Both the position numbers and the translations under genes were made by a program. Below the pieces are notes generated by a model, which was given only the letters and a program-made list of their open reading frames with translations, ran no database searches and was not told the DNA's origin. Shown piece after piece: positions 1-52,117 of a stretch of 52,117 nucleotides of DNA. Positions within the stretch are counted from its first letter, which is position 1; each line of letters opens with the position of its first letter. Source of the DNA: Polyangiaceae bacterium (lineage in GTDB: Bacteria > Myxococcota_A > Polyangia > Polyangiales > Polyangiaceae); contig WQZB01000029.1 in the NCBI GenBank assembly GCA_009780955.1, forward strand, positions 1 to 52,117, in the 5' to 3' direction.

Positions 1-313
1 CGCAGCGCCGCGAGGCTGCCCGGATTACCAATGAGATCTACCGAGAGGTAATCTCGCAGGTGCTCACCTCCATCATCGAGAAAAATAGAGAGCCGAGCAG
101 CGATTCGTGGTGGAGATGAAGGTAAGGCGCGGCTCGCTGGAGGCGACGATCGCGCAAGGGTTGAAGCAGACTGCCGGCTACGCCGACAAGTGCCACCCAG
201 AAGAGGCCCATCTGATCATCGTCGACCCGAGCGAAACACGAAGTTGGGACGAGAAAGTCTTCGTGCAGGAGCGCAGCGCCGATGGCCGCTCGGTCACGGT
301 GTGGGGCATGTGA
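1..313 (+). pseudogene. Broken AAA ATPase / PD-(D/E)XK nuclease gene, C-terminal remnant
   Basis: Two reading frames carry pieces of one recognisable family, the bacterial AAA ATPases with a C-terminal PD-(D/E)XK-like nuclease domain. From base 3 the frame reads RITNEIYREVISQVL, which is typical of the linker before the nuclease domain. After a frame change near base 100 the sequence continues with VVEMKVRRGSLEATIAQGL and ends with a conserved tail (SWDEKVF ... TVWGM) at a TGA. The middle of the domain is missing and the frames do not join, so this is a decayed gene that also runs off the left edge. The family call rests on memory of the conserved tail. An intact protein from 107 (68 residues) is unlikely to fold alone. 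It belongs to the decayed island ending at the tRNA-Gly. Confidence 0.55.
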
Positions 314-879
314 TGAGGTGAATTTCACCCGGTTATCGAGGGCGGACTCCGTGTCCAGAAGATTCAATTCGACGTCGTAAGCCAGCTCGCGAGGGAGCTC
401 GAAGCGCGCCGGCAACGTCGTAGCTCTCGATCGGGCGCGACTCGCGAAGTGATCCGGCGTCGCGGGCGCGGCCTCTCGGGAGACCTCGCACGCGGCGTCG
501 GAGCTGCGCGTGGCGTTCGCACGCGCGGCGCGCAGAATGATGATCTTCACGCGGACTTTCGACCTGTAGCCAGGATCTCGATCACTTCCGCGCGGACTTC
601 TTCCCACGATGTGCCCTCGTCGTCCCGTGCCCTCGACAAGGATCCCGGCGTCGACGAGCTTCTGCAGGTTCGACGATGCCGATGCTCCCATGTTTGCTCA
701 TCTCTTCCATCAATCGCCTCACTTCGGCGTTGGTGACCGACCGCTCTCTGCCTGCCTCTCCATCCCCTGGAGAGTCGGGCATCCGGCCGACCCGTCGCGC
801 CCCCTATGGATGGGGCGATGCGCAGTGATGGGGCGCTGTCAGGCGGATGGTACGGACGAAAGCAGCCGGCCCCGAGTGC
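314..879. other. Decayed island DNA, no intact gene; possible IS21 IstA-like remnant
   Basis: Reading frames here overlap and have compositions typical of shadow frames; I see no intact gene. On the minus strand (about 790 down to 540) fragments in changing frames resemble the N-terminus of IS21-family IstA transposases: VTNAEVRRLMEEMSKHGS in one frame, KLVDAGILVE in a second, and SWEEVRAEVIEILA in a third. An Arg-rich stretch (RRRVRGLPRG) continues further left. This order fits a frameshifted istA 5' end, but no terminal inverted repeats or istB are visible. The transposase assignment is weak; the statement that the stretch is degenerate is stronger. Confidence 0.25.
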
Positions 880-1316
880 TACGACGAGACTCTGGTCAGC
901 GGCGTTTTGGATGCCACCTGCCATCCCACGTATCTGTAAGTCGCCACCTGCCACTCTGGATGTCAACCCGAGCCTCTTCACCCAGTCCGTCTTGTCCTTG
1001 TCCTGGGGCGTCAAGCCGTTGGGCCACGACCGCTGTAGCGCCCAGAGGACGAAATCGCAGACCTGAATTCCCGGTGTTTCACCGTTTGCCGGGCGTGCAT
1101 CGATCTTGGGGAAGCGAACCGGAATCCATGGCGTCGAAACCATCGAGTGAAGAGCGTCCTCCTCGACATACTTGGCGAGGGCGTTGCAAAACAAGCAACT
1201 CCGCGCGGTGCGGGCACGCATACCCCGAACCGAGTCGGGTGCATTCATGATCGAAACACGAGGCGGAGATCGCGGCATAGTCAACCAGTCCATCAAAAGC
1301 GGGTGAGTTTCGTCGA
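880..1316 (-). pseudogene. C-terminal remnant of a DUF3800-like protein
   Basis: Reading leftward from about 1260 the minus strand encodes a protein-like stretch ending with GIQVCDFVLWALQRSW and DWVKRLGLTSRV. This resembles the C-terminal helix of DUF3800 proteins (the G-x-Q-x-x-D motif followed by a W/R-rich segment), which occur in mobile and defence-associated islands. The expected N-terminal YxDESG motif is absent because the frame runs into the promoter and start of the TacA gene at 1317-1353. On the other side the protein-like character ends near 900 while the frame stays open. I read it as a truncated relic. The family call is from motif memory only. Confidence 0.35.
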
Positions 1317-1345
1317 TTGACACGTGCGTCCAATGGACGTACGTT
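1317..1345 (+). promoter_or_regulatory. Promoter and palindromic operator of the TacA/TacT-like pair
   Basis: A consensus -35 TTGACA (1317-1322) is followed after 17 bp by TACGTT (1340-1345) as a weak -10. The spacer contains a perfect palindrome, CGTCCAATGGACG, at 1327-1339, where a toxin-antitoxin repressor complex could block polymerase. The ATG at 1353 lies about 7 bp past the -10, so the transcript may be leaderless; no Shine-Dalgarno sequence is visible. This also argues against the upstream TTG at 1317 as translation start. Sequence pattern seen directly; function inferred. Confidence 0.5.
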
Positions 1346-1352
1346 CAACTCA

Positions 1353-1658
1353 ATGGCACGGGTGACCGCAGCAAGAACCGAGGAGCACCGCAGTCGGGGC
1401 GCCAGATTGGGGTTTCGTGTCGACGCGAAGACCAAGAGTCTCGTCGAGCGCGCCGCCCGATTGGAGCGCCGCAATCTTACCGATTTCTGTCTGACCGCTC
1501 TCATTGAGGCCGCGCAAAAGGCGCTTGAGCGCCACGAGTCTCTCTCGCTGTCAGAAGCCGATCGTGTCGCGTTCTTCGATGCGCTCTTGCGCCCGCCAAA
1601 GCCGAATGCAAGGCTCCGTAGCGCCCTTCGGCGAGAGAGCGCGCGCATCGAGCCGTAA
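1353..1658 (+). CDS. tacA: TacA-type (DUF1778) ribbon-helix-helix antitoxin
   Basis: A 101-residue protein with the DUF1778/TacA pattern: an N-terminal ribbon-helix-helix DNA-binding segment (RLGFRVDAKTKSLVERAARL, then NLTDFCLTALIEAA) and a C-terminal toxin-neutralising tail (LSEADRVAFFDALLRPP) that in known pairs wraps the GNAT toxin. It should bind its own promoter, consistent with the palindrome at 1327-1339, and block the acetyltransferase encoded 3 bp downstream. I chose ATG 1353 over TTG 1317 because the latter is the first base of the -35 box. Length and motif order match the family. It sits in the decayed island, so it may be a survivor maintained by addiction. Confidence 0.85.
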   Translation: MARVTAARTEEHRSRGARLGFRVDAKTKSLVERAARLERRNLTDFCLTALIEAAQKALERHESLSLSEADRVAFFDALLRPPKPNARLRSALRRESARIEP

Positions 1659-1661
1659 GCC

Positions 1662-2237
1662 ATGAAGGACCTACGCGTCGAACCGCTCGATGCCAAGCGG
1701 CACAATCGCGCGGGTTTCTCGTGCGGTGTTGAAAGCCTCGATAGCTATCTCAAGACGCAGGCCTCTCAAGATGTCAGGAGGAAGGCGAACGCCGTGTTCG
1801 TTCTTGTCCGGGTCGATGCGCCTCGCACGATTCTCGGTTACTTCACCCTTTGCGCATATGGGCTTGCACCGGGCACAATACCCCATGAGGCGCGTAAGCA
1901 CTTGCCCCGTTATCCGCTTGTGAGTGCCACGCTCATCGGACGGCTCGCCATCGCGACATCGCAAAAGGGGCAAGGGTTGGGAGGCGTGTTGCTCGTTCGC
2001 GCGCTTCGCAAGGCCTACGAGAGCGCTGACATCGTTGGCTCCTCGATGGTCGTCGTCGCCGCACTCGACGAACGAGCAGCAAAGTTCTACTCTGCGCATG
2101 GATTTATTCGGTTGCCTGAATCACAAAGACTCGTGCTGCCCATGGCTTCGGTCGGTACGTTGTTCACCGACGGGCCGGCCTCTCGAAAACATCCCGCTGA
2201 CGTGCTCGACTGCGAGCTCGAGCCTGCACGAGCGTAG
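1662..2237 (+). CDS. tacT: GNAT-family toxin, TacT-like aminoacyl-tRNA acetyltransferase
   Basis: A 191-residue GNAT acetyltransferase directly downstream of a DUF1778 antitoxin. Family features are the N-terminal FSCGVESLDSYLKTQA segment typical of TacT/AtaT toxins, the acetyl-CoA loop QKGQGLG in the position of the RxxGxG motif, and a FYSAHGF segment whose tyrosine is the usual general acid. Characterised relatives acetylate the amino group of charged tRNAs and stop translation. The 3-bp gap to tacA indicates one operon. The reading frame is uninterrupted and full length, so the toxin is probably functional. The tRNA specificity cannot be told from sequence. Confidence 0.85.
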   Translation: MKDLRVEPLDAKRHNRAGFSCGVESLDSYLKTQASQDVRRKANAVFVLVRVDAPRTILGYFTLCAYGLAPGTIPHEARKHLPRYPLVSATLIGRLAIATSQKGQGLGGVLLVRALRKAYESADIVGSSMVVVAALDERAAKFYSAHGFIRLPESQRLVLPMASVGTLFTDGPASRKHPADVLDCELEPARA

Positions 2238-2240
2238 CGA

Positions 2241-2516
2241 ATGGCGGGAGATCTATGCCGTCGCGCCGAACTCCACACTTCGACCCGTACGCACGTGCAA
2301 GCGAACTTCCGCTCACTCCGAGACAGCGGCATCACGTGGCTTGCCATGTCCGGGCTCGGCATTGACAAGATCATGCGTCGAGCTGGGCACGACGGAATTC
2401 AAACGACGATGGGGTACGTGAAGCAGACCGAAGACCTCACCGGCGACTTGGGCCAGCCCTTCGCCCCTCTGCCCAAAGAGCTTACGAGTTTTGGTCTTTT
2501 TGGCTTTTCGGTCTGA
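2241..2516 (+). pseudogene. C-terminal stub of a tyrosine recombinase (phage-type integrase)
   Basis: Only the last part of the catalytic domain remains. NFRSLRDSGITWLA carries the second active-site Arg with Asn in place of the usual first His of the HxxR box, RRAGHDGIQTTMGYVK carries the conserved His and the nucleophilic Tyr, and a normal C-terminus follows. A full integrase is 300-450 residues; 91 codons are open here and recognisable homology begins only around RAEL, so the N-terminal arm and core-binding domains and the first Arg box are gone. It starts 3 bp after tacT and stops 28 bp before the 3' end of tRNA-Gly, the usual place for the integrase of an element inserted into a tRNA gene. 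Confidence 0.7.
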
Positions 2517-2544
2517 GTCGCTCAATAATTTCGCGAACTTACAG

Positions 2545-2616
2545 AGCGGGAAAAGGGATTCGAACCCTCGACGTCCACCTTGGCAAGGTGGCACTCTACC
2601 ACTGAGTTATTCCCGC
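2545..2616 (-). tRNA. tRNA-Gly (anticodon GCC)
   Basis: The minus strand folds into a complete 72-nt cloverleaf: acceptor GCGGGAA/TTCCCGC with discriminator T, D stem ACTC/GAGT, anticodon stem CCACC/GGTGG with loop TTGCCAA (anticodon GCC), a 5-nt variable region and T stem GAGGG/CCCTT with loop TTCGAAT. CCA is not encoded. A sigma-70-like promoter lies upstream. The 3' end faces the decayed integrase, so the gene is the likely attachment site of the island to the left. Confidence 0.95.
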
Positions 2617-2652
2617 AAATCGTGCACTACTGCTTGTTCGTAACGGAAAGAC

Positions 2653-2682
2653 GCTATAGCCCCGACCTCTATCTGGGGTCAA
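2653..2682 (-). promoter_or_regulatory. Sigma-70-type promoter for tRNA-Gly
   Basis: Read on the minus strand, TTGACC (2682-2677) and TATAGC (2658-2653) are separated by 18 bp and lie 36 bp upstream of the tRNA 5' end, giving a leader of about 29 nt. The -35 overlaps the last codons of the MEMO-family gene. Placement and match to consensus are good; no transcript start is known. Confidence 0.5.
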
Positions 2683-3946
2683 TCTCTGTCTCGTCCTCCG
2701 CCTCGTTCTGTTTCGTACCCATCTCGTAAAAAGCGACGGCTGCATGGCTGACGATGGACTGGTTGCGAGGGTCGATCGTCTGCTCGTAGTGTGCAAGCGT
2801 TCCGCGTGCCGTGCCCTTCACCGTGCGAAGTAGCGAGTACACTGGTGCAAGCCCGCAAACGCGGCGCGTGGCGAGATCTTGCGCGACGTGCCTGAAGAAG
2901 CCTTCTGCGTCGAGGCGCAAGGCGTGGTCGAGCGACTCGCGATCGGTCTTTTCGAGTTCGGCGCGTTCGCGATCGCCTAGTGCATCGCGATCGCCGAAAT
3001 GCGGACCCACGTGCGCGAAGTCGGCGCCGGCCACGACAACCGCACGCTTGGAGCGTACCACGCTGCGAACGGCTTGAAAAAAGCGTTCTACCGTGCGGCT
3101 TTTGAGCGGGCTCTCGGCCGTTGCCAGATGCTCGCTGAGTCCGGCGAGAATGGGCACGATGTATAGCGGCCTTTTACCAAGCACATGTCGCAGAAACACG
3201 ATCTGAAACTCGAGCGAGTGTTCTTGCTTGTGATTGTACTGGTCGGCGTACGGGTCGAAATCGCACGCACGAGCGATGGCGTCGATGGCCTCGTGTGCGG
3301 CCGATACGTGCCCGAATGGCGTTGCGAACGCCTTTCGGCAGAGCGCGAAGGGCTCCGCCATCGGCACGTGCGAGGTGCCGAAAATAACGAACGTGTCGAC
3401 GTCCTCTGCAATGCTTTGCTTGACGACGCCGTAGGCCTCTCCGTAGCTGCGCGCACCGCGCCACGGATCGATGTGCGGCGCGATCAAGCCGACAAGTTTG
3501 CCGTTGCCAGGTTTGCCAGAAGCCACACCGAAGCACTCTTTTTCAATGTATGATACAAGTTTTTGCGGATCGCGATGGTAGGCGCGTCCAGCATGGGTGG
3601 CGTCGCGCACGGGCGCGTCGGCGAACGCACGAACGATTCGCGCACGCACGGCGTGAAAAGGCGCACCGAGTACAAACATGCGTTCTTCGAGATCACGAGC
3701 AATGCGTACAACGAGATCGGTTTCGATGGGCCGAGAGGTTTCGGCCGATGCTTGCTCTGCGATTTGCTCGCACGTAAGTTCACCGGTCAAACGCTCAAGG
3801 ACAGGTCCAAGCTCGACGGGCACCGCACAATCGTGCTCAGCGATCTGTTCTGGGTCGTGAAAAACGATGACGCGTCCAAGCTGAGCGTCGGCCGCGACCG
3901 TCACGTCGACCTGTCGCAAACGGGGGCGTGAAGTGACTGAGATCAC
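2669..3946 (-). CDS. amrB: AmmeMemoRadiSam system protein B (MEMO family) with N-terminal extension
   Basis: 425 residues with a GTG start. The C-terminal two thirds (about residues 120-410) is a MEMO1/AmmeMemoRadiSam-B domain with the family's conserved blocks: LIAPHIDPWRGA, IFGTSHVPM, EHSLEFQIVFL and VAGADFAHVG. The His/Asp residues of these blocks form the metal-like pocket of the fold. The N-terminal 110 residues form a separate helical domain of the kind found in MEMO proteins of related bacteria. Bacterial MEMO usually lies beside an AMMECR1 protein and a radical-SAM enzyme in a system thought to modify or radicalise a substrate; neither partner is next door, so its function stays open. 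It is divergent from mgtE across 154 bp. Confidence 0.85.
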   Translation of the reverse strand: MISVTSRPRLRQVDVTVAADAQLGRVIVFHDPEQIAEHDCAVPVELGPVLERLTGELTCEQIAEQASAETSRPIETDLVVRIARDLEERMFVLGAPFHAVRARIVRAFADAPVRDATHAGRAYHRDPQKLVSYIEKECFGVASGKPGNGKLVGLIAPHIDPWRGARSYGEAYGVVKQSIAEDVDTFVIFGTSHVPMAEPFALCRKAFATPFGHVSAAHEAIDAIARACDFDPYADQYNHKQEHSLEFQIVFLRHVLGKRPLYIVPILAGLSEHLATAESPLKSRTVERFFQAVRSVVRSKRAVVVAGADFAHVGPHFGDRDALGDRERAELEKTDRESLDHALRLDAEGFFRHVAQDLATRRVCGLAPVYSLLRTVKGTARGTLAHYEQTIDPRNQSIVSHAAVAFYEMGTKQNEAEDETEIDPR

Positions 3947-4100
3947 GCTTGGAGATTATCTATTTTTCACTCACCGCGCGCCTTCTCATCCATGCTTGCG
4001 CTATGGACTGGCCGTGGGGCAACCGGTGACGAAAAGACCACGAATTCGGCACACCGTGTCGTAGCACGGCGTGTCGCGCTTGCGGTAAGGTGCGCGCCGC

Positions 4101-5486
4101 ATGCGGCTCGCTCGGCTTCTCGGACCCGATCTGAAACAGATCCTGAACGAGGATCCGGAGCAGGTGCGCGATCTGCTCGACGAGATTCACCCGGAAGATC
4201 TGGCCGACATCGTCGGTGAGCTCGAGCCAGACGAGGCCGCGAAGCTCCTCGCACAGCTATCGGCCGAAGACGCAGCACCGATTTTCGGGCGCCTTGAAGA
4301 AGACGAGCAAGGCGAGATCGCGCCGCTCATGTCGCCGGAGCGTGTTGCGCACATCGCAAGCGAAATGGCGCCTGACGATCGCGCCGACTTCTTCAGCGTT
4401 CTGCCGGTGTCGGTCAGCGACGTCATTCTCGAGAAGCTCGAGGTCGTCGATCCTGAGGCTGCTGAGGACGTTCGCGAGATCGAGAAGTGGCCGGAAACCA
4501 GCGCCGGTCACCTCATGACCACCGCTTATGTGCGTGTTGCACCCGACGTGGCCGTGCGCACGGCCATCGCCGCGGTGCGCGCGCATGCCGAGGACCACAA
4601 AGAAAACGTATACAACGTCTACGCGCTCGATTCGAACGAAAGGCTCGTTGGCATCGCATCGCTATGCGATTTGCTGCTTGCCTCGCACGAGCAGCCTCTC
4701 GGTGAAATCCTTCGAACGAACGTCATTAGCGTCAAACCAACCGACGATCAGGAAGATGTGGCTCGGCAAATGGCGCGCTACGACCTTGCGGTCGTTCCTG
4801 TCGTTGACGACAAAGAAGTTATTTTGGGGGTCATTACGGTCGACGACATCATCGATGTTCTCACGGCCGAGCAAACCGAAGACGTGCAGAAACTCGGCGC
4901 CGTCGAGCCGCTCGACGTGCCTTATTTCAAAACGAGTTTTCTTTCGTTCATCCGCAAGCGCGGCGTGTGGCTCATTGTCCTGTTCGTCGAGGAGTTTTTC
5001 ACGCAAACGGCTCTTCGCTATTACGACCCAGTTTTCGAGGCCATCAAAGGCGCCGCGTATTACGTGCCGCTTCTTATTTCGACGGGTGGAAATTCAGGTT
5101 CGCAGTCTTCCACGCTCATCATTCGAGGACTCGCCGTTGGCGAGATCAAGCCTCACGACTGGTGGCGCATTCTCTTTCGCGAGGCGGGCATGGGTTTGGT
5201 TCTCGGGCTGATGCTGGGGGCCATCGGCTTTTTCCGCGTGCTCATGTACCCCGAGCAGCACACCGACTTCGCGCTCACCGTTGCACTCACGCTCGTTGGC
5301 ATTGTCATGACCGGGTGCACCATCGGCTCGATGTTGCCGCTCGTGCTCAAGCGCGTTGGCGTTGACCCGGCCACGAGCTCGACGCCATTCATTGCAAGCT
5401 TGGTCGACGTGCTTGGCATCGTCATTTTCGTTTATGCCGCGAAGCTGGTGATGGCGAATGTTCTCCAAGCCGCCGGCGTCCACTAG
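4101..5486 (+). CDS. mgtE: Magnesium transporter MgtE
   Basis: 461 residues with full MgtE architecture. An N-terminal superhelical domain (about 15-130, with LDEIHPEDLADIVGEL) is followed by two CBS domains (about 140-260, with EILRTNVISVKPTDD and GVITVDDIIDVL). Five membrane helices follow (about 285-455). The pore-lining signature STGGNSGSQSSTLIIRGLA is present, and VDPATSSTPFIASLVDVLG supplies the conserved Asp of the ion path. Cytoplasmic Mg2+ binding to the N and CBS domains closes the channel in characterised homologues. The gene ends 9 bp before mtnA, suggesting co-transcription, although no functional tie to thiomethyl salvage is obvious. No magnesium riboswitch is apparent in the 154-bp upstream gap. 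Confidence 0.93.
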   Translation: MRLARLLGPDLKQILNEDPEQVRDLLDEIHPEDLADIVGELEPDEAAKLLAQLSAEDAAPIFGRLEEDEQGEIAPLMSPERVAHIASEMAPDDRADFFSVLPVSVSDVILEKLEVVDPEAAEDVREIEKWPETSAGHLMTTAYVRVAPDVAVRTAIAAVRAHAEDHKENVYNVYALDSNERLVGIASLCDLLLASHEQPLGEILRTNVISVKPTDDQEDVARQMARYDLAVVPVVDDKEVILGVITVDDIIDVLTAEQTEDVQKLGAVEPLDVPYFKTSFLSFIRKRGVWLIVLFVEEFFTQTALRYYDPVFEAIKGAAYYVPLLISTGGNSGSQSSTLIIRGLAVGEIKPHDWWRILFREAGMGLVLGLMLGAIGFFRVLMYPEQHTDFALTVALTLVGIVMTGCTIGSMLPLVLKRVGVDPATSSTPFIASLVDVLGIVIFVYAAKLVMANVLQAAGVH

Positions 5487-5495
5487 GGCTTTTCC

Positions 5496-6674
5496 ATGCA
5501 AAATGCACAGCAGGTGGATGACTTGAACGCACTCTGCACCATCCGCGAAGACGGTGACGCCATCATCGTTCTCGACCAGACCTGCCTGCCGGAACAAACT
5601 GCCTTCGTGCGACTAACTTCGCTGGCCGAGGCAGCGCAGGCAATTCGCACCATGCAGGTGCGCGGCGCACCGCTGATCGGCGCGACCGCAGCCTATGGCG
5701 TAGCGCTAGCCTTGCGCGCCGGTATTGCGCTCGCAGAAGCTAGCGAAGTCCTGGCAGCGACGCGGCCAACCGCAGTCAATCTGCATTGGGCCCTTGGGCG
5801 CATGAAGCGCGCGCTCGAAAAATCACCCGCAGGCACCTGTCCCGATTGCGCCGCCGATTGCGTTGACAGGGCGTGGCAGGAAGCGCGGGCCATTGCGCAT
5901 GAAGATGCCGAAGCGAATGCTGCCATTGGCCGATACGGATTGCCATTGCTAGCCCGCTTTCAAGTTGCCGCGAGGTCGAGGCGGTCGGCGAGGAGCGGAC
6001 CGGAACAGCCTGCTGCGGCTTTGAGGACCGCACCGCAGCCGCCAACGAAGAGATCGCGTCAAATCGAAAGCGGGCTGGAAGGCACGCTGCGCAAGCCCAT
6101 TGAGGTGATGACCCACTGCAATGCCGGCTGGCTGGCAACTGTCGCTCATGGCACGGCCCTGGCGCCGATCTACGCTGCCCACGCTGCGGGCATTGCCCTG
6201 CACGTTTGGGTTTCGGAAACCCGCCCGCGCAATCAAGGTCTGCTCACAGCCTGGGAACTGCGCCAGGCAGGCGTTGCGCATACCCTAATTGCCGACAACG
6301 CGGCAGGGCTGCTCTTGATGCAGGGCAAGGTCGATCTCGTCATCGTGGGCGCCGATCGCATCGCTGCCAATGGTGATGTCGCCAACAAAATCGGCACTTA
6401 TCTCAAGGCGCTGGCAGCGCACGCGCATGCGATTCCCTTCTATGTCGCCGCGCCAGTTTCCACTATCGACTTCGACTGTCCGAACGGCGCGGCAATCCCC
6501 ATTGAAGAGAGGAATGCCGCCGAGTTCGGTAAACCAGCGAGCCGGGGCGATACGCCGATCGCCAATCCGGCATTCGATATAACGCCTGCTGCACTGATTT
6601 CCGGCATCATCACCGAACAGGGTGTATTTTCGCCCAAGTCGCTGCCCAATTTACTGGCGGATATCCAGCGATGA
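5496..6674 (+). CDS. mtnA: S-methyl-5-thioribose-1-phosphate isomerase with an in-frame repeat insertion
   Basis: Isomerises 5-methylthioribose-1-phosphate (and in some species 5-deoxyribose-1-phosphate) to the ribulose-1-phosphate form. Conserved blocks are VRGAPLIGATAAYG (about 54-67), THCNAGWLATV with catalytic Cys208, WVSETRPRNQG, and VGADRIAANGDVANKIGTY with catalytic Asp287. Typical MtnA has about 340-370 residues; this one has 392 because residues 153-193 are an Arg/Pro/Ala-rich insert encoded exactly by a palindromic repeat (5951-6076) found elsewhere in the window. Removing it leaves about 351 residues with continuous homology from GRYGLPLLA to GLEGTLRKPIEVMTHC. The frame remains open, so the enzyme may tolerate the insert as a surface loop. 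It overlaps the downstream aldolase by 4 bp. Confidence 0.93.
   Translation: MQNAQQVDDLNALCTIREDGDAIIVLDQTCLPEQTAFVRLTSLAEAAQAIRTMQVRGAPLIGATAAYGVALALRAGIALAEASEVLAATRPTAVNLHWALGRMKRALEKSPAGTCPDCAADCVDRAWQEARAIAHEDAEANAAIGRYGLPLLARFQVAARSRRSARSGPEQPAAALRTAPQPPTKRSRQIESGLEGTLRKPIEVMTHCNAGWLATVAHGTALAPIYAAHAAGIALHVWVSETRPRNQGLLTAWELRQAGVAHTLIADNAAGLLLMQGKVDLVIVGADRIAANGDVANKIGTYLKALAAHAHAIPFYVAAPVSTIDFDCPNGAAIPIEERNAAEFGKPASRGDTPIANPAFDITPAALISGIITEQGVFSPKSLPNLLADIQR
5951..6076 (+). repeat. Full copy of dispersed palindromic repeat, inserted in frame within mtnA
   Basis: Near-perfect terminal inverted repeats, AGCCCGCTTTCAAGTTG at the left and the reverse complement of AGCCCGCTTTCGATTTG at the right, enclose about 90 bp with further internal complementarity. 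The reverse complement of 19797-19918 aligns along the whole length, with two single-base insertions and scattered substitutions. The inserted span is 42 codons with no stop. The terminal bases covary between the two copies (GCCC/GGGC here, GACC/GGTC there), as expected of a maintained hairpin. No clear target-site duplication is visible. Confidence 0.85.
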
Positions 6675-7321
6675 GCGAACGCGAACTCGGCGAACTCAAA
6701 ACAGCGGTACTCATGACCGCGCGGCAAATGAATGCCGAAAGGCTCAATCGCGGAGCCGCGGGTAATGTCAGCATCCGCTGCGGCGCAGGTTTTCTGATCA
6801 CGCCAACCGGCATGGCTTATGCGGCTTGCGAGCCAGATGACATGGTGCATGTCGGGCTCGATGGCCAAGGCCAAGTGACGGGGCGACGCAAGCCGTCTTC
6901 CGAATGGCGTTTTCACCGTGATATCTACGCTGCCCGGCCCGACGCTGGCGCGATTATCCATGCGCATGCGCCTTTTGCCGTGAGCCTCGCCTGCATGGGT
7001 TGCGCGATTCCGCCCTTCCATTACATGGTGGCTCGTTTCGGCGGTAGCGATGTTCGATGTGCTGCCTACGCCACCTTTGGCACGCAGGCACTTTCGGATG
7101 CGATATTAGCCGCCCTGGAAGACCGCTGCGCCTGCCTGATGGCACATCACGGCATGGTGGTTTTCGGCCGCGATCTCGATCATGCTTTGGCGCTGGCAGT
7201 AGAGTTGGAAACTCTTTGCGAGCAATACTGGCGTGTCTTGCAAATCGGCACGCCGCGCCTCTTGGCCGATGACGAAATGGCGCGCGTGCTCGTTGCCTTC
7301 CGCGACTACGGGAGACAGTAG
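6671..7321 (+). CDS. Class II aldolase, probable 5-(methylthio)ribulose-1-phosphate aldolase
   Basis: 216 residues of the class II aldolase/FucA-AraD fold. GNVSIR (31-36) is the phosphate loop, KPSSEWRFH supplies the catalytic acid Glu78, IIHAHAPFAV gives zinc ligands His97 and His99, and MAHHGM gives the third ligand (His160). Start and stop overlap mtnA as ATGA. This pairing is the signature of the DHAP shunt, in which an Ald2-type aldolase splits 5-methylthioribulose-1-P or 5-deoxyribulose-1-P into DHAP and an aldehyde. The alternative, an MtnB-type dehydratase of the universal methionine salvage pathway, shares the fold, but no MtnC/E/D genes follow. Subtype is inferred from context and overall similarity to fuculose-phosphate aldolases. 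Confidence 0.72.
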   Translation: MSERELGELKTAVLMTARQMNAERLNRGAAGNVSIRCGAGFLITPTGMAYAACEPDDMVHVGLDGQGQVTGRRKPSSEWRFHRDIYAARPDAGAIIHAHAPFAVSLACMGCAIPPFHYMVARFGGSDVRCAAYATFGTQALSDAILAALEDRCACLMAHHGMVVFGRDLDHALALAVELETLCEQYWRVLQIGTPRLLADDEMARVLVAFRDYGRQ

Positions 7322-7331
7322 CAGCGCTGTG

Positions 7332-7358
7332 CGTTGTACTCTTCATTGGAGTACAACG
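7332..7358. terminator. Hairpin 10 bp downstream of the aldolase gene, terminator-like
   Basis: A perfect 10-bp stem, CGTTGTACTC / GAGTACAACG, with a 7-nt loop starts 10 bp after the aldolase stop codon. No T-run follows on either strand, so it is not a canonical intrinsic terminator. It may be an mRNA-stabilising 3' hairpin, a factor-assisted terminator, or an operator for the downstream operon. Confidence 0.4.
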
Positions 7359-7392
7359 AAAGTGACCTGCGCGTAACGCTGAATTGTGTGCG

Positions 7393-7432
7393 CTGTCGCC
7401 GGGATGTCACGGAGTCCTCACGCGGGAGTCAT
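7393..7432 (+). promoter_or_regulatory. PHO-box-like array of four 7-mers at 11-bp period
   Basis: Four heptamers spaced exactly 4 bp apart occur 107 bp upstream of the PstS-like gene: CTGTCGC (7393), ATGTCAC (7404), TCCTCAC (7415) and GAGTCAT (7426). Against the PhoB half-site CTGTCAT, three match 5 of 7 positions and the third matches 3 of 7. The 11-bp spacing is the hallmark of PhoB binding. The genes downstream (phosphate-binding-like protein and phosphate-type porin) fit this reading. The match is imperfect and the PhoB consensus was taken from enterobacteria. Confidence 0.5.
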
Positions 7433-7539
7433 CGTTCGCTCGCAAGAACGTTGCACAGCAAGCACGTGGATTTCACGAAGTGCTTGTACGGTCCGCATCG
7501 CTCGTAATGCACGAGCAACGAGCAAGAGAGGTAATTCAA

Positions 7540-8760
7540 ATGAAACATCCGATTCTCTCGGGCGCGTGCGCTGCGGGCGTCGCGTTCGCGACGTCGTTGT
7601 GTGCTTCCGAGGCGATGGCTGCAGCATGCGTCGGCGATGCCGATAGCCCCACTGGTAATCCCGTTTACCTGGCGGGGTCGAGCGCCGCGAAACCCATTCT
7701 CAAAGAATTGAGTGCGGTTTTGGCCCCGCTCAACGTTCGCATCATTTATCAAAGCGTGTCGTCCTGCACGGGCTTAGGTGAAGTTACCGAGAGCACTCCC
7801 GACAAAACAGCAGGTATCTACTGGGATAACGGTACCGAGCTTACATGTGATGTCGACACCAACGGCGTCGTGCCAGACATCGGCATCTCCGATGTTTACG
7901 CGCCCACGTGCGATACCGTAACGATTCACGACGGGCAGAAGGACTTTCTGGGGCCCATCCAGATCATGACTTTCGTGGTGCCGTCGTCGTCGAAGGAGAA
8001 CTCGATCAGCGCCGAGGCCGCGCGTGTCGTTTATGGCGTCGGTGGTGGGGCCACGGGGTCTCTAGTAGTCACCCCATGGAACACCCAGGGCTTGATCTTC
8101 CAGCGCCCGACCACGTCGGGCACGCGCCGCATGATTGGAAAGGCCATTAATCTTAACGTCAATAGCTGGAATGGAACGGAGAAATCAGGCAGCGGCGATG
8201 TGCTCACGGCTGTGCAGGGCGCGAGTGCGTCGACGCCGGACGCCGCGATTGGCATTCTCGCAGCCGATCTCGCGGATACGTCCCGCGCGACCGTGAAGAT
8301 CCTCGCCTTCCAGCCGCAAGGTCAAAGCTGCGCGTACTATCCGGACTCGACCTCGCAGTCGCTCGACAAAGCCAATGTCCGCTCGGGTGTCTATCCGATC
8401 TGGGGACCGCTGCACCTGGTAACGAAAGTTGATGGCACGGGCCAGCCAGCGAACGACGACGTCAAAACAGTCATCAATTATCTGACGATGTCGAGCACCG
8501 CCATCGATGCTCCAGCGAAGAAGACGATGATCGATACGGCCGTTGCTGCACACACGATTCCGTGGTGCGCAATGAATGTGCAGCGCACTGGAGAGGTCAG
8601 CGCCAACGATCAGACTACCGCGTACAGCGCTCCCGAACCGTGCGGTTGTTACTACGAGTCCAAGGCAACCGGAGCCGCGTCTTCTTCGTGCAAGACGTGT
8701 ACGGCTGATACCGATTGTGGGAGTGGGAAGTGCCGTTACAACTACTGCGAGGCGAGGTGA
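7540..8760 (+). CDS. Secreted PstS-like substrate-binding protein
   Basis: 406 residues starting at ATG 7540, which has a purine-rich AAGAGAGG before it; the open frame extends upstream but without a signal peptide or ribosome site. A signal peptide (MKHPILSGACAAGVAFATSL, cleavage near AMAAA/C) leads into a periplasmic-binding fold. YLAGSSAAKPILKELSAVL matches the first anion-binding loop of PstS-type proteins and TSGTRRMIGKAI the second. A short Cys-rich tail (CTADTDCGSGKCRYNYC) is of the type common on myxobacterial exported proteins. It heads a nine-gene operon with a porin and TonB machinery but no Pst ABC permease. Phosphate is the likely but unproven ligand. Confidence 0.72.
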   Translation: MKHPILSGACAAGVAFATSLCASEAMAAACVGDADSPTGNPVYLAGSSAAKPILKELSAVLAPLNVRIIYQSVSSCTGLGEVTESTPDKTAGIYWDNGTELTCDVDTNGVVPDIGISDVYAPTCDTVTIHDGQKDFLGPIQIMTFVVPSSSKENSISAEAARVVYGVGGGATGSLVVTPWNTQGLIFQRPTTSGTRRMIGKAINLNVNSWNGTEKSGSGDVLTAVQGASASTPDAAIGILAADLADTSRATVKILAFQPQGQSCAYYPDSTSQSLDKANVRSGVYPIWGPLHLVTKVDGTGQPANDDVKTVINYLTMSSTAIDAPAKKTMIDTAVAAHTIPWCAMNVQRTGEVSANDQTTAYSAPEPCGCYYESKATGAASSSCKTCTADTDCGSGKCRYNYCEAR

Positions 8761-8990
8761 TGACCATGAAACTCAAGACCATTCTGTTCGTTGCCTCCGT
8801 TCTCGCAACGGGCCTCGTTTCCGTCGTCGCATGCAGCAGCTCGTCTGATGACGGCCCGGTGAACAACCAACCCCCGGTGGCAGATTCGGGCTCTGACACG
8901 TCGACCGACAACGGCTCATCCACGACATGCACCAACTCCTTCGACAACACGCGCATACCGGGTTGGCCCAACGTTTCGTTGCCACAATGA
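8760..8990 (+). CDS. Small lipoprotein
   Basis: 76 residues, start ATG 8760 sharing one base with the previous stop (TGATG). A lipoprotein signal ends at VVAC|SSSS, followed by a low-complexity Ser/Asp/Thr-rich linker and a short terminal segment with one further Cys. No domain is recognised. Tight coupling to the PstS-like gene suggests an accessory or anchoring role in the same envelope complex. Confidence 0.65.
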   Translation: MTMKLKTILFVASVLATGLVSVVACSSSSDDGPVNNQPPVADSGSDTSTDNGSSTTCTNSFDNTRIPGWPNVSLPQ

Positions 8991-9070
8991 ACAATCCGAG
9001 CTTCGTCCCAGCGTGCGTTGCGTGCGCTGGGGCGAGCGGTCCTCACGACTTTCGCACGTAAGTCAGATCG

Positions 9071-10612
9071 ATGCGCTTTACATCGAACCGCTCGGTGTTT
9101 TCCGCCGTCTTCACCGTCGCTTTGCTTTTCGCGCGCACGAGCCGCGCGCAGGCAACGAACGACGATGACGAACTCGTTGTCCCTTCTGCGCCCGCGACCG
9201 ATTCTCCTGCAACACCCGGAACTCCGGCAACTCCGGCGGCACCCGAGCAAGCGCCCGCTTCTCCACCTGCGGTACCTGAGGCCCCGGCGAATGCACCTAC
9301 CGCTCCCGCGAGCCCGCAGCCTGCAAACCCGTCCGCGGATGCAAATGCCGAGTTGCTCGCTCGCATCACGAACCTCGAGAACGATGTCAAGGCTGCGCGC
9401 GAAGAATCCAAGGCAAGCATGCGCCTCGTTGATCTCCTCGCGCCATTCGCGGTGACCGGATACCTACAGACCGAGTACCAGACGAGCCAAGCCTCCGAAG
9501 ATCAACTCGGGCAGGGTGGCGTTCTGTTGAACCGTGACAGATTCACGTTGCGCCGTGCGCGCGTTCGCCTCGACGGCGATTACAAGTACGCGGCGCTCCA
9601 GATGGAAACGGATGGCAACACCAAGAGTGGCCCCGAGTTCCGAATGCTTCACGCCTTCGGCACTCTCAAGCTTCCGGGCGCCGATCGAAGCGTTCCACTT
9701 GCCGCTGTCACGATGGGCCTCTTCGATACACCCTTCGGCAACGAGCTCACCGAGTCGCCGCGTTTGCGCTGGTTCATGGAGCGCTCGACAGCTTCGCAAG
9801 CCTTCTACGCATCCGAGCCCGATGTCGGCGTGAAGTTCCACGGTGGCATTGGGTTTGTTCGGTGGGACATCGCGGTGATGAATGGTGAGCCGCTTGGCAA
9901 CAAGAATGGCTTTCCGGGTCTGTCACCTCACGCTGCGAAAGACGTTCTGTTCCGTATCGGTGTTGACACGCATCCTCGCGAGGATCTTGCCGTGTCGGGC
10001 CACATCTCCGCTCTTCGTGGCAAAGGTTTCCATCCAGGGTCGGATGCCACAAAGGCCACCATCCAATGGAACGACGCCAACGAAGACGGCGCCGTCCAGT
10101 CTACGGAGCTTTCCGGAATTCCCGCAAGAAGCGCGACGCCTTCGCAGCTTTTCGATCGCTGGGCTGTTGGAGCCGATCTTCAGTTGCAGCTTCGCACGGC
10201 GCTCGGCCTCTCATCGTTCAACGGTGAGGTCGTCATCGCGAGCAACTTGGACCGCACGCTCTTCGTTGCCGATCCGGTTGTAACCGGGGTCGACTCGCGC
10301 GAGCTCGGATTTTTACTTGGCGTCACTCAGGAGATCACGAAGTGGGGTGTCGTTGGTTTCCGCTTCGACCACTACGATCCGAATGCCAACTTCTTCGACA
10401 AACGCGGAGGAAAACTCATTCCGACCTCGCAGGCGATCAATACCTTCTCACCGATGATCGGCGCCGTCCTTCCCGATCCATCTCTCAAAGACCGCGCGCG
10501 ACTGCTCCTCCAGTACGACATCATCAAGGACAAACTCGCACGCGATAGCCGCGGACTGCCGACCGATCTCAAGAACAACGTCCTCACACTCCGCTTGCAG
10601 GTGTCGCTGTGA
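9071..10612 (+). CDS. Outer-membrane porin of the phosphate-selective O/P type
   Basis: 513 residues. A signal peptide (cleavage near TSRAQA) is followed by a long Pro/Ala/Thr-rich linker (about 35-85) and a short coiled-coil (AELLARITNLENDVKAAREE), as in trimeric porins that anchor to peptidoglycan. The barrel begins with FAVTGYLQTEYQ and has alternating strands such as NRDRFTLRRARVRLDGDY and YKYAALQMETDG, resembling the OprO/OprP family. It ends in VLTLRLQVSL, fitting a C-terminal barrel strand. The Arg-rich strand RFTLRRARVRL could line an anion-selective pore. Its place between a PstS-like protein and ExbBD/TonB suggests it is part of the same uptake system. Family call is good; selectivity is inferred. 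Confidence 0.75.
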   Translation: MRFTSNRSVFSAVFTVALLFARTSRAQATNDDDELVVPSAPATDSPATPGTPATPAAPEQAPASPPAVPEAPANAPTAPASPQPANPSADANAELLARITNLENDVKAAREESKASMRLVDLLAPFAVTGYLQTEYQTSQASEDQLGQGGVLLNRDRFTLRRARVRLDGDYKYAALQMETDGNTKSGPEFRMLHAFGTLKLPGADRSVPLAAVTMGLFDTPFGNELTESPRLRWFMERSTASQAFYASEPDVGVKFHGGIGFVRWDIAVMNGEPLGNKNGFPGLSPHAAKDVLFRIGVDTHPREDLAVSGHISALRGKGFHPGSDATKATIQWNDANEDGAVQSTELSGIPARSATPSQLFDRWAVGADLQLQLRTALGLSSFNGEVVIASNLDRTLFVADPVVTGVDSRELGFLLGVTQEITKWGVVGFRFDHYDPNANFFDKRGGKLIPTSQAINTFSPMIGAVLPDPSLKDRARLLLQYDIIKDKLARDSRGLPTDLKNNVLTLRLQVSL

Positions 10613-11571
10613 TCGCGCGCGCGGTCTCAGTCTTCGCATTCGCTCTTTCGATCTGCGCTGCGTGCGGCGGTCAAGATGCGCCGAGCGGACTCGATGAACC
10701 GATGCGCGTTCAGAGCGGGCAGTTCATCTCGGGCGAACTTCCCGGCAGCCCACCTGGCACGGCGGGCACGTCTGGTCCCGACGATCTTCGTGTGACGAGC
10801 ATCGTGTACTCCAATCGCATCGTTCTTCCAGGACAGGCGGGCAAGAAGCTCAGTGGCCGCGCCAGCAATCGTGCTTCGGCGGTCGGTCTTCGCTTGGCCG
10901 ATCTTGGCAGTGGCTACTGGGTCGTGCCGATCGGTGCGCCCGATCCGCAGTTTCCAGGAGAGCTCACGTGGGAAGCGGACACCGATTTTGCGCTCGCGGC
11001 AAGCGCATTTGCGGGGTTTCACGCTCTGCGTGTGGTTGCCATCGACGCTGCCGGTGTTGCAGGCGAACAGAACGAAGTCAACATGTGTCTCGCTTCACGT
11101 GAGCCCGACAACCTGAATGCGTGCAATCCGAACACGCCGCCGCCCGACGTCGTCGTCTCACTCTTTTGGGACGCGGCGGTCGATCTCGATCTGCGCGCGG
11201 TTCTTCCCGGTGGGATCAGCGTGGATCCGAAGCATCCGCTCTCCGATCCAACCGCCGACGGCGGAGCGCAGTCGCCCGATGTTGCCTTCATCACGCGTGA
11301 TTCACTTGCCGGTTGCGTCGATGACGGACTCCGTCAGGAAGATCTCGTTTGGCAAAAACGCCCGACTGGCACCGTTGATCTCTATGTCCAACTCGCGAAC
11401 GCGTGCGGGCGCCCGTCGACCAACTTCACCTATGTCGTCTTCGAAGCCGAAGGCGACGTGCCGAACCGCCATCTCGTGGAGCACTTCCGCGTGAGCGGAC
11501 GCATCGTCAATCCGCTCTCCGACAACGAGAGCAACGTGCCGCCACTCTACGTGGCTTCCTACAGCTTTTGA
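10609..11571 (+). CDS. Lipoprotein with a C-terminal YfaP/DUF2135-like domain
   Basis: 320 residues with a GTG start overlapping the porin stop by 4 bp. The lipoprotein signal ends SICAAC|GGQ. After a short disordered segment, an immunoglobulin-like region (about 55-160) is followed by VVSLFWDAAVDLDLRAVLPG, which resembles the YfaP/DUF2135 motif (W-x-x-x-x-D-L-D-L). Several Cys (CLASREPDNLNACNP, LAGCVDDG, NACG) suggest disulphides in the periplasm or on the surface. No enzymatic motif is visible. The operon suggests a structural or ligand-capturing partner of the porin and receptor. Confidence 0.6.
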   Translation: MIARAVSVFAFALSICAACGGQDAPSGLDEPMRVQSGQFISGELPGSPPGTAGTSGPDDLRVTSIVYSNRIVLPGQAGKKLSGRASNRASAVGLRLADLGSGYWVVPIGAPDPQFPGELTWEADTDFALAASAFAGFHALRVVAIDAAGVAGEQNEVNMCLASREPDNLNACNPNTPPPDVVVSLFWDAAVDLDLRAVLPGGISVDPKHPLSDPTADGGAQSPDVAFITRDSLAGCVDDGLRQEDLVWQKRPTGTVDLYVQLANACGRPSTNFTYVVFEAEGDVPNRHLVEHFRVSGRIVNPLSDNESNVPPLYVASYSF

Positions 11572-11598
11572 ACCTCATTACCGAAAAGGATTGCCACC

Positions 11599-12330
11599 AT
11601 GCTTGTCGAACGACTCCTACGCATCGCGCTGCTCGGCAGCTCGTGGGTCATGTATCTCTTGCTCATCCTGTCGGTCTACTCGATCGCCGCGATGATCGAA
11701 CGCGTTCTATACTTCAGAAAGAACAGCGGTGACGTCGACGCGCTTGCCGATGCGCTCGTTGGGCAGCTTGCGAAAGGCGACACAGAAGGCGCGAAGAACG
11801 TAGCCGCGGAGAGTCGAGCGCTCGAAGCGCGCGTCATCGGTCCCGCCCTCGATCTCTTCGATGGTGGTCCGGAGGCCTTCAGCGATGCGGTCGATGGGCA
11901 ATTCGGACGTTGCAAGAAAGATCTCGAGCGCGGGATGACCTACCTCGGCACGCTCGGCAGCAACGCTCCGTTCATTGGTCTGTTCGGCACCGTCATCGGC
12001 GTTATCGAAGCTTTCCACCAGCTTGGCGACGGTGCGAACAAAGCGGCGATGGGCAACGTCATGAGCGGCATTGCCGAAGCGCTCGTCGCTACCGGCATTG
12101 GTCTCTTCGTCGCCATTCCGGCTGTCATCGCGTACAACGTGATGCAGAAAAAGATCGGCGCAGTCGAAACGAACATCGCGATGATCGCAAAGCAGATCAC
12201 CGCGACGATGAAAGCGGCCGATCGTGCGGAACGCATCACCGATGCGCACAAAGAGGTCAACACCGCGTCGAACGACATCTTCATTCCGGCGCCGCACGCA
12301 AGCAGTTCATGCATGGCCGAGGCAGAGTGA
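11599..12330 (+). CDS. exbB: ExbB/TolQ-family proton-channel subunit
   Basis: 243 residues with three membrane helices: MYLLLILSVYSIAAMIERVL (about 18-37), SNAPFIGLFGTVIGVIEAF (about 117-135) and EALVATGIGLFVAIPAVIAY (about 160-180). The motifs are those of the MotA/TolQ/ExbB family, including the conserved Thr residues of helices 2 and 3 and the small-residue packing. With ExbD it forms the inner-membrane motor that converts proton motive force into work on TonB. It starts 27 bp after the lipoprotein gene and 3 bp before exbD. TolQ is the alternative, but the adjacent TonB and receptor favour ExbB. Confidence 0.9.
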   Translation: MLVERLLRIALLGSSWVMYLLLILSVYSIAAMIERVLYFRKNSGDVDALADALVGQLAKGDTEGAKNVAAESRALEARVIGPALDLFDGGPEAFSDAVDGQFGRCKKDLERGMTYLGTLGSNAPFIGLFGTVIGVIEAFHQLGDGANKAAMGNVMSGIAEALVATGIGLFVAIPAVIAYNVMQKKIGAVETNIAMIAKQITATMKAADRAERITDAHKEVNTASNDIFIPAPHASSSCMAEAE

Positions 12331-12333
12331 GCG

Positions 12334-12744
12334 ATGGGTGCGCAGCTTGGTGGCAGCAAAAGTCGTGACGGCATCGTGGGCATCAACGTCACCCCAATGG
12401 TCGACGTCGTGCTCGTACTACTCGTCATCATGATGGTCTCGGCAACGTACATCGTCGCGCAGAGCCTGAAGGTGGAACTTCCCAAGAGCGCTAGCTCTGA
12501 CGAAGCCGTGACTTCGGTGGCGCAAATCAGCGTGTCGAAAGAAGGCAATTACTTCTTCAAGCAAGAAGCCGTAAGCGAAGACGAGCTCGTCGCCAAGCTT
12601 CGCGAGGCGAGAGCTGGGGGCACGGAGCTGAACGTCGTCATCAGTGCCGATACGACTGCGCAGCACGGTCGCGTCGTGCACGTCATCGATCTCGCCAAAC
12701 GCGAGGGCATCTCGAAATTCGCGATCAACGTTGACCACGAGTAG
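12334..12744 (+). CDS. exbD: ExbD-family biopolymer transport protein
   Basis: 136 residues. Short cytoplasmic N-terminus, then one membrane helix GINVTPMVDVVLVLLVIMM whose Asp is the conserved protonatable residue of ExbD/TolR. A periplasmic domain of about 95 residues follows with the ExbD pattern, including VVISADTTAQHGRVVHVIDL near the C-terminus. It acts with the preceding ExbB and following TonB. Length is normal. Confidence 0.9.
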   Translation: MGAQLGGSKSRDGIVGINVTPMVDVVLVLLVIMMVSATYIVAQSLKVELPKSASSDEAVTSVAQISVSKEGNYFFKQEAVSEDELVAKLREARAGGTELNVVISADTTAQHGRVVHVIDLAKREGISKFAINVDHE

Positions 12745-12766
12745 CGCGCGCGGGGCGCGATCTCCG

Positions 12767-13489
12767 ATGAACCGAATCCAAATCATTCTCGTGGGTGGGA
12801 GCCTCGCGATTCACATCGGCGTGTGGGCATGGATGGGCGCTCTTCCAAAAGAGAGGAAGACGAGCAGCGTGGCCATTGCGCTCGCCGAGTCGACGCCGAA
12901 GAAGAAAACTGACGACGAAAAGCCACCACCTCCCGCCCCTGCGGCGCGCGCCGAACCACACGAGAAAGTTGCTGCGCCTGCGCCGAAGCCTGCACAGCAG
13001 AAGGCCGAGCCTCCTCCGCCGTCTGCGCCTCCGCCTCCCTCTGTGGGTGATGCGCCTGCAGCGATGGATGGTTTTGCCGATCTCGGCATGGCCATGGGCA
13101 GTGGAGGATCGATGGCAGTGCCCACTGGGCCTCGCCTCGCATCCGCGCAGCCGGTTGATTCAACGGTGAAGAAAGCCAAGGCGCTCGCTGCTGGTGCGGG
13201 CGACGAGTGTGCCGAAGATCCCGTCAAGCCTCGTCTCGACAAGCAAGTGCCACCTGCCTACTCGCCCGAGGCGCGCCAAGCGAACGTCGAGGGCGTCGTG
13301 AAGCTCGAGATCACAGTCGACGCGACGGGACGCGTGATTCAAGTACGCGTCGTCAAGGGACTCGGTTTCGGTCTCGATGAAGCTGCGGTGACCGCGGCGA
13401 AGCAGTGGTCGTTCAAGCCTGCCACGCGATGCGGCAAGGCCGTCTCTTACGTCATCAAGCCAGGCGTTCGTTTTCAGCTCGGATCATGA
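12767..13489 (+). CDS. tonB: TonB energy-transducing protein
   Basis: 240 residues from ATG 12767; an upstream extension of the frame overlaps exbD in a low-quality region and is rejected. MNRIQIILVGGSLAIHIGVW is the single membrane anchor with the conserved His face. Residues about 40-100 form the Pro/Lys/Ala-rich periplasm-spanning region. A C-terminal TonB domain (about 150-240) contains PPAYSPEARQANVEGVVKLE, VDATGRVIQVRVVKGLGFG and AAKQWSFKPATRCGK, the YPxxA / G / W-x-F-x-P signature of the fold. It shares a 4-bp ATGA overlap with the receptor gene, so it is very probably dedicated to that receptor. Confidence 0.9.
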   Translation: MNRIQIILVGGSLAIHIGVWAWMGALPKERKTSSVAIALAESTPKKKTDDEKPPPPAPAARAEPHEKVAAPAPKPAQQKAEPPPPSAPPPPSVGDAPAAMDGFADLGMAMGSGGSMAVPTGPRLASAQPVDSTVKKAKALAAGAGDECAEDPVKPRLDKQVPPAYSPEARQANVEGVVKLEITVDATGRVIQVRVVKGLGFGLDEAAVTAAKQWSFKPATRCGKAVSYVIKPGVRFQLGS

Positions 13490-16167
13490 CTTCGTTTCGT
13501 CTTCGTGTTCTTTGCGGTGCCGGCCTCTTCGCACTGGCTTTGGGGTTCACGCGCAGTGCCTTCGCGCAACCCGTGGCGCAGCCTGGTGGAGCGCGCGTCG
13601 GCGATCGAGATGCAACGGCACGAGTGATCAAGCCGCCGCGCATCGTGAAGTTCGTCGAAGCGGAGTATCCGCCAAGCGAGAAGGAAACGAGCAAGGAGGC
13701 AACGGTCGTTCTCTCGCTCGGCATCTCCGAGACAGGTGCGGTCGTCGCGGTCGTGGTGCAAGAGTCGGCAGGGCCCGCGTTCGACGTTGCGGCCGTGGCG
13801 GCTGCACGTCAGTTCATTTTCGAACCGGCTGAAGTGAACGGCAAGCTCATTCCAGTAAAGATCACCTACCGCTACGAGTTCGTCATCAAGCACGAGATGA
13901 TCAAGCGATCGAATTCGGACTTCCAGGGCGAGGTTCGCGACCGAACGACGAAAAAACCTCTTTCCGACGTAACCGTCACACTCGAAACCGGGCAGCATGC
14001 AACGACCGATGCGCAAGGACATTTCACGATCGCCGAGGTAACGCCGGGCGATCACACCGTGACGTTGTCGGGCGAGGGGCTTACACCAACGAGTACGCAG
14101 GAAACATTCGAGGCGGGCAAGAAGCTCGATGCAACGTACGACGTGGAGATCAAAGCCAATGTACCTGGCGACGACGACAGCGACTTCGAAGTCGTCGTGA
14201 CCGCTCCGCGCATCGGAAGGCAGGTTGTCTCGACGGAGATCCCGGCCGAGCAGGGGCGAAAGGTTCCGGGCACGCAGGGCGACGTGCTCAAGGTCGTTGA
14301 AAACCTCCCTGGTGTCGCCCGCTCTGCGGTCGGATCTGGCGCGCTCGTCGTGTGGGGCGCGGCGCCCGAAGACACACAAGTCTTCGTGGAAGGGATCCGC
14401 ATCCCGCGCCTCTATCACGATGGTGGCTACCGATCGGTCATTCATTCCGACATGGTCAAGTCCGTCGAACTCGTTCCGGGTGGCTACGGCGCATCGTACG
14501 GGCGTGGCATTGGCGGTCTCGTCAACGTACAGCTCCGACCGATTCCACAGGATCGCGTGCATGGCAGCGTGAATGTCGACATCATCGATGCATCGGCGAG
14601 TGTCAGTGCGCCCATCACCGACAAGCTCTCCGCTGCGGTTGCGTTCCGGCGCAGCCACCTCGATTCTGTTGTCAAGGCGGTGGGCTCTGGAGATGTCGCC
14701 GACGTCGTCCCGTTGCCGAAGTACTACGACGGTCAAGCGCGCATCGTCTACCAGTTCAACGCCAACGAGACATTCGAACTCGGCGGCCTCTTGTCCTCCG
14801 ACAACACCGACCACACGCTCCTTGGAGCCGATCCTGCTGACACGAAGCGCGAGTCGCAGGCGCTCGCGTTCGGTCGAGTCTACGGCCGCTACGAAAAGAA
14901 GCTTCCGACCGGTGACACGATCGTCCTCACTCCTTCATGGGGGAAAAATCATTCGCGCATTACCGACCGCTTTGGTACAACGCCCACAGAGCTCACGAGC
15001 GACGCGAACGTCTTCGGCTTTCGCGGCACCTATCGGGCGCAGCCAGAGAAATGGCTCGGCGTCTCGTTTGGTGTGGATATCGATGTAATGTCGAGCGCGT
15101 TTCGACGCGCGGGTTCCGTGAGCTCTCCGGCGCGCGAGGGAGACGTGCGTGTCTTCGGTCAGGCGCCGTCGGATCAAGTCAACGTGGACCGGTGGCACTC
15201 GGTCGTATCGAGTTTCGCTCCGTTCGCGGAGGCCGACGTAGGCCTTTTTGACGACAAGCTGCACATCGTGCCGGGTCTGCGTCTCGAGCCGTACATCATC
15301 GCCGTTGACAAGGTCACGCCGGTGAGCGGTGACGTTCCTCCCGTTGGTACGACCTCAGAGAAGACGGCCCTCGAGCCGCGCATTGCAATTCGTTATCAGT
15401 TCTCTCCGCGGCTGACGGCAAAGGCGGCTTTCGGTTTCTACCATCAACCGCCTGCGGGCGAAGATCTCTCCGCGGTCTTCGGCAATCCGAAACTCGGTCT
15501 CGAGAGCGCCATTCACTCGCTCGTCGGCACGGCCGTGAAGATCACCGATACGCTGAACGCCGAGGTCACGGCGTTCTATTCGGGCATGAGCGATCTCGTC
15601 TCGCGCAGCACGGCTCCAACGCCGCTACTCGCCCAAGCGCTCGTGCAGCAGGGCACTGGAAAATCGTATGGCGCGCAGCTTTTGCTTCGGCAGGAGCAGA
15701 TCGGCCGGTTCTTCGGTTGGGCGAGCTACAGTCTCATTCGCAGCGTGCGTACCGACGCGCCGGGGCTCGATGAGCGCCTCTTCGATTACGACCAGACGCA
15801 CGTGCTCACGATCGTTGGTTCGTACGATCTCGGGAAAGGTTTCGAGGTTGGTGCTCGATGTCGCTACGCCACTGGCTATCCGCGCACGCCCGTTGTTGGC
15901 AGTTTCTACTCGCCGCGCACCGATCGATTCGAACCCATCTTTGGTCGGCAAAACAGCGAGCGAATCCCTGCCTTCCGGCAGCTCGACGCACGCATCGCGA
16001 AGCGCTTCAAAATCGGTGCGACCGACGCAGAAGTTTATCTCGACGTGCAGAACGTAACCAATCACGCGAATGCCGAAGAGATCGTTTACAGCTATGACTA
16101 CAAGCAAAAAGCCTACATCAAAGGGCTGCCAACGCTGCCTGTCTTAGGATTCAAATGGACATTCTAA
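13486..16167 (+). CDS. TonB-dependent receptor with an N-terminal TonB-C-like domain
   Basis: 893 residues from ATG 13486 (overlaps the tonB stop). After a signal peptide (cleavage near AFAQ) comes an unusual TonB C-terminal-like domain (about 48-133: VEAEYPPSEKETSKEATVVL ... ARQFIFEPAEVNG). Next is a carboxypeptidase-regulatory-like beta-sandwich (about 147-222), a TonB-box-like EVVVTAPR (about 235-242), the plug domain (LPGVARSAVGSGALVVWGAA; RGIGGLVNV) and a large beta-barrel ending in GFKWTF. It should import a ligand across the outer membrane using the adjacent TonB-ExbB-ExbD. The duplicated TonB-C fold suggests it may contact TonB-like partners or peptidoglycan unconventionally. The ligand is unknown; operon context suggests phosphate or an organophosphate. 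Confidence 0.85.
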   Translation: MTSFRLRVLCGAGLFALALGFTRSAFAQPVAQPGGARVGDRDATARVIKPPRIVKFVEAEYPPSEKETSKEATVVLSLGISETGAVVAVVVQESAGPAFDVAAVAAARQFIFEPAEVNGKLIPVKITYRYEFVIKHEMIKRSNSDFQGEVRDRTTKKPLSDVTVTLETGQHATTDAQGHFTIAEVTPGDHTVTLSGEGLTPTSTQETFEAGKKLDATYDVEIKANVPGDDDSDFEVVVTAPRIGRQVVSTEIPAEQGRKVPGTQGDVLKVVENLPGVARSAVGSGALVVWGAAPEDTQVFVEGIRIPRLYHDGGYRSVIHSDMVKSVELVPGGYGASYGRGIGGLVNVQLRPIPQDRVHGSVNVDIIDASASVSAPITDKLSAAVAFRRSHLDSVVKAVGSGDVADVVPLPKYYDGQARIVYQFNANETFELGGLLSSDNTDHTLLGADPADTKRESQALAFGRVYGRYEKKLPTGDTIVLTPSWGKNHSRITDRFGTTPTELTSDANVFGFRGTYRAQPEKWLGVSFGVDIDVMSSAFRRAGSVSSPAREGDVRVFGQAPSDQVNVDRWHSVVSSFAPFAEADVGLFDDKLHIVPGLRLEPYIIAVDKVTPVSGDVPPVGTTSEKTALEPRIAIRYQFSPRLTAKAAFGFYHQPPAGEDLSAVFGNPKLGLESAIHSLVGTAVKITDTLNAEVTAFYSGMSDLVSRSTAPTPLLAQALVQQGTGKSYGAQLLLRQEQIGRFFGWASYSLIRSVRTDAPGLDERLFDYDQTHVLTIVGSYDLGKGFEVGARCRYATGYPRTPVVGSFYSPRTDRFEPIFGRQNSERIPAFRQLDARIAKRFKIGATDAEVYLDVQNVTNHANAEEIVYSYDYKQKAYIKGLPTLPVLGFKWTF

Positions 16168-17219
16168 TCATGCGCGCGTTGCGTGTGTGTGCTGTTGAAA
16201 TTGGGATTTTGGCTTTTGCGATTGGCATATCGGGTTGCAAACCCGATCTCGATGAGCGTGCTTCCGAGCTTGGTGCACCTGTACGGGTGCTTGCCGTACA
16301 AGCCGATCCCGCCGAGGGCGTGCCAGGAGACGCTGTGACGTTTCGCGCACTCGTCGTTGACGCTACAGGAACGGAAATCGAGGCGCCTGCTTCGTCGTGG
16401 GGCTTTTGCACGGCGCGAAAATCTCTCGCGGAGCTCGGGCCCGTGAGCCCTGCGTGTTACACGGCGGGCAGTGGTGCGCTTTCACCGCTTGGGTCGGGAA
16501 CGAGCGTGCAAGCAACGTTGTCGTCATCGGCTTGCCGCGATTTCGGACCCGAAGTCCCGCAGAGTAAACCTGGAGAATATGGGCGTCCGGTCGATCCGGA
16601 TCCCACTGGCGGCTACTACCAGCCGGTGACGTTCGTCGCGATGGCAGGGAGCGATTGGGTCACTGCAGTCGAGACGACGCGCATCGCGTGCGGTCTGTCC
16701 GGAGCTTCGTCCGATGACGTCATCACGTTCCGTCAGCGTTATCACCTGAACGAGAATCCTGGGGTGCTTCGCTTGCGCGCGACCGACGAAGACATCGAGG
16801 GCGAAAGCGCGCCGATCGCCGTTACTTCTGGGATGCGTGTAACGATGACGGTCGAGTGGCCAGCATGTCCGGATGTCGACGTGTGCGGAGACGGGATCTG
16901 CGGTCCAGACGAATCACAAGTCACGTGCACGGAGGACTGTGCAAAGCCAAATGGTTGCATGGGCGCCGAGCGTTATCTCGTCTACGACGCCGAGGCTCGA
17001 GGGCTCGTTGTCCATAGGGAGGCGATGAGCGTGTCGTGGTTCGCCTCGGCGGGCTCGTTCGATCAGGAGCGCACGGGTCGCGAGGCGGATGATCCAGCGA
17101 CGTCGAGCGACAACATTTGGCAGGCCCCAACGACACCAAGAATTGTCAAAGGTTGGGTGGTGCTGCGCGATGAGCGAGGCGGCACTGCATGGCAGCCTTT
17201 CGTTTTCGACGTGCGTTGA
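16155..17219 (+). CDS. Lipoprotein with Cys-rich CGDG motif
   Basis: 354 residues with the start overlapping the receptor gene by 13 bp. The signal ends AIGISGC|KPD, giving a lipoprotein. An Ig-like region (about 30-225) is followed by DVCGDGICGPDESQVTCTED, a Cys-rich motif common in myxobacterial exported proteins and probably disulphide-bonded, then a further beta-rich domain with VSWFASAGSFDQERTGR and WQAPTTPR. No catalytic site is recognised. As the last gene of the operon it may be a surface lipoprotein assisting ligand capture by the receptor, by analogy with SusD-type partners, although no SusD fold is apparent. Confidence 0.6.
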   Translation: MDILIMRALRVCAVEIGILAFAIGISGCKPDLDERASELGAPVRVLAVQADPAEGVPGDAVTFRALVVDATGTEIEAPASSWGFCTARKSLAELGPVSPACYTAGSGALSPLGSGTSVQATLSSSACRDFGPEVPQSKPGEYGRPVDPDPTGGYYQPVTFVAMAGSDWVTAVETTRIACGLSGASSDDVITFRQRYHLNENPGVLRLRATDEDIEGESAPIAVTSGMRVTMTVEWPACPDVDVCGDGICGPDESQVTCTEDCAKPNGCMGAERYLVYDAEARGLVVHREAMSVSWFASAGSFDQERTGREADDPATSSDNIWQAPTTPRIVKGWVVLRDERGGTAWQPFVFDVR

Positions 17220-17572
17220 GCGCGATTTCAGGCGAGCAGTCGGGGCCCAACTCATGAACGGCCTACACCTCCAAGCACCGCGCCGCCTCGATCTCGCGTC
17301 AACTTGAAAGCGGTCTGATCGTAGGATGGCGGTATGGGTGCTGCGCACAGCCCTTCGCTGCCCGGGCACGCAAGTCCAGGTGGCCCCATTGCCCCGCTGT
17401 GCCCACGAGGCTCACGAGCTTGTGCGGCTGCCGGCCTGTTTGCCGCGATCGATCTCCGTTGTCGATTTTTTTCGCAACCTTTCGTACACGTAGCGCATCC
17501 AGTTGTCGAATAATTGTAACGAAACCGACAGAGTCGACGTGCTGTTCGCGTCGATCGGCGAGAGGGTGACGC
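17220..17572. other. 353-bp intergenic region between the TonB operon and ino1
   Basis: No convincing gene. It contains a partial copy of the dispersed repeat (17281-17316). Around 17448-17475 a weak 5-bp stem (ATCGA/TCGAT) precedes a run of seven T, a poor terminator candidate for the preceding operon. The promoter of ino1 must lie in the right part; a good ribosome site (GAGAGGG) sits just before ATG 17573. Confidence 0.6.
17281..17316 (+). repeat. Fragment (one end) of the dispersed palindromic repeat
   Basis: 36 bp from CGCCGCCTCG to GAAAGCGGTCT match the right end of the full copy at 19797-19918 with two substitutions. The other half is absent; the sequence to the left shows no matching CCGCTTTC end. 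Same orientation as the 19797 copy on the plus strand. Confidence 0.75.
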
Positions 17573-18886
17573 ATGCAACGTCCTTCAAGCATCAAGCCTG
17601 CAAAAGGTAAGCTTGGTGTACTGCTTCCTGGCTTAGGTGCCGTCGCAACCACGACCATCGCGGGAGTTTTTCTTGCGCGGCGCGGCCTTGCAAAGCCTGT
17701 TGGTTCGCTTACTCAGCTCGGCACCATCCGGCTTGGAAGGCGAACTGAAAATCGTGTTCCCAAGATTGGCGAGCTCGTCCCGCTTGCCAAGTTGGACGAT
17801 CTCGAGTTCGGGGCATGGGACGTTTTTCCTGACGATGCGCTTTTGGCGGCTCGTCGTGCACGGGTTCTCGACGATCGCCATCTCGATGCGGTGGCGGGCG
17901 AGCTTTCAACGGTCGCGCCAATGCGCGCCGCGTTCTACCCCGAGTACGTTCGTCGCCTCGACGGCACCCACGTGAAAACGGCACCGAGCAAGGCCGACAT
18001 GGTCGAACAGATCCGCGCCGACATCCGCGGGTTCCGCGCCGAAAAAAAGGTCGATCGCCTTGTTGCTGTCTGGTGCGGGTCAACCGAAACGTTCCTCGAG
18101 AAAACCGCGGTGCATCAGTCGATAGCAAGCTTCGAGGAAGGCTTGAAGCGTAACGACCCAAGCATTTCCAATACGCTTTTGTACGCTTGGGCATGCGTCA
18201 AGGAAGGTGTCCCGTTCGCCAACGGTGCGCCGAACCTTGGCTGTGACATTCCGGCCGTTATCGAGCTCGCAAAAGAAATGTACGTGCCGATCGCGGGCCG
18301 CGACTTCAAAACCGGCCAAACGCTCATGAAAACGGTCATCGCGCCAGGCCTGAAGGCGCGTATGCTCGGCCTGAACGGCTGGTACTCGACGAACATTCTT
18401 GGCAATCGCGATGGCGAGGTGCTCGACGATCCGGGTTCGTTCAAAACCAAAGAATCGTCGAAGCTCGGCGTGCTCGATTCAATCCTCGAGCCTGCCGCAC
18501 ACGAAGATTTATACGGCAATTTTTTTCATAAGGTACGAATCGACTACTATCCGCCACGTGGCGATGCGAAAGAAGGTTGGGACAACGTCGATCTGTTTGG
18601 GTGGCTTGGTTATCCCATGCAGATAAAGCTTAATTTCCTCTGCCGCGATTCAATCCTTGCGGCTCCCGTCTTGCTCGACGTGGCTCTCTTTTTGGACCTC
18701 GCCCAAAGGTCGGGTTTTCGTGGCATCCAAGAATGGCTAGGCTTTTATTTTAAGTCACCGATGGCGGCCGAAGGTTTGCAGGTCGACCACGACTTGTTCG
18801 TCCAGCTACAAAAACTCAAGAACACACTGAGGTGGATGGCGGGCGAAGAACTCATCACCCACCTTGGCAACGAATACTACGATTGA
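17573..18886 (+). CDS. ino1: myo-Inositol-1-phosphate synthase
   Basis: 437 residues. Converts glucose-6-phosphate to 1L-myo-inositol-1-phosphate with NAD. The N-terminal Rossmann loop LPGLGAVATTTIAG (about 18-31), the central GRDFKTGQTLMKTVIAPGL, the NILGNRDGEVL block, and the C-terminal SKLGVLDSILEP and LNFLCRDSILAAPVLLDV blocks are all diagnostic of Ino1. Length fits the bacterial/archaeal class (360-440). A good Shine-Dalgarno GAGAGGG precedes the ATG. It lies 15 bp upstream of a CDP-alcohol phosphatidyltransferase, so the product is probably used for inositol lipids rather than a free osmolyte. Confidence 0.93.
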   Translation: MQRPSSIKPAKGKLGVLLPGLGAVATTTIAGVFLARRGLAKPVGSLTQLGTIRLGRRTENRVPKIGELVPLAKLDDLEFGAWDVFPDDALLAARRARVLDDRHLDAVAGELSTVAPMRAAFYPEYVRRLDGTHVKTAPSKADMVEQIRADIRGFRAEKKVDRLVAVWCGSTETFLEKTAVHQSIASFEEGLKRNDPSISNTLLYAWACVKEGVPFANGAPNLGCDIPAVIELAKEMYVPIAGRDFKTGQTLMKTVIAPGLKARMLGLNGWYSTNILGNRDGEVLDDPGSFKTKESSKLGVLDSILEPAAHEDLYGNFFHKVRIDYYPPRGDAKEGWDNVDLFGWLGYPMQIKLNFLCRDSILAAPVLLDVALFLDLAQRSGFRGIQEWLGFYFKSPMAAEGLQVDHDLFVQLQKLKNTLRWMAGEELITHLGNEYYD

Positions 18887-18901
18887 CGGAGTACGTGAGC
18901 C

Positions 18902-19798
18902 GTGGGCAGCGACATCGACACAGCAGCGTCCGTCGCGTTATGCGTCACACTTGCCGCCATATTGGCTGCATTTGCGGTTGTGTCTCTTGTTTCGGGGCCG
19001 CGGAGCTTCGAAAGAGTCGACCGTGAGGCGCCATTGCCGCTCGTTGGCAAAGCCCCAATGGAAGCTATGTATGCCGCCATCGGCCCCGTCGCACGCATAC
19101 TTGTCGCGCTCGGGGTGTCGGCCAACACCATCACGGTCGCGTCGCTCGTCTTTGCGGCCTGTGCAGCGGTATCGTTTGGCTTAGGGCACTTTGGTCTCGG
19201 AACCGCTTTTGGTGTCGTGGCCGCGATGGCCGACGCGCTCGACGGCCTCGTTGCACGCCAAAGTGGCACTGCAAGCCGTTTCGGCCAGGTGCTCGACACC
19301 ATGATCGACCGCTACGTCGAGGCCCTTTTCATCGGTGGCATCGCGGTCTTCGTGCGAAACGATTGGGTCCTTCTTTCGCTGGCGCTAGCTGCTCTCGTAG
19401 GCGGGTACATGGTGAGCTACGCTTCATCGGTTTTGCGCGAGTTGCAGGTTTCCGACGTGCGCGCACCCATGCGTCGTGTCGAGCGGCTCACGTGTTTGCT
19501 CGTTGCCACGCTGCTTGTACCGCTCATTGCCTCCGCGAAATTCGCCTTGTCTGTCCGCGTCGAGCTTGCCCCTGTCGTCGTGGCGCTTGCACTCATCGCC
19601 GTGGTCGGGAACGTAAGCGCGCTTCGGCGCCTCATGCGCGGCGCACGCATTGCCGCCAGAGCTGGCAAAACTGCCAACAGCGGCGGCAGCGCACCGATAA
19701 TCACTCCAGTTCCGTCATCATCGCAAGTGCAAGTGCCGGTGTGTCAGGCAATCGAAGCTTCTTCTCACTCTACCAGCAAACGTTTGCGCCACCCTTGA
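18902..19798 (+). CDS. CDP-alcohol phosphatidyltransferase, probable phosphatidylinositol(-phosphate) synthase
   Basis: 298 residues with a GTG start. The complete CDP-alcohol phosphotransferase signature is present with exact spacing: Asp111, Asp114-Gly115, Ala118-Arg119, Gly128, Asp132, Asp136. About six membrane helices surround it, with a C-terminal hydrophilic tail. The enzyme joins CDP-diacylglycerol (or another CDP-lipid) to an alcohol phosphate. Directly after ino1, the acceptor is most likely inositol-1-phosphate, giving phosphatidylinositol phosphate. The specificity is context inference. The stop codon overlaps the left end of a full repeat copy by 2 bp, so the repeat may have replaced the original 3' end; the tail from about 270 (SSSQVQVPVCQAIEASSHST) looks unstructured. 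Confidence 0.8.
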   Translation: MGSDIDTAASVALCVTLAAILAAFAVVSLVSGPRSFERVDREAPLPLVGKAPMEAMYAAIGPVARILVALGVSANTITVASLVFAACAAVSFGLGHFGLGTAFGVVAAMADALDGLVARQSGTASRFGQVLDTMIDRYVEALFIGGIAVFVRNDWVLLSLALAALVGGYMVSYASSVLRELQVSDVRAPMRRVERLTCLLVATLLVPLIASAKFALSVRVELAPVVVALALIAVVGNVSALRRLMRGARIAARAGKTANSGGSAPIITPVPSSSQVQVPVCQAIEASSHSTSKRLRHP

Positions 19799-19918
19799 CC
19801 GCTTTCGATTTGACGCGATCTCTTCGTTGGCGGCTGCGGTCCGGTCCTCAAAGCCAGGGAGGCTGTTCCGGTCCGGTCCTCGCCGCCGCCTCGACCTCGC
19901 GCCAACTTGAAAGCGGTC
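19797..19918 (-). repeat. Full copy of the dispersed palindromic repeat, intergenic
   Basis: 122 bp bounded by GACCGCTTTC and its exact complement GAAAGCGGTC, in the opposite orientation to the mtnA copy. Internal sequence (for example CGATCTCTTCGTTGGCGG) matches the mtnA copy. It begins inside the stop codon of the phosphatidyltransferase gene and ends 31 bp before the GtrA gene, so it sits within an apparent operon and its transcript would form a long hairpin. Confidence 0.85.
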
Positions 19919-19949
19919 TAACCCCAACTAGCCAAGAGGAATCATCCCA

Positions 19950-20426
19950 ATGGCGACTTCGCGCGCCCCTTTGCTCGACTTGCGATTATTGGGTCGCCAT
20001 CAGATTGCGGCGGGGCTTGCAACAGCCGTTGACTTCGGCACCATGGTGGCGCTGGTGGAGCTTTTACAATTGCCACCTGCGCTTGCCACGGTCCTCTCTG
20101 CAACGTGCGGCGGCATCGTGAACTTCACGGTGGAACGCCTCTGGGCATTTCGAAGGCGCCACGGCGGCTCAGCGCGATCGCAAGCCGGGCGCTATGCAGC
20201 GGTGTCTTTCGGCGGCGCCATGCTCAACGCAGTTCTTCTGCAAGGCATACTCTTTCTTTCGTCGGTACCGTACGTGCTCGCACGTGGCTTCGTTTCGATC
20301 GCTGTCAGTCTTGCGTATGCCTACCCCATGCACATGCGCGTCGTGTTCCGCGTTGCATCGGATCCGCGCCGCCGCGAGCGACCGATCGATCCAACGCCGC
20401 CAACGATGATCGAGGACAGCCCGTAA
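19950..20426 (+). CDS. GtrA-family membrane protein
   Basis: 158 residues with four predicted membrane helices: AAGLATAVDFGTMVALVELL, LATVLSATCGGIVNFTVERL, YAAVSFGGAMLNAVLLQGIL and ARGFVSIAVSLAYAYPMH. The NFTVERLWAFRR motif matches the GtrA signature (N-F-x-x-x-R-x-W-x-F). GtrA proteins are thought to flip lipid-linked sugars or assist glycosyl transfer to envelope lipids. GAGG lies 9 bp before the ATG. It overlaps the AUR1-like gene by one base (TAATG). In this cluster it may flip an inositol- or glycosyl-lipid intermediate. Confidence 0.85.
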   Translation: MATSRAPLLDLRLLGRHQIAAGLATAVDFGTMVALVELLQLPPALATVLSATCGGIVNFTVERLWAFRRRHGGSARSQAGRYAAVSFGGAMLNAVLLQGILFLSSVPYVLARGFVSIAVSLAYAYPMHMRVVFRVASDPRRRERPIDPTPPTMIEDSP

Positions 20427-21454
20427 TGCCGCTAGTGGGAGCGGAAGCGGGCTTGGGGCGCTGGCTAGCGCACGTGCGCTCGTTGTGGCCGAAGTTTTGG
20501 CTTGGGCCTCTGTCTCCGTTAGCGCCGTTGCTGCCGTTTTTGCTCTTTGCTCTTTACCAATTCGTGCGCGGCGAGTTTCGAGTCGACCATGTGCTGGTGA
20601 TTGTCATCGCTGGAGCGCTCGCGTACATCGGGCCACGGACCAAGGAGCTTTTGCTCGGGCTCTACCCATTTGCGCTCGTTTGGATCTTCTACGATGCGAT
20701 GCGCCCGCTGCAGAAGGTGGGTCTTTCCCCGGCTCGCGTGCATCTCTGCGATCTGCGAGATCTCGAACTCGCGCTCTTTGGCTTCGAGTGGAATGGTCAG
20801 CGAGCAACGCTCCACGATTGGTTTTACGTGGCGCACACGCCCACGCTCGATCTGCTGAGCGCCGTGCCGTACGCAACGTTCATCATCGCGTGCGTGGCTA
20901 CGACCATCTATCTTTCTTTCAAAGACAAAGCCGCCATGCGTACTTTTGCATGGAGCTTTCTCGTCCTCAATGTTCTCGGGTTTTTGACCTATCACATCAT
21001 ACCGGCAGCGCCGCCGTGGTACTTCCACGCGCACGGTTGTGAGGTCGATCTTGCGACGCGGGCAACCGAAGGTCCGGCGCTCGCTCGCGTCGATGCACGG
21101 CTAGGCATCGCGTTTTTTCACGGCATGTACGGTCGCGCGAGCAGCGTTTTCGGCGCGCTTCCATCGCTTCATTGTGGCTACCCGATGCTCATCGTGGTCG
21201 TCGGCTGGCGACATTTCGGCGTGCTGGCACGCGCGGCGTCGGTTGGTTTTGCTGTGTGGATGGTTTTTTCGGCCGTGTATCTCGACCACCACTGGCTTAT
21301 CGACGCCGCGCTCGGCATTTCTTACGCGATCGTGGTTGCAACCGGGCTTGGTGCGCTCGAGCGCTATCGCGCACGCAGGGCCGCCGCAGAGCCTGCGCCG
21401 CCTACCCTTGCCGTTGACCGCGGCTCATCGGTCGCTTCGGGGGGCGGCAGGTGA
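20426..21454 (+). CDS. PAP2-family AUR1-like inositolphosphotransferase
   Basis: 342 residues from ATG 20426. Multi-spanning membrane protein. PSLHCG (246-251) gives catalytic His249, and DHHWLIDAALG (287-297) gives the His289-x3-Asp293 pair. This HH-x3-D arrangement is the one seen in inositol phosphorylceramide synthases and sphingomyelin synthases rather than in simple PAP2 phosphatases (SRxxxxxHxxxD). The likely reaction is transfer of an inositol-phosphate head group from phosphatidylinositol to a ceramide-like or other lipid acceptor at the periplasmic face. Coupling to ino1 and the phosphatidyltransferase supports inositol lipids. A plain lipid phosphatase remains possible. Confidence 0.72.
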   Translation: MPLVGAEAGLGRWLAHVRSLWPKFWLGPLSPLAPLLPFLLFALYQFVRGEFRVDHVLVIVIAGALAYIGPRTKELLLGLYPFALVWIFYDAMRPLQKVGLSPARVHLCDLRDLELALFGFEWNGQRATLHDWFYVAHTPTLDLLSAVPYATFIIACVATTIYLSFKDKAAMRTFAWSFLVLNVLGFLTYHIIPAAPPWYFHAHGCEVDLATRATEGPALARVDARLGIAFFHGMYGRASSVFGALPSLHCGYPMLIVVVGWRHFGVLARAASVGFAVWMVFSAVYLDHHWLIDAALGISYAIVVATGLGALERYRARRAAAEPAPPTLAVDRGSSVASGGGR

Positions 21455-21933
21455 GGCGACACGTGGGCGGGGGGGTAAAAGCGCGCGTCGCGTACATTCT
21501 GGCGATCTGGTTTGGCTGCGGCTTATCTCCGATCGCACCAGGTACCGTTGGCTCACTTGGCGCTCTACCGCTCTATTATGCCGTGCGTAATTACGGCACC
21601 GTTGGCGTGCTCGGTGCGGCGCTCGTCACCGCCGTTATCGGAATATGGGCTGCTGGCATCGTGGCCGACAGGCTCAATGCAAAAGATCCGCAGATTGTCG
21701 TCATCGACGAGGTGAGTGGAGTTCTCATCACGCTTGCCGCGGCGCCGCCCAGTGCAATGGGCGTTGTCACGGCGTTTGTGCTGTTTCGATTGTTCGATAT
21801 GTCAAAGCCATTTCCTGCCCGTCAGGCCGAGCGCTTGCCGGGCGGCTTTGGCATTGTTGTTGATGATGTCGTTGCCGGCATTCAAGGCGCCGTCGTCATG
21901 CTGCTTCTACGCGAACTAGAGGTTCTGCGATGA
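21451..21933 (+). CDS. pgpA: PgpA-family lipid phosphatase
   Basis: 160 residues with a GTG start in a GTGA overlap. Contains the PgpA blocks GCGLSPIAPGTVGSLGALPL, QIVVIDEVSGVLI (acidic metal site) and FGIVVDDVVAGI (second acidic pair). Classic PgpA removes phosphate from phosphatidylglycerophosphate. Beside ino1 and a CDP-alcohol transferase it is better placed to dephosphorylate phosphatidylinositol phosphate, as proposed for the phosphatase of Bacteroides inositol-lipid clusters. Three to four membrane helices. The ordinary phosphatidylglycerol role cannot be excluded. Confidence 0.85.
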   Translation: MRRHVGGGVKARVAYILAIWFGCGLSPIAPGTVGSLGALPLYYAVRNYGTVGVLGAALVTAVIGIWAAGIVADRLNAKDPQIVVIDEVSGVLITLAAAPPSAMGVVTAFVLFRLFDMSKPFPARQAERLPGGFGIVVDDVVAGIQGAVVMLLLRELEVLR

Positions 21934-21951
21934 CGCGCAGGGAGTTTTTCG

Positions 21952-24477
21952 GTGGCGCGCAGCTTCGCACCAAAAGGCACGGGACCAACGCCACAGACTC
22001 GCCGGTATGTGGCGTTTGTTCTTCGCTACGGACGAATCATCTGGGCGGTTGCCGCGGTGCTCGGAGCGTTCGGCGTGTGGCGCACCGCCTACGTGTATTC
22101 GCGTTTGAGAAGTGAGCTCGAAGAGCTCTTGCCGCGCAGCGCGCCGAGCGTGCTAGCCATCGATGAACTGCGCGATCGCGTGTCGGGCTTGCAGTACCTC
22201 GGTGTCGTGGTCGACACCGGCTCCGCAGAGAACATCCCAGCCGCCGAGCGCATGCTGGAAGATCTCGCCGCGCGCGTTCAAAATTACCCTGCCGATCTGG
22301 TGCGCGCCGTTCGCACGGGCGATGCCGAGGAACGTCAATTCTTCGAGAAGCACGCGGCGCTTTATGTCGACGAGAGAGACTTGAGTCGGATCCTCGCGCG
22401 AGTCGAGGCGCGCCGCGATTGGGAGGTAAGCCGCCAAGAAGGCTCGAGCCTCGACGACAACGAGGCACCGCCGTCGCTCGACTTTTCGGACATCGAAAAA
22501 AAGTACGAAGACAAAATCAAGCGTCGCGGCAAGACTGAAAACGGGCGTTTCGCAAGCTCAGAGCTTCACACGGCCCTACTCTTGATCGAAGCTGCTTCGT
22601 TCTCGTCGGCGCAAGGCAAGGGCGCTGTGCTGCTTCATCGTGTAGAGAACGATCTCGCGGCGCTCGGCGCTCCCGATCGCTACGCCCCTGGCATGCGCAT
22701 TGGCTACGCGGGAGACATCGCGATCTCGGTCGAAGAAACTTCGGCGCTCGTTTCCGACTTGTCGTTCTCGTCGGCCCTGGTCGCCGTGCTCGTGCTGGGC
22801 TCCCTTTTCTATTACTTCCGCTGGTGGCCAAGCCTTGTCATCTTGCTTTTGCCGCTTTCGGTTGCCACCGTGCTCGCTTTCGGTATCGCGTCGCTGCCGC
22901 CATTTCGCGTGACCGAGCTCAACTCGAACACCGCGTTTCTCGGTGCCATCATCGTTGGCAACGGCATCAACGTCGGAATCATGCTCTTGTCTCGCTACGT
23001 CGAAGAGCGGCGGCGAGGCTTGCAGCTTCACGCCGCGCTCGAGCGTGCGGTGTGGGGTGTTCGCCCAGGAACGCTTTCGGCAGCCCTGGCAGCGAGCACC
23101 TCGTACGTGTCTCTGGTGCTTACGCAATTTCGTGGCTTTCGTCAGTTCGGCATCATCGGCGGACTTGGAATGGTGCTCGCGTGGATCTCGGCGTTTGTTC
23201 TCATTCCGCCGCTCGTGGCGTGGCTCGATCGAAGCGGGCACGAGCCGAAGCCCCTCACGCGCGCGGGGCTCACCTCGAGGGTTGCGCGCCTGGTGAATGC
23301 GCAGCCGGGCGTCATCGTGGGCGCCGCGGCGCTCTTGACTCTCACGGCGTCGCTGCTCATCGTGCGTATCGGTGACGGTCAGCTCGAACACGATTTCTCG
23401 AAGTTGCGTCGGCGAGACACCTGGACACAGGGCGAAGGCTACTGGGGCCGCAAGATGGACGCGCTGCTCGGCACCTACCTCACGCCCACCGCGATTCTCA
23501 CGGGCGACGCCCAGCACGCACAGCGAGTGGCAGCCGCCGTGCGAAAGGAGCGCGACTTAGGCACGTTTGGCGATCTCGTCACCACGGTTCGCACCATCGA
23601 CGATGTGCTTCCGCACGATCAAGAAAACAAGCTGTTACTTCTCGCGCGCATTCAGGAAGCCATGACCGCACGGATGCGCGCGTCGGTGCCCGACGACAAG
23701 CGCAAAGACGTTGAACGACTTCTCGATGAAGCTTCCGACAAGCCCGTGACGATCGACGATCTGCCGCGTACCTTCACAACAGGGCTGCGCGAGAAAGACG
23801 GACACACAGACCGCATCGTTCTCGTTTATCCAAAACCGTCGAAAGAGCTTTGGGAGGGAAGAGCGCTAGCCAGCTTTGTGACTCGCCTGCGCGACATCGC
23901 CGCTGACACGGCACCTGCCGGTGCACCTGCTGCGCGAGTCGCTGGGAGCCTTGCGCTTTCGAGCGACATCCTCGAGTCGATTCGTCACGATGGTCCGCGC
24001 GCAAGCCTTGCAGCGCTGCTCGGTGTCATCGCGATTGTGCTCCTTCTGTTTCGCTTGACGATCGCGACCGCGGAAGTCATCGGCTCGCTCCTCGTTGGTG
24101 TTGCCTGGCTGCTTGGCTTCTCGATCGCGTTCAACATCAAGATCAACTTCGCGAACTTCATCGCCTTCCCCATCACCTTCGGAATCGGCGTCGAGTACGC
24201 CGTCAACGTCATGACGCGCTACATGCAAGATGGCGCAAAAAACACCGGTGCGGCGGTGCGAGCAACGGGCGGTGCGGTGGCACTTTGTTCGGCCACGACG
24301 ATCATTGGTTACTCGTCGCTGCTCGTGGCGCAGAACCGCGCGCTTTTTCTCTTCGGATTGCTCGCCGTGCTTGGCGAGATTACGTGTTTGACGACAGCCA
24401 TAGTTGCGCTGCCGGGGTGGCTCGAGTGGCGCAACCGAAGGCGCGCGACCGGGGTTGTTCCGAAGCGGGCTGGCTAA
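21952..24477 (+). CDS. MMPL/RND-family lipid exporter, HpnN-like
   Basis: 841 residues with a GTG start. Two-fold RND layout: an N-terminal helix (YGRIIWAVAAVLGAFGVWRT), a periplasmic domain (about 50-250), five helices (about 255-430, with NSNTAFLGAIIVGNGINVGI), helix 7, a second periplasmic domain and a final helix bundle (about 675-830, including FANFIAFPITFGIGVEYAVN with the conserved Gly-Glu of the proton relay). MMPL/HpnN proteins move lipids such as hopanoids or glycolipids from the inner membrane. As last gene of the inositol-lipid cluster (18 bp after pgpA), export of the inositol lipid is the simplest role. Its stop overlaps the convergent lipoprotein gene by 4 bp. Confidence 0.82.
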   Translation: MARSFAPKGTGPTPQTRRYVAFVLRYGRIIWAVAAVLGAFGVWRTAYVYSRLRSELEELLPRSAPSVLAIDELRDRVSGLQYLGVVVDTGSAENIPAAERMLEDLAARVQNYPADLVRAVRTGDAEERQFFEKHAALYVDERDLSRILARVEARRDWEVSRQEGSSLDDNEAPPSLDFSDIEKKYEDKIKRRGKTENGRFASSELHTALLLIEAASFSSAQGKGAVLLHRVENDLAALGAPDRYAPGMRIGYAGDIAISVEETSALVSDLSFSSALVAVLVLGSLFYYFRWWPSLVILLLPLSVATVLAFGIASLPPFRVTELNSNTAFLGAIIVGNGINVGIMLLSRYVEERRRGLQLHAALERAVWGVRPGTLSAALAASTSYVSLVLTQFRGFRQFGIIGGLGMVLAWISAFVLIPPLVAWLDRSGHEPKPLTRAGLTSRVARLVNAQPGVIVGAAALLTLTASLLIVRIGDGQLEHDFSKLRRRDTWTQGEGYWGRKMDALLGTYLTPTAILTGDAQHAQRVAAAVRKERDLGTFGDLVTTVRTIDDVLPHDQENKLLLLARIQEAMTARMRASVPDDKRKDVERLLDEASDKPVTIDDLPRTFTTGLREKDGHTDRIVLVYPKPSKELWEGRALASFVTRLRDIAADTAPAGAPAARVAGSLALSSDILESIRHDGPRASLAALLGVIAIVLLLFRLTIATAEVIGSLLVGVAWLLGFSIAFNIKINFANFIAFPITFGIGVEYAVNVMTRYMQDGAKNTGAAVRATGGAVALCSATTIIGYSSLLVAQNRALFLFGLLAVLGEITCLTTAIVALPGWLEWRNRRRATGVVPKRAG

Positions 24478-25049
24478 AGTTCGCGATAGCCGCCCGGCAC
24501 AACGAACGAGTCGTCGGCTCCGGCGATCGTCAAAACGCCCCAACACGCGAGCTTCGTTCTTCCGACGAATGCAAGGATGTCGGAGACAGTTCCATCGGGC
24601 GCGAGAACGGCAAGGTTCGAGCGATGGATCCCCCACGAGCCCTCGCCGTGGGCCAGTACGGCTTCGTGCAGCTCTTGGCCGGCCTGCGACGGCGAACCGA
24701 GAATCGCAACACGCAATCGACCCCATTCGTTTCTGTCCGGATTGACCTGAACTCCCACGTAAAATAAGTCGGCGCGAGCACGCTCGATTCGAACAGGGAG
24801 GCCTCGTGCCTTGAGAAACGTGACAATCGACTGCTCGTCGAGCGTGTCGTAGTCCGGCTTCGTATCAATGCCTTTGCACACGGCTGATCGCAAACGCGCT
24901 TCGCCGAGCGAGAGCGAGTCGACCACCTGCTCATCTGGATTGACTCCTTGTGCGCTTGGCAGATGATGGGCCGCGCATCCTTCAAAGAACAGAGCGATGG
25001 ATACGATTGATGTGCAATGCAACAATATTGTGGTTCGCCAAAGTCGCAT
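24474..25049 (-). CDS. Lipoprotein of unknown function
   Basis: 191 residues from ATG 25049, chosen because MRLWRTTILLHCTSIVSIAL gives a proper signal ending FFEGC|AAHH; the frame is open further upstream but lacks a signal. The mature part has a compact alpha/beta look (DLFYVGVQVNPDRNEWGRLR, WGIHRSNLAVLAPDGTVSD) and ends in VVPGGYREL. I recognise no family. The start codon lies back to back with that of the divergent gene (both within the hexamer GCATGC), leaving no intergenic space, so promoters must lie inside the opposing genes. Confidence 0.65.
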   Translation of the reverse strand: MRLWRTTILLHCTSIVSIALFFEGCAAHHLPSAQGVNPDEQVVDSLSLGEARLRSAVCKGIDTKPDYDTLDEQSIVTFLKARGLPVRIERARADLFYVGVQVNPDRNEWGRLRVAILGSPSQAGQELHEAVLAHGEGSWGIHRSNLAVLAPDGTVSDILAFVGRTKLACWGVLTIAGADDSFVVPGGYREL

Positions 25050-25737
25050 GCTTGTAACCGACAATATCGCGAGCCAGCCACGAGGTGGCAAGACGTTTGC
25101 TCTCGCAGTTCTCGCGACTCTTGCGTCTTTCGCGATCGCCGGTTGCGGAGGCAGCTCGCCTCCCCCTATCGCACAAGTAACGGGCACCTTTTACAACTTC
25201 GACGAGGTTGGGTTTGGCTCGTCGGCGAGCAAAGCCCTCGAAGAACCGTACCCTGCACTCAATCTCAAAGAAATGCCTGGATCCGTTGAGTACATTGGCG
25301 TTTCGATTCTTGGTGGGTCGGTGCACTTATCGCGCCCTAAAAATTGGCAAATTCGGCGAGCAAGCCTCGTGCCCGAACATCGCTTCATCGAATACATCTC
25401 ACCAAACGAGTACGTCTTTGCCATCTACGAGCGCAATGACTCTCCGTCCGATCCTTGGCTCGGCGTTCTTGCGCGCTACGAGGAAGACGCCAAGAAAGAA
25501 GGCGCGGAAATTGTAGGCCAACGTGTGCCGGTCGCCACCTGGAATGCTCAAGGCCGAGAATACGTCATCAAGCGTAAAATCAAGGCTCAAAAATCGCCAT
25601 TTGTGAACTTTAGCCGTGAAGTGCTCTTAAGGAATGACAATCGAATCGATTTGGTCCAAATCGTCTATCGAGGAGAGACCTTGAAGCCCGTTGGCGACGA
25701 TCTGCTCCGCGTTATGGAAATGCTTTCTCTTTATTGA
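25048..25737 (+). CDS. Lipoprotein with DcrB/PsbP-like fold, upstream of the T6SS genes
   Basis: 229 residues if started at ATG 25048; an in-frame ATG at 24997 would add 17 residues. The signal is TFALAVLATLASFAIAGC|GGSS. The mature part runs SVHLSRPKNWQIRRASLVPE, YVFAIYERNDSPSDPWLGVL and a C-terminal IDLVQIVYRGETL, resembling small DcrB/PsbP-like periplasmic domains. A second lipoprotein of similar type follows, and then tssL. Its inclusion at the head of the locus suggests a T6SS-associated envelope role, without direct evidence. Confidence 0.6.
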   Translation: MLVTDNIASQPRGGKTFALAVLATLASFAIAGCGGSSPPPIAQVTGTFYNFDEVGFGSSASKALEEPYPALNLKEMPGSVEYIGVSILGGSVHLSRPKNWQIRRASLVPEHRFIEYISPNEYVFAIYERNDSPSDPWLGVLARYEEDAKKEGAEIVGQRVPVATWNAQGREYVIKRKIKAQKSPFVNFSREVLLRNDNRIDLVQIVYRGETLKPVGDDLLRVMEMLSLY

Positions 25738-25748
25738 GGACACGCGCG

Positions 25749-26405
25749 TTGGACAAGCGCTTGGTATGCCAGCTATGCGTGGTGCTCGCGGCATTGTTTT
25801 TCAGCGGGGTGGGGGGCTGCAAGAAGATCCCTTGGGGTCGGCGTCAGGTTCCGTCCGACGCGGCACCGATTGCAGCGGCGTCGTCGAGCGCGCAACGCGA
25901 CGCCGAGAGCCCTGTTGCTCCTAAGGAAAGCGAACGACGGGCTTCTGCCATTTACAAATCCGTTGCCGGTGGGTTTCAGGTCAGCTTCCCTGAGGGCAAA
26001 GCGCCGGAGGTCGAACACAAGGCGGTAGGCGGCAAGAAGGACTTCGTCCATCTTTTCAAGGTGCAGTACGGCTCGAGTGCCTACGTCGTTACCTACGATG
26101 ATCTCTGCAAAGGCAGGAGCCGCACCGCAGCACAAATCTTGGAGGGTGCTCGCCACGGTGTTCTCGAGAGCACGGCGGGAACCATCGACAAGGAAGAATC
26201 TCTCGTGTTGATGGGCAACCCTGGGCTGTCGCTCGAAGTATCGGCCACGACCTCGGGCATCCGTATGCGCCAGCGCATTCACCTGTATGTTGTCAACGGG
26301 TGCTTGTACCAAGTCATTGTCATCGCGCCGTCTTGGTCGGGTGCCGCCGATGCAGAGCAGGATTTTCTTGACTCTTTTTCCCTGGTGGATGGCCCCGGTC
26401 CATAA
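25749..26405 (+). CDS. Second DcrB/PsbP-like lipoprotein
   Basis: 218 residues. I prefer the TTG at 25749 because GAGGA lies 8 bp upstream; a TTG at 25734 overlapping the previous stop is the alternative. The signal is LVCQLCVVLAALFFSGVGGC|KK. After a Ser/Ala linker comes YKSVAGGFQVSFPEGKAPEV, FKVQYGSSAYVVTYDD and a C-terminal VVNGCLYQVIVIAPSW followed by DFLDSFSLVDG. That pattern matches DcrB/PsbP-like domains, where the last helix carries xFLxSF. It lies 35 bp before tssL. Together with the preceding gene it looks like a pair of related lipoproteins attached to the secretion locus. Confidence 0.62.
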   Translation: MDKRLVCQLCVVLAALFFSGVGGCKKIPWGRRQVPSDAAPIAAASSSAQRDAESPVAPKESERRASAIYKSVAGGFQVSFPEGKAPEVEHKAVGGKKDFVHLFKVQYGSSAYVVTYDDLCKGRSRTAAQILEGARHGVLESTAGTIDKEESLVLMGNPGLSLEVSATTSGIRMRQRIHLYVVNGCLYQVIVIAPSWSGAADAEQDFLDSFSLVDGPGP

Positions 26406-26440
26406 TCGTTCCATACTTCCAACCACGACTCCCGACGCCC

Positions 26441-27295
26441 ATGATGAATCGCACCGTTCCACCTCCCTCAGCGAATACTTCGCCGCCTCAAAGCGGGGCT
26501 CGGCCTTCCCCTCCGTTTCAACGGTCTAAGTCCAGTCGCCGTCTGCCAACATCCACGATGCCGCCGGGGGCCGCGCAATCGTCGGGGCCGGTGCATCCGC
26601 TCATGGCTCCCATGTATTGGGCGTGCTCGGATGTACTCGATATCGCTGCGGCGCTCCCGGCCGCGTCCAAAGAGCTGTTGAATGCTTCCAACCTGCGCGG
26701 TTACTTCGATTTGAAGCTGAGGGAGATGGCCGAGTGCGCACGCGCCGGCGGCGTAGTCCCGGAAGATATCGTGAACGCGCAATACGCACTCGTCGCTTTG
26801 CTCGACGAGCAACTCGCTCGCGCGGGCGGCAGGATAGGGCGCCCCGACTGGCAAACGAATCCGTTGCAGTTTGCATATTTCGGCGAGAACACCGCGGGCG
26901 AAAACTTCTTTCGCCGCATGTACGCGCTCGAATCCCAGCCGCATCGTATCCATGTTCTGCAGATCTATTGGCTCTGCATGGCTGTCGGGTTTCGGGGGCG
27001 CTACGCAATTGCTGGGGCTAGCGATGGTAACATCGCGCCTGTCTACAACCGCGTTGCAACGATCGTTGCACGCGCAAGCGGCTCCGACGTTCTGAGCCCG
27101 CACGGAGAAGCGACCGACGCACGGGGGTTTCTTCGTCGCGAGAAGCCCCTTATTCGTATCGGCCTTGGCGTCTTCGGCCTCGCACTCGTCGTGTTTCTCA
27201 TCTTCAAGGTGGTCCTCGTGCTGCAGGTGCGCGATGCAACGCAGCGCATGCACGATTACGCTGACACAACCGCTCACTTGAACATTAAACCCTGA
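26441..27295 (+). CDS. tssL: T6SS inner-membrane protein TssL (DotU family)
   Basis: 284 residues. A Pro/Ser-rich N-terminal stretch (1-55) precedes the cytoplasmic DotU domain (about 60-225) with ALVALLDEQLA, NPLQFAYFGENTAGENFF and IYWLCMAVGFRGRYAI, the family's signature blocks. A single C-terminal membrane helix (IGLGVFGLALVVFLIFKVVL) and a short periplasmic tail follow, with no OmpA/peptidoglycan-binding extension. TssL forms the membrane complex with TssM and TssJ. It sits 8 bp upstream of tssM. Confidence 0.93.
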   Translation: MMNRTVPPPSANTSPPQSGARPSPPFQRSKSSRRLPTSTMPPGAAQSSGPVHPLMAPMYWACSDVLDIAAALPAASKELLNASNLRGYFDLKLREMAECARAGGVVPEDIVNAQYALVALLDEQLARAGGRIGRPDWQTNPLQFAYFGENTAGENFFRRMYALESQPHRIHVLQIYWLCMAVGFRGRYAIAGASDGNIAPVYNRVATIVARASGSDVLSPHGEATDARGFLRREKPLIRIGLGVFGLALVVFLIFKVVLVLQVRDATQRMHDYADTTAHLNIKP

Positions 27296-27303
27296 AGCTT
27301 GCC

Positions 27304-30300
27304 ATGTGGATCGTCTTTGTCACAACGTTCACCGTCCTTCTCGTTGGCGCCCTCTGGCTTGCGGGTTGGTTTTTCAGCATCTCGCTGTGGGTCAAAATCG
27401 GCCTGACGCTGCTCGTTGTCGGCGTCGTCCTTCTTTCGGTCGTTCTCGTCTACGTGCTCCGACTGCAAAAATCTCAGAACCTAGAGCGAGATCTCGTCAA
27501 GGATGAGAAAGCGGCAGCCGATGCAGATCCCGCACAGCGACAACAAATCCTGGCGCTTCAGCAGCAAGTACAAAAGGCGATTGCAGCCCTCAAGCAAAGC
27601 CGCCTCGGTGCACGCGGTGGGGCCACCGCCCTTTACGCACTTCCGTGGTACGTCATCGTCGGACCACCTGGCGCCGGCAAGACCACAGCGATTATACACT
27701 CTGGGCTGTCGTTTCCGCTCAACCAAGGTGCCGCGTATCGAGGCACGAGTGGCACGAAGAACTGCGATTGGTGGTTTACCAACGACGCCATTCTTCTCGA
27801 TACCGCCGGACGTTACTCAATGGGGGATGCCGTCAAAAACCAGCCCGAGTGGTTACGTTTTCTCGATCTGCTCCGCAAGTACCGTCCGCGTAAGCCCATC
27901 AACGGCTTGATCGTCGCTCTCAGCATTCTGGATATCTCCAACGCAGATGACAAGAAAATCGATGCGTTCGCGAAGCAGCTTCGCGCGCGCATCGATGAGG
28001 TGATTACGCGCCTCAAAGTGCTTGTGCCGGTGTACGTGATCTTTACGAAGACCGATCTCGTTGCGGGCTTCAGCGAATTCTGGGACGACCTTCGAAAGAG
28101 CGAACGCCATCAGATATGGGGTGCCACGATTCCTCTTCGATCGACACTCGAGCCACAAGAAGCCTTCGAGCAAGAGTTCGACAGTCTCATTCAAGCACTT
28201 CACGGGCGCGCATTGCAGCGTCTCGCAGGAGAACGCAACCAGGCCTTGCACCATCACATCATTCGCTTCCCGGTCGACTTCGGCGCTTTGAAGAACAAGC
28301 TCGGGGCATTTCTCGCCGCGCTCTTCGAACGTAACTCGTTCCAAGAGACGCCGCACATGAGGGGCTTTTACTTCACCAGCGGACTGCAGACCGTCCGTCC
28401 AATGTCTCGCGTGCTCGAGGCGATGAGCATAGCGCTCAAGATCAAGCCGGACCCCAAAACGACCGACCAAGCCCAAGTACCGGTTCCTCCAGATCACTCC
28501 CAAGTACCCGTTCCTCCAGGTCACCCCGAAGCCCAAGTTCAAGCCCCGCTTGTGGAGTCAAAGAGCTATTTCCTTACCGACGTTTTTTTCAAAAACGTCT
28601 TTCCCGATCAACACATCGCAGGTCGCACGGCGGCCGAGAGGCGTCGTCAACTTTTGCTGCACCTAGCGGTTGCTGCGGTGGCGATCACAACGGCGGCGTG
28701 TTTGCTCTTGCCCGCAGCGATCACGTTTTATCGCAACCTAAACTTGGTCAAAACAACCGCCGCACTTGGCATGGAACTCGAATCATCGCAGTGGGATGAC
28801 GAGGCAAAAATCCAGGCAAGCAAAACTGCATTGACGGGCGCCGAGGCACGCCTGCGCCAACTCGATGGCTGGCGAGAAGGACACCCCCCTATGCAGCTGC
28901 GTTGGGGCCTGTACACGGGTAACTCTCTCTATCCGAGCTTGCGTGCGGCGTACGTCGCAACGGTCGATCGCGCCATTTTAAACGATGTGCACGCTTCGCT
29001 CGCAGATCGACTGCACGCCTTTGATCCGGCTCCCTCACGTTCGATGGATCATTTCAACCGGGACTTTGATCAACTCAAGCTCTATCTCATGCTGAGCGAT
29101 CCGCAGCACATGGACCCAACATGGGCGACTCCGCGCCTCGTTCGGCAGCGAGACCTGACCTCGCGTCCGCGCGTGCCCGACCCAGCTTCTCTCTTTGGTC
29201 CGCACGTTCTGTATGTGTCCCAGCTGTTGCAGCGCAACGAGGTAAAGCCGTGGAAAGCGGACGACCCTTTGATCACCCACTCACGCACGCTTCTCGAGCA
29301 GGTGCCCCAACTTGAACGCCTGTACGAAACCCTCGTCCGCGACGCCACCACGGAAATTGCACCTATCCGCCGCGAGACAATCTTTTACGGCTCTGTCGCC
29401 CCGTTCGTCCGATCACGCAATGGCTTGCAGGTCGACGGTGCGTATACCAAGCAAGGATGGATGCGCATCAAATCGCTTCTTAGTACCGAAAAGGCAAAAC
29501 TTATCAAGGAGCGCTGGGTGCTCGGCGAAGACGAAACGCAGATCACTCAGTCGATCGGAAAGCTCCGCGAAGTATACTTCGAGCGATTCAAGAACGCGTG
29601 GCGTGATTTCATTTTAGACTTGGAAGTATCGGATCCAGGTAATTCCAGTTACGCCCTCGCACAATTGAATGCTCTAGCCGAACCAGAATGGCCATATCTG
29701 CGGCTCATCAACATCATTAACGACAACGTCACGCTCGACGTCGACGAGCCCGAAGACGACAAGTCCCTGCTCGACAAAGCCAAAGAAAAGGCGTCTGACA
29801 ACGTCAAGGAGTTCGTCGATGCAGGGGCTTCTCCGTCGAAAAAGAAGGCGATCTCACCGGTCGAACGTGCCTTCAAGCCGATCCTCCGTTTCGGTGTCCC
29901 GCTCGACGTGAAAGAAGGGGGGGCACCACCGGCCACGGGGCTTGCGCAGTGGGAGGCCCTGGTCGCGAAGGTCATTGGAGCTCTCATCGATCTCAGGGAT
30001 GGCGAAACTACCTCGGATTCAAATAAAAGGATGAACGACGTCTTCCAAGAAGCCTTTCGCTCGACCGACGCTTTGCTCACCGAGCAAGATAGCTTTACAA
30101 GGCCGCTCATTTCTTCGCTGCTCATGCTCCCCCTGCGGCTCGCGTACTCGAATGTCGTGAAGGACGCTGGCGGGGCCGCGGGCGCAGGCTGGGAAGTGAC
30201 GGTGTGGCCCAAGTGGCACGAAAAGCTCGAGGGTCGATATCCCTTCGTTGCAACCTCACGCACCGATGCCCCGCTCGAAGACTTTTTGCATTTCTTCGGT

Positions 30301-30915
30301 CGCGGCGACGGCATACTTTGGAGCTATTATGATGACTCCCTCAAGGCAACACTCGACCGCACTGGCAATATGTTCGTGCCGTCGCGTCGCTTCAAGTCCT
30401 CCATTGGTTACAGGGCTGATTTTCTCGGTGTGTGCTTGAAACGAGGCGCCGATATCACCGATGCGCTGTTTGCTCCAAAAGCCGATCATGCGTCCGTCGA
30501 GTTCGATGTAAACCTCCACTCCGTGAGCCCGACAATCAGCCAAGTTACCTTCGAGGTCGACGGCACCGAGCATGTTTACAAGAACGAGCCGGAAGAGTGG
30601 ATTCACATGCAGTGGCCTGGCAAAGGGCAGCACCAAGCAAGGCTGCGCGTACGCGGATCAGGCGGTCTCGACGAGGAAATCATACGGCCGGGAGATTTCG
30701 GCTTCTTCCGCCTGCTCGACTTAGCCTCAGAAATCGTTCAAGGCACGGCGGGAGGCCGCAGAGATGGTGACCGTACGCTCGTTGCAACCTGGGAGCTGCG
30801 TGCCGCACAACAGGCTACCGTGAAGCTGGATTTGCGGCCAACACGCGCGGAAAACCCTCTTACGATAGGTTTCTTTCGCAATTACAACTGCCCGCGAACC
30901 ATATCGGACAGGTAG
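27304..30915 (+). CDS. tssM: T6SS inner-membrane ATPase-like protein TssM (IcmF family)
   Basis: 1203 residues. Two N-terminal helices (about 4-24 and 30-52) precede a cytoplasmic domain with an intact Walker A, GPPGAGKTTA (about 120-129), plus LLDTAGRYSM (Walker B-like) and FTKTD (G4-like) motifs. A third helix (about 460-478) leads to a large periplasmic domain ending in a beta-rich C-terminus that docks TssJ. A Pro-rich linker (about 390-415) contains the repeated unit QVPVPP in both protein and DNA. TssM is the central pillar of the membrane complex. Length and order of domains are normal. Confidence 0.95.
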   Translation: MWIVFVTTFTVLLVGALWLAGWFFSISLWVKIGLTLLVVGVVLLSVVLVYVLRLQKSQNLERDLVKDEKAAADADPAQRQQILALQQQVQKAIAALKQSRLGARGGATALYALPWYVIVGPPGAGKTTAIIHSGLSFPLNQGAAYRGTSGTKNCDWWFTNDAILLDTAGRYSMGDAVKNQPEWLRFLDLLRKYRPRKPINGLIVALSILDISNADDKKIDAFAKQLRARIDEVITRLKVLVPVYVIFTKTDLVAGFSEFWDDLRKSERHQIWGATIPLRSTLEPQEAFEQEFDSLIQALHGRALQRLAGERNQALHHHIIRFPVDFGALKNKLGAFLAALFERNSFQETPHMRGFYFTSGLQTVRPMSRVLEAMSIALKIKPDPKTTDQAQVPVPPDHSQVPVPPGHPEAQVQAPLVESKSYFLTDVFFKNVFPDQHIAGRTAAERRRQLLLHLAVAAVAITTAACLLLPAAITFYRNLNLVKTTAALGMELESSQWDDEAKIQASKTALTGAEARLRQLDGWREGHPPMQLRWGLYTGNSLYPSLRAAYVATVDRAILNDVHASLADRLHAFDPAPSRSMDHFNRDFDQLKLYLMLSDPQHMDPTWATPRLVRQRDLTSRPRVPDPASLFGPHVLYVSQLLQRNEVKPWKADDPLITHSRTLLEQVPQLERLYETLVRDATTEIAPIRRETIFYGSVAPFVRSRNGLQVDGAYTKQGWMRIKSLLSTEKAKLIKERWVLGEDETQITQSIGKLREVYFERFKNAWRDFILDLEVSDPGNSSYALAQLNALAEPEWPYLRLINIINDNVTLDVDEPEDDKSLLDKAKEKASDNVKEFVDAGASPSKKKAISPVERAFKPILRFGVPLDVKEGGAPPATGLAQWEALVAKVIGALIDLRDGETTSDSNKRMNDVFQEAFRSTDALLTEQDSFTRPLISSLLMLPLRLAYSNVVKDAGGAAGAGWEVTVWPKWHEKLEGRYPFVATSRTDAPLEDFLHFFGRGDGILWSYYDDSLKATLDRTGNMFVPSRRFKSSIGYRADFLGVCLKRGADITDALFAPKADHASVEFDVNLHSVSPTISQVTFEVDGTEHVYKNEPEEWIHMQWPGKGQHQARLRVRGSGGLDEEIIRPGDFGFFRLLDLASEIVQGTAGGRRDGDRTLVATWELRAAQQATVKLDLRPTRAENPLTIGFFRNYNCPRTISDR

Positions 30916-30929
30916 CAGGTAGGTCGCGC

Positions 30930-31889
30930 GTGTTTTCACGATTTCGTACTCCGTTGTCCGTGCGCGTACCATCATGGCCCACCGATGTTCAGGCGATGGG
31001 AAAGATCCCGAGCTATCCGGAGTTTGTTCACGCGCCTGGAACGTGGGAGCCAACACAAAGCTTCGACGGTTGGCTCGATGCTGGAATCGGCACCATGAAA
31101 ATGCGTTATGGCCATTTTTTTAAGCCGTTCTTCGAGCAAGGCACTGCGTACGGATTCACCTGGCGAGCACCTCACGACGTGCGCGCCGACGCCGTTCTGT
31201 GTGGCGTTCTGTTGCCGAGTCGAGATTCGGTCGGCCGTCACTTCCCCCTGGTCGTGATGACGGCGATTCCGTACGCGATCATCGGCACTGGGCAGCACCT
31301 GCTTCCTCTGGCGCTTGGTGACTTTTTCGATCGTGCGTACGACGCCGCGGCAAAGTCCCTGCATGATGGGCCGGCAAGGCTCGCCACGACTGTCAAATCC
31401 GTCTCCGCACCGGAGGCTGGTGATTGGGCGCTTGCCACCGCAGAGTACGAACAGTGGTGCAACGCGACTGTGCTGGGTGAGGCGTGGTCAGGGCTCTACG
31501 CCGAGTCTCCGCTCGAAAGTGCGCTTGCCACGATCGACTCTCTTGCTCGAGTCGTAGCCCCCGTTCGAGGCGTGGAGCTACCAGCGTTTGGGCCGATCGT
31601 GCGCCTTCCACTCGGGCGGGCAGGGTCGGGTGCCGCCTCGTTGTGGCTCGATATCATTCGCAGGCTTTGCCGTTGGCAGAGAACCATTCCGACCGCTTTC
31701 TGGTCGGGCAGTACTCTTTTGGTGGCGCTCGGTGATGCTCCTCCGAGTGCGCTTTCTGACTTATGGATCACAAGTCCTGCGGAGACGCTATGCGATTTGA
31801 CTGCATGCCGCCCAGTCGACCTAGTCGGCCCCGCTGGCTCGCGCTCGGTTGCAGAATTCTTAAACTCCTTATACTCCTTAGTGAGTTGA
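30930..31889 (+). CDS. tagF: T6SS-associated regulator TagF
   Basis: 319 residues with a GTG start. The N-terminal TagF domain is recognised by MGKIPSYPEFVHA, FDGWLDAGI, FFEQGTAYGFTWRAP and LCGVLLPSRDSVGRHFPLVV, all family hallmarks. In characterised systems TagF represses the T6SS post-translationally by binding Fha. Here it lies within the structural operon between tssM and tssF, and a TagH/Fha homologue is present at 44377, so the partner exists. No fused PppA phosphatase domain. Confidence 0.9.
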   Translation: MFSRFRTPLSVRVPSWPTDVQAMGKIPSYPEFVHAPGTWEPTQSFDGWLDAGIGTMKMRYGHFFKPFFEQGTAYGFTWRAPHDVRADAVLCGVLLPSRDSVGRHFPLVVMTAIPYAIIGTGQHLLPLALGDFFDRAYDAAAKSLHDGPARLATTVKSVSAPEAGDWALATAEYEQWCNATVLGEAWSGLYAESPLESALATIDSLARVVAPVRGVELPAFGPIVRLPLGRAGSGAASLWLDIIRRLCRWQRTIPTAFWSGSTLLVALGDAPPSALSDLWITSPAETLCDLTACRPVDLVGPAGSRSVAEFLNSLYSLVS

Positions 31890-31893
31890 CGGC

Positions 31894-33654
31894 ATGGCTC
31901 GAGACAACCCGGAAAGTCTCCAATCTATCGAAAATCTAGCCGAATCGTTCGCGCGCGCCTACCCCGCGCTCGCACCGCATCTCAGCGAGCGCAGTTCGGA
32001 TCCGGACGTTGAGCACCTGCTCGAAGCATTCGCCCTTCTTAGCCATCGCATTCATCGCATCATCGACGGCAGCTCATCGGCGAGCGCTGTCTCCTTCGGA
32101 GAGCTGCTTAGCCCTGAATTGGTGCGCCCTTTTCCGGCCGCGACGATTCTTGAAATCGAGGCTCCATCAAAAAGAATCTCGGTCCCCGAAGGGGCCGAGT
32201 TCGATAGCCTTCCTGTCGAGGGAACCCATTGCCGATTTCGCGCGAGCGCAAAATTCGCTCTTACTCCGTGGACGGTTGAAAACGCAATTGTGAATTGGTC
32301 TCCTAACAGCGGTCAAACTCTAAATATTACACTGCGTATATCCACGCAAAAAGCTCCAGAGAACCTCTTTGCATCCCTCTTTCCACTCCGCTTGCACCTG
32401 ACCGGCGATTCACGTGTGGCACGAACGCTCGTTCTCTTTCTGCGTCATCATTTGCAACAAATCGAACTCGAAATTGGAAAAACTGTCGTTGCTATCCGCA
32501 AAGAGTCGCTCCGTGCGTGGGGCCTTGCCCCCGAAGAGGCTCTGCTTCCGTGCGAGCCTTTCGAACACCACGGGCTGCGCTTGCTTCGCGAATACTTCAT
32601 GCTCCCCGCGAAGTACGCGTTCGTCGAGATCATGGCTCCGAGCACTCCGATCTCGGACAGCCTATCGGGTAGCGCAGTAACCGTCACACTTCGATTCCGT
32701 TTCGACACGCAGTTGCCGCTTGGTCTGCAGATTACCGCTGACAATGTGCGCCTCAACTGCGTGCCGGTCGTGAACGTTTTTGAAACCACGACCAACCCCG
32801 TTCGACCCACGTTGCAGCGCCCCGAGCATCTCCTAAGACCCGCGGCGCTTGCGCTCGCGCACGGTGAGACGTACGCGGTTCGTCGTGTGCTCGCACGGGT
32901 CCGCGGTGACGGCATCTTTCCCGTGGCGTCGTGGTCGGAGTTCGAGGCCGCACCTCCGGAATGCCTGCCGAACGCATTCTTCATTGCGCGCACGGCGCCG
33001 GCCACAGCTGGCCCTGGCAACGACGTGCATCTGTCGCTAGGAACCCCTGCGGATGCGGGCGTGCTGCCCGAAGTCGATTTTTTGTCTATCGAAATTTGGG
33101 CGACGAACGGCATGCTGCCAAGTGCGCTCGGCATCGGCGACGTATGCGTTCCGACGGAAACCTCGCCGTGCGGCCTCACGTTCCGCAACGTGAGTGCAGT
33201 CACTCCTTATCGCCCTCCGGCTCGAGGTAGCGACCTCCATTGGCGCACTCTGGCCCTTACCACACTCTCGGCGCTTCCCCTCACGAGCGAAAAGACACTG
33301 AAAACCCTGGTGCACGTATTGAATTTACACCCGATAGGCGACGCGCAGGCAGCGCGTACAAACGCACAACGCACGGGCGCCATTCTTGAAGTCGACGCGA
33401 AGGCGAGCACAGCAAGCTTCCGCCAATCGAACCGCACGCTGCTCGTTCGAGGCTACGACGTGACCGTTCGTCTCGATGCTTCAGGATTCGATGGCGAAGG
33501 CGATGCCCTGCTTTTCGCCACCGTTCTTGCCCATCTGTTCGCCCACGAGGCGTCGCTCAACACGTTCGTTCGCACGACCGTTCGCATCGTTGATACCGGT
33601 CACACATTTGCGTTTCCGGCGCTCCACGCCGGCGGCGTACTTGAAGCGGTCTAA
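31894..33654 (+). CDS. tssF: T6SS baseplate subunit TssF, first copy
   Basis: 586 residues. The TssF N-terminus is evident in ESFARAYPALAPHLSERSS and DPDVEHLLEAFALLSHRIHR, followed by SPELVRPFPAATILEIE. The central domain includes TADNVRLNCVPVVNVFETT, typical of the family. ALGIGDVCVPTETSP begins the C-terminal part. TssF2-TssG forms the baseplate wedge. It starts 4 bp after tagF and ends one base before a second tssF. The two copies align along their full length but are clearly diverged. Confidence 0.88.
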   Translation: MARDNPESLQSIENLAESFARAYPALAPHLSERSSDPDVEHLLEAFALLSHRIHRIIDGSSSASAVSFGELLSPELVRPFPAATILEIEAPSKRISVPEGAEFDSLPVEGTHCRFRASAKFALTPWTVENAIVNWSPNSGQTLNITLRISTQKAPENLFASLFPLRLHLTGDSRVARTLVLFLRHHLQQIELEIGKTVVAIRKESLRAWGLAPEEALLPCEPFEHHGLRLLREYFMLPAKYAFVEIMAPSTPISDSLSGSAVTVTLRFRFDTQLPLGLQITADNVRLNCVPVVNVFETTTNPVRPTLQRPEHLLRPAALALAHGETYAVRRVLARVRGDGIFPVASWSEFEAAPPECLPNAFFIARTAPATAGPGNDVHLSLGTPADAGVLPEVDFLSIEIWATNGMLPSALGIGDVCVPTETSPCGLTFRNVSAVTPYRPPARGSDLHWRTLALTTLSALPLTSEKTLKTLVHVLNLHPIGDAQAARTNAQRTGAILEVDAKASTASFRQSNRTLLVRGYDVTVRLDASGFDGEGDALLFATVLAHLFAHEASLNTFVRTTVRIVDTGHTFAFPALHAGGVLEAV

Positions 33655-33655
33655 A

Positions 33656-35389
33656 ATGTTTCGCGACGACTATATGGCCGAAGTCGACTACCTGTTTCAA
33701 CTCTGCGAAGAGCTTGGCGAGCGGTATCCGTCGCTCGGGCCCATGCTCGGCCGCGACACCGATCCAGCCATAGCGCGCTTGGTGGAAGGCCTGGCGTTTT
33801 CGTTTTCGCGTCTCCGGCAGCGCCTCGACGACGATTTGCCCGAAGTCATCCACCCCGTGATCGACAATCTTTGTCCCGAGCTTTTGCGCCCAACACCAAG
33901 CGCTACGATCGTCGAACTGTTGCCGATGCCGAGGATGATGTCTTCGCAGATTGTGAAGGCAGAGAGCAGCTTTGCAGCGCGTCCCGTAGATGGTGTATCT
34001 TGCACGTTTCGCTCGACCATCGATTGCGAGGTGAACCCGTGGACTCTGCGCCGAGTCGAGGTCTGTGCCGAGGGCCGCGTCGTTCGCATGACGTTCGATC
34101 TGTTCGAGGGTGCGATGTTGGGCGCGGCACTTCCGAACGTACTCAATCTCTTTTTCGCTATGCCACCTGCTGTGGCGCTCGAGGCCCGTTCGTTTTTTCT
34201 TCGGCACACCACGGCCGTTACGGCCCGCACAGAGCCATCCGGCACCACCGTTCGCGTCGCTGAATCTTTGCCGTCGGACACTTCAACGGGGGTGGCCTCG
34301 TCGGAGTCCGCTGCTGCAAGTGCGTTCGTTCGATTGCGAGAAAGCTTCGCACACCCGGAGAGTTTTGCCTTCGTTCGTGTGCACGGCATTGACGCAGCCA
34401 AGCAGCTTGGTCGAGACGCGCGCACCATCGTATTCGAATTCACTCTTCGCGAACCGGTCCCGCGGGGACTCGATCTCAATACGGACAACGTGCGCATTCA
34501 CTGCGTGCCCGTGAAAAATGTGTTTCGAATTCCATCCGTGCGTGTCCCTTTGGATAGTCGCACGTGCGGGCAGATCCGAATCGGAAACGATGTGGCCGAT
34601 GGCGAAGTTTTCTCCATCGAACGCGTTCGCGTCGTCAACCGAGGGCTTCAGCGTATCGATGTCGAACCATGGGCGCGTTTCTTCCCTCCGGATCGGGGTG
34701 TCGAAACCAACACGATCCGCTACAAGGTTCACCGTTGCCCGTCGGTCTTCGGACCGCATCTCGATGTGAGCCTATCATTCGAGGCACCCAGCGCCGTGCC
34801 GAGCGCGCTTAGCGCAATCGATGACATCGTATCTGCCGAAGTGGACATCCTTGCAACGAACGGCACGCGTGCGGCTCGCCTGGGAATCGGCGACGTCTGC
34901 GTGGCCACCACGACGTCTCCTGCGCAAGTCGCGTTCCGAAACGTTACACCGGTAGGTCGCGCGTGCTCGCCGCGCGTTGATGGCGACAGCCTTTGGGGGT
35001 TCTTTCGCTTGCTTCGGGTGGGCCTCGCAACACTTGCGGACACCGAATATCTCGCATCCGTCCTCGCGCTTGCCAACCTTCCTGCGCACGCCGAGTGGCC
35101 TGACGCAAAGCCCACCGCCGATCGTTTCGTCCCCCTGGTGCGAGTGAGCAAGCACCGCGCGCATGCGTCTGCATCCATCGATGTTCGGTCTGGTGCCACG
35201 GTTCGCGTCGACGTCGATACCAAGCGTTTTTCGAGCATGGGGGAGCTGCACTTGTTCGGCGAGTTGCTCGCCGTCTTGTTCGCGTCGACGATCCTCGAAC
35301 ACGAATGGGTCATGTTGACGATTGCCGACGCACAAGGTCAGCCCCTTTCCCACTATCCTCGCTATACGGGAAAACGCCGTGGCTTGTGA
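33656..35389 (+). CDS. tssF: T6SS baseplate subunit TssF, second (paralogous) copy
   Basis: 577 residues from ATG 33656. Same order of blocks as the upstream copy: EELGERYPSLGPMLGRDTD, ARLVEGLAFSFSRLRQRLDD, NLCPELLRPTPSATIVEL, NTDNVRIHCVPVKNVFRI and RLGIGDVCVATTTSPAQVAF. N-terminal residues (FRDDYMAEVDYLFQLCEELG) are closer to classical TssF (YYxxEL) than those of copy one. The baseplate needs two TssF per wedge; two genes may supply a heterodimer. It overlaps tssG by 11 bp. Both copies look intact. Confidence 0.88.
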   Translation: MFRDDYMAEVDYLFQLCEELGERYPSLGPMLGRDTDPAIARLVEGLAFSFSRLRQRLDDDLPEVIHPVIDNLCPELLRPTPSATIVELLPMPRMMSSQIVKAESSFAARPVDGVSCTFRSTIDCEVNPWTLRRVEVCAEGRVVRMTFDLFEGAMLGAALPNVLNLFFAMPPAVALEARSFFLRHTTAVTARTEPSGTTVRVAESLPSDTSTGVASSESAAASAFVRLRESFAHPESFAFVRVHGIDAAKQLGRDARTIVFEFTLREPVPRGLDLNTDNVRIHCVPVKNVFRIPSVRVPLDSRTCGQIRIGNDVADGEVFSIERVRVVNRGLQRIDVEPWARFFPPDRGVETNTIRYKVHRCPSVFGPHLDVSLSFEAPSAVPSALSAIDDIVSAEVDILATNGTRAARLGIGDVCVATTTSPAQVAFRNVTPVGRACSPRVDGDSLWGFFRLLRVGLATLADTEYLASVLALANLPAHAEWPDAKPTADRFVPLVRVSKHRAHASASIDVRSGATVRVDVDTKRFSSMGELHLFGELLAVLFASTILEHEWVMLTIADAQGQPLSHYPRYTGKRRGL

Positions 35390-36443
35390 CCCGCTCGATC
35401 GGCATCTCGAATGGCTCTCGCAAAACGCGCCGCAGATCCCATTTGTCACGCTTGTCGAACATCTCCAAAGGCTTCGCCCAGGGGCGCCACTCGTAGGAGG
35501 CATGGGCCCAGTCTGCGCGGAGTGGATCCGTTTTCGACACGATCCTCATCTCGTGTTTCACACGAGCGACGTGGCTGCGATGCGCATCGTTCACGGCGGT
35601 ATCGCAGAAATCACCTCGACCTTCCTCGGTGCGATTGGATCGGTGTCGCCCCTGGCCAACTTCTTTACCGAAGACGTTCTTCGCGCAGAGTCTCTGGAAA
35701 ACGACGCGACCGCTTCCTTTTACGATCTGCTGCACCATCGTCTCATCGCCTTATGTTATCGCGCCTTGCGTCGCAATACGCCCACGGCAACGATTCGCAT
35801 GAATGGGCAAGATCCCTTCACGCGTCGCGCGCTGGCACTGAGCGGCCTTCTGCCAAAACGGCCGCAGGCGCCGCTTTCTTCGGTTGCCATGCTAGGCCGT
35901 TCGCGAATCCTCGCGCGCCGCTCCCGCGGTCGTGTCGCTCTTCAAGCGGCGCTCGATCTTGGCTTCGTTGGCTGGGGAATCGTCGCCCTCGATTTCGTGC
36001 CGAAACGCGTGCATCTGTCGAGCGATGAGAGAACGCGCCTGGGCAAACGCCATCATTGTCTTGGTCGCGAGGTGCGCCTGGGTCGGCACGTCGATGGCCA
36101 ACCAGGGCTCATTCATATGAGCGTCGGTCCGCTCAATCGAGAGAAGCTGGATCTGCTCATGCCGGGAGGAAAAGAACACGCGCGCCTTCGCAGCCTCGTC
36201 GACGAGGCGACAGGAGGCCTGATGGATGTTCAGCTAGAAGTCACGATTGCCTGCGGAGAGGAGCCCCGGACGGTTCTTGCTCGCGGCACGCAGCTTGGCG
36301 TCATGTCGCTCGTGCGTCGTCTCAATCCGCAAGAGCCGGTACGCGTCCGAATCCCCCTCACAGAAGGAATCGAAGATCAAACCCCGAGGTTCCTCAGGGA
36401 CGAGATGGGGTACCCAGCGGACGCGGTGGCGAGGCTTTCGTAG
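35379..36443 (+). CDS. tssG: T6SS baseplate subunit TssG
   Basis: 354 residues from GTG 35379; the frame is open upstream but inside tssF. Features: an N-terminal PFVTLVEHLQRLRPGAPLVG (the F-x-L-V-x-x-L segment), IAEITSTFLGAIGSVSPLANF resembling the TssG F-x-G-L-x-G-x-x-x-x-L-P block, and FYDLLHHRLIALCYRALRR. The C-terminal domain carries GREVRLGRHVDGQPGLIHMSVGP. TssG organises the two TssF subunits and TssK contacts. Its last 50 bp are antisense to the 3' end of the convergent lipoprotein gene. Confidence 0.88.
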   Translation: MACDPLDRHLEWLSQNAPQIPFVTLVEHLQRLRPGAPLVGGMGPVCAEWIRFRHDPHLVFHTSDVAAMRIVHGGIAEITSTFLGAIGSVSPLANFFTEDVLRAESLENDATASFYDLLHHRLIALCYRALRRNTPTATIRMNGQDPFTRRALALSGLLPKRPQAPLSSVAMLGRSRILARRSRGRVALQAALDLGFVGWGIVALDFVPKRVHLSSDERTRLGKRHHCLGREVRLGRHVDGQPGLIHMSVGPLNREKLDLLMPGGKEHARLRSLVDEATGGLMDVQLEVTIACGEEPRTVLARGTQLGVMSLVRRLNPQEPVRVRIPLTEGIEDQTPRFLRDEMGYPADAVARLS

Positions 36444-37422
36444 TTGGCGTAGCCGGCGCCGACCGGCCTTCGGCGTCGACTTTGACGAATTGGTCCCATA
36501 GAGGCGGTTCGCTCGAAGTCGGATGACCGCTGTCGTCGACGGTGATGAGCCGCTCGTGTTCCGCTCTACGGAAGTCTCGTCCCGTATCGTCGCGTACGTG
36601 AATTTGTTCGAGCAGATGAATCGAATCTTCCCCAAAATTCGTGACCGACGTCATCCGATACTCAAGCACACCCACACTGCCACGTTCGCCTCTTGCAGAA
36701 TAGGCTACCCGCTCCACCGGCACTCGGACGAATTCGGTGAGCGCGCCACGCCGTGGCAGAAGAACATCGAGCATGGTCTGGCACGCCGAGCCTTCTTTGC
36801 GATTCGAACAGCCGTCCTGTTGTACGGTGACGAGAACATCGCCGCCCATGCGCGCCACTCCAAGGCTCGTTGTTGCGGGCTGTCCGCGATGAACGCCCAC
36901 AGCAAAGACCTCGGCGAAGCGTTCGCTGGTCCGGTAGATGGCAATGGGGCCCGCGAACGTTCCATCGGGAAACACATGTGTGCGCAGCCAAACGACTTTG
37001 AGTCGATCGGCTCCACTGCCGTAGGTGAGGTCTCCCTCTTGCTCTACGAATGGCCACGCGCTATGGCGAACAATCTGGCCGCCGTTGAATATGGGGTCAT
37101 CGAATATCGTCGCACCTGTACACGCCAAAGCGCCCTGCGCAAGCGAGCGTGTCTTGTCGTTGAATACCGGGAATATCAACTTGACGATTTCTGGTTCCAG
37201 TAGCTTTCGTGCCGTTCCGGATGCTGTTCGCCGCGCAGGCAAATGCATGACGCATGCCGGCAGCGGTGCAACTCGGCGAGATTGGTCTTCGATTCGCGTA
37301 CGCTCGGGCGGTGCACCGCAGCCAACAAGGCAGGCGAGGCCAGTCAGCGCCGTCGCGCACGAAAGCAAGCACGAAAAAAGCGGCAAACGCGAAAAACGAC
37401 CGTATCGCATCGATTTTTTCAT
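36394..37422 (-). CDS. Lipoprotein of unknown function inside the T6SS locus
   Basis: 342 residues (ATG 37422; ATG 37410 is an alternative). The signal is CATALTGLACLVGC|GAPP. The mature part is beta-rich (LKVVWLRTHVFPDGTFAGPI, VARMGGDVLVTVQQDG, LEYRMTSVTNFGEDSIHLLE) and ends with a Ser/Pro-rich tail encoded antisense to the end of tssG. No known family recognised. It interrupts the plus-strand T6SS genes between tssG and hcp. An immunity or envelope-docking role is possible but unsupported. Confidence 0.6.
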   Translation of the reverse strand: MKKSMRYGRFSRLPLFSCLLSCATALTGLACLVGCGAPPERTRIEDQSRRVAPLPACVMHLPARRTASGTARKLLEPEIVKLIFPVFNDKTRSLAQGALACTGATIFDDPIFNGGQIVRHSAWPFVEQEGDLTYGSGADRLKVVWLRTHVFPDGTFAGPIAIYRTSERFAEVFAVGVHRGQPATTSLGVARMGGDVLVTVQQDGCSNRKEGSACQTMLDVLLPRRGALTEFVRVPVERVAYSARGERGSVGVLEYRMTSVTNFGEDSIHLLEQIHVRDDTGRDFRRAEHERLITVDDSGHPTSSEPPLWDQFVKVDAEGRSAPATPTTKASPPRPLGTPSRP

Positions 37423-37473
37423 TTTGTATCACGCATCACGCAACTAAGGGCGGCTAGCGGCCGAAATAGGTGT

Positions 37474-37493
37474 AGGCGCGTAAATTGTACGCG
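37474..37493 (+). promoter_or_regulatory. Possible sigma-54 promoter and dyad upstream of hcp
   Basis: AGGCGCGTAAATTGTA (37474-37489) matches TGGCACGNNNNTTGCA at 9 of the 12 defined positions with correct GG to G spacing. Overlapping it is the dyad CGCGTA/TACGCG (37477-37493). The implied start near 37500 leaves a very short leader before ATG 37509, which weakens the call. Confidence 0.25.
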
Positions 37494-37508
37494 AGAAAGG
37501 CCTCGGAA

Positions 37509-38006
37509 ATGTCGTTTCAATGTTACATCTCAGTAAAAGGTAAGACTCAACAACAGTTCAAAGCGGAGACGAAGAAGTCTGGCCGTTCGGATAAGTTCAT
37601 GGAATTCATCGAGTTCGACATGGGCTCGTCAGTCCCGGTCGACGCAAACAGCGGTGAACCAAAGGGTTTCCGCCAACATAAGCCGCTCGTCATTACGAAG
37701 GAACGAGGTGCCGCTTCACCCCAACTTCTGCAAGCTCATTGGAAAAATGAAGTCCTTACAGAAGTTGTTATCGAAATCGTTGGTCGTTCCGATGACGGCG
37801 CGAAAGAAATTGTCCAAGAGCGCATCACGCTGACGGACGCGATCATCGTCTCCATCGACCGTTACTCGCATAAGTCGGCAAAAGCCGTCACAGAATCCGA
37901 CACTGACTACCTCGAGGACATTGCCTTCCGCTATCGTCAAATCATGGTCGAGAATCCAACTGCGGGCACATCGACCAGCGACGACTGGAACGAGCCAGGT
38001 TCCTGA
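37509..38006 (+). CDS. hcp: T6SS tube protein Hcp (TssD)
   Basis: 165 residues from ATG 37509. The Hcp fold is recognised by CYISVKGKTQQQFKAETKKS, an extended loop, GFRQHKPLVITKERGAASPQ, and LTEVVIEIVGRSDDGAKEIV followed by YLEDIAFRYRQIMVENP. It forms the hexameric rings of the expelled tube. It is the first plus-strand gene after the convergent lipoprotein, so it likely has its own promoter in the 86-bp gap. AGAAAGG lies 8 bp before the start. The stop overlaps the tssE start (TGATG). Confidence 0.93.
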   Translation: MSFQCYISVKGKTQQQFKAETKKSGRSDKFMEFIEFDMGSSVPVDANSGEPKGFRQHKPLVITKERGAASPQLLQAHWKNEVLTEVVIEIVGRSDDGAKEIVQERITLTDAIIVSIDRYSHKSAKAVTESDTDYLEDIAFRYRQIMVENPTAGTSTSDDWNEPGS

Positions 38007-38440
38007 TGCGTCGAGGCGGAAGCCAATCAGGGGTGGCTCCGGCTGTCCCGCTCCTGGCGCGCATGCGTTTTCCACAGCTTGCGCGCCAAGCAGCTGCTTC
38101 CGCTGAAAGCACAATTCGAGACAGCGTGCTGCAACATTTACAAGCAATGTGCAGCACGCGTCTCGGATCCGTGCCTATCCGTCCTGACTACGGCTTGCCC
38201 GATATTTCTGAGATGGTGCACTCATTCCCCGACGCCATCGATGCCATTGCGAGAGCACTCACTCATACCATTGAGAAATACGAACCGCGGCTAACGAATG
38301 TTGTGGTTCGCCATGTCCCCTCGAACATTGTGGAGCTTGTTGTTCGATTTGAGATCACCGCTCACATCGCGGATTTCAAGCATTCGCCAGTGCGCTTTGA
38401 AACGAGCATCGATGGATCGCGTCGCATGCGGGTACGATAG
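38006..38440 (+). CDS. tssE: T6SS baseplate protein TssE (gp25-like)
   Basis: 144 residues. A gp25-like lysozyme-fold protein of the baseplate. The family core is ESTIRDSVLQHLQAMCSTR, PDYGLPDISEMVHSFPD (the Y-G-L-P-D motif), IEKYEPRLTNVVVR (the conserved YEPRL) and a C-terminal beta strand. Translationally coupled to hcp by TGATG. Only 5 bp separate its stop from the 3' end of the convergent glucosaminidase-like gene. Confidence 0.9.
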   Translation: MRRGGSQSGVAPAVPLLARMRFPQLARQAAASAESTIRDSVLQHLQAMCSTRLGSVPIRPDYGLPDISEMVHSFPDAIDAIARALTHTIEKYEPRLTNVVVRHVPSNIVELVVRFEITAHIADFKHSPVRFETSIDGSRRMRVR

Positions 38441-38445
38441 TCCTG

Positions 38446-39309
38446 TCATGGTGGACCGAGACCTTCGTCGATGATGTCTCGGTGGTTGATGAGTCCTTGG
38501 GCGTAGGCGTCAACGTCGCCGGTGAAATATCCCATTGACGCGAGCATTTGAGCAACCGCGCGGCAATCTCCGGCGGTGAGCGCCCCCAAATAGCGTTTGT
38601 TCTTCTGCGCCAAGTGCTTGTGGTAATCCGCGAACCGCATCACCCCTTCTTCCATGGTTGCGTTAGCGCGAAAGCGTGACGTCGGGTGTGGAGGATCGAA
38701 TAAAACCACCGATTTCCCCTGCGGGACAGAGTGTCCCTTCTGGGCAGCGGATTGTGGATCTTCAATACGAACCAGCTCGCCGAAAGTAGGGTCCGCGTGC
38801 ATTCGATCGAAACCTTCTCGAGAAATTCCTTCCCACACGCCGTGCAGATATGTGTGGGGCTCGTTCGCGCCGGCCTTGTGGTTGCCAAGATTATAATTGA
38901 AGCAATAACGACCCGAGCCCGTTTCGTACGCGTACTGCGCAGAAAGCATACGAGCGCCAAGCTCGCCGACCTCGCTCCATACCATTCGCAAGGCCGGAAC
39001 GACCTCCTCACCAGGATCGAGACGTGTTCGCCGTGCCGTGGCTTCGAGCGGGTTCGAGGTGTAACGCACGCCAGCGTCGTCCGTCGGTGCGCTTTCAGTG
39101 TCGCCGAGGCTCAAAATTCGGTTCATGCCTGCGGCGCGCATCGAGATATCGATGGAAATCGCACGTCCAACGACGAGCATGTTCGGAACATGCGGCGTAC
39201 CCAGATTGGTGACGATGCGCGGAGGCCTTGCCGTAGCCGATGCGGGCGACAACAGAACAAGCATGGACAGCAGGCGCACCGTGTTTGACAAGCAAGCCAC
39301 GCATGTCAT
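38446..39309 (-). CDS. Exported glucosaminidase-like peptidoglycan hydrolase
   Basis: 287 residues from ATG 39309, chosen because it begins a signal peptide (LLSMLVLLSPASATARP). Residues about 105-260 resemble the glucosaminidase/FlgJ-type domain: MLSAQYAYETGSGRYCFNYN gives the catalytic Glu129 and the E-T-G-x-G motif, NLGNHKAG follows as the N-x-x-G-x-K block, and FRANATMEEGVMRFADYHKH as the F-R-x-Y-x-x-x-x-x-x-x-x-D-x-x block. It should cleave peptidoglycan glycan strands in the periplasm. Located between tssE and a divergent lytic transglycosylase, it may open the wall for T6SS assembly or be a secreted effector; a Sec signal favours the former. Confidence 0.65.
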   Translation of the reverse strand: MTCVACLSNTVRLLSMLVLLSPASATARPPRIVTNLGTPHVPNMLVVGRAISIDISMRAAGMNRILSLGDTESAPTDDAGVRYTSNPLEATARRTRLDPGEEVVPALRMVWSEVGELGARMLSAQYAYETGSGRYCFNYNLGNHKAGANEPHTYLHGVWEGISREGFDRMHADPTFGELVRIEDPQSAAQKGHSVPQGKSVVLFDPPHPTSRFRANATMEEGVMRFADYHKHLAQKNKRYLGALTAGDCRAVAQMLASMGYFTGDVDAYAQGLINHRDIIDEGLGPP

Positions 39310-39380
39310 CGTACCTCGTTCGACATCCTCGACATATGGGGTTGAACAGGAACCTGTCGGTCTGCACACTGGCGAAGCAC

Positions 39381-40802
39381 ATGGCGAATAGCGGCATTCG
39401 ATGGCTCGCGGCGGTTTCTGTTGTCGGGCCGCTTCTCGTTCTGATCGGCACGCTTGCTCACCCAACCAGCCGTGCCATTCTCTTTTCGTTCTTCGAGTCG
39501 CCCGTCGATTCCCCGCGCCACGCGGAAGCCGGTCCAGGGCCCAGTGCGTCGACGGTCACGCTAGCGCCCATTGTTCGACTGACCGGCGCCGAATCCATCG
39601 AGCTTCGTCAATTGCTTGAAGACGCACCAAGTCGTGCGAGAGAGCGCCCATTGGCTCGTGCAAGGCGAACGGCCCTTTTTGGGGGAAATGGTCTTGATGT
39701 ACCCGAAGCGCGCGCGCCATTCACGCGCCCCTCGGGGTTACGTCGACCCGGCATTCTCACGCGAGACGATCCACGAATCGATGGCGCCATGCACTGGCTG
39801 ACGGCCGACGCGATGACGCGTGAAAATCTAGTGGCGGCCATCAAGCGTTCGGGGCGCTGGAGCGCAGACATCTCGTACCTGCTGAAAATGTGGAAAGTCC
39901 CTGACGATCTTCAAGCCATCATCTACGTGGAAAGTGCATTCGTTCCGACCGCAAGTTCGAAAGACGGAGGCGTTGGCCTCTGGCAACTCACACCGGAAGT
40001 TGCTCATGTCTACGGGCTTGCGATGCTTCCCACCTACGATGAGCGCAGAAGCATCGCGAGGGGGACCGAAGCGGCTGCGCGCTACCTCGCCGATTTGCGC
40101 GAGCGCTTCGGCTCTTGGGAGCTTGCCATCGTTGCTTTCAACTGGGGGTACAAGACAACGCTCGACGAGCTCGCAAAGCACGCGACGACGAATTATTGGG
40201 ATATCGCGCCATGGCTTCCTGCCGAGTTGTCGGAGTACGTGGCGGAAGTGCTAGGCACTGCGTTCCTTCTTGCGAATCTCAGTCGCTTCGGGCTCGACAC
40301 GGTCAAGCGTGAAGAGCCGGTAATCACAAGCGACTTGGACACACCCTATGGCACCTCTTTCGCTGTCATTGCACAAGCGTCGAAAACCAGCGTCGGCACG
40401 TTGCACGAATTGAACCCCGAATACAGCGCGGATACCGTTCCTGTGGCAAGTTTCAAGATGACGGTCCACGTTCCCGCGGGGAGCTACACTCGCGCGAAAG
40501 GGATGCTTCCGTTGGTTATGCAAGGCGGAGGATACGAGCCGGTCGTCGATGCCCACGACGCGCAGCCGCCCATGCGCCCCTCGATGCGCCCCTCAATGCG
40601 CGAAGATATCGTTACGAACGGCAACCGCACGCGTATCTTTTACAAAGTACAAGAAGGCGATACGTTCGCGTCTCTCAGTCGCCGATATGGAACGCCTGTG
40701 GAAACCATTGCAAGTGACAACGCGATTGACCCCACCAGCAGCCTTCGGCCAGGGCAAACGCTCGCCATTCGCATCGCCGCCGGCGCGCCTTCCCCCCCTT
40801 GA
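39381..40802 (+). CDS. MltD-like lytic transglycosylase with LysM domains
   Basis: 473 residues from ATG 39381. N-terminal membrane anchor or signal (WLAAVSVVGPLLVLIGTLAH). SLT domain about 170-300: IIYVESAFVPTASSKDGG with catalytic Glu184, GLWQLTPEVA, and AIVAFNWGYKTTLDELAKHA. Two LysM regions follow, a divergent one (about 325-375) and a clear one at the C-terminus (YKVQEGDTFASLSRRYGTPV ... LRPGQTLAI). A 12-bp DNA repeat encodes MRPSMRPSMR in the linker. It cleaves peptidoglycan with 1,6-anhydro ends. Divergent from the glucosaminidase-like gene over 71 bp. The stop codon is the first base of a long palindrome. Confidence 0.85.
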   Translation: MANSGIRWLAAVSVVGPLLVLIGTLAHPTSRAILFSFFESPVDSPRHAEAGPGPSASTVTLAPIVRLTGAESIELRQLLEDAPSRARERPLARARRTALFGGNGLDVPEARAPFTRPSGLRRPGILTRDDPRIDGAMHWLTADAMTRENLVAAIKRSGRWSADISYLLKMWKVPDDLQAIIYVESAFVPTASSKDGGVGLWQLTPEVAHVYGLAMLPTYDERRSIARGTEAAARYLADLRERFGSWELAIVAFNWGYKTTLDELAKHATTNYWDIAPWLPAELSEYVAEVLGTAFLLANLSRFGLDTVKREEPVITSDLDTPYGTSFAVIAQASKTSVGTLHELNPEYSADTVPVASFKMTVHVPAGSYTRAKGMLPLVMQGGGYEPVVDAHDAQPPMRPSMRPSMREDIVTNGNRTRIFYKVQEGDTFASLSRRYGTPVETIASDNAIDPTSSLRPGQTLAIRIAAGAPSPP

Positions 40803-40946
40803 GAGCATGTTTACCAGCCTGCTGCGCGAATCGATGCTTCGGTTGGGCGCTACGGTGCCTGCGCACGTACCACAACGTACGCTTACGCGGGCTCCTCGCG
40901 CCCGCCCTAGCCTCAATTCGCTCGCGACGGCTGGTAAACATGCTCT
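40802..40946. repeat. 145-bp snap-back palindrome (MITE-like) between the transglycosylase and clpV
   Basis: Perfect 18-bp terminal inverted repeats, AGAGCATGTTTACCAGCC at the left and its complement at 40929-40946. Complementarity continues imperfectly to the centre (for example CGAATCGATGCTTCGG against the complement of the right arm), so the whole stretch can fold on itself. The first base is the A of the upstream TGA. No transposase, and no second copy seen in the window. Confidence 0.6.
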
Positions 40947-41014
40947 GAGGCCCACTTCCAGCAGCAAATTCCAAACCAATGACGCCTAACGAATGGCGAT
41001 TCCAATAGGATTCC

Positions 41015-43675
41015 ATGCTTCTCGTCGAACCGCGTGCGCTCATTGAAAAACTCACTCCCATCTGTCGCCGTGCGTTCGAACGCGCTGCTGGCGCGGCGAT
41101 GACGGCACGGCATCGAGAAGTGACCGTCGAGCACGTGCTACTCTCTTTGCTCGACGAGAGCGAGAGTGACTTTGCCGCCCTCATCGAACACTACCGCGTG
41201 GACGTAACCCATGCGCGTGCAGCGCTTCATGAGTACATCGGGGAGCTCGGCGCCCGCAATACCGGCAAACCAGTGTTCAGCCCGGTGCTATTCGAATTGT
41301 TGCAAGATGCATGGCTGTACGCGTCCGCCGAACTCGGGGCTACGGCGCTGCCCTCCGGGGCCTTGCTCACGCGGCTGCTCGTGGCGCCGGATCGCTACAC
41401 AGTTGCGCCGCTCGATGGCTTCGACCAACTGCCGCGCGACGAGCTCCGTAAGGAGCTTGGTCGACTGACCTCGCATTCTGTCGAAACAGCAAGCAGCCCG
41501 CGCGTTGTCCAAGACGGCGAGACTCGCGCGGCGGGCGCCGTTGCGGCGGGCGATAGCGTGCTCGCTCGCTTCACCACGAACCTGACCGAGCGCGCGAAGA
41601 AGGGCGAGCTCGATCCCGTGTTCTGTCGCGAAGGCGAGGTCCGGCAGATGGTCGACATCTTGTGCCGGCGTCGGAAAAATAATCCCATTCTGGTAGGTGA
41701 GCCCGGCGTCGGAAAAACGGCCATCGTCGAAGGTCTCGCGCTGCGCATCGCTGCCGGAGACATTCCCGACGCCCTCAAAGGTACACAGGTCGTCGTACTG
41801 GATCTCGGCGCGCTGCAGGCCGGCGCGAGCATGAAGGGTGAGTTCGAGAAGCGCTTGCAAGGCGTGATTGTCGAAGTGAAGGCTTCCTCGCAACCCATGA
41901 TTCTGTTCATCGATGAGGCTCACACGTTAATTGGTGCAGGAGGTTCTCAGGGAGGCGGTGACGCTGCCAACTTGCTCAAACCGGCGCTCGCTCGCGGAGA
42001 ATTGCGCACGATCGCAGCAACCACGTGGGCTGAATACAAGCGATACTTCGAAAAAGATGCGGCGCTCGAGCGACGATTCCAACCGGTCAAGGTCGACGAA
42101 CCGTCCATCGACAGCGCTGTCGTGATGCTGCGGGGATTGGCTCAACGGCTCGAAGAAGCCCATGGCGTTACGATCCGCGACGAGGCCGTGCGCGCGGCGG
42201 TGACGCTCTCGAGCCGCTACATCTCCGGTCGCCAGCTGCCCGACAAGGCGGTCGATCTGCTCGACACGAGCGCGGCGCGCGTTCGGGTCCTTCGAGGCGC
42301 AACACCGAGTGTGCTCGAGGACACGAGCGCAAAGCTTTTAGCGCTCGAAAGCGAGCGAAACGCTTTCGAACGCGATTTCTTGGCGGGGTTGCCCGTCGAC
42401 GAAAAAAAGCGCGCGGCGATCACGGCAGCGTGCGACGAACTCATCGCCAACAAGCGAGCTCTCGAAACGCGCCTGAGCGAGCAGCGCGATCTGGTCGCGA
42501 GCATTGGGGAGCTCCGCGAAGCCGTACGCGCCGGAGCCGCGGAAGCTTCGGGCACGGTGCAGAGCGACGATCATGACACAGAGGCTCGCGCATCGCTGCG
42601 CGCAAAGTTGGGCGAGTTGCGCGCCATAGCTCCGCATGATCGGCTCGTGTTTGCCGACGTCGATGAAGAGCTCGTCTCGGCGATCGTGGCTGATTGGACC
42701 GGCATCCCTGTTGGCCGCATGGTCAAAGACAACGTGCAAGCAATTCTCTCCATCGAAGATCGTCTTCGCGAACGCGTGCGCGGCCAAGACTCGGCCCTTG
42801 CCATCATTGGGCGTGAGCTTCGATCCGCCCGATCGGGCCTCAAGCCACCGCATGCCCCGCTCGGTGTCTTTCTTCTTGTCGGGCCGAGCGGCGTCGGCAA
42901 AACGGAGACGGCTCTCAGTTTGGCGGATTTGCTGTTCGGCGGAGAGCGTTTCGTCGTGACGATCAACATGAGCGAGTTCCAAGAGCGCCACACGGTTTCG
43001 CGTCTCATTGGTTCGCCGCCAGGATACGTGGGTTATGGCGAGGGTGGCGTTCTCACCGAAGCCGTGCGTCAAAGGCCGTACTCCGTGGTCCTTCTCGACG
43101 AAGTCGAGAAGGCCGATCGCGAAGTGATGAACCTTTTCTACCAAGTATTCGACAAGGGAATGCTTTCCGATGGCGAAGGTCGAACCATCGACTTCGCCAA
43201 CACGGTCGTCGTTCTCACGTCGAACCTCGCAACGGATTTGCTCGCGCGTGCGGCCGATCCAGAAGGGGACGTCCCGCCGTACGAGGATCTCATTGCGCTC
43301 GTGAAACCGACGCTAAGCGAATACTTCAAGCCGGCGCTCCTTGCGCGCATGACCGTGGTTCCGTACGTTCCGATCCGGCGTGATGCGCTCTTGGGAATCG
43401 TAGAGCAAAAGCTCGCGCAGGTTGGGGCGCGCATGAAGGAAGCACACAGCGCAGATCTCGTCGTCGAAGACGCCGTGCGCATCGCGATCGCCGCGCGCTG
43501 CCGCGAGGTCGAAAGCGGCGCTCGCAATGTCGATCACATCTTGCGAGGGAACATTCTTCCACTGCTGTCGAATGCGATTCTTCGCGGCATTGCCGAAGAG
43601 AAGGATTTTGCGAGGTACCATCTTTTTGTGGACCCTGCATCGGGGCAGTTCCAATGCCGAGGGGAGCAAGCCTAA
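41015..43675 (+). CDS. tssH: T6SS ATPase TssH/ClpV
   Basis: 886 residues. N-domain (about 1-150, AREHREVTVEHVLLSLLD-like repeats), AAA1 with Walker A GEPGVGKT (228-235) and Walker B ILFIDEAHTL, a shortened middle domain (about 430-510), and AAA2 with Walker A GPSGVGKT (623-630) and VVLLDEVEKAD. ClpV extracts and disassembles the contracted TssB-TssC sheath. The T6SS ClpV subtype rather than ClpB is supported by location and short coiled coil. The 212-bp upstream gap holds the 145-bp palindrome, implying an own promoter or read-through. Confidence 0.93.
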   Translation: MLLVEPRALIEKLTPICRRAFERAAGAAMTARHREVTVEHVLLSLLDESESDFAALIEHYRVDVTHARAALHEYIGELGARNTGKPVFSPVLFELLQDAWLYASAELGATALPSGALLTRLLVAPDRYTVAPLDGFDQLPRDELRKELGRLTSHSVETASSPRVVQDGETRAAGAVAAGDSVLARFTTNLTERAKKGELDPVFCREGEVRQMVDILCRRRKNNPILVGEPGVGKTAIVEGLALRIAAGDIPDALKGTQVVVLDLGALQAGASMKGEFEKRLQGVIVEVKASSQPMILFIDEAHTLIGAGGSQGGGDAANLLKPALARGELRTIAATTWAEYKRYFEKDAALERRFQPVKVDEPSIDSAVVMLRGLAQRLEEAHGVTIRDEAVRAAVTLSSRYISGRQLPDKAVDLLDTSAARVRVLRGATPSVLEDTSAKLLALESERNAFERDFLAGLPVDEKKRAAITAACDELIANKRALETRLSEQRDLVASIGELREAVRAGAAEASGTVQSDDHDTEARASLRAKLGELRAIAPHDRLVFADVDEELVSAIVADWTGIPVGRMVKDNVQAILSIEDRLRERVRGQDSALAIIGRELRSARSGLKPPHAPLGVFLLVGPSGVGKTETALSLADLLFGGERFVVTINMSEFQERHTVSRLIGSPPGYVGYGEGGVLTEAVRQRPYSVVLLDEVEKADREVMNLFYQVFDKGMLSDGEGRTIDFANTVVVLTSNLATDLLARAADPEGDVPPYEDLIALVKPTLSEYFKPALLARMTVVPYVPIRRDALLGIVEQKLAQVGARMKEAHSADLVVEDAVRIAIAARCREVESGARNVDHILRGNILPLLSNAILRGIAEEKDFARYHLFVDPASGQFQCRGEQA

Positions 43676-43680
43676 TCGTC

Positions 43681-44310
43681 ATGCAACCGCACGCCTACCC
43701 ATCGATATTCGCGCCACTCGCTATCGTCTTCGTAGCGCTAACCAACGCGTCATGCGGTGGCGCAACGACACCGACGCCACAAGCACCAGCGCCGTGCCCA
43801 GTGCAAAGCGTCACGGTATCGGTTCTTTCGTCACCGACGATCAATCGAAGCCCTGAAGGCGAGGCGCGCCCCGTCGTGGTTCGTTTCTACCAGCTCAAGG
43901 AAGATTCTCGCCTCAACAATGCGTCGTTTGAACAAATATGGAAGGACGAGAAGACCACGCTCGGCGACGATCTCGTTTCGTCACGCGAAATGGACGTTTT
44001 CCCGGCGACTCGAACGGACTTTGCGTTCGACCGTCCGCCGACCGTCAATCACGTTGCGGGCGTAGCGCTGTTCGCCGCTCCGGCGGGTCGGGCGTGGTTC
44101 TCGGTGTTCGACCTTTCGCCTGTTCCCGAACCCGGAAAGTGCGCACCCGCGGTGTGCGCTCCGGGCGACGAAAGCTGCGAGAACGCGGGAGCTCATGAAA
44201 TGCATCTCGTTTATTATGTTGACGGCAACAAAATCGACGACGGCGTTGAGCACCTCGACGACTATCCAAACCCAGGGAAAATGAAATCAAAGGCACGTAG
44301 TGGAAAGTGA
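43681..44310 (+). CDS. tssJ: T6SS outer-membrane lipoprotein TssJ
   Basis: 209 residues from ATG 43681 (ATG 43654, inside clpV, would give 218). The signal is IFAPLAIVFVALTNASC|GG. The transthyretin-like TssJ fold is recognised by EARPVVVRFYQLKEDSRLNN, FEQIWKDEKTTLGDDLVSSR and VAGVALFAAPAGRAWFSVFD. A small Cys-rich insertion (CAPAVCAPGDESC) is unusual for TssJ. It anchors the TssM periplasmic domain to the outer membrane. Downstream, a 13-bp tandem duplication (CAATCGACGCTGC, 44333-44358) lies in the gap before tagH. Confidence 0.88.
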   Translation: MQPHAYPSIFAPLAIVFVALTNASCGGATTPTPQAPAPCPVQSVTVSVLSSPTINRSPEGEARPVVVRFYQLKEDSRLNNASFEQIWKDEKTTLGDDLVSSREMDVFPATRTDFAFDRPPTVNHVAGVALFAAPAGRAWFSVFDLSPVPEPGKCAPAVCAPGDESCENAGAHEMHLVYYVDGNKIDDGVEHLDDYPNPGKMKSKARSGK

Positions 44311-44376
44311 GACCTGCTTTCGGTGGCGTTGGCAATCGACGCTGCCAATCGACGCTGTTAGGGAGATGTTGAGCCT

Positions 44377-45873
44377 GTGAATGTCGGACTTTCCATAAAA
44401 GGGCTCGATACGACGCACCGTGTGCCGCCTTTCGAGATCGTCTTCCGACGATGTCCGGTCATCGTGGGGCGGGATGATACGGTCGCAAGCTGCGTTCTGA
44501 ACGATGTTCGAGTCTCCCGCATTCACGCAAGCATTGACATGCGAAATGGACAAATCTGCGTTCGTGATGCAGGCAGCAGAAATGGAACATTCGCCGGTTC
44601 AACGCGGGTTGCTACCGAGCGCTGGACGCCGCTCGGGCCGCTCGAGCGGCCATGCGAAATTCGTATCGGTGATTGGATCCTTACGCTCTCGGCGCACGAA
44701 CTGACCGACGCCTCGGCGCCCAGCAGCATAGACGACTTTTTTACGTCTATCGACTCATTGCTTGCTGGAACGATGATTGTGCCCAACGTTTCCGCGAGCG
44801 AGCCACCCGCTGGGCACGCCGGCGTACACACCCAGATCAGTTCGCGTGAGCCTATGACGGAGCTCCCGCGCTCCGTCGCTGCGATGCTCGCCGCGCGCCA
44901 AGATCTCTTTGAGAAGATCATTGCATGCATCGAATCTGCGGCACCGGCGAATCGCGCGAACGTAGTTGCCAGCATCGTTCAGATGTACCCGGTGGTCGAA
45001 CAAGATCCTATGCTGCGCGCTCTGGTCGAGCAGCGAAGTGGTGTTGCTTTGAAGCACACGGTGGAATCGAGTTCGACGCTCGCCATGCTGGAGCTCGCAC
45101 GATGGTACGTGAACGGTCAGCGGCAACCCAATACGGCAGAGGAAATTTTCATCTTCGCTCGCAAGTTGAAGACAGGCATCGACGAGCTACTGCTCGGTCT
45201 CGTACCGCTGTTTGCTGGGCACGATCGGTTCGAGCAGCAGATGGCACTGCGTTCGGATTCGGACGAACTGCCAGCGTCGTGGCGCTTTCCACGCACACCA
45301 CGAGAAGCGGCGTCGCGTCTGTTCGATTGGCGCACGCCGTCGGATGATGCCGTACGGGCCATGCGAACCGACCTGGTAGATTTGACCATGCACCAAGTGG
45401 CCATTCTCAATGGCGTGATGCGTGGCGTGAAAGTCTTGCTCGAAGAGCTCGCGCCAGAAGCTATCGAGCAAGCATGGCATGAGCGGCACATGCAAAAAGG
45501 CTTCTGGGGACGCTTTTTCTCGAAGCTGCGTGTACATCATGACATGTGGGCGCTCTACTGTGAGCGTCACAGTGACTTTGCCGACGAGGAGAACGAACGA
45601 TTCCGTGTCATTTTCGGTCCGGAATTCGCTGAAGAATACAAGCATTCCGGCGAGGCTCGCGTGAAGATCCCGTCGATGCCGTCAGGTTTGGAAGCCTCTG
45701 CCTCGACCTGGGCAAAGCCGTCCATTGGACCAGGGGTTATGCCTCCCCACGCAGCGCCCGCCATGCGCAAGCAGCAGCAAGGCGCCTCGCAATCTCAACC
45801 TCCCGGGCAAGCGGAAACCAATGATCCTGGCACTCATCCCTTACATCCTCCCTATCGTCCAAACAGAAACTAA
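44377..45873 (+). CDS. tagH: T6SS FHA-domain protein TagH/Fha
   Basis: 498 residues with a GTG start. N-terminal FHA domain (about 10-105) with the phosphothreonine-binding residues in VGRDDT, VSRIHASI and SRNGTF. The C-terminal TagH domain (about 270-430) includes MRGVKVLLEELAPEAIEQAW and KGFWGRFFSKLRVHHDMWAL, the conserved block of T6SS FHA proteins. A Gln/Pro-rich tail ends the protein. It would link threonine phosphorylation to T6SS firing and be antagonised by TagF. No PpkA or PppA is seen in the window. The stop overlaps the next start (TAATG). Confidence 0.9.
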   Translation: MNVGLSIKGLDTTHRVPPFEIVFRRCPVIVGRDDTVASCVLNDVRVSRIHASIDMRNGQICVRDAGSRNGTFAGSTRVATERWTPLGPLERPCEIRIGDWILTLSAHELTDASAPSSIDDFFTSIDSLLAGTMIVPNVSASEPPAGHAGVHTQISSREPMTELPRSVAAMLAARQDLFEKIIACIESAAPANRANVVASIVQMYPVVEQDPMLRALVEQRSGVALKHTVESSSTLAMLELARWYVNGQRQPNTAEEIFIFARKLKTGIDELLLGLVPLFAGHDRFEQQMALRSDSDELPASWRFPRTPREAASRLFDWRTPSDDAVRAMRTDLVDLTMHQVAILNGVMRGVKVLLEELAPEAIEQAWHERHMQKGFWGRFFSKLRVHHDMWALYCERHSDFADEENERFRVIFGPEFAEEYKHSGEARVKIPSMPSGLEASASTWAKPSIGPGVMPPHAAPAMRKQQQGASQSQPPGQAETNDPGTHPLHPPYRPNRN

Positions 45874-46724
45874 TGCGCACCCGTTCCATCTCCTCGCTCA
45901 CAACTCTCACTTTAACATTACTGCCGGGACTTCGTCCCGCGCTGGCACGTTTCCGCTTCGCGGAAAGCAGTCATGTTAGACTTGTCTCGAGGGGGCGCGG
46001 AGCCCCCTCTTGCCCGCTTTGCGGGCAATTCACCCCTCCGCGAAGTCGCTCCCGCGACTTCGTTAGCACTATTGCCGGGCAATTCCCGGCAGTAGTGCTA
46101 ACGCTTGCTGCGTGCTTGTTGTCTGCCAAAGAAGCGCGCGCTGCTGACACCGAACGCAGCAGTGGATGGCAAACCGCCACGACCATCACGATGGCCGCCG
46201 GGGTTGGCACATCCCTTCTCATGCCGCGTGTATTTTATTCTGATCCGGAGACGACTGTGGGTTGGAAAGCCCGATGGCACGTATCCGTCTTTGCACCCGT
46301 GCTCGCGAACGTCTCGCTGACAATGGCGAATGAATTTGCGCTCAAAGACCAGCTAAAGTCGTTTCGCCCTGGCTGCGATAACACGAATCAAGGTAGTGGT
46401 CGCTGCCGAGACTACGGCTCGCTCTCGTCGTTCGCATTTCTTTCGCTCTCCACCTTCGGACAGACAGGGGTCACGTTCGTCGTCGACACGATAAAGTGGA
46501 GTGGAGGTCGCGTGAACGTTGGCTCCCTCCTTGGGAATATTGCGCTTCCTCTCGTTTTGTCTGGCCTTACGGTCGGCGGGCGCGCGGCGGGCAACTGGGA
46601 AACCGGGCAGCAGGTCGTTCTGTCGAGCCTTGCCGGGTTCGGCACCGGAGTGATTACGGGTTTGGTGTATTCTGTGCTTCAGAGACCGGAGTGTGGGTAC
46701 ACGGGCGCGATGATTTGCTGGTAA
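45873..46724 (+). CDS. PAP2-like membrane protein with a split signal peptide, function unknown
   Basis: 283 residues, start fixed by a TAATG overlap with tagH. The first 15 residues (MRTRSISSLTTLTLT) and residues from about 78 (LTLAACLLSAKEARAAD) together make one ordinary signal peptide, but 62 intervening residues are encoded by a six-hairpin DNA array (45913-46103). The mature part has several hydrophobic segments (SFAFLSLSTFGQTGVTFVVD, NIALPLVLSGLTVGGRAAG) and resembles a PAP2 phosphatase: KDQLKSFRP fits Kx6RP, but the catalytic His positions are replaced (SLSSFAF; GRAAGNWETGQQ). If homologous, it is catalytically dead. Its role in the T6SS is unknown. The family suggestion is tentative. 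Confidence 0.5.
   Translation: MRTRSISSLTTLTLTLLPGLRPALARFRFAESSHVRLVSRGRGAPSCPLCGQFTPPRSRSRDFVSTIAGQFPAVVLTLAACLLSAKEARAADTERSSGWQTATTITMAAGVGTSLLMPRVFYSDPETTVGWKARWHVSVFAPVLANVSLTMANEFALKDQLKSFRPGCDNTNQGSGRCRDYGSLSSFAFLSLSTFGQTGVTFVVDTIKWSGGRVNVGSLLGNIALPLVLSGLTVGGRAAGNWETGQQVVLSSLAGFGTGVITGLVYSVLQRPECGYTGAMICW
45913..46103 (+). repeat. Six-hairpin array inserted in frame in a signal-peptide coding region
   Basis: Consecutive perfect or near-perfect hairpins: 45926-45940 (CGGGA/TCCCG), 45951-45967 (TTTCCG/CGGAAA), 45990-46010 (GAGGGGGC/GCCCCCTC), 46011-46029 (TTGCCCGC/GCGGGCAA), 46042-46063 (CGAAGTCGC/GCGACTTCG) and 46063-46103 (18-bp stem with one G-T pair). The first two have CTTCG loops. 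The left border (about 45912-45929) is related to the complement of the right border (46086-46103; 15 of 18 bases), so the array is itself bracketed by an inverted repeat. The frame through it has no stop. Confidence 0.7.
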
Positions 46725-46727
46725 CTG

Positions 46728-46750
46728 GACCGCTTGCAAGTTGACGCGAG
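46728..46750 (+). repeat. Fragment of the dispersed palindromic repeat
   Basis: 23 bp, GACCGCTTGCAAGTTG followed by ACGCGAG, match the left end of the mtnA-type repeat with one change in the terminal motif. It lies in the 32-bp gap between the convergent gene at 46724 and tssC at 46757. The rest of the element is absent. Confidence 0.55.
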
Positions 46751-46756
46751 TTGTAC

Positions 46757-48250
46757 TTATTCCTTGTCCAATTTACCGACCAGGCTCAGCGTGAAGAATG
46801 CACCCATGTATTTGAAATGCGGGCGCACCTTCATGTCGATTTTGTACCAACCTGCGTCACCTGGCACGTCCGTCACTCTGATTTGTGCCTGACGCAACGG
46901 GCGTTTGCCGCGAACGGCGGGGGTTGGCGATTCCATATCGGCGACGTATTGGCGAATCCATTCGTTTAGCTCGGATTCGAGATCGCCACGCTCTTTCGCC
47001 GTGCCTATTTGTTCGCGCTGAATCACCTTCAGGTAGTGAGCAATTCGGCACGCCACGAACAGATAAGGAAGCTGGGTGCCAAGCTTGTAATTCAGCTCCG
47101 CCTCCTTGCCCTCGGTCGACTGACCGAACATTTTTGACTTTTGCACGCTGTTAGCGGAGAAGAATGCCGCGTTGTCGGAGTCTTTCCGGTACGTCAACGC
47201 AATGAAGCCCTGCTCGCTGAGCTCGAACTCGCGGCGCTCGCTTAGCAGCACCTCGGTTGGGATCTTGAGCTGTTCGGCACCCATGGCCGTGTATTGATGC
47301 AGCGGCAAATTGTCCACAGTGCCGCCTGCCTGTGGGCCGATGATGTTCGGACACCAACGGTATTTGGCGAAGCTGTCGGCCAGCCGTGTGGCGAATGCGT
47401 AAGTGCAATTGCCCCAGAGGTAGGCCTCGTGGTCGCCCTCTACGGTTTCCTGGTAGTTGAACATTTTGACCGGCGTGGTTGTCGGTCCGTACGGCAGACG
47501 CAGCAGGAACTTTGGGCAAAGAAGGCCGATGTAGCGTGAGTCTTCGGATTCGCGGAAGCCTCGCCACTTCGTGTATTGCGGTCCTTCGAAGAGCGCGTCG
47601 AGATCTTTGAGATTCGGCAGGCTCAAAAAATCCTTCATGCCAAAGAATTGCGGTCCGGCCGCGGCGAAAAATGGTGCATGTGCCATCGCACCGACGGCCG
47701 CCACCTTTTGCAAAAGCGCAATGTCTTGTGGCCCTGGCCCCACTTCGTAATTCGATAGGATGGCGCCGTATGGCTTTCCGCCAAATTGTCCGTATTCTGA
47801 TGAGTAGACAATCTTATAAAGACCACTTTTCGTGATTTCCGGCGCGTCTTCGAAGTCTATGAGAAGATCTTCTTTGGAGCAGTTGAGGAGTTCAATCTTG
47901 GTGTTCTCTCGGAAGTCGGTGCGATCGACCGCGAACTTGAGCCCGCGCCACGTCGACTCCAGTTTTTGGAAATCGGGGTTGTGGAGGATTTGGTCGACTT
48001 GCTTGGAGATTTTTGTGTCGAGCTCGGCGATCATCGCATCGACGAACGCACGGTCGATCTTTTCGGATGCATGCTTGGGCGTGAGAAGCTCGGTGACGAG
48101 CGCCTGAATCCCCCGTTTCGCGACGGCGTATCCATCGTCGGTCGGCGGGAGCTTCGTTTCGTTCAAGATGTCGTCCAGGAGCGAGCCTTCTGCAATGGAT
48201 ACGGAAGCGCCTTGCCTTTGCTCGAGCGTGCCGGATTTCAAGTCGCTCAT
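46757..48250 (-). CDS. tssC: T6SS contractile sheath large subunit TssC (VipB)
   Basis: 497 residues from ATG 48250 (a frame extension of ten residues lies in the intergenic gap). Family blocks: NPDFQKLESTWRGLKFAVD, GLYKIVYSSEYGQFGGKPYG, PFFAAAGPQFFGM, KWRGFRESEDSRYIGLLCPK, LPYGPTTTPVKMFNYQE and a C-terminal YLKVIQREQIGTAKERGDLE, ending in FTLSLVGKLDKE. It forms the contractile sheath with TssB, encoded 4 bp upstream. Full length and highly conserved. Confidence 0.95.
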   Translation of the reverse strand: MSDLKSGTLEQRQGASVSIAEGSLLDDILNETKLPPTDDGYAVAKRGIQALVTELLTPKHASEKIDRAFVDAMIAELDTKISKQVDQILHNPDFQKLESTWRGLKFAVDRTDFRENTKIELLNCSKEDLLIDFEDAPEITKSGLYKIVYSSEYGQFGGKPYGAILSNYEVGPGPQDIALLQKVAAVGAMAHAPFFAAAGPQFFGMKDFLSLPNLKDLDALFEGPQYTKWRGFRESEDSRYIGLLCPKFLLRLPYGPTTTPVKMFNYQETVEGDHEAYLWGNCTYAFATRLADSFAKYRWCPNIIGPQAGGTVDNLPLHQYTAMGAEQLKIPTEVLLSERREFELSEQGFIALTYRKDSDNAAFFSANSVQKSKMFGQSTEGKEAELNYKLGTQLPYLFVACRIAHYLKVIQREQIGTAKERGDLESELNEWIRQYVADMESPTPAVRGKRPLRQAQIRVTDVPGDAGWYKIDMKVRPHFKYMGAFFTLSLVGKLDKE

Positions 48251-48254
48251 TTTA

Positions 48255-48755
48255 TTAACCTCTTTCTTTCGGCGGAACACCGAGTTCGCGCATTAATTTG
48301 TCGCGCTGCTCAGCATCGCCGAGCAAAGCTTGCAGTTTCTTGCGAAACGCTGGCACGTTGCCGAGCGGGCTTTTGAGCGAGGTGAGCGCTTCGCGCAGTT
48401 CGAGAAGCTGACGAAGCTCCGGGACTTGTTGCGCTACCGCATCGGGCCCGAAATCCGCGAGCTTGGTGAAATGAAGCTTCACGGACAGCTGTTCGTCAGG
48501 CTCTCCTTCACTTAAAGCGTTCGGCACGGTCAAGTCGAGACGAAGATTGTGCTCGGCAAGGACTTGTTGGAAATTGTCTTTGTCGACGTTGACGGGTTTT
48601 CGCTCCTCGAGAGGACGCTCGTCGGGCTGGCCCGTGTAGTCGCCGACGAAAAGCATTTTCAGCGGCAGCTCGACCTCGGACTGACGGTCGCCGGTGTCAG
48701 GCTTGTAGGTGATGTTGACGCGTTCTTTGGGTGCAACGGATTGATCATCAGACAT
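48255..48755 (-). CDS. tssB: T6SS contractile sheath small subunit TssB (VipA)
   Basis: 166 residues from ATG 48755. N-terminal APKERVNITYKPDTGDRQSE and PLKMLFVGDYTGQPDERPLE with RKPVNVDKDNF are diagnostic TssB blocks, and KLADFGPDAVAQQVPEL lies in the core helix. The C-terminal helix (LQALLGDAEQRDKLMRELGV) is the ClpV-recognition region in related systems. Paired with TssC. 32 bp separate it from tssA. Confidence 0.95.
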   Translation of the reverse strand: MSDDQSVAPKERVNITYKPDTGDRQSEVELPLKMLFVGDYTGQPDERPLEERKPVNVDKDNFQQVLAEHNLRLDLTVPNALSEGEPDEQLSVKLHFTKLADFGPDAVAQQVPELRQLLELREALTSLKSPLGNVPAFRKKLQALLGDAEQRDKLMRELGVPPKERG

Positions 48756-48787
48756 GCTTGTAAACTCCAACTATAGCAGTGACGAGA

Positions 48788-50443
48788 TCAGTCATTCTGC
48801 CACCGCAATCGAAGCGCGGCACGCGGATCGACCGCGAGAAGCCTCTGGAAGACGGAGATTTCCGTGGAATCGCGAGACGGTACATTGGTAGATTCCGCAT
48901 GAATTTTGCGCGATGAAATGCGCATTGTCTTCAGAAAACCTTCGAACGCTTCGGCCGAGAGCGTGGGCTCCCATTGCTCGAGGGTCTCGGTGACCTGTGG
49001 GAGTATCCGCCCGTACAGAGCGAGTGCAAGGTCGATGCGCGCAGAGGCTTGAGCCTGCTTAGCTACTGCAAGATGCACGCGAAAGCGGCTGCGCGCGTCC
49101 GAGAGCCGTTCGGCGTTGGCAAGTGCATCGCCGAGCGCGTCGTCGACGTTGCCCGAAGCGAGCTCGGCGATCATGTCGCTCATAATCTTTTCTGAGGCAG
49201 GGTCGACGGCGTGAACCGCGCTTGGCACTGGCCCTGTTGCGCTGCCCCCCACGATTGCCATTTCCTGCTCGATCCAATCGAGCGTGTCGGGCGCAGCAAA
49301 GGGAGTGCCCGTCGAGAAAAGCAGATGCAGAATGCCCGGAGCGCGCTTGAGAAAGGCGACGAGCTCACGCCCCACGGCTTGCCGAGCCGCCCGATACTCT
49401 GCCCCCTTTTTCTCGAGTGCAATGGCTGAAAACCGATGCGGATCGAGCCAGAACACGTGGTTTCCGACGGCGTCTTCGGCAGCGTCGAGAAGGGCGTCCC
49501 ATTGGCCTGCATGCAAGAGCGTCGTGATCTCTTCGCGATCGTGATCTTTGGGGCCACGCAAAAACGTCTTGCCCTGCTCGACTTCTGGCGCGTGTTCGAC
49601 CGTGAGCCATGCAGCAACACGCGCCATGCGATAAGGCCATGGTGAAGTTGGTGCCAGGTGGCGCGCGTGACGGGCGATAGCCGCGAGAGGCTCTCGCAAT
49701 TTTCGTGCGCTGTCTTGGGCGCTGTCGAGCCCGGAAAGCGACGACGGGTCGAATGCAATGTTGGCGATTTCCGGGGCGATTGCGGGGGCAGTTTCTGGCG
49801 CGATTGCGGGCGGCGGGGCAGCGGGCGTTGGCCCGTTTGGCTTGTTGGATGTTGCGGCAGAGGGAGGTGGGGGTAGAGCCACCGGCTCTGGCAAATCTGG
49901 TAAGCTACGAATTTTCTCGCGTACCGACAGGCGTAAGGGTGAAATCCCAGGGTCTGCGTTTTGGAGCAGATCGGCAAAGGATGCTCCGGCCTCGGCAACG
50001 AGTGATTCGAGCGCGCGCACCGTGTCGGCTTCTGCAGGGCCAACAGGCATTGCGGTAACGCGTTTTGCCAGGGCTCGCCAGAGCCAATCGATCTGCCCAG
50101 CGCGGGCACGAATGCGCTTGAGCGGAGGATGAAGCAGAGGCCAATAGGCCTTGCTCAGCGCCACGCAAAGTGCAATTCCCTCGGCGACGCCGCGCCAGCC
50201 TTGCACTTGTGCCTTCGCAACTGCGAGCCACGTCATCGCGCGCAGATCTTTGGAATCGTCGCGGAGCACGCGCTCACACTCGGCGATGACATATGCCCAA
50301 TCGGGTGCTTCCGCGGTGAGTGCGGAAAGCTTTTCCAATTCTGCGCTGAGGCGCTCGAACCGCGGATCGTAAGCGAGGTCTTTGCCCGCAGGCGCGTCCG
50401 CCGAAATGGCCGCGAGGAGCGGGGAGGTGGGATCGAGCGCCAT
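48788..50443 (-). CDS. tssA: T6SS cap/assembly protein TssA
   Basis: 551 residues. The N-terminal ImpA domain (about 10-130) has the usual PAGKDLAYDPRFERLSAELE and DWAYVIAECERVLRDDSKDLR and VQGWRGVAEGIALC. A Pro/Ala-rich linker with a repeated PEIAPxxAPAI-like segment (about 195-225) follows, then a long C-terminal domain with a VasJ/EvpK-like region (about 235-540). TssA primes tail tube and sheath assembly and in long forms caps the distal end. Lies 6 bp from tssK and in the same minus-strand operon. Confidence 0.9.
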   Translation of the reverse strand: MALDPTSPLLAAISADAPAGKDLAYDPRFERLSAELEKLSALTAEAPDWAYVIAECERVLRDDSKDLRAMTWLAVAKAQVQGWRGVAEGIALCVALSKAYWPLLHPPLKRIRARAGQIDWLWRALAKRVTAMPVGPAEADTVRALESLVAEAGASFADLLQNADPGISPLRLSVREKIRSLPDLPEPVALPPPPSAATSNKPNGPTPAAPPPAIAPETAPAIAPEIANIAFDPSSLSGLDSAQDSARKLREPLAAIARHARHLAPTSPWPYRMARVAAWLTVEHAPEVEQGKTFLRGPKDHDREEITTLLHAGQWDALLDAAEDAVGNHVFWLDPHRFSAIALEKKGAEYRAARQAVGRELVAFLKRAPGILHLLFSTGTPFAAPDTLDWIEQEMAIVGGSATGPVPSAVHAVDPASEKIMSDMIAELASGNVDDALGDALANAERLSDARSRFRVHLAVAKQAQASARIDLALALYGRILPQVTETLEQWEPTLSAEAFEGFLKTMRISSRKIHAESTNVPSRDSTEISVFQRLLAVDPRAALRLRWQND

Positions 50444-50449
50444 GCCTTT

Positions 50450-51835
50450 TTACCGGAGGAAGGTTGGATCGACTGCGTAGAGCGCGAGTTGCATGGCATT
50501 GGGGTCAAATGGAGACTGGATGGCGATGGTTCCGGTGGTCACCATATGGACCCAGAAGTCACCCGTCGTTTCGAGACGGAAAAACACGACTCCGGGCTTG
50601 ACGGGGAGCGCCGTTGGCGGGCGATGCTCGAGCGCGATGTGCGCGCCGTTGACCGCGGAGTTGAGAATACGACCGATTTGTGGGAGCGATGCTATCTTCG
50701 TCAGCTTCGGCACCTGGTCGCGGACTTGGGCTTCAGGATACTTTCCGCTCACCGCGAGGAAGAATGCAAACTGGTAGATCGCCGAATCGCGCAATTTACC
50801 CACTCGCAAACCGTTGTCTTGCTGTTCGAGTGGGATCTCGACATAGCGCTCGGCGATGACGCGATCGAGAAGTGCGAGCGCCAAATTGAACATGGGCTCG
50901 AATACCGGGCCGATCTCTAGGAATTTGAAGCGAGGGACGTTCATGGGATCGCCCTGAGCGTCGAAGGTGCAGAGTTGGCCAATGAGTTGCGCGAGAACCG
51001 CATACGCTTCGCGAGGTGGCGTGGACGGCTTGTCGACGACTTCCGCGACGAGAGGTAGCAGCCCGTTGAGCGTGTGCAAGAGCCAGAATTTGGCTGCGTC
51101 GGCCGCATGAAACTCGATGACTGCAGCCGATCGTTGCCGACGGCTCGATGCAAGCCCTTGCTGCTTTGCGATCATGACACGAAGAAGCCGGCGAAACCCT
51201 TCTTGCAAGAACAGAGAGGCGCCGATTTGCAAGACGGGAGGGACGAAGGTTTCGCTTAGGACCACCGAGCCCGAGGCAGCGCGCACGAGCTGCGCGATGC
51301 GAATGACCTCGAAACGATCGACTGGTTCATCGCCGAAAAGAATACGCAAGTTGTTCCCGGCCCATTCGATGGAGCGTTCGTCCATACCCGAGTTGAGGTC
51401 GACGACGGTGGTTTGCATGCGCTGGTAGCGCGCTGGGCTCGCGGGGTCGCCCTTGAGATCGACATTCGGGGCTTGATCGTTTTCGCGGGCAAGCCCCACG
51501 TACACGTCGAGCGGGCGAAGCGGGCGGCCTGCACTTCCCTTGGTTCCGAAATCGCCGAAACCCTCGTAGCGACGCGCAGGGAGCGAATCTGCCGACCCGT
51601 CGCCAACATCGAGGACCGTACCGTCGGGCAAGACCGCTTTGAGTGTCACGACGCGCACTTCTCCGGTTTGCAGGGCGCGCGGATCGATGTTGAGCTCGAG
51701 GAGACCCCAGTCTTGAGGACTTACGGCAGCCAGCCGACGCGCAAGAAGAAGCTCGTGGTACTGGTCTTGACGCTGCAAGTGATGGGGCTCGAGAAAGAGC
51801 CCATCGATCCACAAGGGCTTACGGGGCTGCCGCAT
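50450..51835 (-). CDS. tssK: T6SS baseplate protein TssK
   Basis: 461 residues. The TssK N-terminus LWIDGLFLEPHHLQRQDQYH is diagnostic, with FVPPVLQIGAS, KFWLLHTLNGLLPL and a C-terminal KPGVVFFRLETTGDFWVHMV block. TssK links the baseplate wedge to the membrane complex. It is the promoter-proximal gene of tssK-tssA-tssB-tssC. The start ATG 51835 has no evident Shine-Dalgarno (the upstream sequence is pyrimidine-rich on the coding strand), so translation initiation may be weak or leaderless. Confidence 0.93.
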   Translation of the reverse strand: MRQPRKPLWIDGLFLEPHHLQRQDQYHELLLARRLAAVSPQDWGLLELNIDPRALQTGEVRVVTLKAVLPDGTVLDVGDGSADSLPARRYEGFGDFGTKGSAGRPLRPLDVYVGLARENDQAPNVDLKGDPASPARYQRMQTTVVDLNSGMDERSIEWAGNNLRILFGDEPVDRFEVIRIAQLVRAASGSVVLSETFVPPVLQIGASLFLQEGFRRLLRVMIAKQQGLASSRRQRSAAVIEFHAADAAKFWLLHTLNGLLPLVAEVVDKPSTPPREAYAVLAQLIGQLCTFDAQGDPMNVPRFKFLEIGPVFEPMFNLALALLDRVIAERYVEIPLEQQDNGLRVGKLRDSAIYQFAFFLAVSGKYPEAQVRDQVPKLTKIASLPQIGRILNSAVNGAHIALEHRPPTALPVKPGVVFFRLETTGDFWVHMVTTGTIAIQSPFDPNAMQLALYAVDPTFLR

Positions 51836-52082
51836 GAAGAGGGAAGAGAGGGTACTCTATTCGTGCAGCGCCCAACAAGTCTTACCCATGGAGCCGGGTG
51901 TCGAGATCGCGAGGCGCTCCGCCAGCGTCGCTGTATATTTACAAAGAATCACGGACTGGCTCGGCGCGAAATTGTCTGCGTCTCTGCAAAGCGAGCTTGC
52001 CGGGTTGCGCGTGCACCGAACACGGGTCAACGTAGAAGTATTGCTATTTTACCCTCTCATCTTTTCACCCAGGAATTGAGCT
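51836..52082. other. 247-bp divergent intergenic region between tssK and the right-edge gene
   Basis: Likely carries promoters for both directions. An AT-rich dyad, TGTATATTTACA (51932-51943), stands out in otherwise GC-rich DNA and could be a -10 element or operator. A plus-strand open frame of 81 codons (51834-52079) ends 3 bp before the next start but overlaps the tssK start and shows no family motif; I do not annotate it as a gene. Confidence 0.45.
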
Positions 52083-52117
52083 GTGAATTCAACTGACTCC
52101 ATATTTGGACGCGTGGA
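52083..52117 (+). CDS. Start of an unidentified gene, cut by the right edge
   Basis: GTG 52083 is preceded by AGGA at 52072-52075 with 7 bp spacing and opens a frame reading (M)NSTDSIFGRV before the window ends. Its position divergent from the tssK operon suggests another T6SS component, for example the VgrG, PAAR or kinase gene missing from the window, but eleven codons are too few for assignment. Confidence 0.45.
   Translation, partial: MNSTDSIFGRV

Follow-up and report, generated by a model that had tools for sequence, protein, structure and literature searches.

The window analysed here, a 52,117-nucleotide stretch of DNA from a member of the Polyangiaceae (contig WQZB01000029.1 of assembly GCA_009780955.1), encodes a PstS-like protein, an OprP/OprO-like porin and a TonB-dependent receptor with its own ExbB-ExbD-TonB complex in a single unit, raising the question of what such a combination might import through the outer membrane, where passive porins are the generally assumed route for small anions. 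The nine genes lie on the same strand, with overlaps or short gaps between neighbours (Table 1), and the start codon of the small lipoprotein gene overlaps the stop codon of the PstS-like gene (8760). This bears out the packed nine-gene operon with three lipoproteins proposed in the preliminary description. The same description had stressed the lack of an ABC permease. This holds for the unit itself, within which no ABC permease or ATPase gene was found, but not for the genome, where a canonical PhoR-PhoB-PstB-PstS-PstC-PstA-PhoU cluster is present on a separate contig.

Table 1. Features of the operon and its upstream region, in window coordinates.
Feature	Position	Strand	Characteristics
Pho-box-like array	7393-7432	+	four heptamers, 11-bp spacing; moderate evidence
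PstS-like oxyanion-binding protein	7540-8760	+	Sec signal peptide, cysteine-rich C-terminal tail; fold and pocket motifs
Small lipoprotein	8760-8990	+	low-complexity linker, conserved C-terminal segment
OprP/OprO-like porin	9071-10612	+	N-terminal helical segment; AlphaFold model compared with solved structures
Conserved lipoprotein 2	10609-11571	+	motif VvsLxWDxxvDLDLxVvxPxG; found in the operon of complete loci
ExbB proton-channel subunit	11599-12330	+	PF01618 (MotA_ExbB), 3.1e-31
ExbD subunit	12334-12744	+	PF02472, 3.4e-30
TonB	12767-13489	+	PF03544 (TonB_C), 2.2e-18
TonB-dependent receptor	13486-16167	+	Pfam: N-terminal TonB_C, CarboxypepD_reg, plug, barrel
Conserved lipoprotein 3 (last gene)	16155-17219	+	kept in the operon of relatives

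The genes surrounding the operon in the window comprise mtnA (methionine salvage), a class II aldolase gene and inositol genes, with no phosphate genes among them. The inositol-1-phosphate synthase gene that follows (17573) is probably not an operon member, since in the sister species lipoprotein 3 is followed by a gene in the opposite orientation. Two further features of the window were recorded in passing. A dispersed repeat of ~124 bp lies in frame within mtnA (repeat, 5950-6073; gene, 5496-6674), with a second copy, 93% identical, on the opposite strand at 19799-19920; 41 matches were listed in a genome search, alongside 323 first-look candidates, and the element resembles protein-coding palindromic or MITE-type elements. 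In addition, judged by eye, a group of minus-strand genes at 46757-51835 could belong to a type VI secretion cluster.

Within the operon, ExbB, ExbD, TonB and the plug and barrel of the receptor all pass Pfam cut-offs, the receptor domains with E-values of 1e-19 (barrel) and 1e-7 (plug) and accompanied by CarboxypepD_reg and N-terminal TonB_C domains. No Pfam family was matched by lipoprotein 3, and searches of the operon proteins against Pfam and NCBIfam returned no SusD family that would indicate a SusD-type lipoprotein partner. The small lipoprotein ends in a segment reading FDNxxRxPGWPN in the window and FLNxC...FDNxxRLP...LPPLP in relatives, nearly all of which carry a similar gene directly after the PstS-like gene.

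The PstS-like protein and the porin score far under the family cut-offs at the sequence level, and both were therefore folded for structure comparison. The PstS-like protein reaches 28.8 bits against TIGR02136 (cut-off 206.6) and has no Pfam match. Its AlphaFold model (pLDDT 89.5) is closest to solved PstS structures (Z 26.8 for 4ecf and 26.5 for 4lat), compared with Z scores of at most 16.7 for ModA-type proteins and 15.1 for the sulfate-binding protein Sbp, and the fold thus backs its earlier identification as a PstS-like periplasmic protein despite the weak sequence score. The porin matches Pfam Porin_O_P with E = 0.19 and 11.4 bits, below the cut-off of 20.9. Its model (AlphaFold, pLDDT 75) predicts a 16-stranded porin fold closest to OprP (Z 28.1, 2o4v) and OprO (27.6 and 27.5), with other porins at 25.5 or less, in agreement with the OprO/P-like identity first assigned to it.

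The pocket of the PstS-like protein comprises the motifs AGSSAAKP, SVSSCTG, IGISDVYA and RPTTSGTR, and these closely match the PstS encoded in the same genome, IGISDVYAP corresponding to IGSSDIFAP, RPTTSGTR to RAAGSGTR and GSSAAKP to GSSALQP. At the level of motifs, equivalents of the phosphate-pocket residues Asp56, Arg135 and Ser139-Gly-Thr are present as D118 (in IGISDVYA), R189 and S193-G194-T195, with D118 placed by motif because the hhalign alignment is gapped in the Asp region. PstS Asp137 is replaced by Thr; E. coli PstS mutants in which Asp137 has been replaced still hold phosphate in their solved entries (1qui, 1quk, 1qul).

A survey of gene neighbourhoods in the Myxococcota revealed that the arrangement recurs well beyond the window. 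The PstS-like protein was detected in 31 of 284 sampled Myxococcota genomes, and the order PstS-like protein, small lipoprotein, porin, lipoprotein 2, ExbB, ExbD, TonB, receptor and lipoprotein 3 was found in many genera and families, which indicates that the operon is not a chance arrangement. Lipoproteins 2 and 3 are kept in the operon of complete loci and relatives, and a shorter form of the operon lacks ExbB-ExbD and often TonB. The window receptor is 36-63% identical to operon receptors beyond the genus. A receptor-alignment scan of 84,980 species (one genome each), which matches short conserved peptides and which divergent relatives can escape, returned 54 loci, all labelled as or consistent with Myxococcota. 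These include Minicystis rosea and four Nannocystis genomes, as well as some loci labelled just Deltaproteobacteria or Proteobacteria. One Labilithrix locus (L147, 12547-22546) carries a pair of family operons in opposite orientations: one belongs to the sulfate type outlined below, the other to a third type with a GDTQ pocket.

Phylogenetic analysis showed that the family consists of two clades, that of the window tied to phosphate genes and its sister tied to sulfate genes. In a tree of the PstS-like protein from which the pocket columns had been removed, the phosphate and sulfate sets split with SH-aLRT support of 98. In the receptor tree, the sulfate clade has a support of 99 and the window falls within a strongly supported set of six that includes the PhoB-adjacent locus L097. 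The pocket follows this division for the most part: in sulfate-type proteins the SD of the Asp56 region is mostly changed to MG and the SGT is lost, but L049 and L051, which lie within the sulfate clade, retain both Asp and SGT, so the correlation between pocket and clade is not absolute.

In the group of the window, several operons adjoin phosphate genes. The operon of L122 is flanked by PhoU-PstS-PstC-PstA on one side and by DUF47-Pit on the other, that of L098 adjoins Ppx/GppA-PhoB-PhoR, those of L097, L106 and L110 adjoin PhoB, and that of L139 adjoins PhoB/PhoR together with two phosphoesterases (one of the phosphodiesterase family and a metallophosphoesterase), the PhoB assignments being best matches below the model cut-off (206-252 versus 296 bits). 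The operon of L103 adjoins ArsJ and its GAPDH, which form an arsenate detoxification pathway, arsenate being a phosphate analogue.

The sister clade presents a different set of neighbours. Sulfate ABC transporter genes adjoin the operon in L035, L047, L102, L105, L108, L136 and L138 and in a complete 10.3-Mb genome (L042/L151), standing upstream, downstream or divergent relative to it; in L035 the binding protein, CysT and the ATPase all exceed their NCBIfam cut-offs. Further neighbours in this branch include a sigma-54 activator, CysK, CysE and a cysteine dioxygenase-like gene. In four loci (L057, at 9375-10301, L104, L114 and L116) an SrpI-type 2A encapsulin and a cysteine desulfurase, a pair known as a sulfur nanocompartment (PMC8049743), lie beside the operon, and L116 additionally carries a rhodanese-HTH-cupin protein. 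The varied gene arrangements beside the operons argue for repeated linkage. An ABC transporter adjoining L049 that was first read as sulfate-specific proved to be a generic SBP_bac_11/6 system, and weak ABC matches in L045 and L137 were left out of the counts.

Overall, phosphate neighbours were found at 6 of ~18 loci in the group of the window and 1 of ~46 in the sister group (p = 0.0014), and sulfur neighbours at 15 of ~46 loci in the sulfate clade and 0 of ~18 in the phosphate group (p = 0.003), in Fisher tests that have approximate denominators, include cut contigs, represent one phylogenetically independent pair and carry no correction for kinship. The single phosphate exception is a sulfate-clade operon (L142) that adjoins a PhoB/PhoR-like pair. 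At the genome level, a sulfate-binding protein was present in 10 of 12 genomes encoding a sulfate-type PstS-like protein and in 2 of 17 other carriers (p = 0.0002), and the window genome lacks the sulfate ABC-binding protein.

Promoter regions were also compared between the two branches. The Pho-box-like array of the window (CTGTCGC-N4-ATGTCAC-N4-TCCTCAC-N4-GAGTCAT, 108-147 bp upstream of the PstS-like gene) scores highest when both strands of the 52-kb window (~104,000 positions) are searched for two, three or four PhoB-type heptamer repeats, and it is partly, if weakly, kept in the sister species. It resembles the site preceding the genome's own phoB as well as that of L103, and Pho-box scores are higher in phosphate-type than in sulfate-type genes (p = 0.02). 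A loose version of the motif yields 90 one-mismatch sites genome-wide, mostly away from Pho genes, with one directly upstream of phoB; among those examined, just the phoB and operon sites seemed relevant, and the Pho box was accordingly dropped as decisive evidence. Sigma-54 promoters (score >=12) were found upstream of 13 of the 33 sulfate-type genes and of none of the 10 phosphate-type genes (p = 0.016), and the window operon likewise has none. Sigma-54 activators were observed near the sulfate-branch operons of L035 (6591-7589), L040, L042, L107, L112 and L129, several of them without a recognised sensor domain. An inverted repeat conserved in the sister species, TTGTACTCTTCATTGGAGTACAA, lies upstream of the window operon at 7334-7356 and is possibly an operator.

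The PstS and OprP folds, the pocket motifs, the Pho-box-like array and the neighbours of its group make phosphate the best-supported ligand class for the window copy. The preliminary description had proposed TonB-dependent import of phosphate or organophosphate, and its choice of ligand class is retained here for this operon; the design itself is not phosphate-specific, given that in the larger branch of the family the links are to sulfate and cysteine genes. We consider it fairly probable that the operon constitutes the phosphate branch of an outer-membrane oxyanion-acquisition module of the Myxococcota, with hand-over to Pst and probable control by PhoB. Weighing against it are the Pho-box-like array being just partly kept in the sister species and not rare genome-wide, the window neighbours not being phosphate genes, the PhoB/PhoR-like pair beside L142 and the replacement of Asp137. 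On this reading the family as a whole serves as an oxyanion module, and genes elsewhere provide the permease that the unit lacks. The TonB-dependent receptor, drawing its energy from the operon's own ExbB-ExbD-TonB complex, would bring in phosphate or a phosphate-bearing ligand at the outer membrane, and the OprP-like porin would offer a passive route. The PstS-like protein would capture the anion in the periplasm and present it to the ordinary Pst ABC transporter encoded elsewhere, with the three lipoproteins probably tethering or capping the complex at the outer membrane and expression probably under PhoB. Ligand binding, the direction of transport, the receptor cargo, the hand-over to Pst and the regulation are here what we infer from these comparisons, which suggest that carriers spend energy pulling simple nutrient anions, or compounds carrying them, through the outer membrane.

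A stricter form of this proposal, in which the system is a TonB-powered outer-membrane transporter for free phosphate in the window branch and free sulfate in its sister, with a PstS-fold protein and an OprP-like porin repurposed within an energised complex at the outer membrane and the pocket re-tuned from phosphate to sulfate through loss of the aspartate, is conceivable but rather doubtful. The usual ligands of TonB-dependent receptors are large or scarce, and free phosphate would therefore be an unusual cargo. The same preference for large ligands speaks for an organophosphate system, in which the receptor would import phytate, a nucleotide, a phosphodiester or polyphosphate, and phosphatases encoded elsewhere would act in the periplasm to free phosphate, which the PstS-like protein would bind. 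The phosphodiesterase-family and metallophosphoesterase genes beside L139 also fit such a system, as do the Flavobacterium PusCD receptors, which sit with phosphatases and are proposed carriers of organic phosphorus (PMC8115612). Nonetheless, no hydrolase was seen within the operon in the mapped loci, and the sulfate transporters and cysteine synthesis genes of the sister branch point to a simple anion, leaving this alternative unlikely.

The neighbours of the sister clade (sulfate ABC transporters, CysK/CysE, cysteine dioxygenase-like and SrpI encapsulin/desulfurase genes), and the position of the window operon after mtnA and a class II aldolase gene, could alternatively be taken to mean that the window operon also serves uptake of sulfate or organosulfur, as its sister clade appears to do. 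Sulfur uptake for the whole family was entertained from the sulfate ABC neighbours, and was rejected for the window copy in view of the phosphate neighbours, the clade split and the pocket motifs. The window pocket is of the PstS type, its group has solely phosphate neighbours, the genome lacks a sulfate-binding protein and the operon lacks a sigma-54 promoter, all of which render a sulfur role very improbable. Least probable of all is an uptake or sensing system for a metal, siderophore or other non-oxyanion with borrowed PstS- and OprP-like parts, for which the classical role of TonB systems in iron uptake and the N-terminal TonB_C domain that the receptor shares with the myxochelin receptor model MxcH could be invoked, but in the loci read nothing for iron, heme or siderophores was noticed close to the operon, and the repeated occurrence of phosphate or sulfate genes beside it accords with an oxyanion.

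Should the oxyanion module operate as proposed, basic macronutrients would join the range of substrates of TonB-dependent import, through PstS- and OprP-like proteins coupled to TonB energy. Its paired phosphate and sulfate branches would provide a natural test of binding-pocket switching between the two anions, and several unannotated Myxococcota lipoproteins gain a likely function from the operon.

Each part of the system is of a known kind, and it is their combination, the restriction to Myxococcota in the searches reported here and the phosphate/sulfate pairing that are undescribed in the literature searched. The novelty first claimed for the design holds insofar as no published description of the nine-gene system was found in that literature, but Flavobacterium PusCD, in which TonB-dependent receptors and outer-membrane lipoproteins are induced by low phosphate (PMC8115612), is an earlier case of phosphorus uptake linked to TonB. 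Like PusCD, the operon pairs a TonB-dependent receptor with lipoproteins; unlike the operon, this Bacteroidota system comprises a SusCD-type pair and phosphatases, without a PstS or OprP component. The sister branch is comparable to the atsACBR-sftR-atsK-sftP sulfate-ester cluster of Pseudomonas, where the TonB-dependent receptor SftP is linked to sulfur acquisition and an ABC transporter (PMC3596284), but that cluster encodes sulfatases and a sulfonate-type ABC transporter and, as described, has no PstS-like protein, OprP-like porin or ExbBD-TonB of its own. The phosphate and polyphosphate porins OprP and OprO of Pseudomonas are the best structural match of the operon porin (Z 28.1 and 27.6), which differs from them in its ~15% identity, in scoring under the Pfam Porin_O_P cut-off and in belonging to a family that occurs in sulfate-linked operons too. 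With the Pst phosphate ABC system (PstS, TIGR02136) the operon protein shares the binding-protein fold and most pocket motifs; compared with Pst, the operon dispenses with permease and ATPase, its PstS-like family carries a cysteine-rich tail and inserts, and it adds a porin, a TonB complex, a receptor and lipoproteins.
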